From NCBI RefSeq assembly GCF_003634935.1, contig NZ_RBXO01000001.1:3311501-3375500 (forward strand): a stretch of 64,000 bases of DNA, in the 5' to 3' direction. Shown in pieces: positions 1 through 64,000 of the stretch. The stretch is from Saccharothrix australiensis (GTDB taxonomy: Bacteria > Actinomycetota > Actinomycetes > Mycobacteriales > Pseudonocardiaceae). The notes beneath the pieces were generated by a model, which saw only the letters and a list, made by a program, of their open reading frames with translations, was not told where the DNA came from and searched no databases. Every line of letters starts with the position of its first letter. Within the stretch, counting starts at the first letter, position 1. Position numbers and translations under genes: made by a program.

Positions 1-294
1 GTCCCTGGTGTCGTGGCGGACGCCGTGACCGGCGTAGTACACGAGCAACAGGTCCTCGGCCTGGCTGACCGCGCCGCGCAGGCGCTCCATGAAGCTGCTC
101 ACCGAGTCCGGGGTGTCGACGACGACGCACTGCTCCCACCCCAGGATGCCGGTGTCGGCGGCGGTCAACGCGGATACCAGGTCGAACAGGTTGTTGCGCA
201 CCGCGGGCAGCGGTGGGAACCGGTCGGTCTGGCGGAAGTCGCTCGTACCGATCAACACGGCCCTTGAGCGCACCGGATCGGGAAGCGTCGCCAC
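1..294 (-). CDS. EACC1-associated caspase-family peptidase, N-terminal part (runs off the window)
   Basis: The minus strand from a GTG at 294 encodes 98 residues before the window edge. The N-terminus gives a strand-like RAVLIGTSDF segment and then PAVRNNLFDLVSAL. Near the edge come LLLVYYAGHG and then a VRHD stretch, which is the His motif of caspase-like (clan CD) peptidases. The catalytic Cys lies outside the window. The start codon abuts the TAG stop of the EACC1 gene, so the two are one transcription and translation unit. Caspases of this type paired with EACC1 are known as effectors in actinobacterial NTP-dependent conflict systems; the effector role here is inferred from that pairing. 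Confident on family, not on target. Confidence 0.82.
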   Translation of the reverse strand, partial: MATLPDPVRSRAVLIGTSDFRQTDRFPPLPAVRNNLFDLVSALTAADTGILGWEQCVVVDTPDSVSSFMERLRGAVSQAEDLLLVYYAGHGVRHDTRD

Positions 295-699
295 CTATCC
301 CTCCAGGAACGTCCGGACCGCGGTGGCCGTCGCGTGCGCGTCGTCACCGGAACCGCACGTCAGCTCCAACTCGCGGCCCTGCTCGTCGCGGACGGTGAGG
401 GTGATCTTCGCGGTCGTGCGGCGGTGCTTGAGGTAGTCGAACAGCGACCGCACGAGCACCGACACGGTCCCGCTGGTCAGCACGATGACGGCGGCGTCGA
501 CGATCTCGCCCATCTCGCCCTCGGCCGGTGGTGCCGCGGCGAGGCTCACCCGGCCCCGCAACGCGTCCTCGTCCCGCAGCCACATCACCAGTGCGCGCAG
601 GTCGTCAGCCGAGCCCGCTGTCCGCACGCGCGCCGTTGCGGTCGACACCCGAACCCCCTCGTCGGCGGAGCCTGACCACTCCGGCCGGTCAATAGTCAT
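295..699 (-). CDS. Effector-associated constant component EACC1
   Basis: This 134-residue protein has the EACC1 layout: a short N-terminal segment, a central hydrophobic helix (IVDAAVIVLTSGTVSVLVRSL), a basic FDYLKHRRTTAKIT junction, and a beta-rich tail ending in the ELELTCGSGDD and AVRTFLEG segments. EACC1 proteins are small constant partners of variable effectors (peptidases, STAND ATPases) in predicted conflict systems of multicellular actinobacteria. The caspase gene starts directly after this stop. The ATG at 699 has no clear Shine-Dalgarno sequence and sits 3 nt from a perfect 9-bp hairpin (703-723), so initiation may be structure-controlled. How EACC1 acts is not known. Confidence 0.8.
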   Translation of the reverse strand: MTIDRPEWSGSADEGVRVSTATARVRTAGSADDLRALVMWLRDEDALRGRVSLAAAPPAEGEMGEIVDAAVIVLTSGTVSVLVRSLFDYLKHRRTTAKITLTVRDEQGRELELTCGSGDDAHATATAVRTFLEG

Positions 700-702
700 C
701 TC

Positions 703-723
703 GCGGGTGGAAGATCCACCCGC
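703..723 (-). promoter_or_regulatory. Perfect 9-bp inverted repeat just upstream of the EACC1 start
   Basis: GCGGGTGGA, a 3-nt loop, then TCCACCCGC, ending 3 nt before the EACC1 ATG. In the mRNA this strong hairpin would occupy the ribosome-binding region. It could repress translation, act as a protein site, or be the terminator of an upstream transcript. The sequence does not separate these. Confidence 0.5.
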
Positions 724-874
724 GCCACGCTAGCGCAACCACCGCCGTCGAACAGCACCTTTCGCGGTGAACGCACCCTCATACCTCGTACTGGTCCCGA
801 GCGCCGGCGAAGTCGTGCTTCACTGGCCCGATCACCTGAACGGGCTTGACCTTCGACACGGGGCGGATCAGCGG

Positions 875-1375
875 CTATGCGCCGAGGGTGGTGCGACGGA
901 CGCGGACGCTGGAGCTGTGCCCGTCGTGCTGCGACCAGCCGCTGCTGAAGCCGGTGCTGGTGGCGACATCCCATCCCTTCTGCGCGCGCATCTGCTGGGC
1001 GAAAGCCGCAAGGTCCTTGATCCGGCATCCGCAGTCGAAGCGGACGTCCACCCACACGTAGCGAGCGGTGGGGTTGGTCTCGGAGGAACTGACTCCCCAG
1101 CGGATCTGGTGCTCGTGCTCGGCCAGTCCCGTTCGTTGCTGGTCGTGGACGATGCCGAAGGCTTTGGCGTAATCGTCCAGATCGTCGATGACGAACAGGT
1201 CGCTGCGGTACTGACCGGGCCAGACGGCGTACAGGCGCGACGCGCCCGAACGAGCCCGCTCGTAAGTGCCCGCGTCCTGCCCGAAGGTCACCGTGCCATC
1301 GGATGCGACTTCGATGTAGCAGATCGTCGACATGGTGTACGGGAAGTCCGCACTGGCCGCACTGCGTGGTTTCAC
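875..1375 (-). CDS. Hypothetical protein
   Basis: I do not recognise a family. The proposed GTG at 1375 is preceded by GGGAGG four bases away and gives 166 residues. The internal ATG at 1333 (152 residues) has no ribosome site. The protein is rich in aromatic and acidic residues (YAVWPGQYRSDLFVIDDLDDYAKAF), with a Cys pair in RFDCGCRIKDL and no signal peptide or membrane segment. It reads like a small soluble globular protein. It lies between the EACC1-caspase pair and a decayed IS110 element, so it belongs to an accessory, insertion-prone stretch. Its upstream frame runs open into the transposase remnant, which makes the exact start uncertain. Confidence 0.5.
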   Translation of the reverse strand: MKPRSAASADFPYTMSTICYIEVASDGTVTFGQDAGTYERARSGASRLYAVWPGQYRSDLFVIDDLDDYAKAFGIVHDQQRTGLAEHEHQIRWGVSSSETNPTARYVWVDVRFDCGCRIKDLAAFAQQMRAQKGWDVATSTGFSSGWSQHDGHSSSVRVRRTTLGA

Positions 1376-1494
1376 CGAGCCTCCCGGTTCCCTTCGCGTC
1401 ACCTTGCATTTCCACCCGCCTTTCGCACTCGGCGAATGATGTCGGAGGAGATGGGTCAGGCTCGGCCGATGGTCGAAGGCTCGGCCGCGAAGGG

Positions 1495-2140
1495 TGCGCA
1501 TCAAGCACCCCTCGACGTCGGTGGCGACGGCTTTCCGCTGCTGGAGCACGGATTGAGGCTTTCCGTGAGCCCGGGCGGGACCGTGTCCGCCGCGGTGGTG
1601 CCCGGAACGGTCACGGTCTGCTCGTCCAGGGCGGTCCAGATGGACTCGACCAGTTGGTGCCCATGCGGGCGCGTTCGCGGCGGCGATCGCGGCGACTGTG
1701 CGTCGTCCGGCTTTGCGGATGCCGGCCGGTCCGCCGCAGCGGGACAGGATCTCCAGCACCGCCGAGTGCGCGATCCGGGTTCCGAGGGCGGGGTGGATGC
1801 CGGTGAGCAGGCCGCGGATGTGGGTGGAGATGCGGGTGGCTTCGGCGGCCAGGACGTCGTCGAACCCGACCAGCACGCCGAGTTCGGCGAGGGTGTCGTC
1901 GCCGGTGCCGACCGCGCGCAGGGTGAGGGACAGCGTGCAGGCCGCGTCGGCGATGACGAAGGCGTCGCGGGCGTCGGTCTTGGCCGTGCCGGGGTAGAGG
2001 TCGGCGATACGGCGCATCGCCGGACCGGGCGGGCAGGCGACCCGGTGGCCGGCCGCGCGGGCGACCGCGACGGGCAGGGCGCCGGTGGTGGCGGGCTGGT
2101 CGACCACGACCAGCACCGTCCCGTGTCGGGCGCCATGACC
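1495..2140 (-). mobile_element. IS110-family transposase remnant (truncated, frameshifted)
   Basis: From about 2135 downward the minus strand encodes the IS110 DEDD-type transposase core: LVVVDQPATTGALPVAVARA, then YPGTAKTDARDAFVIADAA, then THIRGLLTGIHPALGTRIAH. After about 1690 the similarity continues in another frame (LVESIWTALDEQTVTVPGTT) and then switches again (VLQQRKAVATDVEGCL). The first 50-60 residues and the whole C-terminal transposase_20 half are missing. At least two frameshifts are needed, so this is a dead copy. It marks a past insertion between the caspase locus and the hom operon. No terminal repeats could be assigned; IS110 elements often lack them. Confidence 0.78.
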
Positions 2141-3223
2141 TGTGTGGGAAGGCGCTCTGGGTGTTCCCCCGAGCGGAGTTGCCGTCGGCGGCCGACGCCG
2201 CCTACGGCGACGACATCGAGGGTGGTGCGCGCCGCCGTTCTCGAGTCTTGGCGATCAACGTCCTCGACCGGCTCGGCCGCCACCTGGGCGCGTTCACCTG
2301 TGGTGGGGCAGTGCGAGTGTGGAGGGGCAGTGCGACGATCATGGCCTTCGCACGGTATGTCGCCCGGCTGGAGCGTGGCGAGGACTCCGGTGGACGGGCC
2401 GGCGGGCGAGGACTTCTGAACACCGCGGATCTCCGTGCCCCCGGACCCACCCACCACGACCGGCGCGGCGGCGCGCCATCGGCGCAAAACACCCATATCG
2501 AGCTATTGGGGATGGCTGGATGAGTGGGTGATCCGTCCTGTGCTGCACGTCACAGTCTCTGGCTGTGAGCGCTGGCGGTGCGGATCGATTCGCTGGGACG
2601 GCCGCTTGACGTCGCCGGTGATGGGCGCGTGCGTCCTGGTTCGGCGAGGGCCGTCCCTGGTGCACTTTCCTTCAGTATCAATCCTGTCCACGTCGTTAGG
2701 GGGAACAGGTGGGGTGCGGCCGTGTCCGTCGCGGTCATTGGTTGGTTGACAGTCGCCACCGGTCCATGTGTATGTTCGTGACGTGTTAAAGCGTCGGTGA
2801 CTTCGATTCGTCGGTATTTGTGAGCCGTCGTTTCGGGTTCGCAGACTTCTCTTCGGGATTGTTCGCGTATTCGCGCGCCTTCTCCGGGGGTGGGTTCGTG
2901 CCAGGGGGTGTCATGGGTGTCGGTCCCGGTGCTGTCGTCTGCTGTTTCCGCTGGTCATGCGCATCGTGTCACCGTGCGCGCGGCGGGTGGCGCGGGTCGG
3001 GCGCGGAGTGTCGGGCCGGGTGGGTCGCCTGCGGTTGACGCTGTGTGCCGCGAGCGGCCGGCGGGGTGGCTCCTGAGGGCCGACGCGTGCGCGGAGGATT
3101 TCCGTCCGACTCGGAGGTAAAGGACGCGCCAGCCGTTCTTTCGCTGCTTGCCTGCCTTGACGGGACAACCGGACCGCCTATTCGCGGCCGTGTTGAATAC
3201 ACGACCAAACTGGGGGATGCACA
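2141..3223. other. Long non-coding stretch upstream of hom
   Basis: I see no convincing gene here; the open frames lack family signatures and ribosome sites. A TTGACA box at 2746-2751 followed by TATGTT 19 bases later is a weak promoter candidate. Just before hom, 3189-3203 holds CGTGT-TGAAT-ACACG, a short dyad containing the TGTTGAA core that recurs in the isoprenoid locus. The length leaves room for a leader RNA, but I could not fold a recognisable SAM riboswitch by eye. Confidence 0.35.
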
Positions 3224-4486
3224 GTGTTGGATCGGCCTGTTCGCGTCGCGTTGCTCGGCCACGGGACGGTCGGCTCGGCCGTTGTCCGGCTGCTCACGGG
3301 GCGTGCCGCGGGACTCCGCGACCGCATCGGCGCGCCGGTGGACCTCGTCGGCATCGCGGTGCTCGAACCCGCCCGCCACGCCGGACCGTGGCGCCACTTG
3401 CTGACCACGGACGCCGCCGCGCTGGTCGACGCGGACGTCGACGTCGTGGTGGAACTGATCGGTGGTGTCGAGCCCGCGCGGGAGTTGGTGCTGTCGGCGC
3501 TGCGCTCCGGGAAATCCGTGGTGACGGCGAACAAGGCGCTGGTGGCCCGGCACGGCCTGGAGCTGCGCGCGGCGGCGGAGTCCAGCGGCGCGGCACTGCG
3601 CTACGAGGGCGCGGTCGCCGGTGCGGTGCCCGTGTTGCGGCCGTTGCGGGAGTCGCTGGCGGGCGACCGGATCACGCGGGTCAGCGGGATCGTCAACGGC
3701 ACCTGCAACTTCGTGCTCACCACCATGACCCGCACCGGCGGCTGCTACCGGGACGCGCTGGCGGAGGCGGTGCGGCTCGGGTATGCCGAAGCCGACCCGA
3801 CCGCCGACATCGAGGGGCACGACGCCGCCGCGAAAGCCGCGCTGCTCGCGTTCGCCGCGTTCGGCGCGGTCGTCGACCCGGGGGAGGTGCGGCGGACCGG
3901 CATCGCGGAGGTGACGGCCGAGGACATCGCCGCGGCGCAGGCCTCCGGTCGGGTCGTGAAGCCGATCGCGGTGTGCGAGCGGGTCGACGGACAGGTGAAC
4001 GTGGCCGTCCACCCGGCGATGGTCCGCGCCGACCACCCGTTGGCGGTCGTGGACGGTGTGCTCAACGCCGTGCTGGTCGAGGCGGAGGCGGCCGGCGAGC
4101 TGCTGTTCCGCGGCGCGGGCGCGGGCGGCGACGCCACCGCCAGCGCCGTTCTCGGCGACCTGGTGTCGGTCGCCCGGGACCTGGCCGCGGGCGTCACCCG
4201 TCCCGCCGACGCCGCACCCGTGGCGCTGCCCGTGGACCCGCGCGGCGGCACGGCCACCGGCTACCACGTGCGGGTCGAGGTGGACGACCGGCCGGGCGTG
4301 CCGGTCGAGGTGGGCGCGGTGTTCGCGGGTCAGGGTGTCGAGCCGGAGTCCCTGTCGCGCCGCGGTTCCCACGTCGTGGTGACGACCCGCCCCGCGCCCG
4401 ATCCGGCGGTGCTGTCCGCCCTGGACAAGCTCGCCGTGCTCCCCGAAGTGCGCGCACTGCCGCGCGCACTTCGCCTCGAAGGCTGA
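3224..4486 (+). CDS. hom: Homoserine dehydrogenase
   Basis: 420 residues, normal for the ACT-containing actinobacterial enzyme. It reduces aspartate semialdehyde to homoserine with NAD(P)H in the cytosol. Visible parts: a nucleotide-binding loop GHGTVGSA near residue 10, [12 protein letters not shown] near 100, the signature [14 protein letters not shown] near 155, and a C-terminal ACT domain (about 340-415, [19 protein letters not shown]) that in this family binds threonine. The GTG start follows a GGGGGA run. It heads an operon with metY and metX rather than thrB/thrC, so its homoserine seems directed to O-acetylhomoserine and homocysteine. Placement directly before a PKS suggests precursor or SAM supply, which is inference. 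Confidence 0.93.
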
Positions 4487-4547
4487 TTCCCCTTCCCACG
4501 ACAGGCCCGTTCGAAGGCTGATTTCCCCCTTCCCACACCAGGCCCGT
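4476..4547 (+). repeat. Tandem duplication of the hom 3' end
   Basis: A 35-nt unit starting TCGAAGGCTGATT and ending CAGGCCCGT (4476-4510) is followed at once by a 37-nt near-copy (4511-4547) that differs by two inserted bases and one substitution. The unit includes the hom stop codon, so the last codons and stop are duplicated. It looks like recent slippage or unequal exchange and shifts the metY ribosome site away from hom. Confidence 0.85.
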
Positions 4548-4587
4548 GCCCGTGCACGGGTCCCACCTCCCTGCGAGAGGACACACC

Positions 4588-5919
4588 GTGACCGAGACCA
4601 CCGTGCGCGCCGAGACCCCCGAGCAGCTCCCGGACCCGAGTGGGTCATGGGGCTTCGAGACGCGGCAGATCCACGTCGGCCACTCGCCGGACGTGGCGAG
4701 CAACGCGCGGGCGCTGCCGATCTACCAGACCACCTCCTACGCCTTCAACAGCACCGACCACGCCGAGGCGCTGTTCAACCTGTCCGAGACCGGCAACGTC
4801 TACACGCGGATCATGAACTTCACGCAGGACGCCGTGGAGCAGCGGATCGCCTCCCTGGAGGGCGGTGTCGCCGCGCTGCTGCTGGCGTCCGGGCAGGCCG
4901 CGTCGGCGGTGTCGGTGCTGAACCTGACCGGCTCCGGCGACCACATCGTGTCCAGCCCCCGGTTGTACGGCGGCACGCACACGCTGTTCGGGCACACGCT
5001 GCCGCGGTACGGGGTGGAGGTCGCGTTCGTCGACGACCCGGACGACCTGGAGCAGTGGCAGGCCGCCGTCCGCCCGGAGACCCGCGCGTTCTTCGGCGAG
5101 AGCATCTCCAACCCGCGCAACGAGGTCTTCGACATCGGGGGCGTCGCCGAGGTCGCCCACCGCAACGGCCTGCCGCTGGTCGTGGACAACACCGTCGCCA
5201 CGCCGTACCTGGTGCAGCCGCTGCGGCACGGCGCGGACGTCGTCGTGCACTCCGCCACCAAGTACCTGGCCGGTCACGGCACCACCATCGCGGGCGTCGT
5301 CGTGGACGGTGGCTCGTTCGACTGGAGGTCGGGCCGGTTCGCGCAGTTCACCACGCCGGACCCCAGCTACCACGGCTTGGTCTACGCCGACCTCGGGCCG
5401 GCCGCGTACGCCATCAAGGCCCGCGTCTCGGTGCTGCGGGACCTCGGCGCGGCGGTGTCGCCGTTCAGCGCGTTCCTGCTCGGGCAGGGCGTGGAGACGC
5501 TGAGCCTGCGGGTGGAGCGGCACGTGGCCAACGCGACGGCCGTCGCCGAGTTCCTCGCGGGGCGGGACGACGTGCGGTCCGTGGCCTACGCGGGGCTGCC
5601 CACCTCGCCCTGGTACGACCGGGCCCGCGAGCTCGCCCCGCGCGGCGCGGGAGCGGTGGTGGCGTTCGAGATCGCCGGCGGCGAGGCCGCCGCGCGGCGG
5701 TTCATCGACGCGTTGTCGTTGCACAGCCACGTCGCGAACATCGGCGACGTGCGGTCCCTGGTGCTGCACCCGGCCACCACCAGCCACGCCCAGCTCACCT
5801 CCGAGCAGCAGTTGGCGGCCGGCATCACGCCCGCCACCGTGCGGCTGTCGGTGGGCCTGGAGAGCATCGACGACATCATCGACGACCTGAAGACCGGGTT
5901 CGCGGCGGTCGCCCGATGA
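4588..5919 (+). CDS. metY: O-acetylhomoserine sulfhydrylase (Cys/Met PLP family)
   Basis: 443 residues from a GTG preceded by GAGAGG. The enzyme combines O-acetylhomoserine with sulfide to give homocysteine, using PLP. The sequence shows the family layout: [10 protein letters not shown] at the N-terminus, [48 protein letters not shown], and the PLP lysine in [11 protein letters not shown]. The C-terminus ends with [15 protein letters not shown], typical of full-length members. Its stop overlaps the metX start (ATGA), so the two are coupled. Cystathionine gamma-synthase is the close alternative, but length and the metX partner favour metY. Confidence 0.92.
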
Positions 5920-7019
5920 CGGTGCACGCGCCCGCGCCCGTCGCGTTCCCCGGCGAACGGGTGCGGAACATCGCGATCGGCCCCCTGCGGCTGGAGTCCG
6001 GCGAGGTGCTGCCGGACGTGGAGCTGGCCGTGCAGTCGTGGGGCACGCCGTCCCCCACGCGGGACAACGTCGTGCTGGTGCTGCACGCGCTGACCGGCGA
6101 CTCGCACGTGACCGGCCCGGCCGGGCCGCCCGACCACCCGACGCCGGGCTGGTGGGACGGCCTGGTCGGGGAGGGCCGCCCGCTGGACACCCGGCGGTGG
6201 TGCGCGGTCGCGGCGAACGTGCTCGGCGGCTGCTACGGCAGCACCGGGCCGACCGCCACCCACCCGGACGGGACCGTCTGGAGTGGACGGTTCCCCGAGG
6301 TGACCGTGCGCGACCAGGTCGCCGCCGAGGCGGCCCTCGCGGACGTCCTGGGCGTCCGGGAGTTCGCGGCCGTGGTGGGCGGTTCGATGGGTGGCGCGCG
6401 GGCGCTGGAGTGGGCGATCGGCCGGCCAGACCGGGTTCGCGCGGCGATGGTGCTGGCCGTCGGCGCGCGCGCCACCGCCGACCAGATCGGCACCCAGAGC
6501 ACGCAGGTCGCCGCCATCACCGCCGACCCCGACTGGCAGGGCGGTCACTACCACGCCACGGGCCGCGCACCGCGCGCCGGCCTCGCGCTCGCCCGCCGCA
6601 TCGCCCACCTCACCTACCGCTCCGAGACCGAGCTGGACGAGCGGTTCGGCAACGACGACCAGCGACCCGGCCTGCCCGCCGTGGAGAGCTACCTGCGGCA
6701 CCAGGCCCGCAAGCTGGTCGCCCGCTTCGACGCGGCCAGCTACGTCGTGCTCACCCGCGCCCTGAACGGGCACGACGTGGGCCGCGGCCGGGGCGGTGTG
6801 GACGCGGCGCTCGCGTCGTGCCCGGTGCCGTTCGTCATCGGCGGCATCGACAGCGACCGGCTGTACCCCCTGCGCCTGCAACGCGAACTCGCCGACAAGC
6901 TGCCCGGCTGCGCCGGCCTGGACGTGATCCGGTCCCGGCAGGGGCACGACGGCTTCCTCACCGAGACGGCGGCGGTCGGCGAGCTGCTGACCCGAGCGCT
7001 GCGCCTCGCCGAGCGCTGA
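5916..7019 (+). CDS. metX: Homoserine O-acetyltransferase
   Basis: 367 residues, alpha/beta-hydrolase fold. It transfers acetyl from acetyl-CoA to homoserine, feeding metY. Seen: [17 protein letters not shown] (oxyanion region), [12 protein letters not shown], the nucleophile elbow [12 protein letters not shown], and the acid/His region with [15 protein letters not shown] and SRQGHDGFL. All catalytic elements are present and the length is normal. The start overlaps the metY stop by 4 nt and the next gene begins 15 nt on, so hom-metY-metX and the PKS look like one transcript. Confidence 0.93.
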
Positions 7020-7034
7020 CCACCAGGAGGAACG

Positions 7035-7583
7035 ATGGCCCGTGTCACCTACCCGCACCTCGCGCCGTCCTTCGCCATGCCCACCCCGATCTACGGCGAC
7101 CCGCACGACGGCACGCTGCTCAACGTCTTCCGCATCCTGGGGCACAACCCGGCGCTGCTCACCGCGGTCGCCGACATCGGGCGCGCCCAGGCGCTGGACA
7201 GCACCCTGACCGACGCCGACCGCGAGCTGGTGGTGCTGGCCGCGGCCCGCCACTTCGGCGCGGAGTACGTGTGGGCGCAGCACCGCGCGGGCGGGCTGAG
7301 CGCCGGCCTGAGCCCCGGGCAGCTCGCCGCGCTGAGCGCCGGTGCACCGGACGGGCACTTCGACGACCGGCAGCGCGCGGTGCTCGCGTTCGTGGCGGAG
7401 GTCGCCGCCGGGCCGCGCGTGGACGACGCCGTGTTCGCCCGCCTCCGCGAGCACTTCCGGGACAGCCAGGTCGTCGAAGTGGTCGCGCTGGTCGGCGTCT
7501 ACTTCATGGTCGGCCGCCTGACCACCGTCCTGGACATCGAGATCGACGCGCCCGCGGACCCGACACCCACCTTCGAGTCGTAG
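7035..7583 (+). CDS. Carboxymuconolactone decarboxylase-like (AhpD fold) protein
   Basis: 182 residues with an AGGAGG ribosome site. The all-helical CMD fold is recognisable: GHNPALLTAVADIGRAQ, DRELVVLAAARHFGAEYVWAQH, and VVALVGVYFMVGRLT. The E-to-H pair in EYVWAQH matches carboxymuconolactone-decarboxylase-type members. The CxxC redox pair of AhpD is absent, so a peroxidase role is unlikely. It sits between metX and the PKS (10 nt before the PKS start), which suggests a tailoring or isomerase/decarboxylase step on the PKS product. Substrate unknown. Confidence 0.8.
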   Translation: MARVTYPHLAPSFAMPTPIYGDPHDGTLLNVFRILGHNPALLTAVADIGRAQALDSTLTDADRELVVLAAARHFGAEYVWAQHRAGGLSAGLSPGQLAALSAGAPDGHFDDRQRAVLAFVAEVAAGPRVDDAVFARLREHFRDSQVVEVVALVGVYFMVGRLTTVLDIEIDAPADPTPTFES

Positions 7584-7592
7584 GAGAAGACT

Positions 7593-10500
7593 GTGCGCAA
7601 CACGTCCTACGCCAGTGCGGGGCGGCGGTCCGGCGCGATCGCCGTCGTCGGCCTGTCCTGCCGGTTCGCGGGCGCGGGCAACCCGGACGAGTTCTGGCAC
7701 CTGCTCCGCACCGGCCGCGACGTGGTCGGCGAGGTGCCCGCCGACCGGGCCGAGCCGGGCGGGGACACCCGTCGCGGCTCGTTCCTGGACCACGTCGACC
7801 GGTTCGACCCGGGGTTCTTCCGGATATCACCGCGCGAGGCCGCGCACATGGACCCGCGGCAGCGGTTGGCCTTGGAGCTGGGTTGGGAGGCGCTGGAGGA
7901 CGCGCGGATCGTGCCGACCGGCCTGCGCGGCCGGTCGGTCGGCGTGTTCGTCGGCACGATCTGGGACGACTTCGCCCAGCTCCTGTCCAGGGGTGGCGAA
8001 ACCGGGCACACCATGCCGGGTGTCCAGCGGGCCCTCATCGCGAACCGGCTGTCGCACTTCCTCGGCCTCACCGGGCCGAGCATGGTGGTGGACACCGGCC
8101 AGTCGTCCTCGCTGGTGGCGCTGCACCTGGCGGTGGAGAGCCTGCGCTCGGGCGAGTCGGAGGCCGCGATCGTCGGCGGCGTCAACATCAGCCTGCTGCC
8201 CCGCACGTCCGAGGTCTCCGCCAAGTGGGGCGGGTTGTTGCCCGACGGCCGGTGCTACACGTTCGACGCGCGCGCCAACGGGTACGTGCGCGGTGAAGGC
8301 GGCGGCGCGGTGGTGCTCAAGCCGCTGGCCGCCGCGCTGGCCGACGGCGACCGCGTGTACTGCGTGGTGCGCGGCAGCGCGGTGTGCCACGGCGGCGGCA
8401 GCAGCGTCACGGTGCCGGACGTGGCCGCGCAGGAGGAGGTGCTGCGCCGCGCTTATCGGGACGCGGAGGTGGACCCGGCGCTGGTGGGCTACGTGGAGCT
8501 GCACGGCACCGGGACGCGGGTCGGTGACCCGGTGGAGGCGGCGGCACTGGGCGCGGTCGTCGGCACGGCCGCCGAGGAGCGGGTGTTGCGCGTCGGCTCG
8601 GTGAAGACCAACATCGGGCACCTGGAGGGCGCGGCGGGCATCGCCGGGTTCATCAAGCTCGCGCTCAGCGTGTGGCACCGGGAACTGCCGCCCAGCCTGA
8701 ACTTCCGCACGCCCAACCCGGACATCCCGCTCGACGAGCTGCGGCTCGCCGTGCAGGACCGGCTCTCACCCTGGCCGGGCGGAACGCTGGTGGCAGGTGT
8801 CAGCTCGTTCGGGATGGGCGGTGCGAACTGCCATGTGGTCGTGTCGGAACAGGTGGCCCCGCAGCCGACCGCCGCGCCGGTTCCGGCATCGGGCGAGGGC
8901 CGTGGGCCGGCGCTGGTGCCGTGGGTGCTGTCCGGGCACACGCCGGCCGCGGTGCGGGCACAGGCATCCCGGCTCGAACAGTTCCTCACCGGGCGTGACT
9001 GGAGTCCCGTCGACGTGGGGTTCTCGCTGGCCTCCACGCGAGCGGTCCTCCCGCACCGCGCGGTGGTCGTGGGCGCGGACCGGGACGAGCTGCTGACCGG
9101 GCTGGGCTCGGTGACGGCGGAGACGCCGTCATCCGGGTTGGCGTTCGCGTTCCCCGGCCAAGGCGCACAGCGCGCCGGCATGGGGCTTGAGCTGGCGCGG
9201 ACGTTCCCGGAGTTCGGTGAGTTCTACGACGAGGTGCTGGCCGCGTTCGACGGGGAGGTGCGGCACGCCGTCGCCACCGGTGAGCGCTTGCACGACACGG
9301 GGATCACGCAGCCTGCCCTGTTCGCGCTGAGCGTCGCCCTTTACCGGTTGGTGCGTTCCTGGGGTGTGTCTCCGGATTTTCTGGTGGGTCATTCGATTGG
9401 TGAGATCGCGGCGGCGCATGTGGCGGGTGTGTTGTCGTTGGGTGATGCGGTTGGGTTGGTGTCGGCGCGTGGTCGGTTGATGCGGGCGTTGCCGGTTGGT
9501 GGGGTGATGGTCGCGGTGGGGGTGTCGGAGCGGGACGTGGTGCCGTTGTTGTCCGGTGGTGTGGGTGTGGCGGCGGTGAACGGTCCTGCTTCGGTGGTGT
9601 TGGCGGGTGATGAGTCGCAGGTGTCGGCGGTTGTGTCTTCGTTGCGGGACAGGGGTGTTCGCACGAAGCGGTTGTCGGTGAGCCACGCGTTCCACTCGCC
9701 GTTGATGGACCCCATGCTCGACGACTTCCGACGAGTTCTGAAGAGCCTGACCTTCCGTGAACCGGAACTGCCGATCGTCTCGACGTTGACCGGTGGGCTG
9801 GTGACCTCCGAGCTGACCGATCCGGAGCACTGGGTGCGGCACGCGCGGGAGGCGGTGCGGTTCGCCGACGCCGTCGCCGTCCTGGAGCGGGAGGGCGTGC
9901 GCACGTTCCTGGAACTCGGGCCGGACGGCACGCTGAGCGCGCTGGTCCCGCACTGCCTCGCCGAACCGGACGCGAGCACGGCCTTGGCCGCGCTCAGCGG
10001 CGTGAAGCCGGAACCGGACACGTTCGCGGCGGCTCTCGCCGGCGTCTTCACGCGCGGCGTGCAGGTCGACTGGAAGCGCGCCTTCCCCGGCGCGCGCTGG
10101 ATCGACCTCCCGACCTACGCGTTCCAGCGCGAACGGCACTGGTTGGAACCGACGGCGGGACGTGACCTGACGTCGGCCGGGCTGCGCCCCACCGAGCACC
10201 CGCTGGTGGGCACCGCGCTGGACCTCGCCGACACGGGCGGCCACGCGTTCACCGGGCGGCTGTCCCTGGCCACCCACCCGTGGCTGGCCGACCACGCGGT
10301 CCTCGGTTCGGTGGTCGTGCCCGCGACCGCGTTCGTCGAACTCGCCCTCACCGCGGGCGCGCAGGTCGGGTGCGCGGCGGTGCGGGAGCTGACCCTCACC
10401 AGCCCGCTGGTGCTGCCGGAGGACGGCAGCGTGGTCGTGCAGATGACCCTCACCGAGCCCGACGACGCGGGCCGGCGCGTGCTGGCCGTGCACTCCCGGC

Positions 10501-13500
10501 AGTCCGACGGGGAGTGGACGCGGCACGCGACGGGCGTGCTGGGACCGGACCACGCGACGGTGCCCGTGCCGGCCGCGTGGCCCGACGCGGACGAACTGGA
10601 CCTGACCGACGTGTACGAGCGGCTGGCGGAACAGGGTTACCGGTACGGGCCCGCGTTCCAGGGCCTGGTCGCCGCGTGGCGCGACGGCGACGAGCTGTTC
10701 GCCGAGGTGGACCTGGACCGCCCCGGTGAAGGGTTCCTGCTGCACCCGGCACTGCTGGACGCGGCGCTGCACGTGCTGTTGCCCGGCGTCGCCGACGACG
10801 CCACCGGTACCCGGCTGCCGTTCTCGTGGTCCGGCGTCCGGCTGCACGCCGCGGGCGCGACCCGGCTGCGCGTGCGGGCCACCCGGCGCGGCCGGGACGC
10901 GGTGTCGCTCACCATCCAGGACACCGCGGGCGCGCCGGTGATCACCGTGGACGAACTGCTGTGGCGGGAAGCGCCGGCGGGCGGCTTCGGCGCCGGCTCG
11001 CTGTACGAGGTGCGGTGGCGGCCACTGGAGCCGGCGGGCGGCGTACCGCCGCTTTTCGTGGCCTCGCACGGAGAACTGGCCGCTCTCGCCGAGGTGCCCG
11101 AGGTGGTGGCGCTGCCGGTCACCGGGACCGACCCGGCGGGTATCGCGCTGGACACCCTGGAAGCGGTGCGGTTGTGGCTGTCCGACGAGCGGTTCTCCGC
11201 CTCGCGCCTGGTGCTGGTCACCACCGGCGCGGCCGGGGACGGACCGGTCGAGCCCGCACCCGCCACCGCGTGGGGCCTGGTGCGGTCGGCGCAGACCGAG
11301 CACCCCGGCTGGCTGGTGCTGGTGGACGTGGACGGCACGCGGGCGTCGGCCGACGCGCTGGGCGCGGCGGTCGCCACGGGCGAGCCGCAGGTGCTGCTGC
11401 GCGAGGGCGCGGCGTTCGCGCCGGAACTCGTGCGCTCCCCAGCGGTCGAACCGGCGACGCTCGACGGCACCGTGCTGATCACCGGTGGGACCGGCGCGCT
11501 CGGCCGGTCGCTGGCCCGGCACCTCGTGCGCCGGCACGGGGTGCGTGACCTGGTGCTGCTCAGCCGCAGCGGCCCGGACGCGCCGGGCGCCGCGGAGCTG
11601 GTCGCCGAACTGGCCGAAGCCGGTGCGCGGGCACGCGTCGAGGCGTGCGACGCGGCCGACCGGGACGCGCTGGCCGGACTGCTGGCCACCGTGCCCGCCG
11701 ACCGCCCGCTCAAGGCCGTGGTCCACGCGGCCGGTGTGCTGGACGACGGCGTGGTCACCGCGCTCACGCCGGACCGGCTGCTGGACGTGCTGCGGCCCAA
11801 GGTGGACGCCGCGTGGAACCTGCACGAGCTGACCGGCGACCTGGACGCCTTCGTCGTGTACTCGTCGGTGTCCGGGCTGATCGGCGCGGCGGGCCAGGCG
11901 AACTACGCCGCCGCCAACGCCTACCTCGACGCGCTCGCCCAGCACCGCCGGTCGCGCGGCCTGCCCGGCACCGCGCTCGCGTGGGGGCTGTGGGAGCAGA
12001 GCGGCGGCATGTCGCAGAACCTGGCCGACGCGGACGTGCTGCGCATGGCACGCGCCGGCGTCGGTGTCCTGTCGCACGCCGAAGCGCTCGACCTGTTCGA
12101 CCGCGCGATCGCCGCCGACCGGGCGCTGCTGGCTCCGCTGCGGGTGGAGCGGTCGGCCACCGCGCACCCGTTGCTGCGCGGCCTGTTCGGACGCCCTCCC
12201 GCGCGGCGACGGACCCGGCCCAAGCCGGCGACGAACGACCTGCGCGAACACCTCACGATGGTGGTGCGCGCCCAGGCGGCGGGTGTCCTCGGGCACGCCG
12301 ACGCCGACGCCCTGCCGCTCGTGAAACCCTTCCAGGAGCTGGGTTTCGACTCGCTGATGGCGGTGGAGTTCCGCAACCGCCTCGGCGCGGAGACCGACGT
12401 GCCGTTGCCGATGTCGCTGGTGTTCGACCACCCGTCGCCCGCCGCCGTGGTGGACCTGCTGGTGGAACGCCTGACCGGCGCGGGGGAGCCGACGCCGGCC
12501 GTGACCGCGCCGACCGGGGTCGATGACGACCCGTTGGTGGTGGTGGGTATGGCGTGTCGTTATCCGGGTGGTGTGGTGTCGGCGGAGGGTTTGTGGGAGT
12601 TGGTCGTGGGGGAGGGGGATGCGATCGGTGGGTTTCCTTCGAATCGGGGTTGGGCTGCTGATTTGTATGATCCGGACCCGGATGTCCTTGGTAAGTCGAT
12701 GACGCGGTCGGGGGGTTTTCTTTACGGGGCGGATGAGTTCGATGCGGGGTTTTTCGGGATTTCGCCGCGTGAGGCGGTGGCGATGGACCCGCAGCAGCGT
12801 TTGTTGTTGGAGACGGCGTGGGAGGCGTTCGAGCACGCGGGTATCGATCCGTATGGCGTCCGGGGCAGCAACACGGCCGTGTTCATCGGCGCGATGTACC
12901 ACGACTACGCGCCGCCGGTCAGCCAGATGCCGGGCGAACTGGAAGGCGTGCTGCTGACCGGGAACACGGCCAGCGTGATCTCCGGCCGCCTCTCCTACAT
13001 GTTCGACCTGACCGGCCCGACCGCCACCGTGGACACGGCGTGCTCGTCGTCGTTGGTGGCGCTGCACTTGGCGGCCAAGGCGTTGCGGTCGGGTGAGTGC
13101 GACCTGGCGTTGGTCGGTGGTGTCACGGTCATGTCCACGCCCGGCACGTTCGTGGAGTTCAGCCGCCAGCGCGGTCTGGCCCCGGACGGCCGCTCGAAGT
13201 CGTTCTCCGCCGACGCGGACGGCACCGGGTGGGGCGAGGGCGTGGGTCTGTTGCTGGTGGAACGGTTGTCCGACGCGCGGCGCAATGGTCATCGCGCGCT
13301 GGCGGTCGTCCGCGGCACGGCGGTGAACCAGGACGGCGCGTCGAACGGTCTGACCGCGCCCAACGGCCGCTCCCAACAGCGGGTCATCACACGGGCGCTG
13401 GCCGACGCGAGGCTGTCGCCGCGTGATGTGCAGGTTGTGGAGGCTCATGGGACCGGGACGCGGTTGGGTGATCCGATCGAGGCCGAGGCGTTGTTGGCGA

Positions 13501-16500
13501 CGTACGGTCGGGATCGGGACGAGCCGTTGTGGTTGGGGTCGTTGAAGTCGAACATCGGTCATACGCAGGCGGCGGCGGGTGTGGCCGGTGTGATCAAGAT
13601 GATCATGGCGATGCGGTATGGGGTGTTGCCGAGGACTTTGCACGTGACGGAGCCGACTCCGCACGTGGACTGGTCGTCGGGGCGGGTGGAGCTGCTCACC
13701 GAGGCGCGGGAGTGGGTGGTGGAGGGTCCGCGTCGGGCGGCGGTGTCGTCGTTCGGCATCAGCGGCACCAACGCCCACGTGGTCCTGGAGGAACCACCCG
13801 CCGCAGAACCCGAGCCCGAGCCGGTGGACCTGCCCGCGACGCCGTGGGTGCTGTCCGGCCACTCGGCGGAGGCCGTCCGCGCCCAGGCGGCCAAGCTGCG
13901 TGACTTCCTCGACGGCAGCGACTGGCACCCCGGCGAGGTCGGCCACGCGCTGGCCACCACCCGCGCCGTGCTGGACCACCGAGCCGTGGTCGTCGGCCGC
14001 GACCGGGACGAACTGCTCGCCGGCCTGGACGCGGTCGCCGAGGGCGGCACGCGGCCCGCGCGGGAGCGGGAGAAGGTGGTGTTCGTGTTCCCCGGCCAGG
14101 GGTCCCAGTGGATCGGGATGGCCGTGGAGCTGCTGGACGCCTCCCCGGTGTTCGCCGAGGCGATGGCCGAGTGCGAGCGGGCGCTGGCGCCGCACACCGG
14201 CTGGCGGCTCGCGCAGGTGCTGCGGTCGGGCGGGTTCGACCGCGTGGACGTGCTCCAACCCGTCCTGTTCGCGATCATGGTGTCGTTGGCCAGGCTGTGG
14301 GAGTCGGTCGGCGTCACGCCCGCCGCCGTCGTCGGCCACTCGCAGGGCGAGATCGCGGCGGCGCACGTCGCGGGCGCGCTCAGCCTGGAGGACGCGGCCC
14401 GCGTGGTGGCCCTGCGCAGCCGCGCCCTGTCCGCGATCGCCGGGCACGGGGGGATGCTGTCCGTGCCGCTGCCGGTGGACCGGACGGTCGACCTGCTGGC
14501 CGACTGGTCCGGGCGGCTGTCGGTGGCCGCGGTCAACGGACCGCACGCCACCGTCGTGGCGGGTGACGTCGAGGCGGTGACCGGCCTGCACGACCGGCTG
14601 CGCGCCGAGGACGTGCGGGCGCGGATCATCCCGGTGGACTACGCGTCGCACTCGCCGCACGTCGAAGCGGTGCGCGACCGGCTCCTGGCCGACCTCGCGG
14701 ACCTGGAGCCGACGGCCTCCGACGTGCCGTTCCACTCCACGGTCACCGCCGCCCGCCTGGACACCACCGGGCTGGACGCCGACTACTGGTACCGCAACCT
14801 GCGCGAGCCGGTGCGGTTGCAGGAGGCGGTGGAGGGCCTCATCGGCGGCAAGCACGTGGTGTTCGTCGAGGTCAGCCCGCACCCGGTGCTGGTCACGGCC
14901 GTCCGGGACACGGCGGAGGCGCTGGACGTGGACGCCACCGTGGTCGGCTCGTTGCGGCGGGACAGCGGTGGCTTCGACGAGTTCCTGCGCGCCGCGGGCG
15001 CGCTGTTCGCGGACGGCGGGAACGTGACGTGGCGCGAGCTGTTCACCGGTCTGCGGCGCGCCGAGCTGCCGACGTACGCGTTCCAACGCCGGCGGTACTG
15101 GCTGGACGGCGGCGGTGTGCACGTGCCCGCGCCGCGTCGCGCCGAGGAGCCGGAGCTGAGGTCGCGGCTGGCCGGGCTCACCGGGCCGGCGCGGACCGAG
15201 GTGATCGCCGAGGTCGTCAGCCGGGAGCTGGTCAGCGCCCTGGGCAGGCAGGAGGGCGGGATCGGGGCCGGTGACACGTTCACCGAGCTGGGCCTGAACT
15301 CGCTGTCCGCGCTGGAGCTGCGGACCCGGTTGAACGCGCTGACCGGCGCGCGGTTGCCGGCGACCGCCCTGTTCGACCACCCGACCGTCGACGGCCTCGC
15401 CGGGGTGATCGACGAGCTGGTCGGCGAGGTCGTGCCCGAGGAGGCCGCAGAGCCCGTCGAGCCGGTTCCGGTCCAGGGCGCGGGGCGGGCGCTGGTGCCG
15501 CTGTTCGAGGGCGCGCGGGCCACAGGTCGGATCGGCGAGGCGCTGGAGCTGCTGGCGCTGGCGGCCGACCTCCGGCCGGAGGGCGCCGGGCGGCGTCGGC
15601 GGGAGGCCGTCCGGTTCGGCGGTGACGGCGCGGAGCACGCGCTGGTGTGCCTGCCGTCCTTCGTCGCGCCCGCCAGCCCGTACCAGTTCGCCCGGTTCGC
15701 GGCGGTGTTCCGCGGCGAGCGGCCGGTGCACGCGGTGACCGCCCGGGGGTACGCGGCGGGCGAATCACTGCCCACCAGCGTGGCGGACGTGGTCGCCGAC
15801 CACCTGGACGTCGTGCCGCGGGTGGTCGGCGACGACCCGTTCGTGCTGGTCGGGTACTTGTCGGGCGGATGGCTCGCGCAGGCCGTCGCGGCGGGGTCGG
15901 CGCGGCGGCGGCCCGCGGCCGTGGTGCTGCTGGACACGTTCCTGCCCGACGACGACGAGATCCGGCTCATCCAGGCCACCCTGTTCGACGAGCTGGCCGG
16001 GAAGCCGGAGGTCGCCGAGCTGGTGGACGACGCCACCCTCACCGCGATGGGCCGCCACCTGCGCCTGTTCCGGGGCTGGAGTCCAGAGCCGGTGGACGTG
16101 CCCACCCTGGTGGTGCGCGCGGCGGACCTCCCGGGCGCGCCTCCCGAGCGGTCGGTGTGGCCGCTGCCGCACGACGTGGTCACCGTGCCGGGCACCCACG
16201 TCAGCCTGATCGACGAGCACGCCGCGGCGGCGGGTGAGGCGGTGCGTGACTGGTTGCGCTCGGTGATTGATTACTGCACCTTAGAGGTCGCCATGACGGT
16301 GTTGGGCGGCATCTGGAAGCTGAGCATCCTCAAGTACCTGTTCCGGGGCACGCTGCGCTTCGGTGAGCTGAACCGCATGATGCCGGACATCACGCCGCGG
16401 ATGCTCACCCGCCAGCTCCGGGAGCTGGAGGAGGACGGGCTGGTGCGGCGGACCGTCTACCGGGAGGTCCCGCCGAAGGTCGAGTACTCGCTGACCGAGG

Positions 16501-16766
16501 TCGGGCTGAGCCTCAAGGACCTCGCGGAGCAGCTGGAGGAGTGGGGCAACTGGTACCGGGACAAGATGCGCGGGCCCCGTGCGGGGGAAGCACGGGGCCC
16601 GCTGGAGCCGGGTCGTCAGGCCGGGGAACCCGACGACTCGGCTTCTTCGGCGGGGCGGTCGGCCTCGACCGCCGCGGCCGGCCTCAGCAGCACGGCCGTC
16701 GACACGGCGAGGAGCAGCAGCGCGGACGCCACCACGGCCCCGGTGAAGGAGAAGCTGGCCTCGTAG
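7593..16766 (+). CDS. Two-module type I polyketide synthase (KSQ loading-type) fused to an HxlR-family DNA-binding domain
   Basis: 3057 residues. Module 0: a KS (about 12-430) whose active Cys is Gln (DTGQSSSL), so KSQ; an AT (about 516-790) with GHSIGE and HAFH, predicting malonyl-CoA; DH (about 870-1125, His901 in [10 protein letters not shown]); B-type KR (about 1290-1520, GGTGALG and LDD); ACP Ser1587. Module 1: KS with Cys1817 (DTACSSS); AT (about 2160-2440) with GHSQGE and YASH, predicting methylmalonyl-CoA; ACP Ser2570 (LGLNSL, Asn where Asp is usual). Then a TE (from about 2680) whose elbow reads GYLSGG: the nucleophile position is Leu2756, with Ser2757 next to it. From Val2891 the frame continues into an HxlR winged helix ([32 protein letters not shown]) with no stop between, then through a terminator hairpin. 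The junction carries a TTA codon (16281). Predicted chain: acetyl plus one methylmalonyl unit. A separate HxlR start (GTG 16263) lacks a ribosome site. Confidence 0.88.
16571..16601. terminator. Bidirectional hairpin between the PKS/HxlR and MFS genes
   Basis: CGGGCCCCGTGC, a 7-nt loop (GGGGGAA), then GCACGGGGCCCG: a perfect 12-bp stem between convergent genes. There is no U-tract, as is common in actinomycetes. The PKS-HxlR reading frame runs straight through it, which suggests that the natural stop codon of the HxlR gene was lost. Confidence 0.75.
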
Positions 16767-18160
16767 GCGGAGCGCGCCGCGGCGCGCAGGGCCTCGCCCG
16801 CCGCGCCGCCGAGGTCGTCGGCGACCCGCAGCGCGCCGCTGATCGAACCGTTGACCGCCTCCCGCCACTCCGGGGTGAGCGCCGCGGTCGCCCCGCCGAC
16901 GCCCCAGCGGTAGGACACGGCGGTCAGCACGCCCAGCGCCGCCACGCCGAGGCCCGCGCCGAGCGAGAAGCCCGTCTCCTGCACCGCGCCCGCCTCACCC
17001 GCGCGCTCCGGCGGCGCGGCGGTCATCATCGAGTCCGCGCCGAGCGCCATCACGATGCCCGCGCCCAGCCCGACCCCGGCGAACGCGGCGAAGTTCCCCG
17101 CCGCGCCGAACACGGCCAACGCCGTCACCGCCAGCGCCAGCACCACGACCCCGGTCGTGACGCCCCAGCGGTTGCCCACGACGGCGGCGAGCCTCGGCGC
17201 GACGACACCTCCGACCGCGCTGGACACGGCGACCGGGACCAGCGCGAGGCCGGACTGCGCGGGCGAGTAGCCGTGCACGGACTGGAGCTGCTGGGTCAGC
17301 AGGAACAACAGGCCCGTGTAGCAGCCGTAGCAGACGAGGATGGACACCGTGGCCGTGGAGAACCGGCGGTCGCCGAACAGGCGCAGGTCCAGCAACGGGT
17401 TGTCGATCCGGCGCTGCCGCACCACGAACACCACCAGCAGCGCCACACCCGCGATCCCGACCAGCACCGCGTCCAGCGGCACGGGACCGGGCTGGCCGAT
17501 GTGCTGCAACCCGTACACGGTGCCCGCGAGGCCGAGGATCGACAGCACCGCGCTGAACGCGTCGAACCGGTGCACGGCGTCGCCGCGCGACTCGGGCACG
17601 AGTGCCGCGCCCAGCGCCAGGATCACCACCACGATCGGCAGGTTGACGAGGAACACCGCGCCCCACGAGAACGACTCGACCAGCAGGCCACCGAGCACCG
17701 GGCCGAGCGCCGCGCCCGTGCTGGACGCGGCCACCCACAGGCCGTAGGCGAGCGCGCGTTCCCGGGCCACCGGGAAGACCACGCGGATCACCGCCACCGT
17801 GCTGGACAGCAGCATGGCGTAGCCGAGGCCCTGCACGGCACGTGCGGCGATGAGCTGGCCGGGCGCGGAGGACAGGGCCGCCGCCGCGGACGCCACGCCG
17901 AACGTGGCCGCGCCCGCGAGCAGCACCCGCTTCCGGCCCAGCCGGTCACCGGCGGTCGCGCACACGACGAGGGTCGCGGCCACGGTCAACGAGTAGGCGT
18001 CGACCGTCCACAGCAGCTCGGAGTTGGTCGGCAGCAGGACGCGGCCGATCGTGGGCAGGGCCACGTTGAGGATCGTGAAATCCATGCCACCCATGAGCAT
18101 CCCGGCCAGCAACACGGCCAGCACCACCCACCGGCGACCCAGTACCTGGTCTTCCGTCAC
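16616..18160 (-). CDS. MFS multidrug exporter, DHA2 (14-helix) family
   Basis: 514 residues from a GTG. The protein has the DHA2 pattern: [17 protein letters not shown] in the first helix, [14 protein letters not shown], the loop motif [12 protein letters not shown], motif C-like [12 protein letters not shown], and about 14 hydrophobic helices in all. It is a proton-coupled inner-membrane exporter, probably for the PKS product or another drug. The C-terminus overlaps the far end of the PKS-HxlR frame tail-to-tail by about 150 nt. HxlR and MarR regulators usually control a neighbouring gene of this kind, and the upstream region carries a repeat that could be the operator. Confidence 0.9.
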
Positions 18161-18190
18161 GACGTCATCGTGCCGAGCCGCGCAAGGGCG

Positions 18191-18227
18191 GACAAGTAGG
18201 GCATTTATTGTCAGGTAGGGACATTTT
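18191..18227. promoter_or_regulatory. Candidate HxlR-type operator upstream of the MFS exporter
   Basis: Two direct copies of an AGTAGGGCATTT / GGTAGGGACATTT element (18193-18206 and 18212-18227) are 19 nt apart. They overlap a dyad GACAA-N12-TTGTC (18191-18212). The region is AT-rich for this genome and lies between the divergent MFS gene and AMP-ligase fragment, where a promoter and operator are expected. Confidence 0.5.
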
Positions 18228-18314
18228 CGTCCTCACCCGGGGTCTCCGGCCAGGCCGTGGGCACTCGAACTGAACTCCTTGTCATATAACGGGAAACGTG
18301 CCACGTTGACGACT

Positions 18315-19366
18315 GTGGCATTGACGCTGATCCATGCCGACCCCTGGTGGGGCGGTGACCTGCTGGCCGGTCGACCGGAGCGGGACGTGTGGGCGGACGT
18401 CCGTCGCGAGTGGACGTTCGGCGCGTTGCGGGACCGGGTGGACGCCCTGAACGCCACCTACGGCGCGCACGGCGTGCGCCCCGGTGACACCGCGGTGCTG
18501 CACATGGCGCCCAGCCTGACCCTCCTGTGGTCGTTGCTCGCGCTGTGGTCGCGCGGCGCGCGGGTGGTCCTGGTCGACCACCGCGCGGGCCGTTCCCGGG
18601 TGATGCGCGACCTGGCGCGCACCCGACCCCGCTGCTACGTCCGCTCCGACGGTGCTCTGCCCGGTCGGTTCCGCGCCGAGTGCGGCATCCGCGTGGAGAT
18701 CCTCGGCGGCGGTTCCGCACCGAGCACGCCGCATCGGCTGCTGCACCTGGACGGCCCTTCCCCGGTCGGCCGCACCGGACCGGACCTGCTCGCCGAGACC
18801 ACCCGGTTGTCCGGGCTGGACGGCGCGCCGCGGGCCGGTGAGCGCGTGCTGGTGCTGGACGACCCGGTGAGCCCGGTGGGCGTCGTGGTCGGTCTGCTGC
18901 ACTCGTTGCAGGCAGGGACCACACTGGTCTTCGGGCAGCACGACGACGTGTCGTACGCCCTGGCGGACACCGGGTGCGACGTCGTGTTCGCCCGCCCCGA
19001 GCGCATCCGCTCGCTGAGCACCGCCCCGCACGACTTCAAGACGCGGCCGAGGCTGGTCGTCGCCACCGGTCCGGTGTCCGAAGTGGAGCATGATCGGTTC
19101 GTCCGACGTCACGGCGTGTCCCTGGGCCGACTGCTGCACATACCCGGGGTCGGCGTGGTCGCGGCGGACCTGGTCGGCGCTCACCGGCCACCCGTCGTCG
19201 GGCCGTACTGCCGGGCGTCTCGTTGACCGCGCGGCACGGACTGCTGCGGGTCCGGGCGGCGGAGTCGCCGTTCCCGAGCCACGACGATGAGCGCTACCGC
19301 GACGGCTGGGTCCACACACGGGTGCGCGCCGACGTCGACGGGGGCGTGGTGCGCACCCGGCCGTGA
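18315..19366 (+). pseudogene. AMP-dependent ligase fragment, frameshifted and lacking the C-terminal subdomain
   Basis: The protein starts at a likely GTG (VALTLIHADPWWGG) and shows an acyl-CoA/AMP-ligase N-terminal core: WTFGALRDRVDALNA, GVRPGDTAVLHMAPS, LWSLLALWSRGARVVLVD, GVVVGLLHSLQAGTTLVFG. The frame stops at 19226 after GPYCRASR, but from about 19205 the next frame continues the fold (PGVSLTARHGLLRVRA, then YRDGWVHTRVRADVDGGVV, resembling the GWFRTGD region) to 19366. One indel near 19205-19215 explains this. The P-loop SGTTGxPKG is not evident and the last 100 residues with the catalytic Lys are missing. It is probably dead or a non-catalytic relic of a loading ligase for the PKS locus. 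Confidence 0.65.
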
Positions 19367-19389
19367 TGGAACCGGTCCCTGCCCCTCGG

Positions 19390-22300
19390 TCAGTCGGGGA
19401 GATGCGCGGACAGCACATCGAAGTAGCGTTGCGCGGACCAGGAAGACCTGTTGCCGATGACGTAGAGACGACGTTTCGCACGGCTCACCGCGACGTTGAG
19501 CAGGTTCGGTTTGCCGGCGGCCCAACGACGCGCGCCCGGACGCGCCGGATCGCTGCCCAGGACCAGCACCACGACGTCCGCCTGCTTGCCCTGCGCGGTG
19601 TGGACGGTGCCCGCCACCAGACCGGGGTACCGGTGGGACCGCGACGCCAACCGCCGGGCGACGTCCCGGAAAGGTGCCACGACCATGACCTCGGACATGT
19701 CGAAACCGAGGTCCGCCAACGCGGCCAGCACCCGGTCGAGCCGTTCGCCCTCCTCCGGTACCCAGTGGCCCTGGGACGTGCCGGACACGACGTCGATCCA
19801 CTTCGACGGCGGCAACGACGGGAAGGCGCGGGCGAACCGCTCCCCGGCCGCCGGACCGGTACCGTTGATCATGAGGCCGTCGTAGGCGATGTCGTTGACG
19901 ATGTCGAACATCGGTTGGTCGCAGCGCCGGTGGACGGTCAGCGGCACGCCGACCCAGGCCAGGCCGTCACCGTCGGGGAGGGAGGTGCCCAGCGGGGTCA
20001 GGCGGTCGGCCAGCCGCTGCACCGAGGTCCGGCTCGCGGACCACTCCTCGTCGACGCCGAGCTGCGTCCGGATGGCCTGTTCGGCGCGGAAGGGCAGGGT
20101 GGTCACCGGTTCGAGCTGCAGCGGGTCGCCGACGACGACCGCGCGCCGCGTTCGCCACAACGCGCCGACGGCGTTCTGCGGGGTCGCCTGACCGGCCTCG
20201 TCGACCAGGAGCCAGCCGAGGGCCGCGCGGCCGAGGTGCCCGAACAGCCGGGCGTAGGACGCGAACGTCGTCGACACCACCGGCACGACGAAGAACAGGC
20301 TGCGCCACGCTTCCAGCGCGGCGTCCTGGGCGACGTCCGACGGCGCTTCCCCCGAAACGAGGTCCATCGCGGCTTGCAGGTTGCGGCGCATCTCACCGGG
20401 CACGTGCCGCAGGAATGCCTTGTGCAGGGCCAACGCCGCCAAGAGCAACGCACTACGGGCCGCGTTCCACTCGGGATCGGTCCACAAAGCGGCCGATTCA
20501 CGGCGTTCGCGGTCGTGGTACCACTCGTCGTCCGGGAAGTGTTTTTTCAGCTCCTCCGCGCCGGCCTCCCGGGTCCGCCGCGCGGAGTCGAGTTCGGCCT
20601 CGCGGTCGCGCAGCGCGCTTGCGGCCCGCTCCACGGCCCGCCGCGCCTCGTCCACGGCGTGCCGAGCAGCGGCTACCACGTTCCTCGCCCAGGTCAGCGA
20701 GGCCGGGGTGCCCGGTGCGGTAGGCATCGCCGGTAGTGGTGCCTGGTGGGCGAGGGCCAGTCCCGCCTGTGCCTGCTGGACCTGTTCGAGAAGAGCCGCG
20801 TCGTGTCGCTTCCACCGCCTGTACGACCTTCCGAAGGTGCGCAGCGACGACCATGTGCTCGGGCGTTGTTGTTGGTGCATCAGATGGGCCTGCCAGCGGG
20901 TGTCCACCAGGGATTTCCACGCCTCGACCGCCTGTTCGACGGATGTGCGGTGCTCGCGGGTGATCCGCTCGACCTCGGCCCGGTGCGCGGCCTGGACCGC
21001 CGTGAACGCGTCGTTGCCGCGCTCTTCCTCGGCGAGGGCGGTGGTGTGCCGGTGGTGTGCGGAGTCCAGTACTTCCTGGGCTTCGGCGACCGAGCGCCGG
21101 AGCGCCGCGACCTCATCGGTCAGCCGCTGGTGCCTCCGCACCGCCTGGTAGACCTCGTCCCTGCGCGCGCGGAGGGTGCTCACCAGCGCCTCCGCGGCGC
21201 GGAACTCCTCCACGGCGCTCCGCCAACCGGTCTCGGGTGCGCTGTTCTCGTAGGTCCTGAGGATGGCCAGGAGTCCGTCCCACGACTTGGGGTCGTCGTC
21301 CTTCCTCGTCTCGTACCAGAAGGCGTTCACGAACCGGCTGCGGTTCGCCTTGTTGCCCAGTCGCGCCGCGATCAGCGCCCACGCCGGAGCCGGGGACCCC
21401 TCCTGGTCGTCGTCCGCCTCGGGCTCGTCATCGGTCGTCAGCAGGTTGCCCGCGATCTCCGCGAAGTAGTCGACGGCGGCGGCTTGGGCACGCCAGGAGC
21501 CGTCGATCGCGTCCGCGGCCGGGATCTCGTCGGTGACGTTCTGCACGGCGCCGTTGTTGGACGACGCCACCACCACCTCGAACCCGACGAGGTCGGGGCG
21601 CCATTCGCTGACGACTCGCGTGCGCTGACCGCTCTTCCACCGCATCTTCCGGCTGGTGAACGCCTTGCGCGGGTCGCTGAGCACCGACAGCCGCCTCGCC
21701 CGCTCGACCACCAGCGCCGCGATCAGGTCGCGCAGCATCGTCGTCTTCCCGGTGCCCGGTGGCCCGTTGACGCCGACCACGCCGGCGTCGGACATGCTCA
21801 AGGCGGTGTTGACGGCGAGCTGCTGGTTCAACGCCAAGGGGTGCTCCGGGTCGCTCGGCCACCGGCCCGACGGCACGCGGTCGGGCGCGGTCGCCTCCAG
21901 CACCGCGTGGACGTTCTCGCGGACGTCCACGCGCCTGGCGGTGGAGATCGAGCCCTCCGGTGACAGGTACTCCCGCAGGGCCGCGCCGAAGTCGCCACTG
22001 GCCAAGCGCTCCGCCACGTTCCCCAGGTCGTCGACGATGAAGCTGTTGAGGAAGTCGTGGCCCGCCGACGCCGCCGTGCGCCGGGACACGACCTGGCTCC
22101 TGACGCGGATCTCACCCGGCCGCAGGATGACGCCCGTGCCCGTGGCCGCGACCGCTGCCGCGAGGCAGTCGGCCAGGTCGCCGTGGTCCAGGCTCCGCGG
22201 CGTGCGGGTGATCGGGACGCCTTCGCCCGAGCCGACGTCCTCGACCGCGACGATGTCCCGCCACTCCTCGGAGAACCCGTTGGCCGCCTTGTCGAAGCCG

Positions 22301-22722
22301 GACAGCCAGTCGACTCGGCCGCCCCCGTGCCGGACCACCTGCCCGGTCGCCCAGGCACAACCGGACAGCACGATCGAGTCGAGCACCGCCTGACCGCGCT
22401 CGTCCACCACGAACGCGGCGACCGCGCTCTCGCCGGCGGGCCGGTCGTCGTAGCTCTCCTCGTCGGGGGTGAACACGCGCGACAGCGCCTCGTAAACGCC
22501 GTCCAACTGGTAGATGCCCAGGTGGACGACGTGGCGCCAGGTCTGCTTGGCGGTGAGGCGGCGGCGGGCGAGGACGTGACCCGGCTCCCAGGGCAGCGGC
22601 TGGTCCGGCCGCACCGCGTAGACCATCCGCTCCCGGTCGACCTTGTCCACTTTCTGCGGACTGAACATCTCGACCGTGCGCCAGTACTCGACGACTCGGG
22701 CCCGTTTCGCGTCCGAATGCAC
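19390..22722 (-). CDS. Large SF1 (Upf1/DNA2-like, AAA_11/AAA_12) helicase with coiled-coil insert
   Basis: 1110 residues from a GTG with GAGGAG 8 nt upstream. The N-terminal 300 residues match nothing I recognise. Walker A GPPGTGKTT lies near residue 320 (AAA_11). A long charged, helical insert (about 480-750, rich in R, E and A) looks like a coiled coil. LLVDEAGQATPQ (motif II) is near 840, VVVGDPLQLEPVTTLP (motif III) follows, and the C-terminal AAA_12 part carries VAGTVHTAQGKQADVVVLVLG and LNVAVSRAKRRLYVIG. This is a complete SF1 helicase, probably acting on DNA or RNA. It follows the Shango-like helicase on the same strand after 193 nt, so it may be an added subunit of that defence locus. 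Inference from position only. Confidence 0.85.
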   Translation of the reverse strand: MHSDAKRARVVEYWRTVEMFSPQKVDKVDRERMVYAVRPDQPLPWEPGHVLARRRLTAKQTWRHVVHLGIYQLDGVYEALSRVFTPDEESYDDRPAGESAVAAFVVDERGQAVLDSIVLSGCAWATGQVVRHGGGRVDWLSGFDKAANGFSEEWRDIVAVEDVGSGEGVPITRTPRSLDHGDLADCLAAAVAATGTGVILRPGEIRVRSQVVSRRTAASAGHDFLNSFIVDDLGNVAERLASGDFGAALREYLSPEGSISTARRVDVRENVHAVLEATAPDRVPSGRWPSDPEHPLALNQQLAVNTALSMSDAGVVGVNGPPGTGKTTMLRDLIAALVVERARRLSVLSDPRKAFTSRKMRWKSGQRTRVVSEWRPDLVGFEVVVASSNNGAVQNVTDEIPAADAIDGSWRAQAAAVDYFAEIAGNLLTTDDEPEADDDQEGSPAPAWALIAARLGNKANRSRFVNAFWYETRKDDDPKSWDGLLAILRTYENSAPETGWRSAVEEFRAAEALVSTLRARRDEVYQAVRRHQRLTDEVAALRRSVAEAQEVLDSAHHRHTTALAEEERGNDAFTAVQAAHRAEVERITREHRTSVEQAVEAWKSLVDTRWQAHLMHQQQRPSTWSSLRTFGRSYRRWKRHDAALLEQVQQAQAGLALAHQAPLPAMPTAPGTPASLTWARNVVAAARHAVDEARRAVERAASALRDREAELDSARRTREAGAEELKKHFPDDEWYHDRERRESAALWTDPEWNAARSALLLAALALHKAFLRHVPGEMRRNLQAAMDLVSGEAPSDVAQDAALEAWRSLFFVVPVVSTTFASYARLFGHLGRAALGWLLVDEAGQATPQNAVGALWRTRRAVVVGDPLQLEPVTTLPFRAEQAIRTQLGVDEEWSASRTSVQRLADRLTPLGTSLPDGDGLAWVGVPLTVHRRCDQPMFDIVNDIAYDGLMINGTGPAAGERFARAFPSLPPSKWIDVVSGTSQGHWVPEEGERLDRVLAALADLGFDMSEVMVVAPFRDVARRLASRSHRYPGLVAGTVHTAQGKQADVVVLVLGSDPARPGARRWAAGKPNLLNVAVSRAKRRLYVIGNRSSWSAQRYFDVLSAHLPD

Positions 22723-22915
22723 GATTGCCGCTCCTCTCACCCCTGTGCGGCCAATGGGGCAGGAGATTACCGGCACTCCGAATGCGAACGATCTCCACAA
22801 TCTGCCAAGAAGTGCGCCGCGTGGACGGCATGGGCGACACGCGCCGACTCCCGTGGTCCAGGGGCCCGAAGCTCGCCGTGTCCCAACCGGACCGCGCTTC
22901 CTCGTCGCTCGTCCG

Positions 22916-25732
22916 CTACGGGCCGGTGATGGTGGCGCGCACCTCGGCCGGTGCGTGGATCAGGTAGTGGCGGAGCAGGTTCGCGGTGGCCTTGGCGTCC
23001 GGAAGGGCGCGGTGGGCTGTGTCGTGGGTGTCGAGCAGGTTGGCTGCGGCGAGGCAGTCGCGCAGGCGGCGGTGGCCCGTCCGGTGGACGCGGTTGTCCA
23101 GCTTCATCGTGCACAGCGTCGCGACGGCGGCCGGTGGGTGGCCGGTGCGGCTGAATTCCGCGTCGAGGAAACCCATGTCGAACGGGGCGTTGTGGGCCAC
23201 GACGACGGCGCCGGCCAGCCGCGCGGCGAGGACCGGTGCCAGGTCGGCGAAGGTGGGTGCGCCGGTGAGGTCGGCCTCGGTAATCCCGTGGACGCTCGTC
23301 GCGCGCAGCCGGCGGCGCGGGTCGACCAGCGAACTCCACTCGTCCAGCACGGTGCCGTCACCGGCGACGCGCACGACGGCGACTTCGATGACCCGGTCAC
23401 GGCCACGTGCGGCGAAGCCGGTGGTTTCGACGTCCACGACGGCGTACTCGGCCGGGACGGCGGCGATGCGGCGCGGGATCGGCGGCGGCGCGCCGGTGAT
23501 GATGTCCCCGTCTGCTTCGGGCAGGCGCTCGATCAGTTCGGCCAGCGTCGCGCGGGCTCCCGCCATGTCCAGGTGGCCTGCGGCGTAAGCGCGGATGCGC
23601 AAGTCGTCGCCCAAGTGGGCATCGTACTTGTCGACGACGGTGTCCGGCAGTGCGGCGGCGACGTCTTCGGCGGTGGTGCGGTCCTCCAAGAGCACTTGCC
23701 GGCACACCGCGCGCAGCTGGGCGGGCGTGCACTTCAGCACGGTGAGCGCGACGCCGTCGCGGACCGCCTCCACACCGGCCACGGTCAGCCAGGCGACGAG
23801 GGTGTCGAGGATGCGGTCCCCGCGCCACGGGAACACGATCGTGCTGTCGCCGGCGGCGAGCGCCGGTGTGGTGGCGAGGCCGAGGCGGCGGTAGGTGGCG
23901 CGACCCTCGTCGAGGAGCCGTTGGGCGGTGGCGTCGAGGTAACCGGGCACGTCGTCGGATTCGTAGACCTCGCGCATCCGGCGGCGGACGCCGTCGTGGA
24001 TCTCGGCGGCGACCCCCTTGAACCTCGGTGCGCGGCCTCCGCGCGAGGGTTCGACCTCGATGAGCGACGCGCGCTCGTCGAGCGAGAGGATGCGCCAGCG
24101 CCGTCCCGCGAAGATGATCAGTGCGCCGATCGGCGTGGGTGTGGTCAGGTGCAGGGCACCCAGCGTTCGCGTGCCGTGGACCAGTCGGTACTCCTGCTTG
24201 TCGGCGAACACCGAGTAGAACGAGTGGTGGTTGACGATGCGCTCGCCCACCCGGCCGAGCAGGAGCAGCCCGTCGGGTTCCTGCTGGACCAGTTCGGCCC
24301 GGCCGAGGTCGCGCAGCAGGGCGACGAAGGTGGCCTGGTCGACCCGGGCGAACGGGCCACCGGCGCACAGCGACCGGAACAGCTCGACCGGTCGTGCGCC
24401 CTGGTGCTGGGCGATGACCGACAGGACCTGCTGGACCAGCGTCGACAGGTGCAGCGAGGAGGTGTCCGGCGGCTCGTACCAGTGGTCGGCGAGCAGGCTC
24501 ATCGTCGCGACGGCCTGGAACAGCTCGGCCCGCAGTTCGTCCTGGGGCGTGATGTCGGCGGTGATCTCCTCGGCGGTCACGTACAGGCGCAGCACGGCGG
24601 GCTGCCCGCGCCGCCCGGACCGGCCGAGCCGCTGGCGCAGGCCGGCGACCGACGGCGGTGCGCCGATCTGGGCGACCGAGGTGACGGTGCCGATGTCGAT
24701 GCCCATCTCCAGCGTCGAGGTGCACAACACGGTGACCGGCCGGTTGCTCCTGAGCAGTTCCTCGACGTGCTCGCGGACCTCTTTGGCAAGGCTGCCGTGA
24801 TGGGGGAAGAACTCGTTGGGCACGGCGCGTTCCTCGCTGCGGCGGCGCAGGCGGTCGGCGTAGAGCTCGACGTCGCCGCGCCGGTCGAAGAACACCAGGT
24901 TGTTGCCGCCGCGCAGCTTCGCGAACAGGTGCTCGCTGATCTGCTCGACGGAGGTGCGCTCGTCCGCATCACCGTCCTCAGTGGACGTCGCTTGGCCGAT
25001 GTAGCCGCGGATGATCGCCTTCGCCCCGGCGCCCTGGTGCTCGGAGGTGAGCAGGTGGACCTCGGCACGCCGGCCCGGCCGCAGGTAGTCCCGCGCGGAC
25101 GCCATGTCGCCCAACGTGGCCGACAGCCCGACGCGAGGCACGCGGCGGCGGGTGGCCAGCTCGACGCGGTGCAGCAGCGACTGGAGCTGGGCACCGCGCT
25201 CGGTCCCCAGGAAGGAGTGCATCTCGTCGATCACGATCCACCGCAGCGCGCGCAGCAGCCGGCCGACCTCCATGCCGCGCAACACGAACATCGCTTCCAG
25301 TGACTCCGGGGTGATCAGCAGGATGCCGTCCGGCCGGTCGAGCACCTTCACCTTGGCGGAGCGGGGCACGTCGCCGTGCCAGCGGTGCACCGGCAGCCCG
25401 AGGTCCGCGCACAGCTCTTCCAGGCGGCGGTGCTGGTCGTTGATCAGCGCCTTGAGCGGCGACACGTACAGCACCCGGATGCCGCCGTCGTCCACCTCGT
25501 CGAGCAGCGCCGAGCAGATCGGCAGGAACGCCGCCTCCGTCTTGCCCGACGCGGTGGCCGCCGACACGATCACGTCCTCGGTGCCCTTGAGCACCAGGGG
25601 GATGGCGCGCTCCTGCACGTCGTTGAGGGCCTGCCACCCCCTTCGGTGGACCCAGCGGCGGACCTTCTCGTGCAGCCGGAAGAACTGCGAGGACGGTTGG
25701 CTGCCCTCAGAGTCGGAAGGTGGCCAGCTCAT
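22916..25732 (-). CDS. sngC: Shango-type SF2 (Lhr-like) helicase with C-terminal DnaQ-like exonuclease
   Basis: 938 residues from ATG 25732 (GAGGG upstream), overlapping the preceding ATPase gene by 26 nt. Helicase: Q-like VQERAIPLVL, Walker A ATASGKT (about 58-65), SPLKALINDQ, DEMH (about 170), SATLGDMA, CTSTLEMGIDIG, and motif VI RQRLGRSGRRGQ. After an Lhr-type middle region the last 180 residues form a DEDDh exonuclease: VVDVETTGF, VAHNAPFDMGFLDAEF, HRALPDAKATANLL. So the Asp/Glu, Asp and His-x4-Asp residues are all present. Three adjacent genes (TerB protein, DUF2791 ATPase, helicase) match the anti-phage system Shango. The fused exonuclease would give 3'-5' degradation as well as unwinding. 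I do not know how common this fusion is. Confidence 0.86.
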   Translation of the reverse strand: MSWPPSDSEGSQPSSQFFRLHEKVRRWVHRRGWQALNDVQERAIPLVLKGTEDVIVSAATASGKTEAAFLPICSALLDEVDDGGIRVLYVSPLKALINDQHRRLEELCADLGLPVHRWHGDVPRSAKVKVLDRPDGILLITPESLEAMFVLRGMEVGRLLRALRWIVIDEMHSFLGTERGAQLQSLLHRVELATRRRVPRVGLSATLGDMASARDYLRPGRRAEVHLLTSEHQGAGAKAIIRGYIGQATSTEDGDADERTSVEQISEHLFAKLRGGNNLVFFDRRGDVELYADRLRRRSEERAVPNEFFPHHGSLAKEVREHVEELLRSNRPVTVLCTSTLEMGIDIGTVTSVAQIGAPPSVAGLRQRLGRSGRRGQPAVLRLYVTAEEITADITPQDELRAELFQAVATMSLLADHWYEPPDTSSLHLSTLVQQVLSVIAQHQGARPVELFRSLCAGGPFARVDQATFVALLRDLGRAELVQQEPDGLLLLGRVGERIVNHHSFYSVFADKQEYRLVHGTRTLGALHLTTPTPIGALIIFAGRRWRILSLDERASLIEVEPSRGGRAPRFKGVAAEIHDGVRRRMREVYESDDVPGYLDATAQRLLDEGRATYRRLGLATTPALAAGDSTIVFPWRGDRILDTLVAWLTVAGVEAVRDGVALTVLKCTPAQLRAVCRQVLLEDRTTAEDVAAALPDTVVDKYDAHLGDDLRIRAYAAGHLDMAGARATLAELIERLPEADGDIITGAPPPIPRRIAAVPAEYAVVDVETTGFAARGRDRVIEVAVVRVAGDGTVLDEWSSLVDPRRRLRATSVHGITEADLTGAPTFADLAPVLAARLAGAVVVAHNAPFDMGFLDAEFSRTGHPPAAVATLCTMKLDNRVHRTGHRRLRDCLAAANLLDTHDTAHRALPDAKATANLLRHYLIHAPAEVRATITGP

Positions 25733-27089
25733 CGTCCACACCCTCGTCGCCGTGGCCCTGGTCGGCCAGGCCCCCGTGGTTCGCACTCCCGCCGTTCAGC
25801 CGCTCGCCGCCCGACGTCGGCGCTTCGAGCGGTTCGAGGTCGGGATTGGACTCCGCCGCCAAGCGCACACCGCCGACGAGTGGTTCCCAGGGCTGACCGG
25901 GGTTGTGCTCCAGGATGGAGAGCAGGTTGAGGAACTCGCGGATCGTGGTGCGCGGCGTGCGGAAGTAGGCGTCGCCGATGTTCTTCGAGCAGTGCCGCAT
26001 GAACGCGTGCAGCGCCTCGTCCGGCACCAGGTACCGGGCCGGGTCGCCCGAGGCGTGCACGTGGCGCAGCTTGGTGAGCAGGACGTAGAAGTCCTCCTGC
26101 GTCAGGTTGCTCAGCCTCAGCACCGGTCCGGAGTGGTCCACCAAGCCGTCGGTGGCGAACGCGTTCTCCGCCAAGCGCGATTGGAGCGCTTCGTAGGAGT
26201 ACAGGCCGCGCCGGGTGTCCATGAGGAACTCCGGCGTGCCGCCGAACAGGAAGCCGATGTGGGTGCTGATGCCCTGGAGGCTGTCGTTGACGATCCGCAG
26301 GATCTGCTCGTAGTTCGCCGAGCGGGCCTGTGACGAGGTCAGCTTGTAGAGGTTGACCATCTCGTCCAGGCACACCAGGAGCCCGCTGTACCCGGCCATG
26401 CGCACGAACCGGGACAGCAGCTTGAGCTGGTCGTAGAAGTTCGCGTCGTCCACGATCGTGCGCACGCCCAGCGCGGTTCGCGCCTCGGTCTTGGTGGTGA
26501 ACTCACCGCGCATCCAGCGCACCGCGTCGATCTTGAGCTGCTCGTTGCCGGTGTCGTGCCCGCGCCAGTAAGCCTCGACCACGGTACCGAAGTCGTACCC
26601 GCCGACCAGTTCGGACAGCTCACCCATGCGCTCCCGGATGACGCTTTCCGGGGAGCTGCCCCGTTCGCGCGCGGTGGACAGGGACTGGGACACGAACCGC
26701 TCGACCACTCCCGCCAGCGCGCCGCCGTCCGGCTTGGCCGACGTGGACGCGTTGCGGGCCAGTTCCGCGTACAGACCGCGGGCCTGGCCGCCGGTCGCGT
26801 GCAGGCGGCGGTCGGGCGCGAGGTCCGCGTGCAGGGTCACCAGGCGCTTCTTCAACGCGGCTGACCTGATCAGGTTGAGGAAGAACGTCTTGCCCGAACC
26901 GTACTCGCCGATCACGAAGCGGGCCGTGGAGCCGCCGTCGGCGACCCGGTCGAGGTCGCGCAGCAACGAGTCGACCTCGCGCATCCGCCCGACCTGGACG
27001 TGCTGGTGCCCCGAGCGTGGCACGACACCGGCCCGGAGCGACTGGATGATCGCGTCGCGGTCACGAGGCCGGATGCGCGTGTCGTTCAT
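25707..27089 (-). CDS. sngB: Shango-type ATPase (DUF2791, BrxD-like)
   Basis: 460 residues; the ATG overlaps the TerB gene stop (ATGA). Seen: Walker A GEYGSGKTFFL (about 61-71), Walker B LLVCLDEMVNLYKL, a sensor-like GFLFGGTPEFLMDTRRGLYSYEALQSRL, and a C-terminal RTTIREFLNLLSILEHNP that resembles the lid of DUF2791 ATPases. This family is BrxD in type 2 BREX and the middle gene of Shango. No PglX or PglZ is present, so BREX is excluded. It likely drives or loads the helicase, coupling ATP hydrolysis to recognition of phage DNA (role inferred). The C-terminal 50 residues are Gly- and acid-rich and probably disordered. Confidence 0.86.
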   Translation of the reverse strand: MNDTRIRPRDRDAIIQSLRAGVVPRSGHQHVQVGRMREVDSLLRDLDRVADGGSTARFVIGEYGSGKTFFLNLIRSAALKKRLVTLHADLAPDRRLHATGGQARGLYAELARNASTSAKPDGGALAGVVERFVSQSLSTARERGSSPESVIRERMGELSELVGGYDFGTVVEAYWRGHDTGNEQLKIDAVRWMRGEFTTKTEARTALGVRTIVDDANFYDQLKLLSRFVRMAGYSGLLVCLDEMVNLYKLTSSQARSANYEQILRIVNDSLQGISTHIGFLFGGTPEFLMDTRRGLYSYEALQSRLAENAFATDGLVDHSGPVLRLSNLTQEDFYVLLTKLRHVHASGDPARYLVPDEALHAFMRHCSKNIGDAYFRTPRTTIREFLNLLSILEHNPGQPWEPLVGGVRLAAESNPDLEPLEAPTSGGERLNGGSANHGGLADQGHGDEGVDDELATFRL

Positions 27090-29596
27090 GCGAGCAGTTC
27101 TCCCCTTGCGTAGTCGTTGATCACGAACCCGTCGCCGTCGTCCTCGATCAGCGGTTCGTCGGAGACCTCCACCGCCGCTTCGTTCACCACGTCCAGCGCG
27201 CCCTCGGGCAGCAGACCAGCCTCGGCGCAACGGGCTTCGAACTCGGCGCGGGACCAGGACGTCCGCGTCACCAGCACCCGCACCAAGGCCGAGTGCGCGG
27301 CGTCCAAGGGCCCGACGGCCGCCACGGCGACGACCGGGGCGGGCGGCGCCTCCTCGGGCTCGTCCTCGAAGACGTCCGAGAGCAGGGCCGCCACCGCCGC
27401 GCTCTCCCGCATCTTCGCCTCGACCAGCGCCGGGTCGAGGCGCACGGCCCCGGTCGGCTCCGCGCGCACCTCCGGTGCCGGTGGCAGGAGGTAGCCGGAC
27501 GGCCCGGTGCTCGCGGGCAGCACCACGACGGGGTCGGTGGCGGGCGTGGGACGGGCCGACGCGGCGAGGGCGTGCAGTTCGGCGTACACCGAGTCCGGCT
27601 CCTGTCCCAGCAGCTTGTAGATCTTGCGCAGCGTGTCGACCTCGGCGGGCGAGACCACGCCGTCCACCGCGGCGATGGCGGTGGCGAACCCGGCGACCCT
27701 GGCTCGCTGCGCGGTGGTCAACGCGCCCAACCGCTTGGTCAGCCCGGTCAGCTTCAGCGTCGACGCCAACAGCCAGTCGAGGTGGGCGATCAGCCTGAGC
27801 CGTTCACCCGGCGTCAGGTGCAGGCTCGACTCCAGGTGCGAGACCAGGTGGTCGCGTTCGGCGGCGGACACGTCGTCGTCGGCGGCGGAGACCACGGCGG
27901 CCAGGTGCAGCAGCGTCGTCGCCGCGACGTACTCGGGCGTCGCGGTCGCCGGCTGCGCGGCGGTGAGCCGGAACAGCACGGCCGGTCCCGCGCTCTGCAC
28001 CGGCCCGCCCATCCGCACGTCGGGTTCGAGCCCGACGCCCAACCGGTCGAGCAACTGCGCGACACCCACCGCGTCGGCCTTGACGAACTTGCCCGGCGTC
28101 CGCGCGGGCCACAGCGACGTCAGGTCCGCCAGTTCGAAGCGCGCCTGCCGCACGCCGTCGGGGAGGACACGTGCGACGAGTTCGCGCACGGGTGCCAGGC
28201 CGTCCGGCGCGGCGGTGAACAGCTCGTCGGGCAGCAGCGCCAACGCGGGCAGCGTCCCGGCCGCCTCGGGCTGCCGGCCGAGCAGGCGGCTGTAGGCGTC
28301 CAGGTCGTCCGAGCAGGACTCGACCAGCGCCTTGAGCGCCTTCGTCGGCGCCGCCGCCGTGATGACGTCCGGCAGGTCCGCGGTCACGGTCACCGTGTCG
28401 AGCCCCCCGCTGGCGGGCCGGTAGTCCACGGTCACCCGCGCCTTCAACGGGCGCACCACGAGACCTTCGCCGTGCCGTGCCCGGTAGCGGGTGGTGAACA
28501 ACTCGCGGAACTCGTCCGGGCACCGCTTGGCCGGTGTCCTCGGGTAGATGTCGGGGTGGCTCATCGCCCACGACCAGGCCCAGTCCGCCGGGACGGGCCG
28601 CTTCGCGTCGGCGAACCGGCCGATGCCCGCGCGCAGGGCGGCCGGAGGTTGCCAGTGGTCGTGCTCGGCGGGATCGGGCGGCGCCTCGTTCCCGTCGCTC
28701 AGGAGCAGGCGCAGGACCTGTTCGAAACCGGTCGCGTACCCGTGGAACGAGCGGTTGTCACCGTAGAGGGAGCGCAGGCGGACGACCTCGTCGAGGATGG
28801 CCGGCAGGTCGGCCTGCGCGGCCGGGTCGTGGCGTGCGTCGACCAGCGCGCGCCGTTCCAGGCCGTAGAAGTACAGGAACACGTGGCCGATGTACGCGTC
28901 CGGGTCCCGCTTCCCGCCCTGCAACCAGCTCAGGTATGCCGCCCTGGCCTGCGGGGTGATCGAGTGGTAGGCGGGCCAGTAGCCCATGCTCCGACCCAGG
29001 AGGTCGGGCTTCTTCCAGTCGACCGGCAGCGTCGGGTCGATCACCTCGACGTGGCGGTCGTCCACTCGTTCGGAACGGTGGAGCTTCCCGAAGTAGAGCA
29101 TCCCGCCCGGCAGTTCGCGCCCGTCCACCCGGACCGTCGTGCCGGCCGGGACCCAACTCGGCTTGCCGGTCTTGGTGCGGACCGGGGACGCCGGCGGTGC
29201 GGGCGGTGGTGGCGCGGCTGGCGGGGACGCGGGCGCTTGCGGCCGGGGTGCGGGGTCTTGCGGCGGTGCGGGCGGGTACGGCGCGGGAACCTGCGGCGCG
29301 GGCGGCTGGGGCGCGGTGGGCTGGGGCGCGGTGGGCTGCCGCAAGAGCGCTTGTGGCACGGGTGCTTGCGGCACGGGCGGGTACCCGGCGGACGGCTGCG
29401 GTGCGACGGGGTACTGGCCGGGAGGCTGCGGCCCCGGTGGGTACGGCGCCGGTGGGTACGGCGGGGGCGCCTGTGGCGGGGGAGTTTGTGGTGGCCACGG
29501 CATCGCAGGGTGCGGCGGCGGGCCCGGTGGGGGCATCGGCGGCGGTGAGGCGGGTCTGATCGCGAGTTTGCGCTTCAGCTTCTCGAACAGCCCCAC
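27086..29596 (-). CDS. sngA: Shango-type TerB-N/TerB/TerB-C protein
   Basis: 836 residues if the GTG at 29596 is used; it has a GGGGGC run upstream and gives the usual GLFEKLKRK start. ATG 29626 lacks a ribosome site. Order: a basic helix, a long Pro/Gln/Ala linker (about 15-138), TerB-N (about 165-370; SMGYWPAYHSITPQARAAYL and IGHVFLYFYGLERRAL), a central region, a TerB helical domain (about 560-680; LLHLAAVVSAADDDVSAAERD), and TerB-C at the end. TerB domains bind metal through acidic residues and are linked to membrane-associated stress and defence complexes. It heads the three-gene set with 4-nt coupling to the ATPase. The proline linker probably tethers the complex. Confidence 0.86.
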   Translation of the reverse strand: MGLFEKLKRKLAIRPASPPPMPPPGPPPHPAMPWPPQTPPPQAPPPYPPAPYPPGPQPPGQYPVAPQPSAGYPPVPQAPVPQALLRQPTAPQPTAPQPPAPQVPAPYPPAPPQDPAPRPQAPASPPAAPPPPAPPASPVRTKTGKPSWVPAGTTVRVDGRELPGGMLYFGKLHRSERVDDRHVEVIDPTLPVDWKKPDLLGRSMGYWPAYHSITPQARAAYLSWLQGGKRDPDAYIGHVFLYFYGLERRALVDARHDPAAQADLPAILDEVVRLRSLYGDNRSFHGYATGFEQVLRLLLSDGNEAPPDPAEHDHWQPPAALRAGIGRFADAKRPVPADWAWSWAMSHPDIYPRTPAKRCPDEFRELFTTRYRARHGEGLVVRPLKARVTVDYRPASGGLDTVTVTADLPDVITAAAPTKALKALVESCSDDLDAYSRLLGRQPEAAGTLPALALLPDELFTAAPDGLAPVRELVARVLPDGVRQARFELADLTSLWPARTPGKFVKADAVGVAQLLDRLGVGLEPDVRMGGPVQSAGPAVLFRLTAAQPATATPEYVAATTLLHLAAVVSAADDDVSAAERDHLVSHLESSLHLTPGERLRLIAHLDWLLASTLKLTGLTKRLGALTTAQRARVAGFATAIAAVDGVVSPAEVDTLRKIYKLLGQEPDSVYAELHALAASARPTPATDPVVVLPASTGPSGYLLPPAPEVRAEPTGAVRLDPALVEAKMRESAAVAALLSDVFEDEPEEAPPAPVVAVAAVGPLDAAHSALVRVLVTRTSWSRAEFEARCAEAGLLPEGALDVVNEAAVEVSDEPLIEDDGDGFVINDYARGELLA

Positions 29597-29930
29597 CTGG
29601 CCCCCAAGCCTTCCACTGCCGCGCATTACGGCCCGTCCGCGGTGACGTTATCAGCGGCTACGTCGTATCGGCTCGGGTCAGTGTTAGCGGCCGAATGGGT
29701 GAATCGTGGGTTGAGGTCCGCCGTCGTCCGGTTCTGGCGAGTCACGTTGGTGCTGCGGTCGGCGGTCCTGGTGCGCTCCCTTCGCCGCCGTCGTGATGAG
29801 GTAAGGACGGGTGCACGGCTTCAGCGGGGTTCTCGGTGTCCAGCGGTGAACCGGGCAGTGCGTGCTCGGTGTACCGGTAGACGCCGGGGAAGTCCGTTGG
29901 TGTCCGTGCTGTCCGGAACAGCGACCCGGC

Positions 29931-30548
29931 TCACCGCCGGCGGGGTAGTAGCAGGTCGACCAGGCGTTGTCCGATGCCGATGCCGATCCCGGTCAGCAGC
30001 GCGGTCGCCATCGTTCGGGCGCTGCGGTCCACGGCCGGCATTGGCGCGGTCTCGGCTGCGACGTCGGTGTCGAGTGGCCCCGGGTCGACCGTTTCGGCAG
30101 GGGTGCCGCCCGGTCGGGGGATGCGGTGGATGCGGTGGGCCGCGTCCTCCAGGCGCACGGCGACTGCCTGTCCGTCCCAGGCCACCACCTCCAGTCGGCC
30201 CAGGTCGGCCAGGTCGGCGAAGCGGTGGTCGCCCGAGGCGACGACGAAGGTCCGGCAGCCGAGTGAGGCGTGCACGCGGCGGGCGTGTGCGAGCAGTGCT
30301 TCCTCTGCCGCGTTCGCCGACGGTGTCACGCGCAGTGCGGACACGTGCGACTCGGCGAGCATCGAGGCGGTCGGGTCGTCGGCCAGGTCCGCCCCGCCGT
30401 ACCCGGCGACCGCGTGGTGCACCGGCCCGGCCGCGGCCAGCAGTGCCTCCACGCGGACTTGCAGGACGCGCCGTCGCGGTCGCACCGCACCGACGCTGTT
30501 CTCCAAGTCGATCAGCAGGACCCGGGGTTCTACAGCGGTTGGAGTCAC
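29931..30548 (-). CDS. NYN/PIN-like ribonuclease-domain protein
   Basis: About 205 residues from GTG 30548; GTG 30590 is the alternative, and neither has a good ribosome site. The N-terminus VLLIDLENSVG supplies the first acidic cluster of NYN domains. It is followed by AGYGGADLADD and TFVVASGDHRFADLADLG, the SGDxDF-like motif carrying the second acidic pair. The C-terminal 40 residues hold a Gly/Ile-rich hydrophobic run (TALLTGIGIGIGQRLVDLL) that may touch the membrane. NYN proteins are metal-dependent nucleases of RNA metabolism. It precedes the TerB gene on the same strand by 334 nt and could be an accessory nuclease of the defence locus or unrelated. Confidence 0.7.
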   Translation of the reverse strand: MTPTAVEPRVLLIDLENSVGAVRPRRRVLQVRVEALLAAAGPVHHAVAGYGGADLADDPTASMLAESHVSALRVTPSANAAEEALLAHARRVHASLGCRTFVVASGDHRFADLADLGRLEVVAWDGQAVAVRLEDAAHRIHRIPRPGGTPAETVDPGPLDTDVAAETAPMPAVDRSARTMATALLTGIGIGIGQRLVDLLLPRRR

Positions 30549-30646
30549 CCGGTGAGTTTGGCGCAGGTTGCCCCGGCGGGGTGGGGGCACGCGCTCGGCA
30601 CCTTGTTCTCCGGTCGATCGACGCGGTCAACGCGCCGGGCGCATGG

Positions 30647-31672
30647 TCAGCGGCGTTCCGACAGCGGATTCGTCACGCCCGTCAGGTCTTCGAGATGTGC
30701 GAGCACCGCGGCGGGGGTGAAATCGTCCCGCTGGTAGCGGTACGACATGTTTCCCCAGGTGTCGTACCCCACCATGGTCGCTTTGAGCCCTTCGACGTAC
30801 AACTCGACCACCTCGCCGTAGGTGTCCCGGCCGAGGGCGTCGACGACCTGCGGCAGTTCGCTTTCGAGCCGCAGGAAGTCGCGCAGCTGGTCGTGCGCGT
30901 CGGCGCGCACCCGTTCCGCGGCTTCCGCTACCGGGATGCCCAGGGTGCGACTGACGACGAAGACGATGTTGTCCGTCCTGTTGTCGGCTCCCGCCTCTTT
31001 TTCGTAGGATTGCAGGTCGTTACTCATCGATGTCGTGCGGGCGATGTTCTTCCTCATCAGCCACAGGTGTGGATGGAACTTGATCTCCTCCGGCACCTCG
31101 TACTCCCCGATCCGCTCGGTGAGGTCGAGGGTGGACTGCACACCCACGTTGAAGTGTCGGCACTGCTTGTACTCGGTCAGGTCGTAGGTGGTCCCGAGCT
31201 TGCGGTGGGCAGCTTCGAAGAACTGGCCGTTGAAAAAATCCCGCCAATGCGCGGCCATCCGCTGGCACCAGCCGGCGGACATGCCCTGGACGACCCTGGA
31301 CCAGATGTCGGCGAAGGCGACGTAGATGGGCTCGGTTCGATCCGTGACACCGCCCGTGAAGGTTATCCGGTTCAAGGGCTCGACCACGCGGAGGACGGCT
31401 TGCGGGTCCCATCCCAGCGCCACGTCGAACTGGTCGTCGAGGAAGAAGTAGAAGGTCATGAGGTCGACCGCCAACTCGACGCTTCGTTGATTGGCCTGCG
31501 CCCAGTGCAGGCAGGCCAGTTCGGGCATCATGGCGGCGTGCCAGTAGTCGGCCGCCTCATCGCTCTTCACCATGCCCATGCGGCGTGCCCAGCGGATGCC
31601 GTGGTAACGGGCCTGCTCGACGAAGGGCGCCATGCGGACCTCGAACGGGATTTCCAGTCCTGAAACGGGCAT
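30647..31672 (-). CDS. Class I terpene synthase
   Basis: 341 residues from ATG 31672 (GGAG upstream). Bacterial class I fold with both metal motifs intact: DDQFD at 79-83 and NDLQSYEKE at 218-226. It also has an Arg-Tyr pair near the C-terminus (MSYRYQRDD) and the WSRVVQGMSAGWCQRM helix typical of the family. It ionises an allylic diphosphate and cyclises it; chain length cannot be told from sequence. It follows ispG on the same strand across 226 nt, in a locus with dxs, ispH and a GGPP-type synthase, so a C20 or C15 product is plausible. This is the only stand-alone synthase here with complete motifs. Confidence 0.93.
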   Translation of the reverse strand: MPVSGLEIPFEVRMAPFVEQARYHGIRWARRMGMVKSDEAADYWHAAMMPELACLHWAQANQRSVELAVDLMTFYFFLDDQFDVALGWDPQAVLRVVEPLNRITFTGGVTDRTEPIYVAFADIWSRVVQGMSAGWCQRMAAHWRDFFNGQFFEAAHRKLGTTYDLTEYKQCRHFNVGVQSTLDLTERIGEYEVPEEIKFHPHLWLMRKNIARTTSMSNDLQSYEKEAGADNRTDNIVFVVSRTLGIPVAEAAERVRADAHDQLRDFLRLESELPQVVDALGRDTYGEVVELYVEGLKATMVGYDTWGNMSYRYQRDDFTPAAVLAHLEDLTGVTNPLSERR

Positions 31673-31898
31673 GATACTCCTGTCGTCCGGCCCGGTACCG
31701 CTCGCTTCGGTGGCGCAGCCGGCCTCGGGGATGACATGGGCAGAACCCGAAGAATTCGGGTGGTGTGCTCGCCTGCGCCGCAGCCGGCGGACGGCCGACT
31801 CGGCGTCGACTACGATCGGCCACCGGGGGCGATGACGAGTGCGGGGTCGCGCGGGAGCGACGAATGCGAAAGATTCCCGTGGGGCAAGCCGGGTGCCG

Positions 31899-33083
31899 TC
31901 ATGCAGTATCCCCACGGGTGCCACTCGAATTCGGCCGAACTCGCGTCGGCGGCCCCGGCGCGGGGGTGTCACCGCCCTCCTCGGCGATGCGCATGGCCTC
32001 CTCGATGAGGGTCTCCACGATCCGGTGCTCGGGCACGGTCTTGACCACCTCGCCCTTGACGAAGATCTGGCCCTTGCCGTTGCCCGACGCCACACCCAGG
32101 TCCGCCCCCCGCGCCTCACCGGGACCGTTGACCACACAGCCCATCACGGCGACCCGCAGCGGCACCTCCAACCCCTCCAGACCCGCCGTGACCTGCTCCG
32201 CCAACGTGTACACGTCCACCTGGGCCCGACCACAGGACGGGCAGGACACGATCTCCAGCTTGCGCGGACGCAGGTTGAGCGACTGCAGGATCTGGTGACC
32301 GACCTTGACCTCCTCCACCGGCGGCGCGGACAACGACACCCGGATCGTGTCCCCGATGCCCTGCCGCAACAACGCACCGAACGCCACCGCCGACTTGATC
32401 GTGCCCTGGAACGCCGGACCCGCCTCGGTCACCCCCAGGTGCAACGGGTAGTCGCACCGCTCGGCCAACAGTTCGTAGGCCCGCACCATGACCACCGGAT
32501 CGTTGTGCTTCACACTGATCTTCAGGTCGTGGAAGTCGTGCTCGGCGAACAACGACGCCTCCCACAACGCCGACTCCGCCAACGCCTCCGGGGTCGCCTT
32601 GCCGTGCTTGGCCAGCAACCGCGGGTCCAACGACCCCGCGTTCACCCCGATCCGGATCGGCGTGCCCCGGTCACGCGCCGCGGCGGCGATCTCCCGCACC
32701 TTGTCGTCGAACTTCCTGATGTTGCCGGGGTTCACCCGGACCGCCGCGCACCCCGCCTCGATCGCCGCGAACACGTACTTGGGCTGGAAGTGGATGTCCG
32801 CGATCACCGGGATCTGCGACTTGCGCGCGATCTCCGCCAACGCGTCCGCGTCGTCCTGCGACGGGCACGCCACCCGCACGATGTCACAGCCCGCCGCCGT
32901 CAACTCCGCGATCTGCTGCAACGTCGCGTTCACATCCGCCGTCACGGTCGTCGTCATCGACTGCACCGACACCGGGAACTCACTGCCCACCCCGACCGAC
33001 CCGACCATCAACTGCCGGGTCTTGCGCCGCTCCGACAGCACGGGAGGCGGCAATGCCGGATCGGGCAGCGGAACGGACACCAT
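31899..33083 (-). CDS. ispG: 4-hydroxy-3-methylbut-2-enyl diphosphate synthase
   Basis: 394 residues, normal for the bacterial two-domain enzyme. It converts MEcPP to HMBPP with a 4Fe-4S cluster, the penultimate MEP step. Seen: [19 protein letters not shown] at the start, the TIM-barrel segment [14 protein letters not shown], and cluster ligands in SCPSCGR and [14 protein letters not shown] 33083 has a GGAGGG site. A TGTTGAACCGGTTGAA repeat lies about 120 bp upstream and probably belongs to its control region. The gene is a locus-borne MEP copy; whether the genome also has a housekeeping ispG cannot be told here. Confidence 0.95.
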
Positions 33084-33203
33084 GATACGAACCCTCCACG
33101 AAGTCGTCAGGCCGCGCACGAAGTCGTTCGGCCGCGCTGGGAGCAGGTGCTCGTCCGCGCTTTTTCGACGGTACGGCGGCGCCGGTCGCGACCGCCAGGG
33201 CTT

Positions 33204-33221
33204 GGTGTTGAACCGGTTGAA
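33204..33221 (+). promoter_or_regulatory. TGTTGAAC repeat, site A (upstream of ispG)
   Basis: GGTGTTGAACCGGTTGAA, containing two TTGAA cores 9 nt apart. The same 18-mer with one change occurs on the other strand at 34957-34974. It lies between ispG and the regulator gene. Candidate operator of the neighbouring HTH protein. Confidence 0.55.
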
Positions 33222-33239
33222 GAAGAGCTGCCGCCCGCG

Positions 33240-34583
33240 CTACCCGGCACGTGGCATCGCTTGGCTCAGAACTCGTTCCACGGCGGGGTTCCCGCGATAG
33301 CGCTGCAGTCTCCTGCGCAGCACCATGATGGCGCGGTCCACTCGACCGGAGTGCATGTACGGATAATCTTCGAGAAAACCTCGCCAGGCCGCACAGGCGT
33401 TCTCGACTTGTCCTTGCGCCAACTGCGAATCGGCCAGCAGGTGCGCGGTGAGCATCCGGGACCGGCGCTCCCTCCCCGGCCGATGCCCCAGCGACCGGAG
33501 CAGCCAGCGCTCGGACTCGCGGTAGTTCTTCGACAGCAGCATCGCCTGGCCGACGCGATAGGCAAGGTCGGCCTGGGGGGTCTGGCCCGGCCGACTGACG
33601 GTGTCGATCTTCTCCACTTGCCGCTCCGCGTGGGAGAGGAAGGTGGTCGCCTCCCTGCTGCAGGCGAGAGCGGCGTAGGCCACCGCGGCCTGCCCCAGGA
33701 ACGCGGCATGGGTTTCGGGTGGCGCCACGCCCTTCGTCCGGTAGAGCGCCGCGCTCACCAGTTGAGCAGCCCGGGAGTGGTGGCCGAGGAAGCTCGCCTG
33801 GATGCCCATGTAGAACAGGGTTTCGCCGTGGCCCAGGGTGTCGCCTGCCTCCTCGGCCAAGCGCAGTGACACCCGGTAGTACCGTTGGGCGAGGTTGCAG
33901 TGCAGGCTGTCGAAGCACTTGAACCCCATCAGGCGCGTCAGGGCCGACGCCGCGGCCAGCAGTTCTCGGCGCTCCTGCCCGCCGGACGACGACCGCAGCC
34001 AGGTCAGGACGTCGGTGGCCAGGTACGCCTTGAGCGCGGACCGGCCGATGTCGCCCCCGAACGCCTGATCGGTCGAGGCGAAGGCGGCTGTCATGGCGAC
34101 GAGTGCCGCCGTGTGGCCGGTGGGGGACTGCGGCACGCCGTGGTGGTGGCTCGGCCGCTCGGAGCCGGTCGGGTGCCACGGGCCGGTCACGGCCCAGTCG
34201 AGCCGGAACGGCTGCTGGTACAACCGCGATCGACGTACGGGGTCCAGGTCAGCCGTCACCAGGGCGTGCAGCGCGGTGGTGCCGGACGGCTCGTCACAGG
34301 TCGACGTCGTGGCGTCGGGGGCGGCGTCGGTCATGCCGATGTCGGCGGTGCTGACGAAACGGTCCAGGCGGCGTGACAGCGCCTCGGCGATGAATGCGGC
34401 GACGTGGGGCCGCGGTCTGGTGCCCCACAACCAGTGGGACACGGTGGTCCGGTCGTAGCGCAGGGTGATTCCGGATTCGGCCGCGACCCTGTTGACGGCC
34501 AGGGCAAGATTGTGGTTGGTCCATCTGGCCTCGTTCACAAGGGCGCGTAGGAGGGAATTCTCGGTGCGGTTCCTCGGTGACAT
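33240..34583 (-). CDS. HTH transcriptional regulator with TPR-like domain
   Basis: 447 residues from ATG 34583 with GGAG upstream. The N-terminal 80 residues hold an XRE-like helix-turn-helix (NHNLALAVNRVAAESG, then RYDRTTVSHWLWGTRPRP). The rest is helical and repeat-like (AYLATDVLTWLRSS, YYRVSLRLAEEAGDTLGHGETLFYMGIQASFLGHHSRAAQL, ESERWLLRSLGHRPG), resembling tetratricopeptide repeats. Regulators of this shape are common in actinomycete specialised-metabolite loci and may sense peptides or partners. It sits between ispG and the divergent ABC1 gene, flanked by the two best TGTTGAAC repeats, so it is the prime candidate to control the isoprenoid locus. Confidence 0.78.
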   Translation of the reverse strand: MSPRNRTENSLLRALVNEARWTNHNLALAVNRVAAESGITLRYDRTTVSHWLWGTRPRPHVAAFIAEALSRRLDRFVSTADIGMTDAAPDATTSTCDEPSGTTALHALVTADLDPVRRSRLYQQPFRLDWAVTGPWHPTGSERPSHHHGVPQSPTGHTAALVAMTAAFASTDQAFGGDIGRSALKAYLATDVLTWLRSSSGGQERRELLAAASALTRLMGFKCFDSLHCNLAQRYYRVSLRLAEEAGDTLGHGETLFYMGIQASFLGHHSRAAQLVSAALYRTKGVAPPETHAAFLGQAAVAYAALACSREATTFLSHAERQVEKIDTVSRPGQTPQADLAYRVGQAMLLSKNYRESERWLLRSLGHRPGRERRSRMLTAHLLADSQLAQGQVENACAAWRGFLEDYPYMHSGRVDRAIMVLRRRLQRYRGNPAVERVLSQAMPRAG

Positions 34584-35179
34584 GGAACTCCTACCGGTGC
34601 ACATTCCATCTCAATTCGCACGGCTATCCAGGTGTGCGGGAATGTTGGGGCACACAAGTCCTGGTCCGCTTAGCTGGGAACGTGGGGCGCTTACAGTCAA
34701 GATGTCGAGGGATTTCCCTGCAAGCGGCGTTGGAGTGAACCGGCAGTTACAACCATTGGGGGCGAATGGATCGTGTGCCGGAGACGGGCTACGCCGAACG
34801 GCAGTAGGGCGACGTCCGGCGCTCAGTTGGCGGCAGGTCGCACCACCGCCGCTGCACAGGTGTTCTTTCACGGACGGCCACAGCTCCTCGTCGTCCGGTC
34901 GCCGCAGTGGACCGCGGTGAATCCGGGCATTGTGGGCCCGAACGGCGGGCATCCGGTTCAACGGGTTCAACACCCGGTCGACGCCACGGGTTGTGAATCC
35001 CGATGCCTCCTGCTCGAATGCTGGGGATGGTGGTTCCGGGCCGGTCGACGAGGCGTCGGCCGTACGGTCTCCTCGGGGAGTGATGCGTTCTGACCGCCTA
35101 CAGCGAGGACACGGTCGACAACGCACGGACGGCGGACGCGCCGGGACCCCCGAAGAAGAAGAGCCGTTCGCGACTGCTG
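34584..35179. promoter_or_regulatory. Divergent promoter region with TGTTGAAC repeat, site B (34957-34974)
   Basis: A 596-nt gap between the regulator and ABC1 genes without a supportable gene. It contains TTCAACGGGTTCAACACC at 34957-34974, the reverse complement of site A with one difference. Promoters for both divergent genes should lie here, but I cannot place their boxes with confidence. Confidence 0.5.
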
Positions 35180-36664
35180 ATGGACGTGGCGGGCAACATC
35201 GCCGCGGGCGCCGTCTCGCGCCAATCGGCGGGGTCGGAACCGACCCAGGACACGCCCGTCGAGGACAAGGAGCGGCGGCGAGCGCGGGCCGTCCGGGTCG
35301 CGCTCGAGCGGTTGGGCCCGTTCTACGTCAAGCTCGGCCAGATCCTGTCCACCCGGCCCGACCTCGTCTCCGATGTGCTGATCGACGAGTTGGAGAAGTT
35401 GCACGACGACGTGACGCCCAGCCCGTTCGGGGAGTTCGCCGCGATCCTGGACCAGGAGATACCCAGTTGGCGCCTGCGGCTCAGGACCATCGACGTCGTC
35501 AAACCCCTGGGGTCCGCCTCCCTCGCGCAGGTGTACCGGGTCACGATGGACGACGGTGGCGACGCGGTGGTGAAGATCCAACGCCCCCGGATACGGTCGC
35601 AGGTCCTCCAGGACATGAAGAAGATGCGCCGGGTCGCCCGACTCGTGGGCCGGTTGGCACCGCGTTTCAACGAACTGATCGACCTCGACGCGATGCTGCA
35701 GGTCATCTTCAACGGTATGCAGCCGGAGCTGGACTTCACCCTCGAAGCGCAGAACATGGTCGACGCCCGCCGGGTGGTCAAGGAGTTCAAGCACCTGACC
35801 GTGCCCAAGGTGATCGACGCGACCCCGAGGGTGTTGGTGCAGACATTGGCCCCCGGTGTGTCCATCGGTGACGCCGACCCGAACGCGTTCTCCGGGAAGG
35901 AGCGCAAGAAAATCGGTCGGGACCTCCTCGCCTTCATGTACCGCGGCTACTTCTCCGAACACGTGTTCCACGCGGACCCGCACCCCGGCAACATCTTCGT
36001 GCACCCCGGGAAGAAAGCCAACATCATCGACTGGGGAATGGTCGGGAAGATCGACCGCCACCTGGGCATGGTGCTCATCCTGGTACTGCTCAGCATCGCG
36101 CAGAACGACGCGCCGGCGACCGCCCGCAGCTGGATCGAGCTCGGGCACGCCACCTCGCGGGCCGACCTGCACGGCTTCTCCGGCGACATGTCGATGCTCA
36201 TCCCGAAGATCTCCTCGGCCTCGCTGGAGGAGTTGAACTTCGGGGTCACCCTCAGCACCATCCTCATGTACGCGACCAGGCGCGGCGTCCACACCAGCCC
36301 GCACATCTCCCTGCTGGGCAAGTCGTTCGCCAACGTCGAGGGCTCGGTGCGCAACCTGGCTCCCGAGCTGTCCATGGTCGACGTCTTCGAGGACGCGATG
36401 GTCGAGATCATGGGCGACCTCTTCTCCGAAGTCCTGTCCAAGAAGCAGGCGGCGCGGTTCGCGCTGGACCTCGTGATCGGCGGCACGAGCGCGCTGGACT
36501 ACCTGCGGAAGATCACTCGCGATCTCAACAACCGCGACGTCACCATCCAGCTGGGGGTGCTCAAGGGCAGGGGCTACCAGGAGGTCGGCCACGCGGCGAA
36601 CATGATGTACATCGGCCTCGGCATCCTGATCGCCTGGGTGTGGACGCTTCGCACCCGCCGATAG
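35180..36664 (+). CDS. ABC1/UbiB-family atypical kinase
   Basis: 494 residues from ATG 35180; the frame is open upstream to 35081 but has no better start. Family marks: RVALERLGPFYVKLGQILSTRPDLV (KxGQ motif), the Ala-rich loop LGSASLAQVYR, VVKIQRP (VAIK-like Lys), ELDFTLEAQNM, FHADPHPGNIFV (catalytic loop) and IDWGMVGKID (metal motif). The C-terminus has a hydrophobic segment, MMYIGLGILIAWVWTL. UbiB/COQ8 ATPases support membrane isoprenoid and quinone metabolism, probably by extracting lipophilic intermediates. Its place inside a terpenoid locus fits a role in handling hydrophobic terpene intermediates, which is inference. Confidence 0.9.
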   Translation: MDVAGNIAAGAVSRQSAGSEPTQDTPVEDKERRRARAVRVALERLGPFYVKLGQILSTRPDLVSDVLIDELEKLHDDVTPSPFGEFAAILDQEIPSWRLRLRTIDVVKPLGSASLAQVYRVTMDDGGDAVVKIQRPRIRSQVLQDMKKMRRVARLVGRLAPRFNELIDLDAMLQVIFNGMQPELDFTLEAQNMVDARRVVKEFKHLTVPKVIDATPRVLVQTLAPGVSIGDADPNAFSGKERKKIGRDLLAFMYRGYFSEHVFHADPHPGNIFVHPGKKANIIDWGMVGKIDRHLGMVLILVLLSIAQNDAPATARSWIELGHATSRADLHGFSGDMSMLIPKISSASLEELNFGVTLSTILMYATRRGVHTSPHISLLGKSFANVEGSVRNLAPELSMVDVFEDAMVEIMGDLFSEVLSKKQAARFALDLVIGGTSALDYLRKITRDLNNRDVTIQLGVLKGRGYQEVGHAANMMYIGLGILIAWVWTLRTRR

Positions 36665-36748
36665 GGCGCCGACAGCCCGTATCGGACGCGGGCCGACGAC
36701 CGTGCCGCGGCCTCCGGCGCTCCCGCCGGCCCCACGGGGACGCCGGTG

Positions 36749-37732
36749 TCACCAGTCGTCGACGGCGTCCGCCGCACACCGGGGTCGCGGGGGCAGCCGG
36801 GGGAGCCCCGAGCGGCGCAGCCAGGCGATGTGGCCGCTGACGCAGTCCCGCAAACGCGACAACGTCGACCGGAGCGCGGTGTCCGCCCGTCGGTCGAGGA
36901 ACTCGCAACCTCTGACGAACGCCGCCATGATCTCGTCGCGGCGCTGGACCGTTCGGTAGATCGCGACGTCCCACGGGTGCCCCTCGTGCCTCTCGATGCA
37001 GGTGGCGGCATTGAGCGGGAAAGGGCCGCTGCGCAACACCAACGGGTACAACGCCACATCGTGGTCCAGGCCGATGACGTCGACCGCGGCCAGGGCGAGT
37101 CGTCGTGCGGCGAGCGTCGCGGATGACCCGAGCCCCGGGTCGGACCGGCGGGGCAGGGTGAGGACGCAGAGCGCGGCGATACCGGACCGCCGCCGGGTCA
37201 CGTAGTGCCCGAAGCCGGGAACCCCGTGTCGGGAGCGGCACCCGTACTCCCAGCGCCGGGCCACGACGTGGTTGCGCACGCGGGCGGTCCAGGCGTCGAC
37301 GGCGGACGGGTGCAACCGCTCGACGCGTCGCGACAGGTCCGCCAGCGCCCGCGGCAGAGGACCGCCACCCGCCCCTCGTGCCCCGGGGCGCTGGAGCACG
37401 CCGAGCAACCGCTGGGCCAGGGCCGGGAAGTCCTCCACGTCGGGGCGGGAGAAGTCCTGGCGCGCGGCGGCCTCCAGGGCGAAGGACCACTCGACGAAGT
37501 CGCTCGCCAGTTGGGCGGTCCCGGCTCCACCGGCGGGGTCGAGATAGGGGCCGAGGCCGGACACGCCCCTCGGCAGGGCCGTGTCCGCGAACACCGTCGA
37601 GGACGCGGCCAGGCCCATGTCCCGCGCCCATCGGGCACTGCCGTCGACCAGTTGCGCCGCCAGCGGGTGCGGCCTCGCGGGGAACGGGCACCAGAACGGG
37701 GGACGTGGAGGTGTGCCGCGGGCGTGGGTCAC
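36749..37732 (-). CDS. Terpene-synthase-like protein lacking both metal-binding motifs
   Basis: 327 residues from a GTG that overlaps the dxs stop (GTGA). The overall pattern is class I terpene synthase: [16 protein letters not shown] at the N-terminus, a WARDMGL helix, and a late helix [18 protein letters not shown] where the NSE triad should be. The Asp-rich motif position reads [11 protein letters not shown] instead of DDxxD, and the NSE position lacks the Ser and Glu. With both magnesium sites gone, normal diphosphate ionisation is unlikely. The frame is open and coupled to dxs, so the protein is probably made. Possible roles are a non-catalytic partner, a protonation-type cyclase, or slow decay. 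Family call is moderate because similarity is remote. Confidence 0.62.
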
Positions 37733-39609
37733 GACCGCGCGGTTCGGCGGGCCGACCGCAGGGGGTGGAGGCGGTCATGCGTCTGGACCGCCGTGCCGCG
37801 CAGGTCCGCGGTACCGGGGCGCAGGCTCGTCAGCACGGTCCGGACGATCGACCGGGCGTCCAACCCCGCTCGGGCCAGCAGGGCGTCGCGGGAATCGTGG
37901 GGCAGGAACGCGTGCGGCAACGACACCGTGCGCACCCTGCCCGGACGGGGGGACGCGGCGGCTTGGTGCGCCAGGCGCGCGCCGAACCCACCGGTCTCGA
38001 CGTTGTCCTCCACGGTGACGGTCAACTCGTGTGCGGCGGCCATCCGCGGGAGGCACGGGTTGAGCGGCACGGCCCACAACGGGTCCACCACCGTCGCGCC
38101 GATGTCGTGCCGGGCCAGCAGTTCGGCGGCCTCCAGGCAGACCCGTGCCAGGGGGCCCAAGCCGGTCAGCAGCACCCTGGCGTCCCGCGCGGTCCGCAGG
38201 ACGTCGATGCCGTCGACTTCCGCGACCGCGGGGATGTCCGCCCCCACCGCACCCTTGGGGAAGCGCAAGGCCGTCGGGCCGGTGTCGGTGGCCGTCGCGG
38301 CGTCGAGCAGGGTCGCCAGACGAGCGGCGTCACGGGGCACGGCGACCCGCAGACCGGGAACCGCGGCCAGCAACGACAGGTCCCACACGCCGTGGTGGCT
38401 GGCCCCGTCCGGGCCCGTGACGCCCGCGCGGTCGAGCACGAACGTCACCGGGAGGCGATGCAGCGCCACGTCCATCAACACCTGGTCGAAGGCCCGGTTG
38501 AGGAACGTCGCGTACACCGCGACCACCGGGTGCAGGCCCGCCATCGCCAGGCCGGCGGCGCTGGTGACCGCGTGCTGCTCGGCGATGCCGACGTCGAAGA
38601 CCCTGTCCGGGAACTCCCGGGAGAAGCCGAGCAGCCCGGTCGGACGCAGCATCGCCGCGGTGATCGCGACGACCTCCGGTCGCCGGCGCCCGATGTCGAC
38701 GATCCGCTCGGCGAACACCGACGTCCAGTCGCGCGGTGACACCGATGTCGGCCTCCCGGTTCGGGGATCGACCACGCCCACGGCGTGCAGGCGGTCCGCC
38801 TCGTCGGTTTCCGCCGGCGCGTACCCCTGCCCCTTGACCGTCACGCAGTGCACGACCACCGGGCACCCCAACGCCGCGGCCCGGCGCAGCGCGGCCTCGA
38901 CCGCGTCGACGTCGTGGCCGTCCACCGGCCCCAGGTAGGCCAGTCCCAGGTCCTGGAACAGGTTCGGCCCGCTGTGCCGATCCCCGGCCGCGCGCCTCAG
39001 CTCGGCGAGGTGTCGCGCCAGACCACCGCGGGTGGGCGCGTACGATCGGCCGTTGTCGTTGAGCACGACGATCACCGGCGCCGCGTCGTCGGTGCCCAGG
39101 TTGTTCAACGCCTCCCAGCCCATGCCCCCGGTCAACGCGCCGTCACCGACGACCGCGACCACGCGGCGGTGCGACTGGCCGCGCAACGCGAAGCCCCGGG
39201 CCAAGCCGTCCGCGTAGGACAAGGCGGTCGAGGCGTGCGAGTTCTCCACGGCGTCGTGGTCGGACTCGCTCCTGCTCGGGTAGCCCGACAGGCCACCGCC
39301 CTGACGCAGCCGCCCGAACCCGGCGCGACGTCCGGTGAGGATCTTGTGCACGTACGCCTGGTGACCGGTGTCGAACACGATCCGGTCGGAGGGCGAGTCG
39401 AACACCCGGTGCAGCGCGATCGTCAACTCCACCACACCGAGGTTGGGCCCCAGGTGGCCGCCGGCGCGGCTGACCCGGTCGACCAGGAACAGGCGGATCT
39501 CCTCGGCCAGCGACGCCAAGCGGTCCCGCGGCAGCGCGCGCAGGTCCGCGGGGCTGTCGACGCCCGCCAGGACGGAGGTGGTCGGTCGAACGGCCGGGCT
39601 GGTGGTCAT
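37729..39609 (-). CDS. dxs: 1-deoxy-D-xylulose-5-phosphate synthase (copy A)
   Basis: 626 residues. It condenses pyruvate and glyceraldehyde 3-phosphate with ThDP, the first MEP step. Seen: [51 protein letters not shown] (ThDP loop), [13 protein letters not shown], the transketolase core [31 protein letters not shown] with its Glu, and the C-terminal [10 protein letters not shown] region. The ATG overlaps the ispH stop (ATGA) and its own stop overlaps the terpene-synthase-like start (GTGA), so ispH-dxs-TS-like are translationally chained. A second dxs lies at 47365-49158. Confidence 0.95.
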
Positions 39610-40874
39610 GAGGTGGCTACCTTGCGTGGCAGGGCGAACTGGATGTCCTCGCGGGTGACCTGGCGGTCCTCCACGTCCACCGGTCCCAGGCCCGCCAAGG
39701 CGGCCACCACCTCCTCGACGATGCCGCCGGGAGCCGAGGCCCCCGCGGTGAGCCCGATCGCCTCCGCCCCGACCAGCCATTCCCATCGGATGTCCGTCGC
39801 GTCGTCGACCAGGTGGGCGGGTGTGCCGTCCCGGCGGGCGAGTTCCACCAGCCGCTGCGAGTTGGAGGAGTTGACCGATCCGACGACCAGCATCACGTCG
39901 GCGTCGCGAACGACGGCCCGGAGCGCGTTCTGCCGATTGGTGGTGGCGTAGCAGATGTCCTCGGAACGGGGTCCTCGGATGGCGGGGAACCTCTCCCGCA
40001 GGGCTCCGATGACCTCCTCGGTCTCGTCGACCGCCAGGGTGGTCTGCGTCAGGTAGGACACCCGCGCCGGATCGGGAACCCGCAGGGTGGCCACGTCGGC
40101 GACGTTCTCCACCAGCACCACGCGGCCGGGAGCTTCTCCCAGGGTGCCTTCGGTTTCCTCGTGCCCGGCGTGCCCGATGAACACGACCGTGTCGCCGCGC
40201 TGCGCGAAGCGCCGCGCCTCCGCGTGGACCTTGGTCACCAGGGGACAGGCGGCGTCGACGACGTCCAGCCCCCGGGCCAGCGCCGCGGAGTGCACCGCCG
40301 GGGAAACACCGTGCGCCGAGAACACCACCGGCACGCCGGGGGGAACGGTGTCGATCTCGTCCACGAAGACCACGCCCCGTCGTTCCAGGTCTCGCACCAC
40401 ATGGACGTTGTGGACGATCTGCTTGCGCACGTAGACCGGCGGACCGTGTTTGGCCAACACCTTCTCGACGATCTCGATCGCCCGCTCCACGCCCGCGCAG
40501 AACGAACGGGGGGAAGCCAACAGCACCCGCCGCGGCCCGAACACCCCGGCCGCGGTGCGCAACGCCGACCGTGCCGCGGCCCTGGCGCCAACGGCGTGGT
40601 CGGCAACCGCCACGGCGAGGCCGTGCCCGTCGACAGGGGTCCTGGCGACCAGCAGGGTGGCCGCGTCCCCGTCGCCTGGCCGGTCGGTGGCCACCGCGCC
40701 CAGCCTGGCGTCGAACCCCTGCCTGCGCAGCTCACCCCACAGCAGCCCGGCGGCCGGGCAGTGCACCGGTTCGCCACCCGGGGTGAAGACTGCCGTGGCC
40801 ACCACGACCTCGCTGTCGACCACCCCGTCGATCGGCGTCTCGGTGATGTGGTGGTCAGGCGTTCGGGCGCTCAT
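39606..40874 (-). CDS. ispH: HMBPP reductase with an N-terminal extension
   Basis: 422 residues; usual IspH is 300-330. The catalytic part begins near residue 115 ([19 protein letters not shown]) and holds the three cluster Cys in [20 protein letters not shown] and [19 protein letters not shown] and [12 protein letters not shown] are also present, so it should reduce HMBPP to IPP and DMAPP. The first 110 residues are extra ([21 protein letters not shown] and onward) and look like a small alpha/beta domain of unknown role. It precedes and overlaps dxs. The GGPP-synthase gene ends 171 nt upstream on the same strand. Confidence 0.93.
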
Positions 40875-41045
40875 GGATCACACCTCGTCCTCGTCGCTGA
40901 GACGGTCTTCTCCGGAAGCGGCGCGTGCCGGCCATCTCGACACCGCCGCCGGCCCCGGACGGCGGTCGACGACCAGCCCGGGACCGGACGCCGCCGCGTG
41001 GTCCGCGTGATCGCGGCGGGACCGCGTCGGCGGCTGCCGGCGTGG

Positions 41046-42083
41046 TCAGCCGTCGCGGTCGGTGATCAGGCGCGAGATGGCGACCAGGACCCGCACGGCG
41101 CGCGGGTCGGCGTCGACCGCCTCCAGGCACGACAACGCCTCCTGAAGGTGCCGGTCCGCGCGCGCCCGTGCCCAGGACCTGCCCCCGGCTTCGTCGACCA
41201 GCTCGGCCACCGCGACGAGCTGGTCATCCGACAACGCGGCCGGGCTGCCGTACAGCCGGGCGAGCTCCCGCCCCGCCGCGGTGCCGCCGGACAGCGCCGC
41301 CACCACCGGGAGCGACTTCTTGCGGGCCCGCAGGTCCGACCACACCGGCTTGCCGGTGCGGTCGGGCCTGCCCCAGATGCCCAACAGGTCGTCGACGTAC
41401 TGGAACGCCATCCCCAGGTGACGTCCGAAGTCCCCCAACGCCGCGACCTCGTCCGGCCCGCCATCGCCGTACATCGCCCCCAACGTGCACGCGCACCGGA
41501 TGAGGGATGCGGTCTTGCCCTCCGTCATGATCAGGACGTCGTCCGACGCCACGTCCTGCCGGGATTCGAAGCTGATGTCCAACATCTGCCCGTACAGCAT
41601 CTGCTGCACCGTGTCGCCCAACACCGCCAGCGCACGCGTCGCCACGGGATGTCCACCGGAGAGCAGCACCTGCTGTGCCGCCATCAGCATCACGTCACCC
41701 GCCAGGATCGCGGTGGGGATGCCGAACACCGACCACACGGTTCCGCGGTGCCGCCGCCGCTCGTCGCCGTCCATCACGTCGTCGTGGACGAGCGAGAAGT
41801 TGTGCACCAGCTCCACCGCCACCGCCGCGTCGGCCGCCGCCTGCTCCGCCGCACCCAGCGCCTGCGCCGCGGACAGCGCCAACGCCGGCCGCACGGCCTT
41901 GCCGCCACCGGCCGACACGGGCTCCCCGGCGGCGTCACACCAACCGAGGTGGTAGCCCACGACGGTCCGGAACGCCGGGCAGAACTCGTCCAACGACGTC
42001 CGCATCCGCGGCTCGACCACTTCCCACGCCCGGCGCAGCGCCGACAACGCTTCCCGATGTGTCGAGACACCGCTCGTCGTCAC
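41046..42083 (-). CDS. Polyprenyl (geranylgeranyl-type) diphosphate synthase
   Basis: 345 residues from GTG 42083 with GAGGAGG. It is a trans-prenyl chain-elongating enzyme. First Asp-rich motif: FSLVHDDVMDGDERRRHRG; second: AFQYVDDLLGIWGRPDRTGK; Lys-rich GKTASLIRCACTLGA between them. This matches actinomycete GGPP synthases, but chain length is not proven. It would feed the neighbouring class I synthase. The long dyad at 42192-42240, about 110-160 bp upstream, is the strongest inverted repeat with the TGTTGAA core and probably regulates it. Confidence 0.9.
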   Translation of the reverse strand: MTTSGVSTHREALSALRRAWEVVEPRMRTSLDEFCPAFRTVVGYHLGWCDAAGEPVSAGGGKAVRPALALSAAQALGAAEQAAADAAVAVELVHNFSLVHDDVMDGDERRRHRGTVWSVFGIPTAILAGDVMLMAAQQVLLSGGHPVATRALAVLGDTVQQMLYGQMLDISFESRQDVASDDVLIMTEGKTASLIRCACTLGAMYGDGGPDEVAALGDFGRHLGMAFQYVDDLLGIWGRPDRTGKPVWSDLRARKKSLPVVAALSGGTAAGRELARLYGSPAALSDDQLVAVAELVDEAGGRSWARARADRHLQEALSCLEAVDADPRAVRVLVAISRLITDRDG

Positions 42084-42191
42084 GACAACGCCTCCTCTTC
42101 CGGTGGTGCCCGTCGAGTGCGGCGGGACAAACGATGCACCGATTACAGGCGATACCTCGACCGAAAGGCAAGGTCTCCCGGCCGCCCGGAG

Positions 42192-42240
42192 TTGAGTGTG
42201 TTGAACACCGGGCGAAAACCTCGGAATTCAACACATTCAA
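42192..42240. promoter_or_regulatory. Long dyad operator, site C (upstream of the GGPP-type synthase)
   Basis: TTGAGTGTGTTGAA (42192-42205), 21-nt spacer, TTCAACACATTCAA (42227-42240). The arms match at 13 of 14 positions and contain the TGTTGAA core of sites A and B. Arms about two to three helical turns apart suit a dimer or tetramer regulator. The site lies between the synthase and a divergent small gene. Confidence 0.65.
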
Positions 42241-42323
42241 CAGCCGGCCGGTCGACGGGGTTGCCGGGTCGCCACGCGGTGACGTCTACTGGGGACCCCG
42301 TACCAGAAGTGAAGGGAGGGCTC

Positions 42324-42569
42324 GTGGCGAAACGCAGGAAGAACCTTTTCGACAACATGTTCGACCGCCTCGACGACGTCAGCAGGGACTTCCGGAAGGC
42401 AGGCCGGCGCACCTTCAAGAGCAAGAAGAGGAAGAAGGGCAGCGCGCGCAAGTGGGCGAGGCGGAACAGCGAGCAGCTGGACGCCCTCACCGAACAGATG
42501 GCGTTGCTGGTGCGGCACCTGTCCTCGTCCTCGGACACCTCGCGTGAGCCGACCCGGTCCACCAAGTAG
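42324..42569 (+). CDS. Small highly basic protein
   Basis: 81 residues from a GTG with GGGAGGG close upstream. The first half is strongly basic (AKRRKNLF, then RRTFKSKKRKKGSARKWARR), followed by an amphipathic helix (QLDALTEQMALLVRHLSS) and a Ser/Arg tail. No family recognised. It could bind nucleic acid or an acidic partner, or be a nucleoid-type accessory protein. It is divergent from the GGPP-type synthase and would share the site C operator. Confidence 0.55.
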   Translation: MAKRRKNLFDNMFDRLDDVSRDFRKAGRRTFKSKKRKKGSARKWARRNSEQLDALTEQMALLVRHLSSSSDTSREPTRSTK

Positions 42570-42761
42570 TTCCAGGGTGCCGTCGCCGAGTCGACCCGGG
42601 ACGATGTCACCCCGGTCCTCCGGCCCGTGCGGCTGTGACGGGGCGGCCGGTCAACCGGTCGGCCCGTCGCCGGCTTGGGCGACCGCGGACGTGAGGTGGC
42701 GACCTCCTGCCGGCGACGAAGCTCGACTGCCCGACCGGATCGGACCGGGGAGGACAGCGCC

Positions 42762-42932
42762 ATGAGCGCCGAGGATCTCTCGTCACATGCCCCTTTCGCC
42801 TTCACGGCCGCCGGCTTGACGCTCTTGTCGCTGGCGGACCCGGCGTGGTGGCCGACCGAGGTCGGCTGGGCGATGCTCGCACTCACGCTCATGGCATGGC
42901 TTCTTTTCGCCGCCCGGGCACGTCGCCGTTGA
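42762..42932 (+). CDS. Small single-helix membrane protein
   Basis: 56 residues with a good GGGGAGGA site. One or two hydrophobic helices (FAFTAAGLTLLSLADP and GWAMLALTLMAWLLFAA) end in RARRR, so the C-terminus is cytoplasmic. No family recognised. It ends 95 nt before a bidirectional terminator facing the membrane cyclase-like gene. Confidence 0.5.
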   Translation: MSAEDLSSHAPFAFTAAGLTLLSLADPAWWPTEVGWAMLALTLMAWLLFAARARRR

Positions 42933-43026
42933 CCGCTTCCGGCCCGCCCGGCGCATCCCTCGGAGAGATCGATCAAACCCGCCGCGAGGCATGGCGTCCA
43001 CGGCGGCAACCGCGACAAACCGCCGG

Positions 43027-43054
43027 GCGGGGACGGTGGTGACGCCGTCCCCGC
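43027..43054. terminator. Bidirectional hairpin terminator
   Basis: GCGGGGACGG, 8-nt loop, CCGTCCCCGC: a perfect 10-bp stem between the convergent small membrane gene and the Pyr4-like gene. It marks the end of the half-B isoprenoid operon. Confidence 0.65.
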
Positions 43055-43076
43055 GGACCTGACCGGCGGTGGTCGA

Positions 43077-43877
43077 TCAGTGTCCTGCCGGCCCCGAACT
43101 CCCTCCCGGCCCTCGCGCGGACTCCGCACCCTGGGAGTGCGCCGCTCGCGCTCGTCCGCGTTCGCCGCCGCGCATACGCACGACCAGGCCCAGGTGGAAC
43201 GCGGCGAAGACGACCGAGGCGGCTGCGAAGTAGCCGAGCAGCAAGCGATCGGTCAAGTGCAGTTCGGAGGGGGCGAACAGGAAAGCGGTCGGTCCGGTGC
43301 CGGCGATGATCAGCCACAGGCCGGCCGTGACGACCGACTGCCCCTCCAGCGTGCCGCGGTGGTACAGCATGATCGGATAGCACACCGAGACGATGAAGAC
43401 GACGAGCGTCGATGTGTAGGCGCCGTGCGTGTCGTGCAGGCTTCGACTGATCACGGGAGCGATTCCGGCGCCGATCACCATGGCCAGGACGAACAGCCCG
43501 CGGAAGGTTTTCGCCGGGATTCGGGGGAAGTGCCGCGGCCCGTACACGATGATCTGGTACACGAAGATGACATCAGGGATCACGAACGCGATGCCGAGCG
43601 CCCACATCGGCACGGCGGGAAACCAGCGGTCGTACAGATCGAGGGCGATGGACACGTCGAGCGAGAAGAACACGCAGACCGAACCGATGGGCACGCTGTA
43701 GGTGCGATCCCGGAAGCCGGCGCGGCTGGAACTCAGTCCCCACAAGACTGCTGCCGCGAGGGCGAGGACGAGCAATGTCACGAACAAGGGGGCCTCCTTC
43801 GCGTCGTATGGGCAGAAAACCGGGCGGTGGTCGTCGCTGGGTGCCCCTTCGGCGGCTACCGGCCGCCCTCCGATCAT
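43077..43877 (-). CDS. Seven-helix membrane protein, candidate Pyr4/DmtA-type terpene cyclase
   Basis: 266 residues from ATG 43877, which overlaps the terpene synthase stop (ATGA). Seven hydrophobic segments are visible, with the second starting in a GFRDRTYSVPIG stretch and holding SLDVSIALDLYD, the third ending VFVYQIIVYGPRHFP-like, and the seventh beginning LHLTDRLLLGYF. The size, seven helices, the GF-x-D-x-TY-x-P loop and the polar residues after helix 2 resemble Pyr4/PaxB-type integral membrane cyclases, which protonate polyprenyl epoxides or olefins through acidic residues. Here the usual Glu after helix 2 would be Asp. No FAD epoxidase is nearby, so direct olefin protonation would be needed. 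The family match is by pattern only; an unrelated small membrane protein remains possible. Confidence 0.55.
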   Translation of the reverse strand: MIGGRPVAAEGAPSDDHRPVFCPYDAKEAPLFVTLLVLALAAAVLWGLSSSRAGFRDRTYSVPIGSVCVFFSLDVSIALDLYDRWFPAVPMWALGIAFVIPDVIFVYQIIVYGPRHFPRIPAKTFRGLFVLAMVIGAGIAPVISRSLHDTHGAYTSTLVVFIVSVCYPIMLYHRGTLEGQSVVTAGLWLIIAGTGPTAFLFAPSELHLTDRLLLGYFAAASVVFAAFHLGLVVRMRGGERGRARAAHSQGAESARGPGGSSGPAGH

Positions 43878-45970
43878 CGGGTTCCGGCCGTGTAGCGATT
43901 CGTGATGTCGTACCAGTCGTAAGAGCCCCGCACCCAGTGGCGAAGGGACTCGACGTGCCGCCTGACGACGTGGCACGTGTCGCGGGCAAGGCTCAGGCGG
44001 TCGCAGAACGACCCGAGCCGGTCGCCGAGGGCGCAGAACTCGTGGACGTGGCGGTCCGCCTGCTGCGTGACGACCTGCATCGCTTGAGCAGAGGTCAGCT
44101 CCTGCTCATCCATGATGAGCGATACGAGGTTGACGCGCTGTGCCGCCACGTCCTGGTCGAACGACCGGATGTCGTTGGTCAGGATGATGTGGCGGGCGGC
44201 GTGGTGGCGCAGGGCGGCGAGGTAGCCGGCGTGCCACACCTCGACGGGCACCTCGAACCCGCCCGTGCGCTCGGCGACCGCGAACATCGCGTGGACGGAG
44301 ATCGACATGTCCTTGATGCGGAGGTGCTCGGAGCTGGTCGGGACACGGCCTTCGCGGCGGTCGGCGGTCTCGGTGTAGTTGCCGTGGAGGTATTCCTGCC
44401 ACAGCCAGGCCATGCGGTGGCACCAGGCGTCGGACATCCCGGTGCGGAGCCGGTCCCACAGGTCGGAGAAGGCCGCTGTGAGCGGGTGGGTCGGCGTGAG
44501 CGGGTGGTGCAGGATGCTCACCAACTCCGAGGTCACTGCGGGATCGACCGTGCCGTGGGCGGCGTTGTCCATGTAGTCGTCGTACTGGAAGACCCATCCG
44601 TAGACGTCGGAGGACAGGAGCGGACTCCCGCTGCCCGGGTCGCAGTAGGAGGCGATGTCCGGGACACGGGTTTTCAGGTACCGGTCGGTGGCTGCGCCAG
44701 GGGACAGAAGGCCGTGGCGGTGCAGCCACGACAGGTGCGCTTCGCGCACGTCGTCCACGACGGGCGGGTGTTCCTGCCGGGGCAGCGGCATGGCCGGCGG
44801 GGCGGGGTGCGACATGTCGTTCTGCTTTCGTCCGATGCCGAGGTTCACGTCGACGGCGAGGAAGTCCGAGGGGCGCGAGGTGGCACGAGGTTCCCCGCGG
44901 TCTCCTGGCCGTCCCGCATCGCCCCCCGGCCGCCGGGTGACGGTGAACTGCAGGAGCTCGGCCAGGTCCTCGCGCACCCGCGCGGGCACGGCGACGGTCT
45001 CCAGCACTCCCAGCGCCAGGCCCAGGTGTGTTCGGGCGACTTCCTCGGCGGCGGCCTTGCCCCCGAGCCGTTCCAGGAGGTCGGCGGCGGCCTGGAGATC
45101 CGGTTCGTGGAGCGTCTCCTGTGCCAGGAGGGCGCGGAGCCGCGGGACCTCGGCGTGCCCGGACTGCACGGCGGCGATGACCGGGAGGGTGTTCTTGCGC
45201 AGCCGCAGGTCCTGGAAGCCCGGTTTGCCGACCAGGGCGGCGTTGCCCCAGATGTTCTCCAGGTCGTTGACGGCTTGCCAAGCGGTGCCCGCGTGGTGGG
45301 CGGCGCGGCGCAGCGCCTCGCCGTCGTGGACGGGCTTGCCGCACAGGATGGTGCCCAGGAGCGCGCCTGTCCCCAGGAGCGCGCCGCCTTTTCCGCGACA
45401 GCAGTCCAAGTAGGCGTCCAGCCGGATGTCCTGCGCCGGAGCGCGGTCGAAGGTCGGTTCGCTCGCCCAGGCGTGGATCATGTGGTCCACGCCGTCGGTG
45501 AACACCCGCACCGCCGTCGCGGCATTCGCGGTGGCGGCCAGGACTCGGACGGCCTCGTTGAGGAGCGCGTCGCCCGCCACGATGGCGGGCCCGGCGCCGA
45601 AGGCGAGCCAGGCGGTGGGCCGGTCACGCCGGACGACCTCGTCGCCGTCGGCGATGTCGTCGTGCAACAGGGAGAAGTTGTGGGTGAGCTCGACGGCGAC
45701 GGCGCCGGGGACCGCGTCGGCCGGGTCTCCTCCGCTCGCCTCGGCGGCCAGCATCACCAAGGCCGCCTGCAGCGAGCGGCTGCCGCGGCCACGGGTCGGA
45801 TTGCCTTCGACGTCGTTCCACCCGAAGTAGTAACCGCAGATCCTGGCCAGGTCGGGGTGGAGTCGGCTCAGCGCCTCCTCCAACCCGCTGCGTGCGAAAT
45901 CACGAGCGCGGTGGATGACATCGGGCAGGGGCGGCTGGCTGACCGTGCTGGGGGTGGTCACGAAGTCCAT
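43874..45970 (-). CDS. Prenyl diphosphate synthase fused to class I terpene synthase
   Basis: One open frame of 698 residues from ATG 45970 (AGGAAGG upstream). Residues 1-340 are a trans-prenyl synthase: first Asp-rich motif DDIAD (104-108), GDALLNEAV, KGGALLGTGALLG, second motif degenerate as NDLEN (235-239). A linker of about 45 residues rich in R, G, D and P follows. From residue 386 (MSHPAPP) comes a class I terpene synthase with DDYMD (464-468) and NDIRSFDQD (599-607). No stop separates them and the internal ATG (44815) lacks a ribosome site, so a true bifunctional protein is likely, with the prenyltransferase first. That is the reverse of fungal chimeric synthases. The C-methyltransferase upstream suggests that a methylated diphosphate is its product or substrate. 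Confidence 0.85.
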   Translation of the reverse strand: MDFVTTPSTVSQPPLPDVIHRARDFARSGLEEALSRLHPDLARICGYYFGWNDVEGNPTRGRGSRSLQAALVMLAAEASGGDPADAVPGAVAVELTHNFSLLHDDIADGDEVVRRDRPTAWLAFGAGPAIVAGDALLNEAVRVLAATANAATAVRVFTDGVDHMIHAWASEPTFDRAPAQDIRLDAYLDCCRGKGGALLGTGALLGTILCGKPVHDGEALRRAAHHAGTAWQAVNDLENIWGNAALVGKPGFQDLRLRKNTLPVIAAVQSGHAEVPRLRALLAQETLHEPDLQAAADLLERLGGKAAAEEVARTHLGLALGVLETVAVPARVREDLAELLQFTVTRRPGGDAGRPGDRGEPRATSRPSDFLAVDVNLGIGRKQNDMSHPAPPAMPLPRQEHPPVVDDVREAHLSWLHRHGLLSPGAATDRYLKTRVPDIASYCDPGSGSPLLSSDVYGWVFQYDDYMDNAAHGTVDPAVTSELVSILHHPLTPTHPLTAAFSDLWDRLRTGMSDAWCHRMAWLWQEYLHGNYTETADRREGRVPTSSEHLRIKDMSISVHAMFAVAERTGGFEVPVEVWHAGYLAALRHHAARHIILTNDIRSFDQDVAAQRVNLVSLIMDEQELTSAQAMQVVTQQADRHVHEFCALGDRLGSFCDRLSLARDTCHVVRRHVESLRHWVRGSYDWYDITNRYTAGTR

Positions 45971-46051
45971 TCCCTTCCTGTCGGTGGTCGTGGATCGTTG
46001 TCGCGCCGATCCGACGGCGGCGGCCGAACGACGCGAGGGCGTCCGCGATGC

Positions 46052-46090
46052 CGCGGGACCGGCCCGAGTCCGCACCCGGCCGGTCCCGCG
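46052..46090 (-). terminator. Hairpin between the methyltransferase and the fusion gene
   Basis: CGCGGGACCGG (46052-46062), 17-nt loop, CCGGTCCCGCG (46080-46090): a perfect 11-bp stem in the 194-nt gap. It may be a terminator or attenuator that lowers expression of the downstream prenyltransferase-synthase gene. Confidence 0.5.
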
Positions 46091-46164
46091 ACGGTGGCAC
46101 GGGCGGACATCGCCCCGAGCAAAGGAAGTCCTCCGCTCCCGGAACGGACGCCGCGGACGGGCAC

Positions 46165-47055
46165 TTACGAGGTCTGCGAAGCTTCGTCCGGTGCCGCCTG
46201 GTCGTTCTTGCGGGAGGCGATGCGGATGTAGTTGACGCGGTCGCTGAGGTAGCCGCTCAGGTACACCTGCTCGATTCCCGTGGCCAGTCGCGAATGGCTG
46301 CGCAGCTCCCAGTAGGGGATGGCGGCCTTGGTCAGGTCGTCGACCTGGTAGGGGATCAGCCCGGCGTCGACGAGGGCCCTCAAGTAGGCCACACGGCGGT
46401 GGGTGTGGCAGTGGTAGTGCTGGTCGATGGCCTCCGCTTCCGGGGGACGCGGTGCGATGGCGTCGTTGTTGCACCAGGTCGTCAGGACGTAGCGGCCACC
46501 GGGTTTGAGGATGCGGGCGAACTCGGCGAACGTCGTGTTCAGCTCGACGTACATGGTCGTCTCGTTCGTCACCACGTAGTCGAAGGACGCGTCCGGGAAC
46601 TCCGTCGACACCATGCTCCGGTCGTGGAAGCGCACCCGGTCGGCACAGCCTCGGCGTTCCGCCTGTTCACGGGCGAAGCCGTTCTGGTAGCTGGAGATGT
46701 TGACGCCGTCCACGCGGCAGCCGAACGCGCGGTGGAGGAGGAAGGCGGTGCCGCCGCGCCCGGACCCGGCGTCCAGGATGCGCGCTTCGGGCGCGACGCC
46801 GCCCAGCGCCTCGACCAGGATGTCGACCTGACGGGTTTCCATGCGGTGCATCTCGGCGTTGATGGCTTGCTCGCGCTCGTCGTCGGGCAGTTCCAGGACT
46901 CGGCGGTCGAAATCGCCCACGGCGAAGTGGTGGTGGTAGAAGCCGTCGATGGAGCCGAGACCGAGGTTGATGAAGTCCGTGCGCTTGTTGTCGTAGTAGG
47001 CGAAGGCCGCCTCTTCCAACGGGTTGCGCATCTTGAGGGTGGGGCGGGTGTCCAT
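46165..47055 (-). CDS. Prenyl diphosphate C-methyltransferase (GPP 2-C-methyltransferase family)
   Basis: 296 residues from ATG 47055 with GGAG. SAM motif I is DAGSGRGGTAF (about 95-105). The N-terminal AYYDNKRTDFINLGLG then DGFYHHHF (20-44), the NNE-type VTNETTMYVEL, and the late IPYWELRSHSRLATGIEQVYLSGY all match geranyl diphosphate 2-C-methyltransferase of 2-methylisoborneol synthesis. It should add a methyl group to an allylic diphosphate (GPP, or possibly FPP or IPP). No 2-MIB-type synthase is seen beside it; the partners here are a prenyltransferase-terpene synthase fusion and a membrane cyclase. A non-canonical C11/C16-type skeleton is therefore predicted. Confidence 0.88.
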   Translation of the reverse strand: MDTRPTLKMRNPLEEAAFAYYDNKRTDFINLGLGSIDGFYHHHFAVGDFDRRVLELPDDEREQAINAEMHRMETRQVDILVEALGGVAPEARILDAGSGRGGTAFLLHRAFGCRVDGVNISSYQNGFAREQAERRGCADRVRFHDRSMVSTEFPDASFDYVVTNETTMYVELNTTFAEFARILKPGGRYVLTTWCNNDAIAPRPPEAEAIDQHYHCHTHRRVAYLRALVDAGLIPYQVDDLTKAAIPYWELRSHSRLATGIEQVYLSGYLSDRVNYIRIASRKNDQAAPDEASQTS

Positions 47056-47161
47056 AACAGCTCCTGTGCTGCCGGCCGGTCAGGGTTTCACTGGTCGGGG
47101 AAGGGGCTCCGCGGGCCCGCGGGCGTCCGGGCACGCATGGGTCGCGGCGCTGCGGAGGTCT

Positions 47162-47368
47162 CAACCGCTTCCCGGTCACGGCGAGTGCGTGCTGGAGGAG
47201 CGTCTCGACCATCGCGGAGTCCGCGATGGCGGCGATCACCTCGCCCCTGACGGACACGACAGTGGCTCGGAGCGGGTGCGGAAAGCCGCCGACCACCACC
47301 GACCCGATCCGGACCCGGCGACTGAGCCGTCGGACGTCGCGCACGTCGAGGGGCGGGGGCCTGGTCAC
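47162..47368 (-). pseudogene. ispG remnant (N-terminus joined to C-terminus), coupled to dxs
   Basis: The frame starts at GTG 47368, which overlaps the dxs stop (GTGA). Its first 69 residues resemble IspG with the middle missing: RRVRIGSVVVGGFP corresponds to the [16 protein letters not shown] start, and VSVRGEVIAAI...MVETLLQHA corresponds to the tail [10 protein letters not shown]...IVETLIEEA of the intact copy. About 320 residues, including all Fe-S cysteines, are gone. The frame stays open to 46667 and overlaps the methyltransferase, but similarity ends near 47162. It cannot be an enzyme. It is either decaying or kept as a short coupling frame. Confidence 0.68.
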
Positions 47369-49158
47369 CTGCCGCTCCCGGACGGTGCGCCGGCGGTGAG
47401 GCGGGACAGCTCCGCGCGGGCGGTGGCCGCGATGGCGGTTCCGGTCAGGCCGGCCCGGGTCAGGACCTGCTCGCGGGTGCCGTGCGCCAGGAACGAGGTC
47501 GGCAGGCCCACCACGTGCACGCGGTGGTGCGCGGCGGCCTGCGCCAGGCGGGAACCGATGCCGCCGGCGGCGACCCCGTCTTCCGCGGTGACGGTCACCC
47601 GGTGGCGCGCGATGGACCGGAGCAGGGGATCAGGGGGCGGCCAGGCCCAGCGGGGGTCGACCACCGTGACGCCGACGCCCTGCTCCGCCAGCAGTGTCGC
47701 GGCCCTCAGGCAGGCCGGCGCGGTCGCGCCGATGGCGACCAGCAGGACGTCCAGGGGGCGCCGGTCGGTGCGGTGCAGGACGTCCATGCCGCTCATCCGC
47801 GTCAACGCCGGGATGTCCTCCGTGGCCGGTTCCTTGGGGAAGCGCAGCGCCGTCGGGCCGGCGACGTCGACGGCCTCGTGCAGCAGTTCGCAGAGCCGCT
47901 CGGGATCGCGCGGGCAGGCCACCCTCATGCCCGGTACCGCGGCCAGCAGGGTGAGGTCCCACATGCCGTGGTGGCTGGGGCCGTCGGGCCCGGTGATCCC
48001 GGCCCGGTCCAGGACCAGGGTGACCGGGAGGCGGTGCAGGGCGATGTCGAGCAGGAGCTGGTCGAAGGCGCGGTGCAGGAACGTGGAGTACAGCGCCACC
48101 ACCGGGTGGGTGCCGCCGGTGGCCAGTCCGGCGGCCGAGGCGAGCAGGTGCTGCTCGGCGATGCCGGAGTCGAACACGGCCCCGGGCCGCGAGCGGGACA
48201 GCGTGCCGAGGCCGGTGGGCAGGCGCATCCCGGCCGTCAGCGCCACCACGTCCGCGCGAACCTGCGCGATCGCGGCGATCTCCTCCTCGAAGACGTCGGT
48301 CCAGGTCGGCTTCGGGGGCTTGGCGGGCCGTCCGGTAAGGGGGTCGATGATGCCGCAGGCGTGCATGTGATCGGATTCGTCGGCTTCCGCGGGAGGGTAG
48401 CCGTGGCCCTTGCGGGTGATCGCGTGCACGATCACCGGTCGCCGCGCACCCGCCGCTCGTCGGAAGGCCGTGCAGAGGGCGTCGATGTCATGGCCGTCGA
48501 CCGGGCCGAGGTAGTCCAGCCCCAACGCGGTGAACAGGTTCCCCGCTCCCGCTTCCCGCCGGCGGAGCCGGCGCAGGTGGGCCGCGACACCCCCGACGGT
48601 CGGGTCGTAGGAGCGGCCGTTGTCGTTGAGCACCACGATGACCGGGCGATCCGGCGCGGAGGCGAGGTTGTTGAGCCCTTCCCACGCGACACCACCGGTC
48701 AGGGCGCCGTCGCCGAGTACCGCGATCACCCGCCGATCGGTCTCGGCGCGCAGCGCCAGGACCTTCGCGATGCCGTCGGCCCACGCGAGGCTGACCGAGG
48801 CGTGCGAGTTCTCCACCCAGTCGTGCGGCGACTCGCCCCGGTTGGGGTAGCCGGAGAGACCACCGGCCTGGCGCAGCGTCGTGAACTCCAGCGCGCGCCC
48901 GGTCAGCGCCTTGTGCGGGTAGGTCTGGTGACCGGTGTCGAACACCAGCACGTCCTGCGGTGAGCGGAACACCCGGTGCAGGGCTATGGTCAACTCCACC
49001 ACGCCCAGCCCTGCTCCCAGGTGGCCACCGGTGGCGGCCACGCGGTCGATGAGCAGGGATCGGACCTGCGCCGCCAAACCGGGGAGCCGGTCGGCGTCCA
49101 GGGCGGCCACATCGGTCGGACGGGTGATCCCGGCCGGCGTCACGGGAGTGGCGGTCAC
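47365..49158 (-). CDS. dxs: 1-deoxy-D-xylulose-5-phosphate synthase (copy B)
   Basis: 597 residues from GTG 49158, overlapping the stop of the ispH remnant. All features are intact: [92 protein letters not shown], and a full C-terminal domain. It is about 30 residues shorter than copy A and clearly a paralogue or xenologue. It sits in the order ispH-remnant, dxs, ispG-remnant, mirroring ispH-dxs in half A. A second first-step enzyme should raise MEP flux for the half-B terpene genes. Confidence 0.94.
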   Translation of the reverse strand: MTATPVTPAGITRPTDVAALDADRLPGLAAQVRSLLIDRVAATGGHLGAGLGVVELTIALHRVFRSPQDVLVFDTGHQTYPHKALTGRALEFTTLRQAGGLSGYPNRGESPHDWVENSHASVSLAWADGIAKVLALRAETDRRVIAVLGDGALTGGVAWEGLNNLASAPDRPVIVVLNDNGRSYDPTVGGVAAHLRRLRRREAGAGNLFTALGLDYLGPVDGHDIDALCTAFRRAAGARRPVIVHAITRKGHGYPPAEADESDHMHACGIIDPLTGRPAKPPKPTWTDVFEEEIAAIAQVRADVVALTAGMRLPTGLGTLSRSRPGAVFDSGIAEQHLLASAAGLATGGTHPVVALYSTFLHRAFDQLLLDIALHRLPVTLVLDRAGITGPDGPSHHGMWDLTLLAAVPGMRVACPRDPERLCELLHEAVDVAGPTALRFPKEPATEDIPALTRMSGMDVLHRTDRRPLDVLLVAIGATAPACLRAATLLAEQGVGVTVVDPRWAWPPPDPLLRSIARHRVTVTAEDGVAAGGIGSRLAQAAAHHRVHVVGLPTSFLAHGTREQVLTRAGLTGTAIAATARAELSRLTAGAPSGSGR

Positions 49159-49379
49159 GACTCTTCCGCCTGTGCCGGGAGTCCGAAGTGGACCGTCCCC
49201 GTCGCCACGGTGCGCTCGACGCTCCCGATCGGGGTGGCGACCGCGGTGACGGCATTCCGCCGAGTGGTCGTGGCGTGCCGGATGTCCGCGTCAGGCGGGT
49301 CCGCCGACCGCGGGTACCCGGCCAGGGCACACAGCGATCGAGGGCCGGTGAGGAGCACGGTACGAGCAGGGACGGTCAT
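49155..49379 (-). pseudogene. ispH remnant, 74 residues, coupled to dxs
   Basis: The frame starts at ATG 49379 with GGAG 4 nt away, and its TGA overlaps the dxs GTG. Residues 6-18 (RTVLLTGPRSLCA) match the IspH start [13 protein letters not shown]. Residues 31-47 (ADIRHATTTRRNAVTAV) match [17 protein letters not shown] with the cluster Cys changed to Arg. The end TGTVHFGLP matches REDIQFALP. The central 200 residues, including the second cluster Cys, are deleted. No reductase activity is possible. The preserved ribosome site and overlap suggest that it still sets dxs translation. Confidence 0.75.
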
Positions 49380-50259
49380 GGAATCTCCAACGATTTCGTG
49401 CAGCCGAAGCGCGCCACAGTCGTTGCGGAACGAATTGAGGACTGCCGCGCGGACGGCAGATTCGCTCGGCGATCCGCGATTGTCCCGTCTGCTGCCGGGT
49501 GGGAGTGCCGTGGCGCAACTCCCGGACAGAGGGGAAAGGTTGCCCTTCGAGGAGGTTACGTCACGCCGTGTTCGGATTTCCAGAACGGTCACCCGCCCAG
49601 CCGACAACCGTCCGTCACCCTGTCAGCCGATGCGCGGCCCACTGGACCGGGAACACTTCATGACGCCCCGGGAAGCGCGTCCCGATGGCAGAACCGCGTG
49701 GTCGGCGGCGGTTTGTGTGCGAAGGCGTGATGAATGTGCCGGGGCAATCCCGGCCGGAGCTGGGCGAATGGCTGCGGCGCGACCGCGATATGTTGAACCG
49801 GTCGCAATGTTGAAAGTCGGCCCGGTCGCGGGGTATTCCGGCGCGAATCCGCCGTCCGCGGGGGCGGCGCGCCGAGCAGCGACCCGGCGGGTTCGGCGCA
49901 CGACCGCCGGGGCCGTGACACGGCGTCGCGCCGGCTCGCCCCGGAGGAATGGCACGTGCGTCCCGCCCGACCGGCGCGTGCCGCGCCCGGTGAACCCGCG
50001 ATCGCGGGTTCGCCGGGTCGTGGTCGAGGCGTTCGACGCCATCGCCGTGCGGTCGACGAGCCCGGGGCGGAACAGCCCGCCCGGCGTCAGGACCTGAGCA
50101 CCGGCCGGCCGGTGGTCAGCACGGCCAGGTCGCCGTCCACGATGACACCGATGTCCCGGGCCACGTCCCGCGTGATCGTTCGGGTGTGCACGGCGGCACG
50201 ATGTCCGGCGGCGCCGACTTCGGACGGTGCTCGCGGGGCGGTCGGGTCCGGGTGGCGGT
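49380..50259. other. Intergenic region with TGTTGAA repeats, site D (49791-49814)
   Basis: No convincing gene in 880 nt. TGTTGAACCGG at 49791-49801 and TGTTGAA at 49808-49814 form a 17-nt-spaced direct repeat of the core found at sites A-C, here about 410 bp upstream of the half-B operon. The promoter for that operon should be in this region. The rest is GC-rich without clear structure. Confidence 0.4.
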
Positions 50260-51564
50260 TCAGCGGAGCCGGTCGCGGGTGGCGTCGGCCGTGCGGCGGC
50301 GCCAGAGCGTCCAGAACACGACGGCGGTGATGGCCAGGGGGAGCGTGGGGACGGGGGAGTTCCCGCTCGGCGGGGCGGGTGCGGCACCAGGACCGCCCGA
50401 GCCCGGCGCGGGGTCGACGTCGTCCCCGGCGGGGCGGTGGGTGTCGCAGGCCCCGGCGAACACCTCGCAGTAGGTCGGCCGGCCGCCCAGCGGGGTGGCG
50501 GCGAGGGCGGCGTGCACGGTGGCGCGGCTGAAGGTGCTCGCCGCGGCGTCGAGGATCGCCTCGTACCCGAGGTCGTCCGGCGCGCCGGTGGTGCGGGTGG
50601 AGATCCCGAACGTGGTGTCGCCGTCGCCCATGCTGTGCGCGGGCCGGATGGCTCGGGCCAGGCCGTCGTGGGCGACCTGGGCGAACTTCTCGGCTTGCGC
50701 GACGGTGAGGGTGGCATTGGTGGCCACCACGCCGATGGTGGTGTTCTCGTCCACCGCGCCGTCGGTCCCACCGCCGCGCGGAGCCGGGCCGGAGCCCGCG
50801 GTGGAGGTCCGGCAGCCGCGCGGAGGGCGTCGGGTGTCGCCGTACTCGTCGCCGACTTCCATGTGCAGCGCGTGCAGCTCGCAGCCGAGGGCTTCGTTGT
50901 AGACCTTGCCGGCGGAGTTGAGCACCACCAGCGCGCCCACGACGACACCGCCGTCGAGCCGGATGCTCGCGGTGCCGACCCCGCCCTTCAACCGGGTGCC
51001 GGGGGGACCGTCGGTCCCGGTCCCCGTGCCCGCGCCGACGCTGCCCATCTCGACCGGGCCGGGGCGGGCGGCCTTGGCCGCCTGGTAGCCGGCGTCGAAG
51101 TCGGGCGTCCGCTCGATCGGGTCGTCGGCGTCGACGCCCTGGCCGAGGTCGAACACGATCGCGCCGGGCACGACGGGGATGGCCTTGCCCAGGAACTTGC
51201 TGCCCAGTCCCTGCTCCCGCAGGTGGTGGACCACGCCGGCGTAGGCGGACAGGCCCATCACGCTGCCACCGGACAGGAACAGGCCGTGGACCTCGGGCCG
51301 CAGGGCGACCGGGTCGAGCAGGTCGGTGTTGATCGTGCCGGGGGCGCCGCCCCGGACGTCCGCGCCCGCGGTCGAGCCCTTCGGCATGACCAGGGCGGTG
51401 GTCCCGGTGATGGTGGCGCGATCGGTGTGGTGGCCCACCAGGACGCCCGCGACGTCGGTGATGGCGTTGTCCGGGCCGGTGCGGCCCGGCTCGTCGGCGG
51501 AGGCCGGCGCGGTGACGCCGAGCGCGATCAGCAGTGCGAGGCCGGTGGTCGAGGACCGTTTCAT
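50260..51564 (-). CDS. Secreted, membrane-anchored P1-family (DmpA-like) aminopeptidase/esterase
   Basis: 434 residues from ATG 51564 with GGAG. A Sec signal peptide (KRSSTTGLALLIALGVTAPASA) is followed by an S58/P1 fold: AITDVAGVLVGHHTD, GTINTDLLDP, FLSGGSVMGLSAYAGVV, IPVVPGAIVFDLG, the autoprocessing region TTIGVVATNATLTVAQAEKFAQ and HSMGDGDTTFGI. The family self-cleaves before a Ser/Thr nucleophile to give two chains. A Pro/Gly linker and a C-terminal hydrophobic helix (LPLAITAVVFWTLW) ending RRR anchor it outside the cell. Substrate unknown; relatives cut N-terminal D- or beta-amino acids. Confidence 0.87.
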   Translation of the reverse strand: MKRSSTTGLALLIALGVTAPASADEPGRTGPDNAITDVAGVLVGHHTDRATITGTTALVMPKGSTAGADVRGGAPGTINTDLLDPVALRPEVHGLFLSGGSVMGLSAYAGVVHHLREQGLGSKFLGKAIPVVPGAIVFDLGQGVDADDPIERTPDFDAGYQAAKAARPGPVEMGSVGAGTGTGTDGPPGTRLKGGVGTASIRLDGGVVVGALVVLNSAGKVYNEALGCELHALHMEVGDEYGDTRRPPRGCRTSTAGSGPAPRGGGTDGAVDENTTIGVVATNATLTVAQAEKFAQVAHDGLARAIRPAHSMGDGDTTFGISTRTTGAPDDLGYEAILDAAASTFSRATVHAALAATPLGGRPTYCEVFAGACDTHRPAGDDVDPAPGSGGPGAAPAPPSGNSPVPTLPLAITAVVFWTLWRRRTADATRDRLR

Positions 51565-51755
51565 GGCGTTCTCCGGAAGTGGTGGGCGTCCGGACCGGGG
51601 CGGACCTGCTCGCCCGCCGACCCGGGCGCACGGGGCGGGGAGGGTGGCGATGCGGTGCTCGTCGACGGTGAGCGGATTGTCCCCGAGCACGGCGAAGCCC
51701 GCCAGGTCTCCCGGTGGCGGCCACCTCCTCCGCGTGGCGGCCGGCAACCCCGCGC

Positions 51756-51800
51756 GCCCGCGAGGACCGACGTGCCCCGGACACGTCGGTCCTCGCGGGC
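51756..51800. terminator. Perfect 19-bp hairpin
   Basis: GCCCGCGAGGACCGACGTG, a 7-nt loop, and its exact reverse complement. It lies 87 nt after the end of the ABC permease gene and is probably the terminator of the davA-davB-ABC operon. The stem is unusually long and perfect. Confidence 0.75.
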
Positions 51801-51886
51801 GGCACCCGAAGGCGGTGGAGCAGCGTGGCGGCAGCGCGGTGGCGGGGCCGACCGCCATGACGCGCGCCTCGGCGCGCCGGCCGGGA

Positions 51887-52732
51887 TCAGCGGCGGCGGC
51901 CGGTCCAGCGGAAGGTCAGCAGGCAGAGCGCGAGGCCCACCGCGCACCAGGCGCCGAGCACCAGCGCGGTGCGGCCCAGCTCCCACGTGCCGGCGGGTTC
52001 CCAGGCCGCCAGCTCGTCGGGCAGGAACACCGAGCGGAAGCCCTGGCAGATCCACTTCACCGGGAACACCGACGCCACGGTCACCATCAGCGTCGGCAGC
52101 ACGGTGATCGGTGTGATGAACACGCCCGAGACGAACTGCAGCGCCAGGAACGGCATGTTGATCACCGCCGGCGCGCTGCGCGCCGAGCCCGGCAGGCCGC
52201 TCACCGCGATGCCCAGCAGCGTGCACGCCGCGAGCCCCAGCGCGAACACCCACGCGAACGTCCACCACTTGCCGGGGGTCGACGGCAGGTCCAGGCCGAA
52301 CATCAGCGTGCCCACCGCGAGGATCAGCACGACCTCCGCGACGCTGCACACCGCGACGAGGATGAACTTGCCGATGAAGTACGCCGCGGGCGGCATCGGG
52401 GTACCGCGCAGGCGCTTCAGCGTGCCGTCCTCGCGGTCCAGGCAGATGCCGACGCCCAGGGTGGTGAACGACGTCGAGATCACGCCCGCGCCGATCATGC
52501 CGGCCGCCAGCAGCTGCCCCTTGGTGACGCCGGTGTCGCCGATCTCCTGGCCGAAGATGCTGCCCAGCAGCACCAGCAGGACGGCGGGCAGGCTGAACGT
52601 GAAGACCACGTAGTCCTTCTCGCGGAAGAACTGCTTCAGCTCCAGCGCGCCGCGGGCCAGGCCGAGCCGCAGCGTGCCGACCGGCGGGAGGTGCGCCGCG
52701 CGCGGCGCGGGTTCGACGGAGAGGGAGGTCAT
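51887..52732 (-). CDS. ABC-2 type transporter permease
   Basis: 281 residues; the ATG overlaps the ATPase stop. It has six hydrophobic helices in the ABC-2 pattern: FFREKDYVVFTFSLPAVLL at the start, GVISTSFTTLGVGICLDREDGTLKRLRGTP, ILAVGTLMFGLDLP, a NMPFLALQFVSGVFITP helix and a final LVLGAWCAVGLALCLLTF. With the neighbouring ATPase it forms an exporter in the inner membrane. Co-transcription with davA/davB suggests export of a lysine-derived product or a drug. Substrate not readable from sequence. Confidence 0.9.
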   Translation of the reverse strand: MTSLSVEPAPRAAHLPPVGTLRLGLARGALELKQFFREKDYVVFTFSLPAVLLVLLGSIFGQEIGDTGVTKGQLLAAGMIGAGVISTSFTTLGVGICLDREDGTLKRLRGTPMPPAAYFIGKFILVAVCSVAEVVLILAVGTLMFGLDLPSTPGKWWTFAWVFALGLAACTLLGIAVSGLPGSARSAPAVINMPFLALQFVSGVFITPITVLPTLMVTVASVFPVKWICQGFRSVFLPDELAAWEPAGTWELGRTALVLGAWCAVGLALCLLTFRWTGRRR

Positions 52733-53568
52733 CGTCGGCCGCCGATCAGGTCGAGGTAGCGGTCTTCCAGGGAGGGGCGGGTCACGGTCAGGTCGGGCAC
52801 CTCGCCGGCGAACCTGGTCGCCAGCGTCCGCAGCAGGGCGGTGGGCGCGTCGGTCAGCTCCTCGCGCGGCCCGTCCGCGTCGGTCCACCGGACCCTGGCG
52901 CGCCCGGCGGACGCGCCGCCGAGCGCGGCGGGCGCGCCCTGCGCGACCACCTGCCCGTCGACGACGACCGCGACCCGGTCGGCCAGCGCCTCGGCCTCGT
53001 CGAGGTAGTGCGTGGTGAGCACGATGGTGGTGCCCTCGGCGCGCAGCAGCCGGATGAGGTCCCAGAACTGCCGCCGGGCGTCCGGGTCGAACCCGGTCGT
53101 CGGCTCGTCCAGGAACAGCAGCTCGGGCTTGCCGACGATGCCGAGCGCCACGTCCAGCCGCCGCCGCTGGCCGCCGGACAGCGTCCGCGTCCGCGCGTTC
53201 GCCTTCGCGGTGAGGCCGACCAGGTCGAGCAGGTCGTCGGGGTCGCGGTGCTCCGGGTAGTAGCGGGCGAAGTGCCGCAGGGTTTCCAGCACCGTGAGGT
53301 CCGCGGCGTCGTAGGCGCTCTGGAGCACGATCCCGATGCGGGCCCGCCACGCGCGCCCCGCCCGGCCGGGGTCCTCGCCGAGCACCTCCGCCTCGCCGCC
53401 GTCGCGGGCGCGGTGGCCCTCCAGGATCTCCACGGTGGTGGTCTTGCCCGCGCCGTTCGGCCCCAGCAGGGCGAACGTCTCGCCGTGCCCGATGTCGAGG
53501 TCGAGCCCCGCGACGGCGCGGTGCGCGCCGTACTCCTTCACCAGGCCGCGCACCCGCACAGCTGTCAT
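52729..53568 (-). CDS. ABC transporter ATPase (drug-exporter type)
   Basis: 279 residues from ATG 53568 (GAGGA upstream). All nucleotide-binding motifs are present: Walker A GPNGAGKTTT, Q-loop VLQSAYDAADLT, signature LSGGQRRRLDVALG, Walker B LLFLDEPTTGFD, and H-loop LTTHYLDEAEALAD. A DrrA-like C-terminal extension follows (RPSLEDRYLDLIGG). It pairs with the permease through an ATGA overlap and follows davB by 32 nt. Confidence 0.93.
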   Translation of the reverse strand: MTAVRVRGLVKEYGAHRAVAGLDLDIGHGETFALLGPNGAGKTTTVEILEGHRARDGGEAEVLGEDPGRAGRAWRARIGIVLQSAYDAADLTVLETLRHFARYYPEHRDPDDLLDLVGLTAKANARTRTLSGGQRRRLDVALGIVGKPELLFLDEPTTGFDPDARRQFWDLIRLLRAEGTTIVLTTHYLDEAEALADRVAVVVDGQVVAQGAPAALGGASAGRARVRWTDADGPREELTDAPTALLRTLATRFAGEVPDLTVTRPSLEDRYLDLIGGRR

Positions 53569-53600
53569 CGCGCCATCCTCGTCTTCTCCGCTGTGGACAG

Positions 53601-55256
53601 TCAGGTCTCGGGCAGCGCCACCGGCGCGATCCGGTCGAACACGTCGCCCGGACCGGGGTTGTCCGGTGGCGTGCCGCCGCCCAGGTGGCGCAGCACGCCC
53701 CACACCGCGTTCAACGCGGTCGTGACCGCGCCCTCGGCGAAGCCCGCCGTCCACGACACGTCGTCGCCGCACAGGAAGAACCCGCGCTGGGCGGGCGGCA
53801 GGCCGTCCTGCGCGAAGTGCGTGAACAGGCGGCGCTGGTAGCGGTAGTGCCCCGGCAGGTTCGCCTTGAACGCGCCCATGAAGTGCGGTTCGTCCTCCCA
53901 CGTCACGCCCAGCGGCGAGCCGATGACGTGCGAGCGGATGTCGACGTCGGGGTAGATCTCGCCGAGCCGCTCCAGCAGCACCTCGACGCGGTCCTCGATG
54001 GACAGGGTGGCGAGCTTGCGGGAGTCGTCGTTCCACGTGTAGGACAGGCAGATCACGCCGGGGGAGTCGGGGCCGTTGTCGAACAGGTACACCCCGCGCG
54101 GGGTGCGGTCGGTCAGCGTCATGCCCATCACGTCGCGGCCGGTCGCCGGGTCGGTGTCCCGCCAGAAAGGTCGGTCGGTGAGCACGAACACCTTGGACGA
54201 GCCCATGTAGTGGGTGCGCTCGATGGCCGTCCACAGTGGAGTCGGCAGCAGCCCCGGCGCGCAGTCGACGCGGCCGAGCAGCGTCCACAGGTGCGGCGTG
54301 TACACCACGGCGGCGAACCGGTCCTGCCCGCCGGACGCGTCGGTGACGACGAAGTCCGCGCCGTCGCGGCGGATGCGCGTGACCGCCGGCCGGGGCGCGC
54401 CGCCGTGCAGCGACTCCAGCGACGTGCCGCTCGGCCAGTGCGCGACCCGGTCCGGCCGGTGCGACCACAGCCCTTCCGGCAGCCGCTGCGAGCCGCCCTC
54501 GATGCCCACGTGGGCTTCGTCCGCGCCGGTGTAGACGACGCGGAGGATCTCCAGGATCGAGTTGGGGAAGTCGGTGTCCCACCCGCCCGCGCCGAACCCG
54601 ACCTGGCCGAAGATCTCGCGGAACCGGAAGGACTCGAAGCTCGGCGCGGACGCCAGGAACCCGTAGAACGACTGGTCGTCCAGCCGCGCCACGAGCCGGT
54701 TCCACACCGCCTTCAGCAGCGGCACGTCCCGCCGGCGGATCGCGTCCTCCAGCGTGGAGCGCTCGGCCAGCTCCCGCAGCGCCTTGTCCCACGCGTCGGC
54801 CACCTGCTGGTACACGGTGGGCAGCTCCTCCAGCGAGCGCGCGTGGTGGGTGCGGCCCGCCAGGTGGACCACCGTGCTCGGCGTGCAGTCGGCCAGCGGG
54901 TTCGGGAACGGGTAGGTCGCCAACCCCAGCTCGTCGACGTAGTGGAACAGCGTCGAGGCCGCGCGCGGGAACCGCATCGCGCCCATCTCCGCCACGCAGC
55001 GCGGGTCCTCGGCGAAGGGGACCGACCGCATCCGGCCGCCCAGCGCGCCCGCCTCGTACACCACGGGCCGCAGCCCGGACCGCAGCAGCTCGTACGCCGC
55101 CACCAGCCCGGACAGCCCGCCGCCCACCACGGCGACCGGCGCGCCGAGCCGGTCCGGCGGCACCGCGCCCAACCCGGCGGGGTGGCGCACCCAGTCGTCG
55201 TAGGGGAACGGGAAGTCCGGGACGAACATGGTCGGCGCCGCGCCCGCGTGCGTCAC
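53601..55256 (-). CDS. davB: Flavin monooxygenase, L-lysine 2-monooxygenase (DavB) type
   Basis: 551 residues, the length of Pseudomonas DavB. The FAD-binding motif VAVVGGGLSGLVAAYELL lies near 41-58. PDFPFPYDDWVRHPAGLG, MRFPRAASTLFHYVDELGL, GQVGFGAGGWDTDFPNSILEI, HWPSGTSLESLHGGAPRP, YLFDNGPDSPGVICLSYTWN and the C-terminal GDDVSWTAGFAEGAV through DNPGPGDVFDRI all follow DavB very closely. It would oxidise lysine to 5-aminovaleramide, CO2 and water. Tryptophan 2-monooxygenase is the related alternative, which would make indoleacetamide. The GTG overlaps the davA stop, and the amidase partner supports the amide-forming reaction. Confidence 0.83.
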   Translation of the reverse strand: MTHAGAAPTMFVPDFPFPYDDWVRHPAGLGAVPPDRLGAPVAVVGGGLSGLVAAYELLRSGLRPVVYEAGALGGRMRSVPFAEDPRCVAEMGAMRFPRAASTLFHYVDELGLATYPFPNPLADCTPSTVVHLAGRTHHARSLEELPTVYQQVADAWDKALRELAERSTLEDAIRRRDVPLLKAVWNRLVARLDDQSFYGFLASAPSFESFRFREIFGQVGFGAGGWDTDFPNSILEILRVVYTGADEAHVGIEGGSQRLPEGLWSHRPDRVAHWPSGTSLESLHGGAPRPAVTRIRRDGADFVVTDASGGQDRFAAVVYTPHLWTLLGRVDCAPGLLPTPLWTAIERTHYMGSSKVFVLTDRPFWRDTDPATGRDVMGMTLTDRTPRGVYLFDNGPDSPGVICLSYTWNDDSRKLATLSIEDRVEVLLERLGEIYPDVDIRSHVIGSPLGVTWEDEPHFMGAFKANLPGHYRYQRRLFTHFAQDGLPPAQRGFFLCGDDVSWTAGFAEGAVTTALNAVWGVLRHLGGGTPPDNPGPGDVFDRIAPVALPET

Positions 55257-56044
55257 GGCCGCACCTCCGGCCCCACTGCCCCGTACAGCTCGGGGCGGCG
55301 GTCGGCCAGGTACGGCGTCTCCGCTCGGGCGGCGGCGATCGCGGCCGGGTCGACGTCGACCACCAGCAGCTCCTCCGCGTCACCGCCGGCCGTGGTGATC
55401 GCGCCGTGCGGGTCCACCACGCGGGTCAACCCGCAGTAGCGCACGCCGAGCCGTTCGCCGACCCAGTTGGTGTAGGCGATGAAGAGCTGGCTCTCGAACG
55501 CCCGCGCCGGCACCAGGGTCTCGGCGACGATGGTCCACGGCCGCATCAGCGCCGTCGGCACGACCAGGAGTTGCGTGCCCGCCAGCGCGTGCGCCCGCAC
55601 GGTTTCCGGGAACTCCACGTCGTAGCATACCAACAGCCCCACGGTCACGCCCGCTACGTCCGCCTGCACCACCGGCTCGTCGCCCGGCGTGAACACCGAG
55701 CGGTCCAGCTCGCCGAACAGGTGCGCCTTGCGGTACGTGGCCAGGGTTTCGCCCGTCGCGGAGACGAGGCTCGCCGCGTTGCGCACGCCGGTCCCGGTGT
55801 CCTCGGGCCACCCGTGCACGACGGCGACGCCGGTGTCGCGGGCGATGTCGGCGACCTCGCGGGCCGCCCGCGCGCCCCGCTCCACCTGCCGGCCGACCGG
55901 GTAGCCGGTGACCGACATCTCCGGTGTCACCAGCAGTGCCGCGCCCGCGTCCCGTGCGCGTGCCGCGGCGGCGGCGATCCGCTCGGTCATCGAGCCCGGC
56001 GCGTCGGCGCCAGGGCTGCGCGCCTGCCAACAGGCGATCCTCAC
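55253..56044 (-). CDS. davA: Nitrilase-family amidase, 5-aminovaleramidase (DavA) type
   Basis: 263 residues from GTG 56044 (GAGGAA upstream), close to the 264 of Pseudomonas DavA. Carbon-nitrogen hydrolase triad: Glu in LLVTPEMSVTGYP, Lys in YRKAHLFGELDRSVFTPGD, Cys in LLVCYDVEFPETVRAHAL. YRKAHLFGELDRS is particularly DavA-like. It should hydrolyse 5-aminovaleramide to 5-aminovalerate and ammonia. It is the first gene of a coupled davA-davB-ATPase-permease operon. If davB acts on tryptophan instead, this would be an indoleacetamide hydrolase giving auxin, which I rate less likely. Confidence 0.82.
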   Translation of the reverse strand: MRIACWQARSPGADAPGSMTERIAAAAARARDAGAALLVTPEMSVTGYPVGRQVERGARAAREVADIARDTGVAVVHGWPEDTGTGVRNAASLVSATGETLATYRKAHLFGELDRSVFTPGDEPVVQADVAGVTVGLLVCYDVEFPETVRAHALAGTQLLVVPTALMRPWTIVAETLVPARAFESQLFIAYTNWVGERLGVRYCGLTRVVDPHGAITTAGGDAEELLVVDVDPAAIAAARAETPYLADRRPELYGAVGPEVRP

Positions 56045-56252
56045 GACGCTGTTCCTCCCCCGCACGACCCGTGCGAACACGAGGCTCCCCGCCGCGCCGG
56101 CGCGGCCGGAGTGCCCAGTGGACGGTCACGAACCGGCGCGCTGGGCGTGCGGTGCGAGGTGACGTCCGGGTTCGGAGCCTAGGAACGGCGTTCGCGGCCG
56201 GAACACCCCTAGCGTCCCCCTACCGACCCGGAAAACCGCCCTTCAGGACGGC

Positions 56253-56391
56253 GAACCGCGCTCGGGGACGGGGAACCGGTCGGGGGACGGCGGACCGGTC
56301 GGGCACAGCGAACCGCTCGGGCACAGCGAACCGCTCGGGGACGGCGAACCGCTCGGGGACGGCGAACCGCTCGGGCACGGCGGACCGCGCT
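56253..56391. repeat. Minisatellite of GAACCGCTCGGGGACGGC units
   Basis: Seven to eight tandem units of 17-20 bp, alternating GGGGACGGC and GGGCACAGC/GGCACGGC versions. The last unit resembles and touches the 3' end of the response-regulator gene (CTTCAGGAC also appears at 56241), so the array may have grown from the gene end. It fills the gap between that gene and the davA promoter. Confidence 0.85.
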
Positions 56392-57024
56392 TCAGGACAG
56401 CAGCCCGCGCTCCATCGCCGCCAGCACGGCGGCCGTGCGGTCGGACACGTCGAGCTTCTTGAAGGTGCGCAACAGGTGCGTCTTGACGGTGGCCTCGCTG
56501 ATGAACAGCCGCTTGCCGATCTCGGCGTTGGTCAGGCCGCGCCCCACGAGCTTGAGCACCTCGCGCTCACGGCCGGACAGCGCGGGGGCCTCCGGCGCCT
56601 TGACCCGGAACAGCCGCTGCGCCACCGACGGCGACAGCACCGTCTCGCCGCGCGCCGCCGCCCGCACCGCGTTCACCAGCTCCACCCGCGGCGTGCCCTT
56701 GAGCAGGTAGCCCGCCGCGCCCGCCTCGACCGCGCGCAGGATGTCCGCGTCGCTCTCGTAGGTGGTGACGACGACCACCCGGCTGCCCGGCACGGCCGCC
56801 AGGATGCGCTCGGTCGCCTCGACGCCGTCCATGCCCGCCATCCGCAGGTCCATCAGCACCACGTCCGGGCGCAGCGCCGCGGCGTGGGCGACCGCCTCCT
56901 CGCCGGACGCGGCCTGGGCGACGACCTCGACGTCGCCCGCCGACTCCAGCATCGTGCACAGGCCCTCCCGCACCACCGGGTGGTCGTCGGCCAGCAGCAC
57001 CCTGATCGTCCCGTCCCCGGTCAC
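56392..57024 (-). CDS. NarL-family response regulator
   Basis: 210 residues from GTG 57024, overlapping the kinase stop. Receiver domain: LLADDHPVVREGL (acidic pocket), DVVLMDLRMAGMDGVEA with the phospho-Asp, VVVTTYESDADI, and the Lys in LLKGTPR. The C-terminal LuxR helix-turn-helix carries LSGREREVLKLVGRGLTNAEIGKRL then SEATVKTHLLRTFKKL. It is partner of the upstream histidine kinase. It may regulate its own operon or the davA operon lying 3' of it, which shares the minisatellite gap. Confidence 0.93.
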   Translation of the reverse strand: MTGDGTIRVLLADDHPVVREGLCTMLESAGDVEVVAQAASGEEAVAHAAALRPDVVLMDLRMAGMDGVEATERILAAVPGSRVVVVTTYESDADILRAVEAGAAGYLLKGTPRVELVNAVRAAARGETVLSPSVAQRLFRVKAPEAPALSGREREVLKLVGRGLTNAEIGKRLFISEATVKTHLLRTFKKLDVSDRTAAVLAAMERGLLS

Positions 57025-58256
57025 CCCGCACCTCCACCGTCGTCCACCGGCACGCTCACGGTGATCATGGTGCCCTCCTCGGGCGCGCTCGTGACGGTCA
57101 GCACCCCGCCGATCTCCGCGACGCGCGCCCGCATGCCCGCCAGCCCGTAGCCCCCCGGCGCGGCGGACGCGTCGAAACCGCGCCCGTCGTCCACCACGGC
57201 CAGCTCCACCTGGTGGGGCTCGAAGGTCAGCGTCACCTCGACCCGCGTCGCGCCGGAGTGCTTCTGCACGTTCGCCATCGCCTCCTGCGCCACCCGCAGC
57301 AGCACCACCCGCACGGCCATCGGCAGCGGGAACTCGTCGCCCTCCAACTCGCACACCGCGGTGAGGCCGGTCTGCGTGGCGAGGGTGTCGGTGCGGCGGC
57401 GGACGGCGTCGCCGAGCGAGCCCGCGTGCAGCGACGGCGGCGTGAGGGCGACGACGAACTGCCGCGCCTCGGCCAGGCCCTCGGCCGCCGCCTCGCGGGC
57501 GAGGGTGAGCAGCCGCTTGGTGCGCGGGTCGGTGTCGGCGACCTCGGACTCCGCCGCCTCGACCAGGCTGATGACGCTGGTCAGGTTCTGCGCGATGGTG
57601 TCGTGGATCTCGCGGGCGAGCCGCTCGCGCTCGGCGGCGATGCCCGCCTCGTGGGACAGCCGCGCCACGCGCTCGCGGTTGCGGCGCAGCTCCTCGATCA
57701 GCGCGGCCCGCTCGCGGCTCTGCCGGATGACCCGGCTGATCCACAGGCCCATCAGGGCGGACAGCGCGATGCCGAGCAGGGTGGTCGGCAGGACGCCGAG
57801 CATCTGCTCGTCGATGCGCCCCTGGCGCAGCCACACCGAGAGCAGCGGCACCAGGTTGGCCACCAGGGACACCGAGATGGCGGGCCACGTGGGCAGCGTC
57901 ATCATGATCATCGGCACCACGGCGAACAACGCGAAGCTGCTGCCCAGGTCCACCAGGGTGGCCAGTGCGAACAGTCCGAAAAGGACGGTGGTGAACAGGA
58001 CGTTCCGCCAACCCGTCCGCTCGGTGAAGATCAGGCGTCGCCCCACTCCCGCGTACCACGGGACGAGCGCGGTCAGCGCGGCGGTGGCGACGGCGGTCTC
58101 CAGCGGCTGCTCGGCGGAACCGCTGAACAGCAGGGTCGCGGTGACCAGGTACGAGATGGCGAAGTAGCTGTCCCACAGGCCGAACCAGCGGCCGGGGGCC
58201 TCGGGTGGGGCGCTCACCGTCTGTGCCGGCGTCGCGGCCGGTCCGTGCTCGGGCAC
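57021..58256 (-). CDS. Sensor histidine kinase (HisKA_3 type)
   Basis: 411 residues from GTG 58256. The N-terminus has five to six membrane helices (WDSYFAISYLVTATLLF, AALTALVPWYAGVG, LFGLFALATLVDLGSSFALFAVVPM and onward) with short loops, so it probably senses a membrane signal. The phospho-His lies in RERLAREIHDTIAQNLTSVI, and the HATPase_c domain has NVQKHSGATRVEV (N box), VVDDGRGFD (G1) and GGYGLAGMRARV (G2). It is coupled to the response regulator by a GTGA overlap. The signal is unknown. Confidence 0.93.
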   Translation of the reverse strand: MPEHGPAATPAQTVSAPPEAPGRWFGLWDSYFAISYLVTATLLFSGSAEQPLETAVATAALTALVPWYAGVGRRLIFTERTGWRNVLFTTVLFGLFALATLVDLGSSFALFAVVPMIMMTLPTWPAISVSLVANLVPLLSVWLRQGRIDEQMLGVLPTTLLGIALSALMGLWISRVIRQSRERAALIEELRRNRERVARLSHEAGIAAERERLAREIHDTIAQNLTSVISLVEAAESEVADTDPRTKRLLTLAREAAAEGLAEARQFVVALTPPSLHAGSLGDAVRRRTDTLATQTGLTAVCELEGDEFPLPMAVRVVLLRVAQEAMANVQKHSGATRVEVTLTFEPHQVELAVVDDGRGFDASAAPGGYGLAGMRARVAEIGGVLTVTSAPEEGTMITVSVPVDDGGGAG

Positions 58257-58991
58257 GTGCCCAGTCCTATCACAGGGCGCCGCCCGCCGGGCGGGAACGC
58301 CGGAATGCGGCGCCGGGCGCACCCGGAATAGGCGACACCCGGAGGGCGCGTCCGCTCCGGGTGCTCCGTCGCGGCGCGAAATGGTCACAAGTGCGTAGTT
58401 TTGCGGATAACATCCGGCTACTTCGTGGTGTATTGCGCCGCCCGCGCCGATTATCCGCGGGCGCGGATGTGACGTCGGCTCGGTTCACCGCCGACGGTGA
58501 TTCGGCCGGGGCGGCGGCCCGGTCCGGAGGACCCGCCCGGCGTGCGCTCCCTCCCCCCTGGTGACGCCGCGACCGGCCCGGACGTCCGGCCAGGCGCGAG
58601 GCTAACACCGGCGGGCGAGGGGCCCTGTCAACCGTTCGGGGGACAGCCGGCGGCGGGGATCACCATTTGGGACGCGGCTGAAATATTTCTCGAACCCACT
58701 GGGTGGGACGGGCGACTACTTAAGGTTTTCCTAACATTCCGGACCGGCTGCTACTCCCTGCAGTTGAGGCCGGTTGGTTAGAACAGGTGAGCCGGTTGAG
58801 GAGCGTCCGACGAAATCGCGGTACGACGTTTACCGGTGTGCTAGCGTCCGCACCGCCCAGGCGAATCTGGTTGCGACCGGCGACGTTTGCCCAGGTCGCT
58901 CGGGCTCTCGTGCGCGCAGAGCGGTTGCGCGCCGACCGGCGGGAGTCCCGGGGCGGACACATCCACGACAGTCCAATGTGGGGGTTGACGA
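58257..58991. other. Divergent intergenic region between the two-component and LAL genes
   Basis: 735 nt with no supportable gene. It contains AT-rich stretches unusual here (58392-58420 and 58710-58740, including ACTTAAGGTTTTCCTAAC), which are likely promoter regions for the kinase and the LAL gene. No clear operator repeat seen. Confidence 0.4.
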
Positions 58992-61769
58992 GTGGCGGGA
59001 TGGCACATATTGATCGAGCGGAACGACCACCTCGCGGCACTCGGGGAGCGCCTCGCCTCGGCGAGCCGCGGCGAGGGCAGCGTGGTGGTCGCGGCGGGTC
59101 CCGCGGGGAGCGGGAAGACCGCGTTGCTGATGGAGGCGTGCGGCTCCGCCGCGCGATCGGGATTCGGGCTGCTGGGCGCGACCGCGTCCGCGGACGAGCG
59201 CGACCTCCCGTTGGGACTGATCGGGCAGCTGTTCGCCAACGCCCAGCTCACGCCGGCCGAGCGCGAGGTGATGGCGACGCACCTGCGCACCCCGATCGGC
59301 CAGGGTGGGCTGCTGCCCGCGCACGCGGTGTACGAACTGGGCAACCTGCTGTTCACACTGGCCGCGCGCAAGCCGCTGCTGGTGCACGTGGACGACGTCC
59401 GGCACGCCGACGACGCGTCGTTGCAGTGCCTGCTGTTCCTGGCGCGGCGCATCCGCACCAGCGGCATCGTGCTGGTGCTGTCGGACATGCCGTCGAGGCG
59501 GTCGGGCCACCAGCCGTTCCGCTCGGACCTGCTGCGCCAGCCGCACGGGCACCGGCTGACCCTCGGACCGCTGTCCCGGCAGGGCGCGCTGCGGGTCGTG
59601 GCCGACCGGACCGGTGAGCTGGACGAGCAGCTGGCCGCCGACTGCCACGCGGTCAGCGGTGGCAACCCCGCGCTGCTGCACGCCGCGCTCGACGACCGCG
59701 AGCTGTTCTCCACCAGTGGTTTCGAGCAGACCGACGCCGTCGCGCTCGGCCACGGCGAGACGTTCCGGCAGGCGGTGCTGGACTGCCTGGACCGCTACGA
59801 GCCCGCCGTGGCCGCGGTCGCGCGGGCGATGGCGGTGCTGGACGAGTGCGGCACGCCCGAGCTGATCGCCGGCCTGCTCGACACGGACGTCGACCTCGTC
59901 GGCATCCCGCTCGGCGACCTGGAGCGCGCGGGCCTGGCGTGCAACGGCGCGCTGCGGCACGCGGCGATCCGCGCCGCGGTCCTCGCCCACACCCCGGCGG
60001 CCGAGCTGACGGACCTCAACCGACGGGCCGCCCGCCTGCTGCACCGGCACAGCGCGTCGCCGACGGTGGTCGCGCGCCGGCTGCTCGCGCTGGACGACCA
60101 GCCCACCCCGTGGACGGTGGCCGTGCTGTGCGAGGCGGCCAACGAGGCGTTCACCGCCGACGAGGCCGACTTCGCCCACCGCTGCCTGGAGCTGGCGCGC
60201 CGCGCGGCAGGCGACGAGCGGCAGCGGGCCGAGATCGCCGCCCAGCTCGCGGGCATGGAGTGGCAGCTGCCCGAGTTCAACGTCGCCCGCCACACCGCCC
60301 AGCTGGACACCGTGCTGGAGGAGGTCCGCGCCGGCGGGCGGCACCGCGCGACGCTCGTGCGCTACCTGCTGCGCTACGGCTGCTTCGACCTGGCCGAGCG
60401 CGCGCTGGCCGTGATCGGCGCCGACCCCGACGACGTGGACGAGGTGGAGCTCCAGGCGGTGCGCACCCTGGTCGCGGTGTCCTACCCGCCGCTGGCCGAG
60501 CACCTCGCCGCGGAGTGGCCGCCCGGTGCGGGGCCGTCGCCCGCGGTGCGCGCGGACCCGCTGGTGCGCACGGCGGGCACGCTGCGCGACGTCCTGCGCC
60601 GGTGCGCCGACGACGACAGCCTCGCGGGCGCGGAGCAGGTGCTGCGCACCGCCCGGCTCACGTCGGGGTCGTTCGAGCAGGTCGAGTGCGCCCTGCTGGC
60701 CCTGGTCTACGCCGACGAGCTGGGGCGCGCGGCGGCGGCCTGCGAACTGGTGGAGAGCCGGGCGGAGCGCACCGGCAGCGCGGCCTGGCGGGCGAGGCTC
60801 GCGGCGCTGCGCGCCGAGATCGCCCTGCGGCGCGGCGAGTTGTGCGCCGCGCGGCACCACGCCGACCGGGCGCTGGCGCTGCTGCCGGAGCAGGCGTGGG
60901 GCGTGGCGGTCGCGGGACCGCTGTCGGTGCTGCTGATGTCCGCCACCCTGACCGGCGACCTCGTCACCGCGGCCGACGTCGTGACCCGGCCCGTGCCCGA
61001 CGAGGTCTTCCGCACCCGGTTCGGCCTGCACTACCTGTACGCGCGCGGCGAGTACCACCTGGCCACCAACCAGGTGCACGCGGCGCTGGGCGACTTCCTG
61101 GTGTGCGGCGAACTCATGCGGGACTGGGGGATCGACCTGCCCGGCCTCGCGCCGTGGCGCTCCGGCGCGGCCCGCGCGCACCTGCGGATGGGCAAGACCG
61201 ACCGCGCCCGCCGCCTGGTGGACGAGCAGGCCGCCCGCATCGGCTCGGGCAGCCCCCGCAGCCGCGGCATCACGCTCCGGCAGCTCGCCGCGGTCGGCGA
61301 CGCCAAGGCCAGACCGGCCCTGCTCCGGCAGGCCGTGGAGGAGCTCCAGTCCGCGGAGGACCGGGTCGAGCTGGCCTACGCGCTGACCGACCTCGGCCAG
61401 TCCTACCACGCCCTGGGCGAGCACCGCCGGGCGCGCATGATGTTCCGGCGCGCCGGGCACATGGCGGAGGAGCAGCGCGTCGTGCCCCTGCTCAACCGGC
61501 TCGCCCACGACTTCCCCGAGCTGCGCCGCCTGGAGCTGGTGGAGGACGACGAGGAGGCGTCGGCGCGGATCACCGTGCTCAGCGACGCCGAGCGCCGCGT
61601 CGCGGCCCTCGCCGCGGCGGGCTACACCAACCGCGAGATAGCCAACAAGCTCTACATCACGGTCAGCACGGTCGAACAACACCTGACCAGGGTGTACCGG
61701 AAGTTGAACCTCGCCGGGAGGAATGAGCTGCTCTCCGATCTGGGTGCGCTCGTCACCACGAGCGCGTGA
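58992..61769 (+). CDS. LAL-family (large ATP-binding LuxR) transcriptional regulator
   Basis: 925 residues from GTG 58992 (VAGWHILIERNDHLAAL); a start a few codons later is possible. It has an N-terminal AAA/STAND ATPase with Walker A AGPAGSGKTALL and Walker B-like PLLVHVDDVRHADD, a long helical TPR-like middle (about 350-830), and a C-terminal LuxR helix-turn-helix AGYTNREIANKLYITVSTVEQHLTRVYRKL. LAL proteins bind ATP and often an inducer and activate specialised-metabolite genes. No target is evident next to it except the small membrane-protein operon downstream. It may act at a distance on the PKS or terpene loci. Confidence 0.93.
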   Translation: MAGWHILIERNDHLAALGERLASASRGEGSVVVAAGPAGSGKTALLMEACGSAARSGFGLLGATASADERDLPLGLIGQLFANAQLTPAEREVMATHLRTPIGQGGLLPAHAVYELGNLLFTLAARKPLLVHVDDVRHADDASLQCLLFLARRIRTSGIVLVLSDMPSRRSGHQPFRSDLLRQPHGHRLTLGPLSRQGALRVVADRTGELDEQLAADCHAVSGGNPALLHAALDDRELFSTSGFEQTDAVALGHGETFRQAVLDCLDRYEPAVAAVARAMAVLDECGTPELIAGLLDTDVDLVGIPLGDLERAGLACNGALRHAAIRAAVLAHTPAAELTDLNRRAARLLHRHSASPTVVARRLLALDDQPTPWTVAVLCEAANEAFTADEADFAHRCLELARRAAGDERQRAEIAAQLAGMEWQLPEFNVARHTAQLDTVLEEVRAGGRHRATLVRYLLRYGCFDLAERALAVIGADPDDVDEVELQAVRTLVAVSYPPLAEHLAAEWPPGAGPSPAVRADPLVRTAGTLRDVLRRCADDDSLAGAEQVLRTARLTSGSFEQVECALLALVYADELGRAAAACELVESRAERTGSAAWRARLAALRAEIALRRGELCAARHHADRALALLPEQAWGVAVAGPLSVLLMSATLTGDLVTAADVVTRPVPDEVFRTRFGLHYLYARGEYHLATNQVHAALGDFLVCGELMRDWGIDLPGLAPWRSGAARAHLRMGKTDRARRLVDEQAARIGSGSPRSRGITLRQLAAVGDAKARPALLRQAVEELQSAEDRVELAYALTDLGQSYHALGEHRRARMMFRRAGHMAEEQRVVPLLNRLAHDFPELRRLELVEDDEEASARITVLSDAERRVAALAAAGYTNREIANKLYITVSTVEQHLTRVYRKLNLAGRNELLSDLGALVTTSA

Positions 61770-61772
61770 CAG

Positions 61773-61802
61773 GGGCGGTGGCCGCGGAGACGGTCACCGC
61801 CC
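61773..61802 (+). terminator. Hairpin terminator after the LAL gene
   Basis: GGGCGGTG and CACCGCCC arms (61773-61780, 61795-61802) with a second inner CCG/CGG stem, followed by CTCTTTCC. It lies 4 nt after the LAL stop. Confidence 0.65.
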
Positions 61803-61997
61803 TCTTTCCGCCCGGACGCGGCGACGGACCGTGTCCGTTCCACCACCGAAAGTACCGCCCCCGTCGAGGTCCGGTGTCCACCGGCCGACTGACAGCCGGG
61901 TCAACCGCCCGGTCGTCGTGCGCGGGGCGCCCCCGGTCCTAGCGTGGTCGACGAGAGTCACCGACGGCGTGCAGAAGGAAGCGTGAAGGCGGAAACC

Positions 61998-62525
61998 ATG
62001 AGCCCATTCTGGACAACGGTCGTGGTCAGCGGCACCATCCTGGTGGTCATCCTGGCCAGCGACCTGGGCCGGCGCAAGGTCACCACGATGCGGCTGGTGC
62101 GACCCCTGATCGCGGTCGGCATCGTCATCGCCATCTTCGTGCGCTCCTTCCCGCTGGACGGCAACGACCCGTCGCTCCAGCTGGTCGGCATCGGCGTCGG
62201 TGTGATCTGCGGGCTGATCGCGGGCGCGCTGCTGCCCGCCGAGCGGGAACCCTCCGGGACCGTCTTCACCCGCGGCGGCGCGCTGTACGCGCTGCTGTGG
62301 CTGGTGATCTCCGCGGCGCGGGTCGTGTTCGTCTACGGCACCGAGAACTGGTTCACCGACAAGATCATCGAGTTCTGCATCGAGTACCGGATCAGCGGGC
62401 CGGACGTGTTCTCCAACGCCTTCGTGTTGATGGCGCTGGCGATGGTGCTCGCGCGGACCAGTGTCATCCTGGTGCGCAGCCGCCGCCTCAAGGCCGCGGC
62501 GGAGCCCGCAGAGGTCAGGGGATGA
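61998..62525 (+). CDS. Integral membrane protein, function unknown
   Basis: 175 residues from ATG 61998; GTG 61983 with AAGGAAG upstream is an equal alternative adding five residues. It has about five hydrophobic helices (VVVSGTILVVILASDL, LIAVGIVIAIFV, LVGIGVGVICGLIAGALLPA, LYALLWLVISAARVVF, VFSNAFVLMALAMVLA) with basic cytoplasmic loops. The pattern resembles small DUF1453-like or CcdC-like membrane proteins, but I would not name it. It is coupled by ATGA to a PH-domain protein. Confidence 0.75.
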   Translation: MSPFWTTVVVSGTILVVILASDLGRRKVTTMRLVRPLIAVGIVIAIFVRSFPLDGNDPSLQLVGIGVGVICGLIAGALLPAEREPSGTVFTRGGALYALLWLVISAARVVFVYGTENWFTDKIIEFCIEYRISGPDVFSNAFVLMALAMVLARTSVILVRSRRLKAAAEPAEVRG

Positions 62526-63055
62526 GCGGAGTGGACACCGTGGACCAGGTTGCCGTGGCAGGACGGGGTGCGACGCGGCTGCGCCCGCCCCGCCACCGGT
62601 TGGAGCGCAGGGCCGTCGGGTGGTGGACCGTCAACGCGCTGATCTGGGCGCTGCCGCCGGTGATCGTGTTCGGGGTGCTGACGCTGGTGATCCCGCCGAC
62701 GCGGTTCATCTTCGGCCCGGCCACGGCGGTCGCCGCCGTCGTCGGCCTGGCGTACGTGCTGGTGATGCCGACGTGGCGGTACCGGGTGCACCGCTGGGAG
62801 GTCACCGAGGACGCGGTCTACACGCTCAGCGGCTGGCTGTGGCAGAAGTGGCGGGTCGCGCCGCTGTCCAGGGTGCAGACCGTGGACACCCTGCGCGGCC
62901 CCGTGCAGCAGCTGTTCGGGCTGACCGGCATCACGCTGACCACCGCGTCCACCGCGGGCGCGGTGAAGATCAAGGGCCTGGACCACGAGCTGGCCGAGCA
63001 GCTGGTGGAGGAGCTGGCGAAGGCCGCGCAGCGGCACCGGGGTGACGCGACGTGA
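62522..63055 (+). CDS. PH-domain membrane protein (YdbS-like)
   Basis: 177 residues. Two membrane helices (WTVNALIWALPPVIVFGVLTLVI and ATAVAAVVGLAYVLVM) are followed by a bacterial PH (DUF304) domain: YRVHRWEVTEDAVYTLSGWLWQKWRVAPLSRVQTVDT, then LFGLTGITLTTAS. This is the YdbS pattern. YdbS/YdbT pairs in Bacillus protect against phage- or Bacillus-made lantibiotics such as amylocyclicin. Coupled upstream and downstream (ATGA, GTGA). Confidence 0.85.
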   Translation: MSGVDTVDQVAVAGRGATRLRPPRHRLERRAVGWWTVNALIWALPPVIVFGVLTLVIPPTRFIFGPATAVAAVVGLAYVLVMPTWRYRVHRWEVTEDAVYTLSGWLWQKWRVAPLSRVQTVDTLRGPVQQLFGLTGITLTTASTAGAVKIKGLDHELAEQLVEELAKAAQRHRGDAT

Positions 63056-64000
63056 GCGCGTCCACCGAGGGTTGGGAGCGGCTGCACCCCCGGTTGGTCA
63101 TCGTCGGCGCGAGCTGGTTCCTCGGCCCGCTGGCGACCACGGCGGTGTCGGCGGTGCTCGCGGGCGGGCTGTCGGTGTCGGCGGCGATCACGCTGGCCGG
63201 TTTCCTGGCCGCGTTCCTGGTGATGGCGTCCATCATGGTGCTGCGCTGGATCAGCACCCGCTACCGGATCACCGACACGGCGGTGGAGATCCACTCCGGG
63301 CTGGTGTTCCGCCGCAAGCGCGCCACGTCCGTCGAGCGCATCCGCAGCGTGGACGTGACCGCGAACCCGGTGCACCGGCTGTTCGGCCTGGCCACCGTGG
63401 TGATCGGCACCGGCGAGCAGGTCGACTCGTCCGACAGCGCCCGCCGCCTGGCCCTGGACGGGGTGACCCGCGCCCAGGCCGACGAGCTGCGCACCCGCCT
63501 GCTCCGGCGCGCGCCGGACGCGCACGGCGACGAGGCGACGCTGGCGCGGATGGACTGGGCGTGGCTCAAGTACGGCCCGCTGACCATCTGGTCCATCGCC
63601 GGCGTCGGCGTGGCGCTGGGCGGCCTGTACCGGCTGCTGGAGTCGTTCGGGCTCAAGCCGTACGAGCTGGGCTTCGTCAAGGGCGTCTACTACTTCTTCG
63701 CGGACATGTCGCCGTGGGCGGCGGTCCCGCTGCTGGTCGCCATCGTGGTCGGCCTGGGCGCGCTCGGCTCCACCGCGCTGTTCGTGGAGTCGTGGTGGAA
63801 CTTCCGGCTGTCGCGGGAGGACGAGGCGTCGTTCCGGGTGCAGCGCGGCCTGCTCACCACGCGGTCGCTGACCGTCGACCGGTCCAGGGTGCGCGGCGCG
63901 CAGATCACCGAGCCGCTCGCGCTGCGCATGGTCGGCGCGGCGCGCACCAACGCGATCGCCACCGGGCTGGGCACGCACGAGGACCGCTCGACGTCGCCCA
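63052..64000 (+). CDS. PH-domain membrane protein (YdbT-like), cut by the window end
   Basis: 316 residues are visible. Two N-terminal helices precede a PH domain (RYRITDTAVEIHSGLVFRRKRATSVERIRSVDVT, LFGLATVVIGTG). Then two more helices (LTIWSIAGVGVALGGLY, WAAVPLLVAIVVGLGALGSTALF) and a second PH domain begin (FRLSREDEASFRVQRGLLTTRSLTVDRSRVRGAQI). The double-PH layout is YdbT. Start GTG overlaps the preceding stop. With the 177-residue partner it probably forms one envelope-stress or bacteriocin-resistance complex. Confidence 0.87.
   Translation, partial: MSASTEGWERLHPRLVIVGASWFLGPLATTAVSAVLAGGLSVSAAITLAGFLAAFLVMASIMVLRWISTRYRITDTAVEIHSGLVFRRKRATSVERIRSVDVTANPVHRLFGLATVVIGTGEQVDSSDSARRLALDGVTRAQADELRTRLLRRAPDAHGDEATLARMDWAWLKYGPLTIWSIAGVGVALGGLYRLLESFGLKPYELGFVKGVYYFFADMSPWAAVPLLVAIVVGLGALGSTALFVESWWNFRLSREDEASFRVQRGLLTTRSLTVDRSRVRGAQITEPLALRMVGAARTNAIATGLGTHEDRSTSP

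Follow-up and report, generated by a model that had tools for sequence, protein, structure and literature searches.

Three genes that follow one another on the minus strand of the window (the whole 64-kb stretch of Saccharothrix australiensis DNA that was analysed) encode a methyltransferase, a fused prenyltransferase-terpene synthase and a membrane protein (Table 1), and the three-gene set named in the original prediction is real, with the methyltransferase gene in first position. The three genes lie within a larger cluster of about 30.6 to 49.2 kb, which also holds two DXS genes, IspG, IspH, a GGPP synthase and two further terpene-synthase-like genes.

Table 1. Features of the cluster, with positions in the window.
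Feature	Position	Strand	Basis and remarks
SAM-dependent prenyl-diphosphate C-methyltransferase, probably IPP C4-methyltransferase, 296 aa	46165..47055	-	~75% identity to the putative azuMT gene of A. azurea
Prenyltransferase-terpene synthase fusion: prenyltransferase at residues ~1-345, class I synthase at ~386-698, joined by a 41-residue linker	43874..45970	-	Pfam; motifs DDIAD / NDLEN, DDYMD / NDIRSFDQD
Seven-helix membrane protein, divergent Pyr4 family relative without known catalytic residues	43077..43787	-	Pfam, model, alignment
Second DXS (1-deoxy-D-xylulose-5-phosphate synthase), upstream of methyltransferase	47365..49158	-	
Separate GGPP-synthase-like polyprenyl synthase, motifs DDVMD / DDLLG	41046..42083	-	
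IspH (HMBPP reductase)	39606..40874	-	Frame as listed; match starts at residue 117
First DXS	37729..39609	-	
Terpene-synthase-like protein, metal-binding motifs degenerate	36749..37732	-	PF19086, 38.5 bits
NsdA-family regulator, with homologues close to the copies in A. azurea and G477	33240..34583	-	
IspG (GcpE)	31899..33083	-	
Class I terpene synthase, intact motifs DDQFD, NDLQSYEKE	30647..31672	-	

The three genes had been described as an operon. Their order and common strand agree with that description, but 194 nt separate the methyltransferase from the synthase, and this gap contains a stable G+C-rich hairpin (-51.4 kcal/mol, z -2.73; 1 of 200 shuffled sequences was as stable), which counts against a simple shared transcript. 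A single methyltransferase-synthase transcript is, because of the gap and the hairpin, putative. Terminator-like sites numbered three versus 2.2 expected, one of them located between these two genes, and a promoter scan found none. At the second junction, the ATGA string that had been read as an overlap of the synthase end with a possible start of the membrane protein is indeed present (43877-43874). However, a better-looking start is the TTG at 43787, which is preceded by GAAGGAGG and lies 86 nt past the synthase stop, and the overlap may therefore be incidental.

The methyltransferase scored 322.4 bits against the model of the GPP 2-C-methyltransferase (NF041943), below the curated cut-off of 400. 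Its clade relatives scored 316 (A. azurea) and 314-350 (six further members) in a scoring that covered part of the clade, with L020 and L048_2 left out. Five other enzymes were over the cut-off (497-535 bits), four of them from the 2-methylisoborneol (2-MIB)-type part of the tree and one (L131) that is not in the tree. The tree (44 sequences minus 11 duplicates, leaving 33 tips) separated the 2-MIB type from the other type with a local support of 1.000, and the focal enzyme grouped with an A. azurea gene with a support of 0.998; monMT and Lon23 are absent from this tree. A second copy in the same genome (L057) falls in the 2-MIB-type part and scored 509 bits. All 21 of the 2-MIB-type homologues had a 2-MIB synthase and/or encapsulin gene in their 3.5-3.9 kb locus, versus none of the eight of the other type. 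Neither a 2-MIB synthase nor an encapsulin shell gene was matched across the 64-kb window at E 1e-8, and the genome has a 2-MIB synthase homologue and, at 5.78 Mb, two shell genes elsewhere; on these grounds a 2-MIB locus was rejected. The over-cut-off copy L057 likewise has no 2-MIB synthase or encapsulin gene within about 10 kb.

Scoring of six candidates in A. azurea revealed two such methyltransferase genes. One is in a 2-MIB locus; the other (L047) is about 75% identical to the focal methyltransferase and has three genes after it, which matches the published arrangement of azuMT. We infer, by elimination only, that L047 is azuMT. The published account reports that the azuMT product was almost only (E)-4-methyl-IPP, that GPP was left unmethylated, and that (E)-4-methyl-isoprenol alone was formed in vivo; in its assays GPP was methylated by none of seven enzymes tested, and IPP, DMAPP and GPP are named as substrates tried (PMC9401056). 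The amount of product formed from IPP in vitro was very low according to the same account, so that IPP may not be the true substrate of azuMT (PMC9401056). The GPP 2-C-methylation implied by the original assignment is not supported, in view of the score under the cut-off, the separate clade, and a nearest relative that appears to be an IPP methyltransferase leaving GPP untouched. Judged from its sequence, the focal enzyme is probably not a GPP 2-C-methyltransferase, and the predicted activity is probably that of an IPP C4-methyltransferase. The three genes after L047 are, by Pfam, one terpene synthase (53% identity to the focal domain) and two prenyltransferases (43% and 60%), although the azuMT publication labels all three as prenyltransferases (PMC9401056). 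A scan of genome contigs for the gene pattern, which may omit the focal genome, gave 83 pattern matches that came down to one locus, that of A. azurea.

The synthase frame runs without a stop between its domains and, from its likely start (ATG 45970), encodes 698 aa that include both polyprenyl_synt (2.2e-35) and Terpene_syn_C_2 (3.3e-32) by Pfam. The predicted fusion is thus in frame. This uninterrupted frame is also why a frame-calling artefact was rejected, although translation might begin internally, at 44815. Both fused domains have a GC3 of 0.91, and the linker has a weaker codon periodicity. The class I domain scored 112.3 bits on PF19086, over the cut-off, and has both metal motifs. 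The prenyltransferase domain (122.5 bits on PF00348, over the cut-off) keeps the first Asp motif, while the second is NDLEN and GKGG stands where a KT-type motif is expected. The ND motif together with GKGG could indicate a prenyltransferase domain of little or no activity, in which case the chains would be built by the separate GGPP synthase. An aromatic residue five positions before the first Asp motif is associated with prenyl chains of up to C20, and the residue at that position of the focal domain is aromatic, which suggests a chain up to this length. On the family 2 encapsulin cargo prenyltransferase model NF041169 the score was 269.9 bits versus a cut-off of 450, and the window gave no shell-gene match. 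Other fusions were found in none of 24 genomes of the genus (E 1e-60), in none of 393 of the class (E 1e-70, a limit that would have missed three of the family) and in at least 3 of 389 of the family (E 1e-58); the class and family counts are lower bounds, two candidates per genome having been scored.

In a midpoint-rooted tree of 50 distinct prenyltransferases, which are a non-random sample, the focal domain belongs to a clade of six (support 0.978), and each member has a non-2-MIB-type methyltransferase no more than 2.4 kb away. ND replaces DD in the second Asp motif of five of these six, versus none of the 44 others; one sequence with an unreadable second motif (L021 (3450)) was dropped from this table and its full copy (L050 (11503)) retained. 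Standard DD motifs also occur beside non-2-MIB-type methyltransferases, twice in G603 (one inside the clade) and once in G531. The GGPP synthase of the window has a DD motif and is 4.1 kb from the methyltransferase, and in G477 DD motifs are seen in both fusion halves beside the second methyltransferase and in one broken copy. In five genomes of the genus g170, a DD-type prenyltransferase lies at most 260 bases from a methyltransferase, and the one of these five methyltransferases that was scored (L131, from G735) is over the cut-off of the GPP model. A prenyltransferase adjoining the methyltransferase is not special to the non-2-MIB type.

The membrane protein has seven helices in its predicted model, in agreement with the original description, and the hydropathy profile concurs if two overlapping last segments are counted as one. 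It scored 24.7 bits on PF25129, and five homologues scored 84.7-111.2 bits. Within its own genome it was the sole match to this model (25.4 bits, E 3.6e-5); at a lax E <= 10, two of 14 control genomes (E. coli and B. subtilis) gave sub-cut-off matches. The earlier designation "Pyr4-like" is consistent with the seven helices and the weak PF25129 match, but the score is below the Pfam cut-off of 27. By the Pfam model, 5 of 296 genomes in the class encode Pyr4-like proteins, the same five that, with the focal genome, made up the 6 of 345 detected by protein search. A PDB sequence search gave no match at E <= 1, nor did Foldseek on its own match any PDB entry at E <= 0.001. The best PDB matches of the model were the KDEL receptor, cystinosin and SWEET, with a Z of 12.0, which is under the 13 advised for helical proteins. 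The same best matches, with a higher Z of 15.2, were obtained for L094, a Pyr4-like protein that passes the Pfam threshold (both models were built from the same six sequences), and a transporter function was set aside for this reason. With DmtA1 residues E60, D214 and Y33 mapped to alignment columns by spacing, the catalytic Glu is replaced by Asp in this protein and the second acid (Asp) by Ala, while the essential Tyr falls in a gap; all three residues are intact in the five homologues. The DmtA1 study reports that the E60A/Q and Y33A/F mutants are dead and that D214A is nearly dead (PMC6173783). The proposal of two different cyclase types is weakened by the sub-cut-off score and by the change or loss of all three DmtA1 residues.

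The interpretation that we favor, and consider fairly probable, is a MEP-boosted homoterpene cluster in which C4-methylated IPP is built into a methyl-branched chain by the prenyltransferase domain and cyclised by the fused class I domain. The extra copies of DXS, IspG and IspH would, by their families, supply IPP and DMAPP. The methyltransferase, like its characterised relative, would methylate IPP at C4, most likely giving (E)-4-methyl-IPP. The prenyltransferase domain, of a lineage adjoining such methyltransferases, would then form a methyl-branched allylic diphosphate, whose cyclisation by the class I domain would yield a terpene with at least one additional carbon. The membrane protein would be a diverged Pyr4-family relative, probably without the known protonation chemistry or using Asp for it. 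The methylated, non-C5-multiple terpene of the original prediction is, on what we infer for these steps, still the best reading. A more ambitious version, which we regard as tentative and somewhat doubtful, is a dedicated bacterial assembly line in which a co-evolved ND-type prenyltransferase prefers methyl-IPP, the fused cyclase channels the chain, and the Pyr4-like membrane protein is a partner or a cyclase of altered chemistry.

In one alternative, the substrate of the methyltransferase would be a longer prenyl diphosphate (FPP, GGPP, or GPP methylated at a different carbon), as for BezA or the sodorifen FPP methyltransferase, and the fused synthase would take the product. The very low yield of azuMT with IPP and the short list of substrates named as tried would allow for this (PMC9401056), and other prenyl-diphosphate methyltransferases are described as using GPP at C6 or FPP (PMC10881772). 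We nevertheless think it unlikely, given the exclusive (E)-4-methyl-isoprenol in vivo and the failure of all seven enzymes with GPP (PMC9401056); the methyltransferase-linked prenyltransferase lineage also fits methylation of a building block better. Another alternative, which seems to us equally improbable, accepts methyl-IPP and makes the Pyr4-like protein an active second cyclase whose substrate comes from either the fused synthase or the GGPP synthase. Its seven helices, the PDB matches shared with an over-cut-off Pyr4-like protein (Z 12.0 versus 15.2) and the position of its gene directly after the synthase are in keeping with this, as are the neighbors of two of the five homologues: IspH, DXS, IspG and GGPP synthase near L092, and a GGPP synthase near L093, whose contig holds only the IspG end. 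The replacement of the Glu by Asp and of the second Asp by Ala, with the Tyr position in a gap, stands against it in view of the five intact homologues and the dead or nearly dead DmtA1 mutants (PMC6173783). The 19.9-kb A. azurea stretch also gave no match to the protein at E 1e-6, in a search that has little power for a sequence this divergent.

The possibility that the cluster is decaying appears to us the most remote of the three. The fusion would then have arisen by accidental loss of a stop, the Pyr4-like protein and one terpene synthase would be non-functional, and a methylated terpene would be absent. The terpene-synthase-like protein at 36749-37732 has lost both metal motifs, codon periodicity is weaker in the fusion linker, and the G477 copies of the operon genes are partial. 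However, the frames of the methyltransferase and of both fused domains are intact, each fused domain has the GC3 given above, and the synthase domain keeps both metal motifs.

If the homoterpene reading is true, the cluster would offer an existing pathway, perhaps with channelling, to terpenes whose carbon number is unusual; a prenyltransferase lineage would have been selected for methylated IPP, and the products of IPP methyltransferase operons would be directly testable. The 2-MIB pathway (GPP 2-C-methyltransferase and 2-MIB synthase, often with a family 2 encapsulin) shares a homologous methyltransferase family and a methylated terpene, whereas the focal methyltransferase is sub-cut-off in a separate clade and the window lacks a 2-MIB synthase or shell match. 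Fungal chimeric terpene synthases (PTTSs, such as PaFS) likewise join a prenyltransferase and a class I synthase in one chain, with the synthase N-terminal and the prenyltransferase C-terminal. The focal fusion is bacterial and has the reverse order, prenyltransferase first. One paper states that PTTSs occur only in fungi (PMC8307374); prenyltransferase-terpene synthase fusions, of opposite domain order, occur in bacteria. Pyr4-like cyclases (Pyr4, DmtA1, XiaE/H and ZigF) resemble the membrane protein in their seven helices, best fold matches and, weakly, in sequence, but in the latter each of the three residues tested by mutation is altered or absent. In the longestin pathway, as described, IPP methylation by Lon23 also feeds a prenyl chain, but the product is a meroterpenoid with two methylated units (PMC9401056, PMC10881772). 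The earlier statement that no pathway with this set had been described was too strong, given the described operon of Streptomyces monomycini and the closely related one of A. azurea. The former, going by its description, comprises an IPP methyltransferase, a putative prenyltransferase and a putative terpene synthase, and that description mentions no fusion (PMC9401056). The A. azurea operon taken to be that of azuMT (Drummond 2022, PMC9401056) has a homologous methyltransferase, terpene synthase and prenyltransferases, alongside an NsdA-family regulator and isoprenoid supply genes; each domain has a gene of its own there (order MT-TS-PT-PT), and the supply genes are of the mevalonate type rather than the MEP type. 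The Pyr4-like gene is an addition to this described set of methyltransferase, prenyltransferase and terpene synthase, and what is new is the fusion in a bacterium and the prenyltransferase clade linked to methyltransferases.

The window (G000:C1:3311501-3375500) is part of a 7.86 Mb genome from the same family as Amycolatopsis azurea. The methyltransferase, the fused synthase and the membrane protein stand in a row with genes of the MEP pathway, as listed below. Strong DXS matches occur at three sites in the genome, two of which are the window copies, together with two weak partial matches, and no P450 was found among the genes scanned (29.6-51.9 kb of the window). A G+C-rich hairpin lies between the methyltransferase and synthase genes (folding z -2.73), and the stretch 3' of the membrane-protein gene also folds well (z -2.11). 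Because terminators of Actinobacteria often have no T runs, the methyltransferase and the synthase may not share all transcripts.

Gene row in the window, in transcription order of the minus strand, with the gene that interrupts it
Feature	Coordinates	Strand	Position
Second DXS	47365-49158	minus	first, before methyltransferase
Methyltransferase	46165-47055	minus	second
Fused prenyltransferase-terpene synthase	43874-45970	minus	after methyltransferase
Membrane protein	43077-43787	minus	after fused synthase
GGPP synthase	41046-42083	minus	after membrane protein
IspH, then first DXS		minus	3' of GGPP synthase
Terpene-synthase-like gene, degenerate (open frame without recognisable DDxxD/NSE motifs)	36749-37732	minus	between DXS and ABC1 kinase
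ABC1-kinase gene	35180-36664	plus	breaks the minus-strand row
NsdA-family regulator, then IspG, then further intact terpene synthase		minus	end of row

Elsewhere in the window, a BrxC/D-like ATPase and a TerB_N/TerB/TerB_C protein (25707-29128) perhaps form a defence-type island beside the terpene cluster. A single open frame of 3057 aa (7593-16766) matches ketosynthase twice, acyltransferase twice and a thioesterase, and carries an HxlR-type helix-turn-helix domain at the C-terminus (residues 2903-2991): a polyketide synthase fused to, or read through into, a regulator.

The methyltransferase, METHYLTRANSFERASE, keeps its SAM domain and, in an alignment that includes the GPP methyltransferases of solved structure, also the NE(S/T)(S/T)MY stretch found in these. 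On the curated GPP 2-C-methyltransferase model (NF041943), it scored 322 bits against a cut-off of 400. Scores on this model were bimodal: the focal enzyme and seven others of its clade that were scored fell at 314-350, whereas five others reached 497-535, of which four belong to the 2-methylisoborneol (2-MIB) type in the tree and the fifth, L131, was not among its tips. The tree of 33 homologues split the two methyltransferase types with a local support of 1.000. Gene context agrees: among the 29 best loci outside the window's own genome a 2-MIB synthase and/or encapsulin match was present at 21 of 21 loci of the 2-MIB type versus 0 of 8 of the other (Fisher p 2.3e-7, uncorrected for relatedness). 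The own genome's copy above the cut-off (L057) has neither match in its 20 kb stretch.

The closest relatives of the focal methyltransferase are in A. azurea (about 75% identical) and genome G477 (about 77%). In G477, a second methyltransferase is followed by a 742 aa two-prenyltransferase fusion and a squalene/phytoene-synthase-like gene (L048:13561-17733); the region also holds partial copies of the focal operon genes, with a synthase remnant in L048 and methyltransferase and prenyltransferase pieces in L097. Two genes of the methyltransferase family were found in A. azurea (E <= 1e-50; six candidates scored). The first follows a pair of encapsulin shell genes, precedes a 2-MIB-type synthase and reaches 535 bits with the GPP model; the second has three genes 3' of it. 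According to PMC9401056, the characterised A. azurea enzyme azuMT belongs to an operon with three genes termed prenyltransferases. Its product is nearly all (E)-4-methyl-IPP, with a low yield in vitro, and it leaves GPP and DMAPP unmethylated. Elimination leaves the second gene as azuMT, and the focal enzyme, as its near relative, is most likely an IPP C4-methyltransferase. This naming relies on a search with only six candidates scored per genome, which slightly lowers our confidence in the main reading. Correction is also due for the statement that this operon lacks a terpene synthase: the published description lists prenyltransferases only, but the first gene downstream of the presumed azuMT (L047:10538-11623) codes for a terpene synthase of class I (PF19086, 1.5e-28).

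In the window, prenyltransferase and class I synthase share a single open frame; each domain has a GC3 of 0.91, and the 41-residue linker one of 0.78. A. azurea has the related domains as separate genes, in the order MT-TS-PT-PT, so the fusion was presumably accompanied by a change of gene order in one of the two lineages. Among 390 genomes of the family including the own (two candidates scored per genome), at least three others (G616, G576 and G578) have matches to both domains, at 31-33% identity. In these three the fused gene comes directly 3' of an encapsulin shell gene, and the fusions at L089:9497-11602, L090:9066-11222 and L091:9159-11315 (701-718 aa), each directly 3' of a family 2 shell gene, are perhaps encapsulated bifunctional cargo. 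Bacterial prenyltransferase-terpene synthase fusions thus exist, in at least two contexts. PMC8307374 calls such fusions fungal only, none from bacteria was recognised in the literature searched for them, and passages of the encapsulin survey PMC8346489 mention no such case.

In the prenyltransferase domain, the second Asp motif reads NDLEN. Of 50 distinct prenyltransferases, six group in a single clade with a support of 0.978: this domain, both A. azurea prenyltransferases and a single sequence each from G531, G700 and G603. The 50 were picked from the searched loci by similarity to the focal proteins, so that the counts below speak of association rather than frequency. Each of the six has a non-2-MIB-type methyltransferase no more than 2.4 kb away, and ND in the second Asp motif occurs in five of them versus none of the 44 others. 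These sequences suggest a prenyltransferase lineage that travels with non-2-MIB-type methyltransferases. An adjoining methyltransferase is not in itself special to this lineage, because five genomes of genus g170 place a DD-type prenyltransferase beside a methyltransferase. The g170 pair (L131 and L113-L117) is of another kind; L131, the sole one scored, exceeds the GPP cut-off.

The original prediction placed two cyclase types in the window, counting the membrane protein as Pyr4-like. That protein scores 24.7 on the Pfam model, which has a cut-off of 27, versus 84.7-111.2 for five homologues. The characterised Pyr4-family cyclase DmtA1 is inactive as an E60A/Q or Y33A/F mutant and almost inactive as D214A (PMC6173783). 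With residue numbers assigned to alignment columns by spacing, without the DmtA1 sequence, all three are intact in 5 of 5 homologues, whereas the focal protein has Asp for Glu, a gap for Tyr and Ala for Asp. Cyclase activity of the known type therefore appears unlikely; the Asp could in principle serve as acid. The AlphaFold2 model (six sequences, mean pLDDT 80.9) has seven helices, and the PDB entries most like it are chains of the KDEL receptor, cystinosin and SWEET (best Z 12.0, rmsd 3.9, 178 aligned), where Z below about 13 may reflect no more than a common arrangement of helical proteins. These matches would point to a transporter, but a control model of the Pyr4-like protein L094:9358-9966, which exceeds the Pfam cut-off, finds the same families, with a Z of up to 15.2 (rmsd 3.9, 184 aligned). 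This argues against a transporter on this ground and agrees with a shared fold of the two modelled proteins, both models being built on the same six sequences. Both match the KDEL receptor/cystinosin/SWEET fold along nearly their full length, a likeness that is possibly a hint to the origin of Pyr4-family cyclases. Two cyclase types are better exemplified by G603 (L050:9566-16088), another genome of the family, than by the window, where the case is weak. There, a methyltransferase of the focal clade stands with a pair of prenyltransferases, a squalene-hopene-cyclase-like gene, a P450 and a terpene-synthase-like gene whose 23.3 bits fall slightly short of the cut-off of 23.7; the G603 locus is likely a homoterpenoid cluster that has both classes of cyclase.

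What the sequence shows directly is which genes are present, that two of the domains are fused, that the metal motifs are intact in the synthase domain, and to which clades the methyltransferase and the prenyltransferase belong. We consider it probable that these genes serve one route, in which the MEP genes would raise IPP and DMAPP, the methyltransferase would methylate IPP at C4, the prenyltransferase domain would build a methyl-branched allylic diphosphate, and the fused class I domain would cyclise it. S. monomycini already offers a known case of an IPP methyltransferase together with a prenyltransferase and a terpene synthase (PMC9401056). New, within the literature searched, are the bacterial fusion inside such a set, the methyltransferase-linked prenyltransferase clade, the re-read A. 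azurea operon and a Pyr4-family relative without the catalytic residues. The A. azurea locus resembles the window in its methyltransferase, synthase, prenyltransferases and NsdA-family regulator. Unlike the window, it has mevalonate genes on its flanks. Four of them exceed their NCBIfam cut-offs (diphosphomevalonate decarboxylase, mevalonate kinase, type 2 IPP isomerase and HMG-CoA synthase), and Pfam identifies a fifth as HMG-CoA reductase. Two different supply pathways, MEP and mevalonate, thus lie beside the same core.
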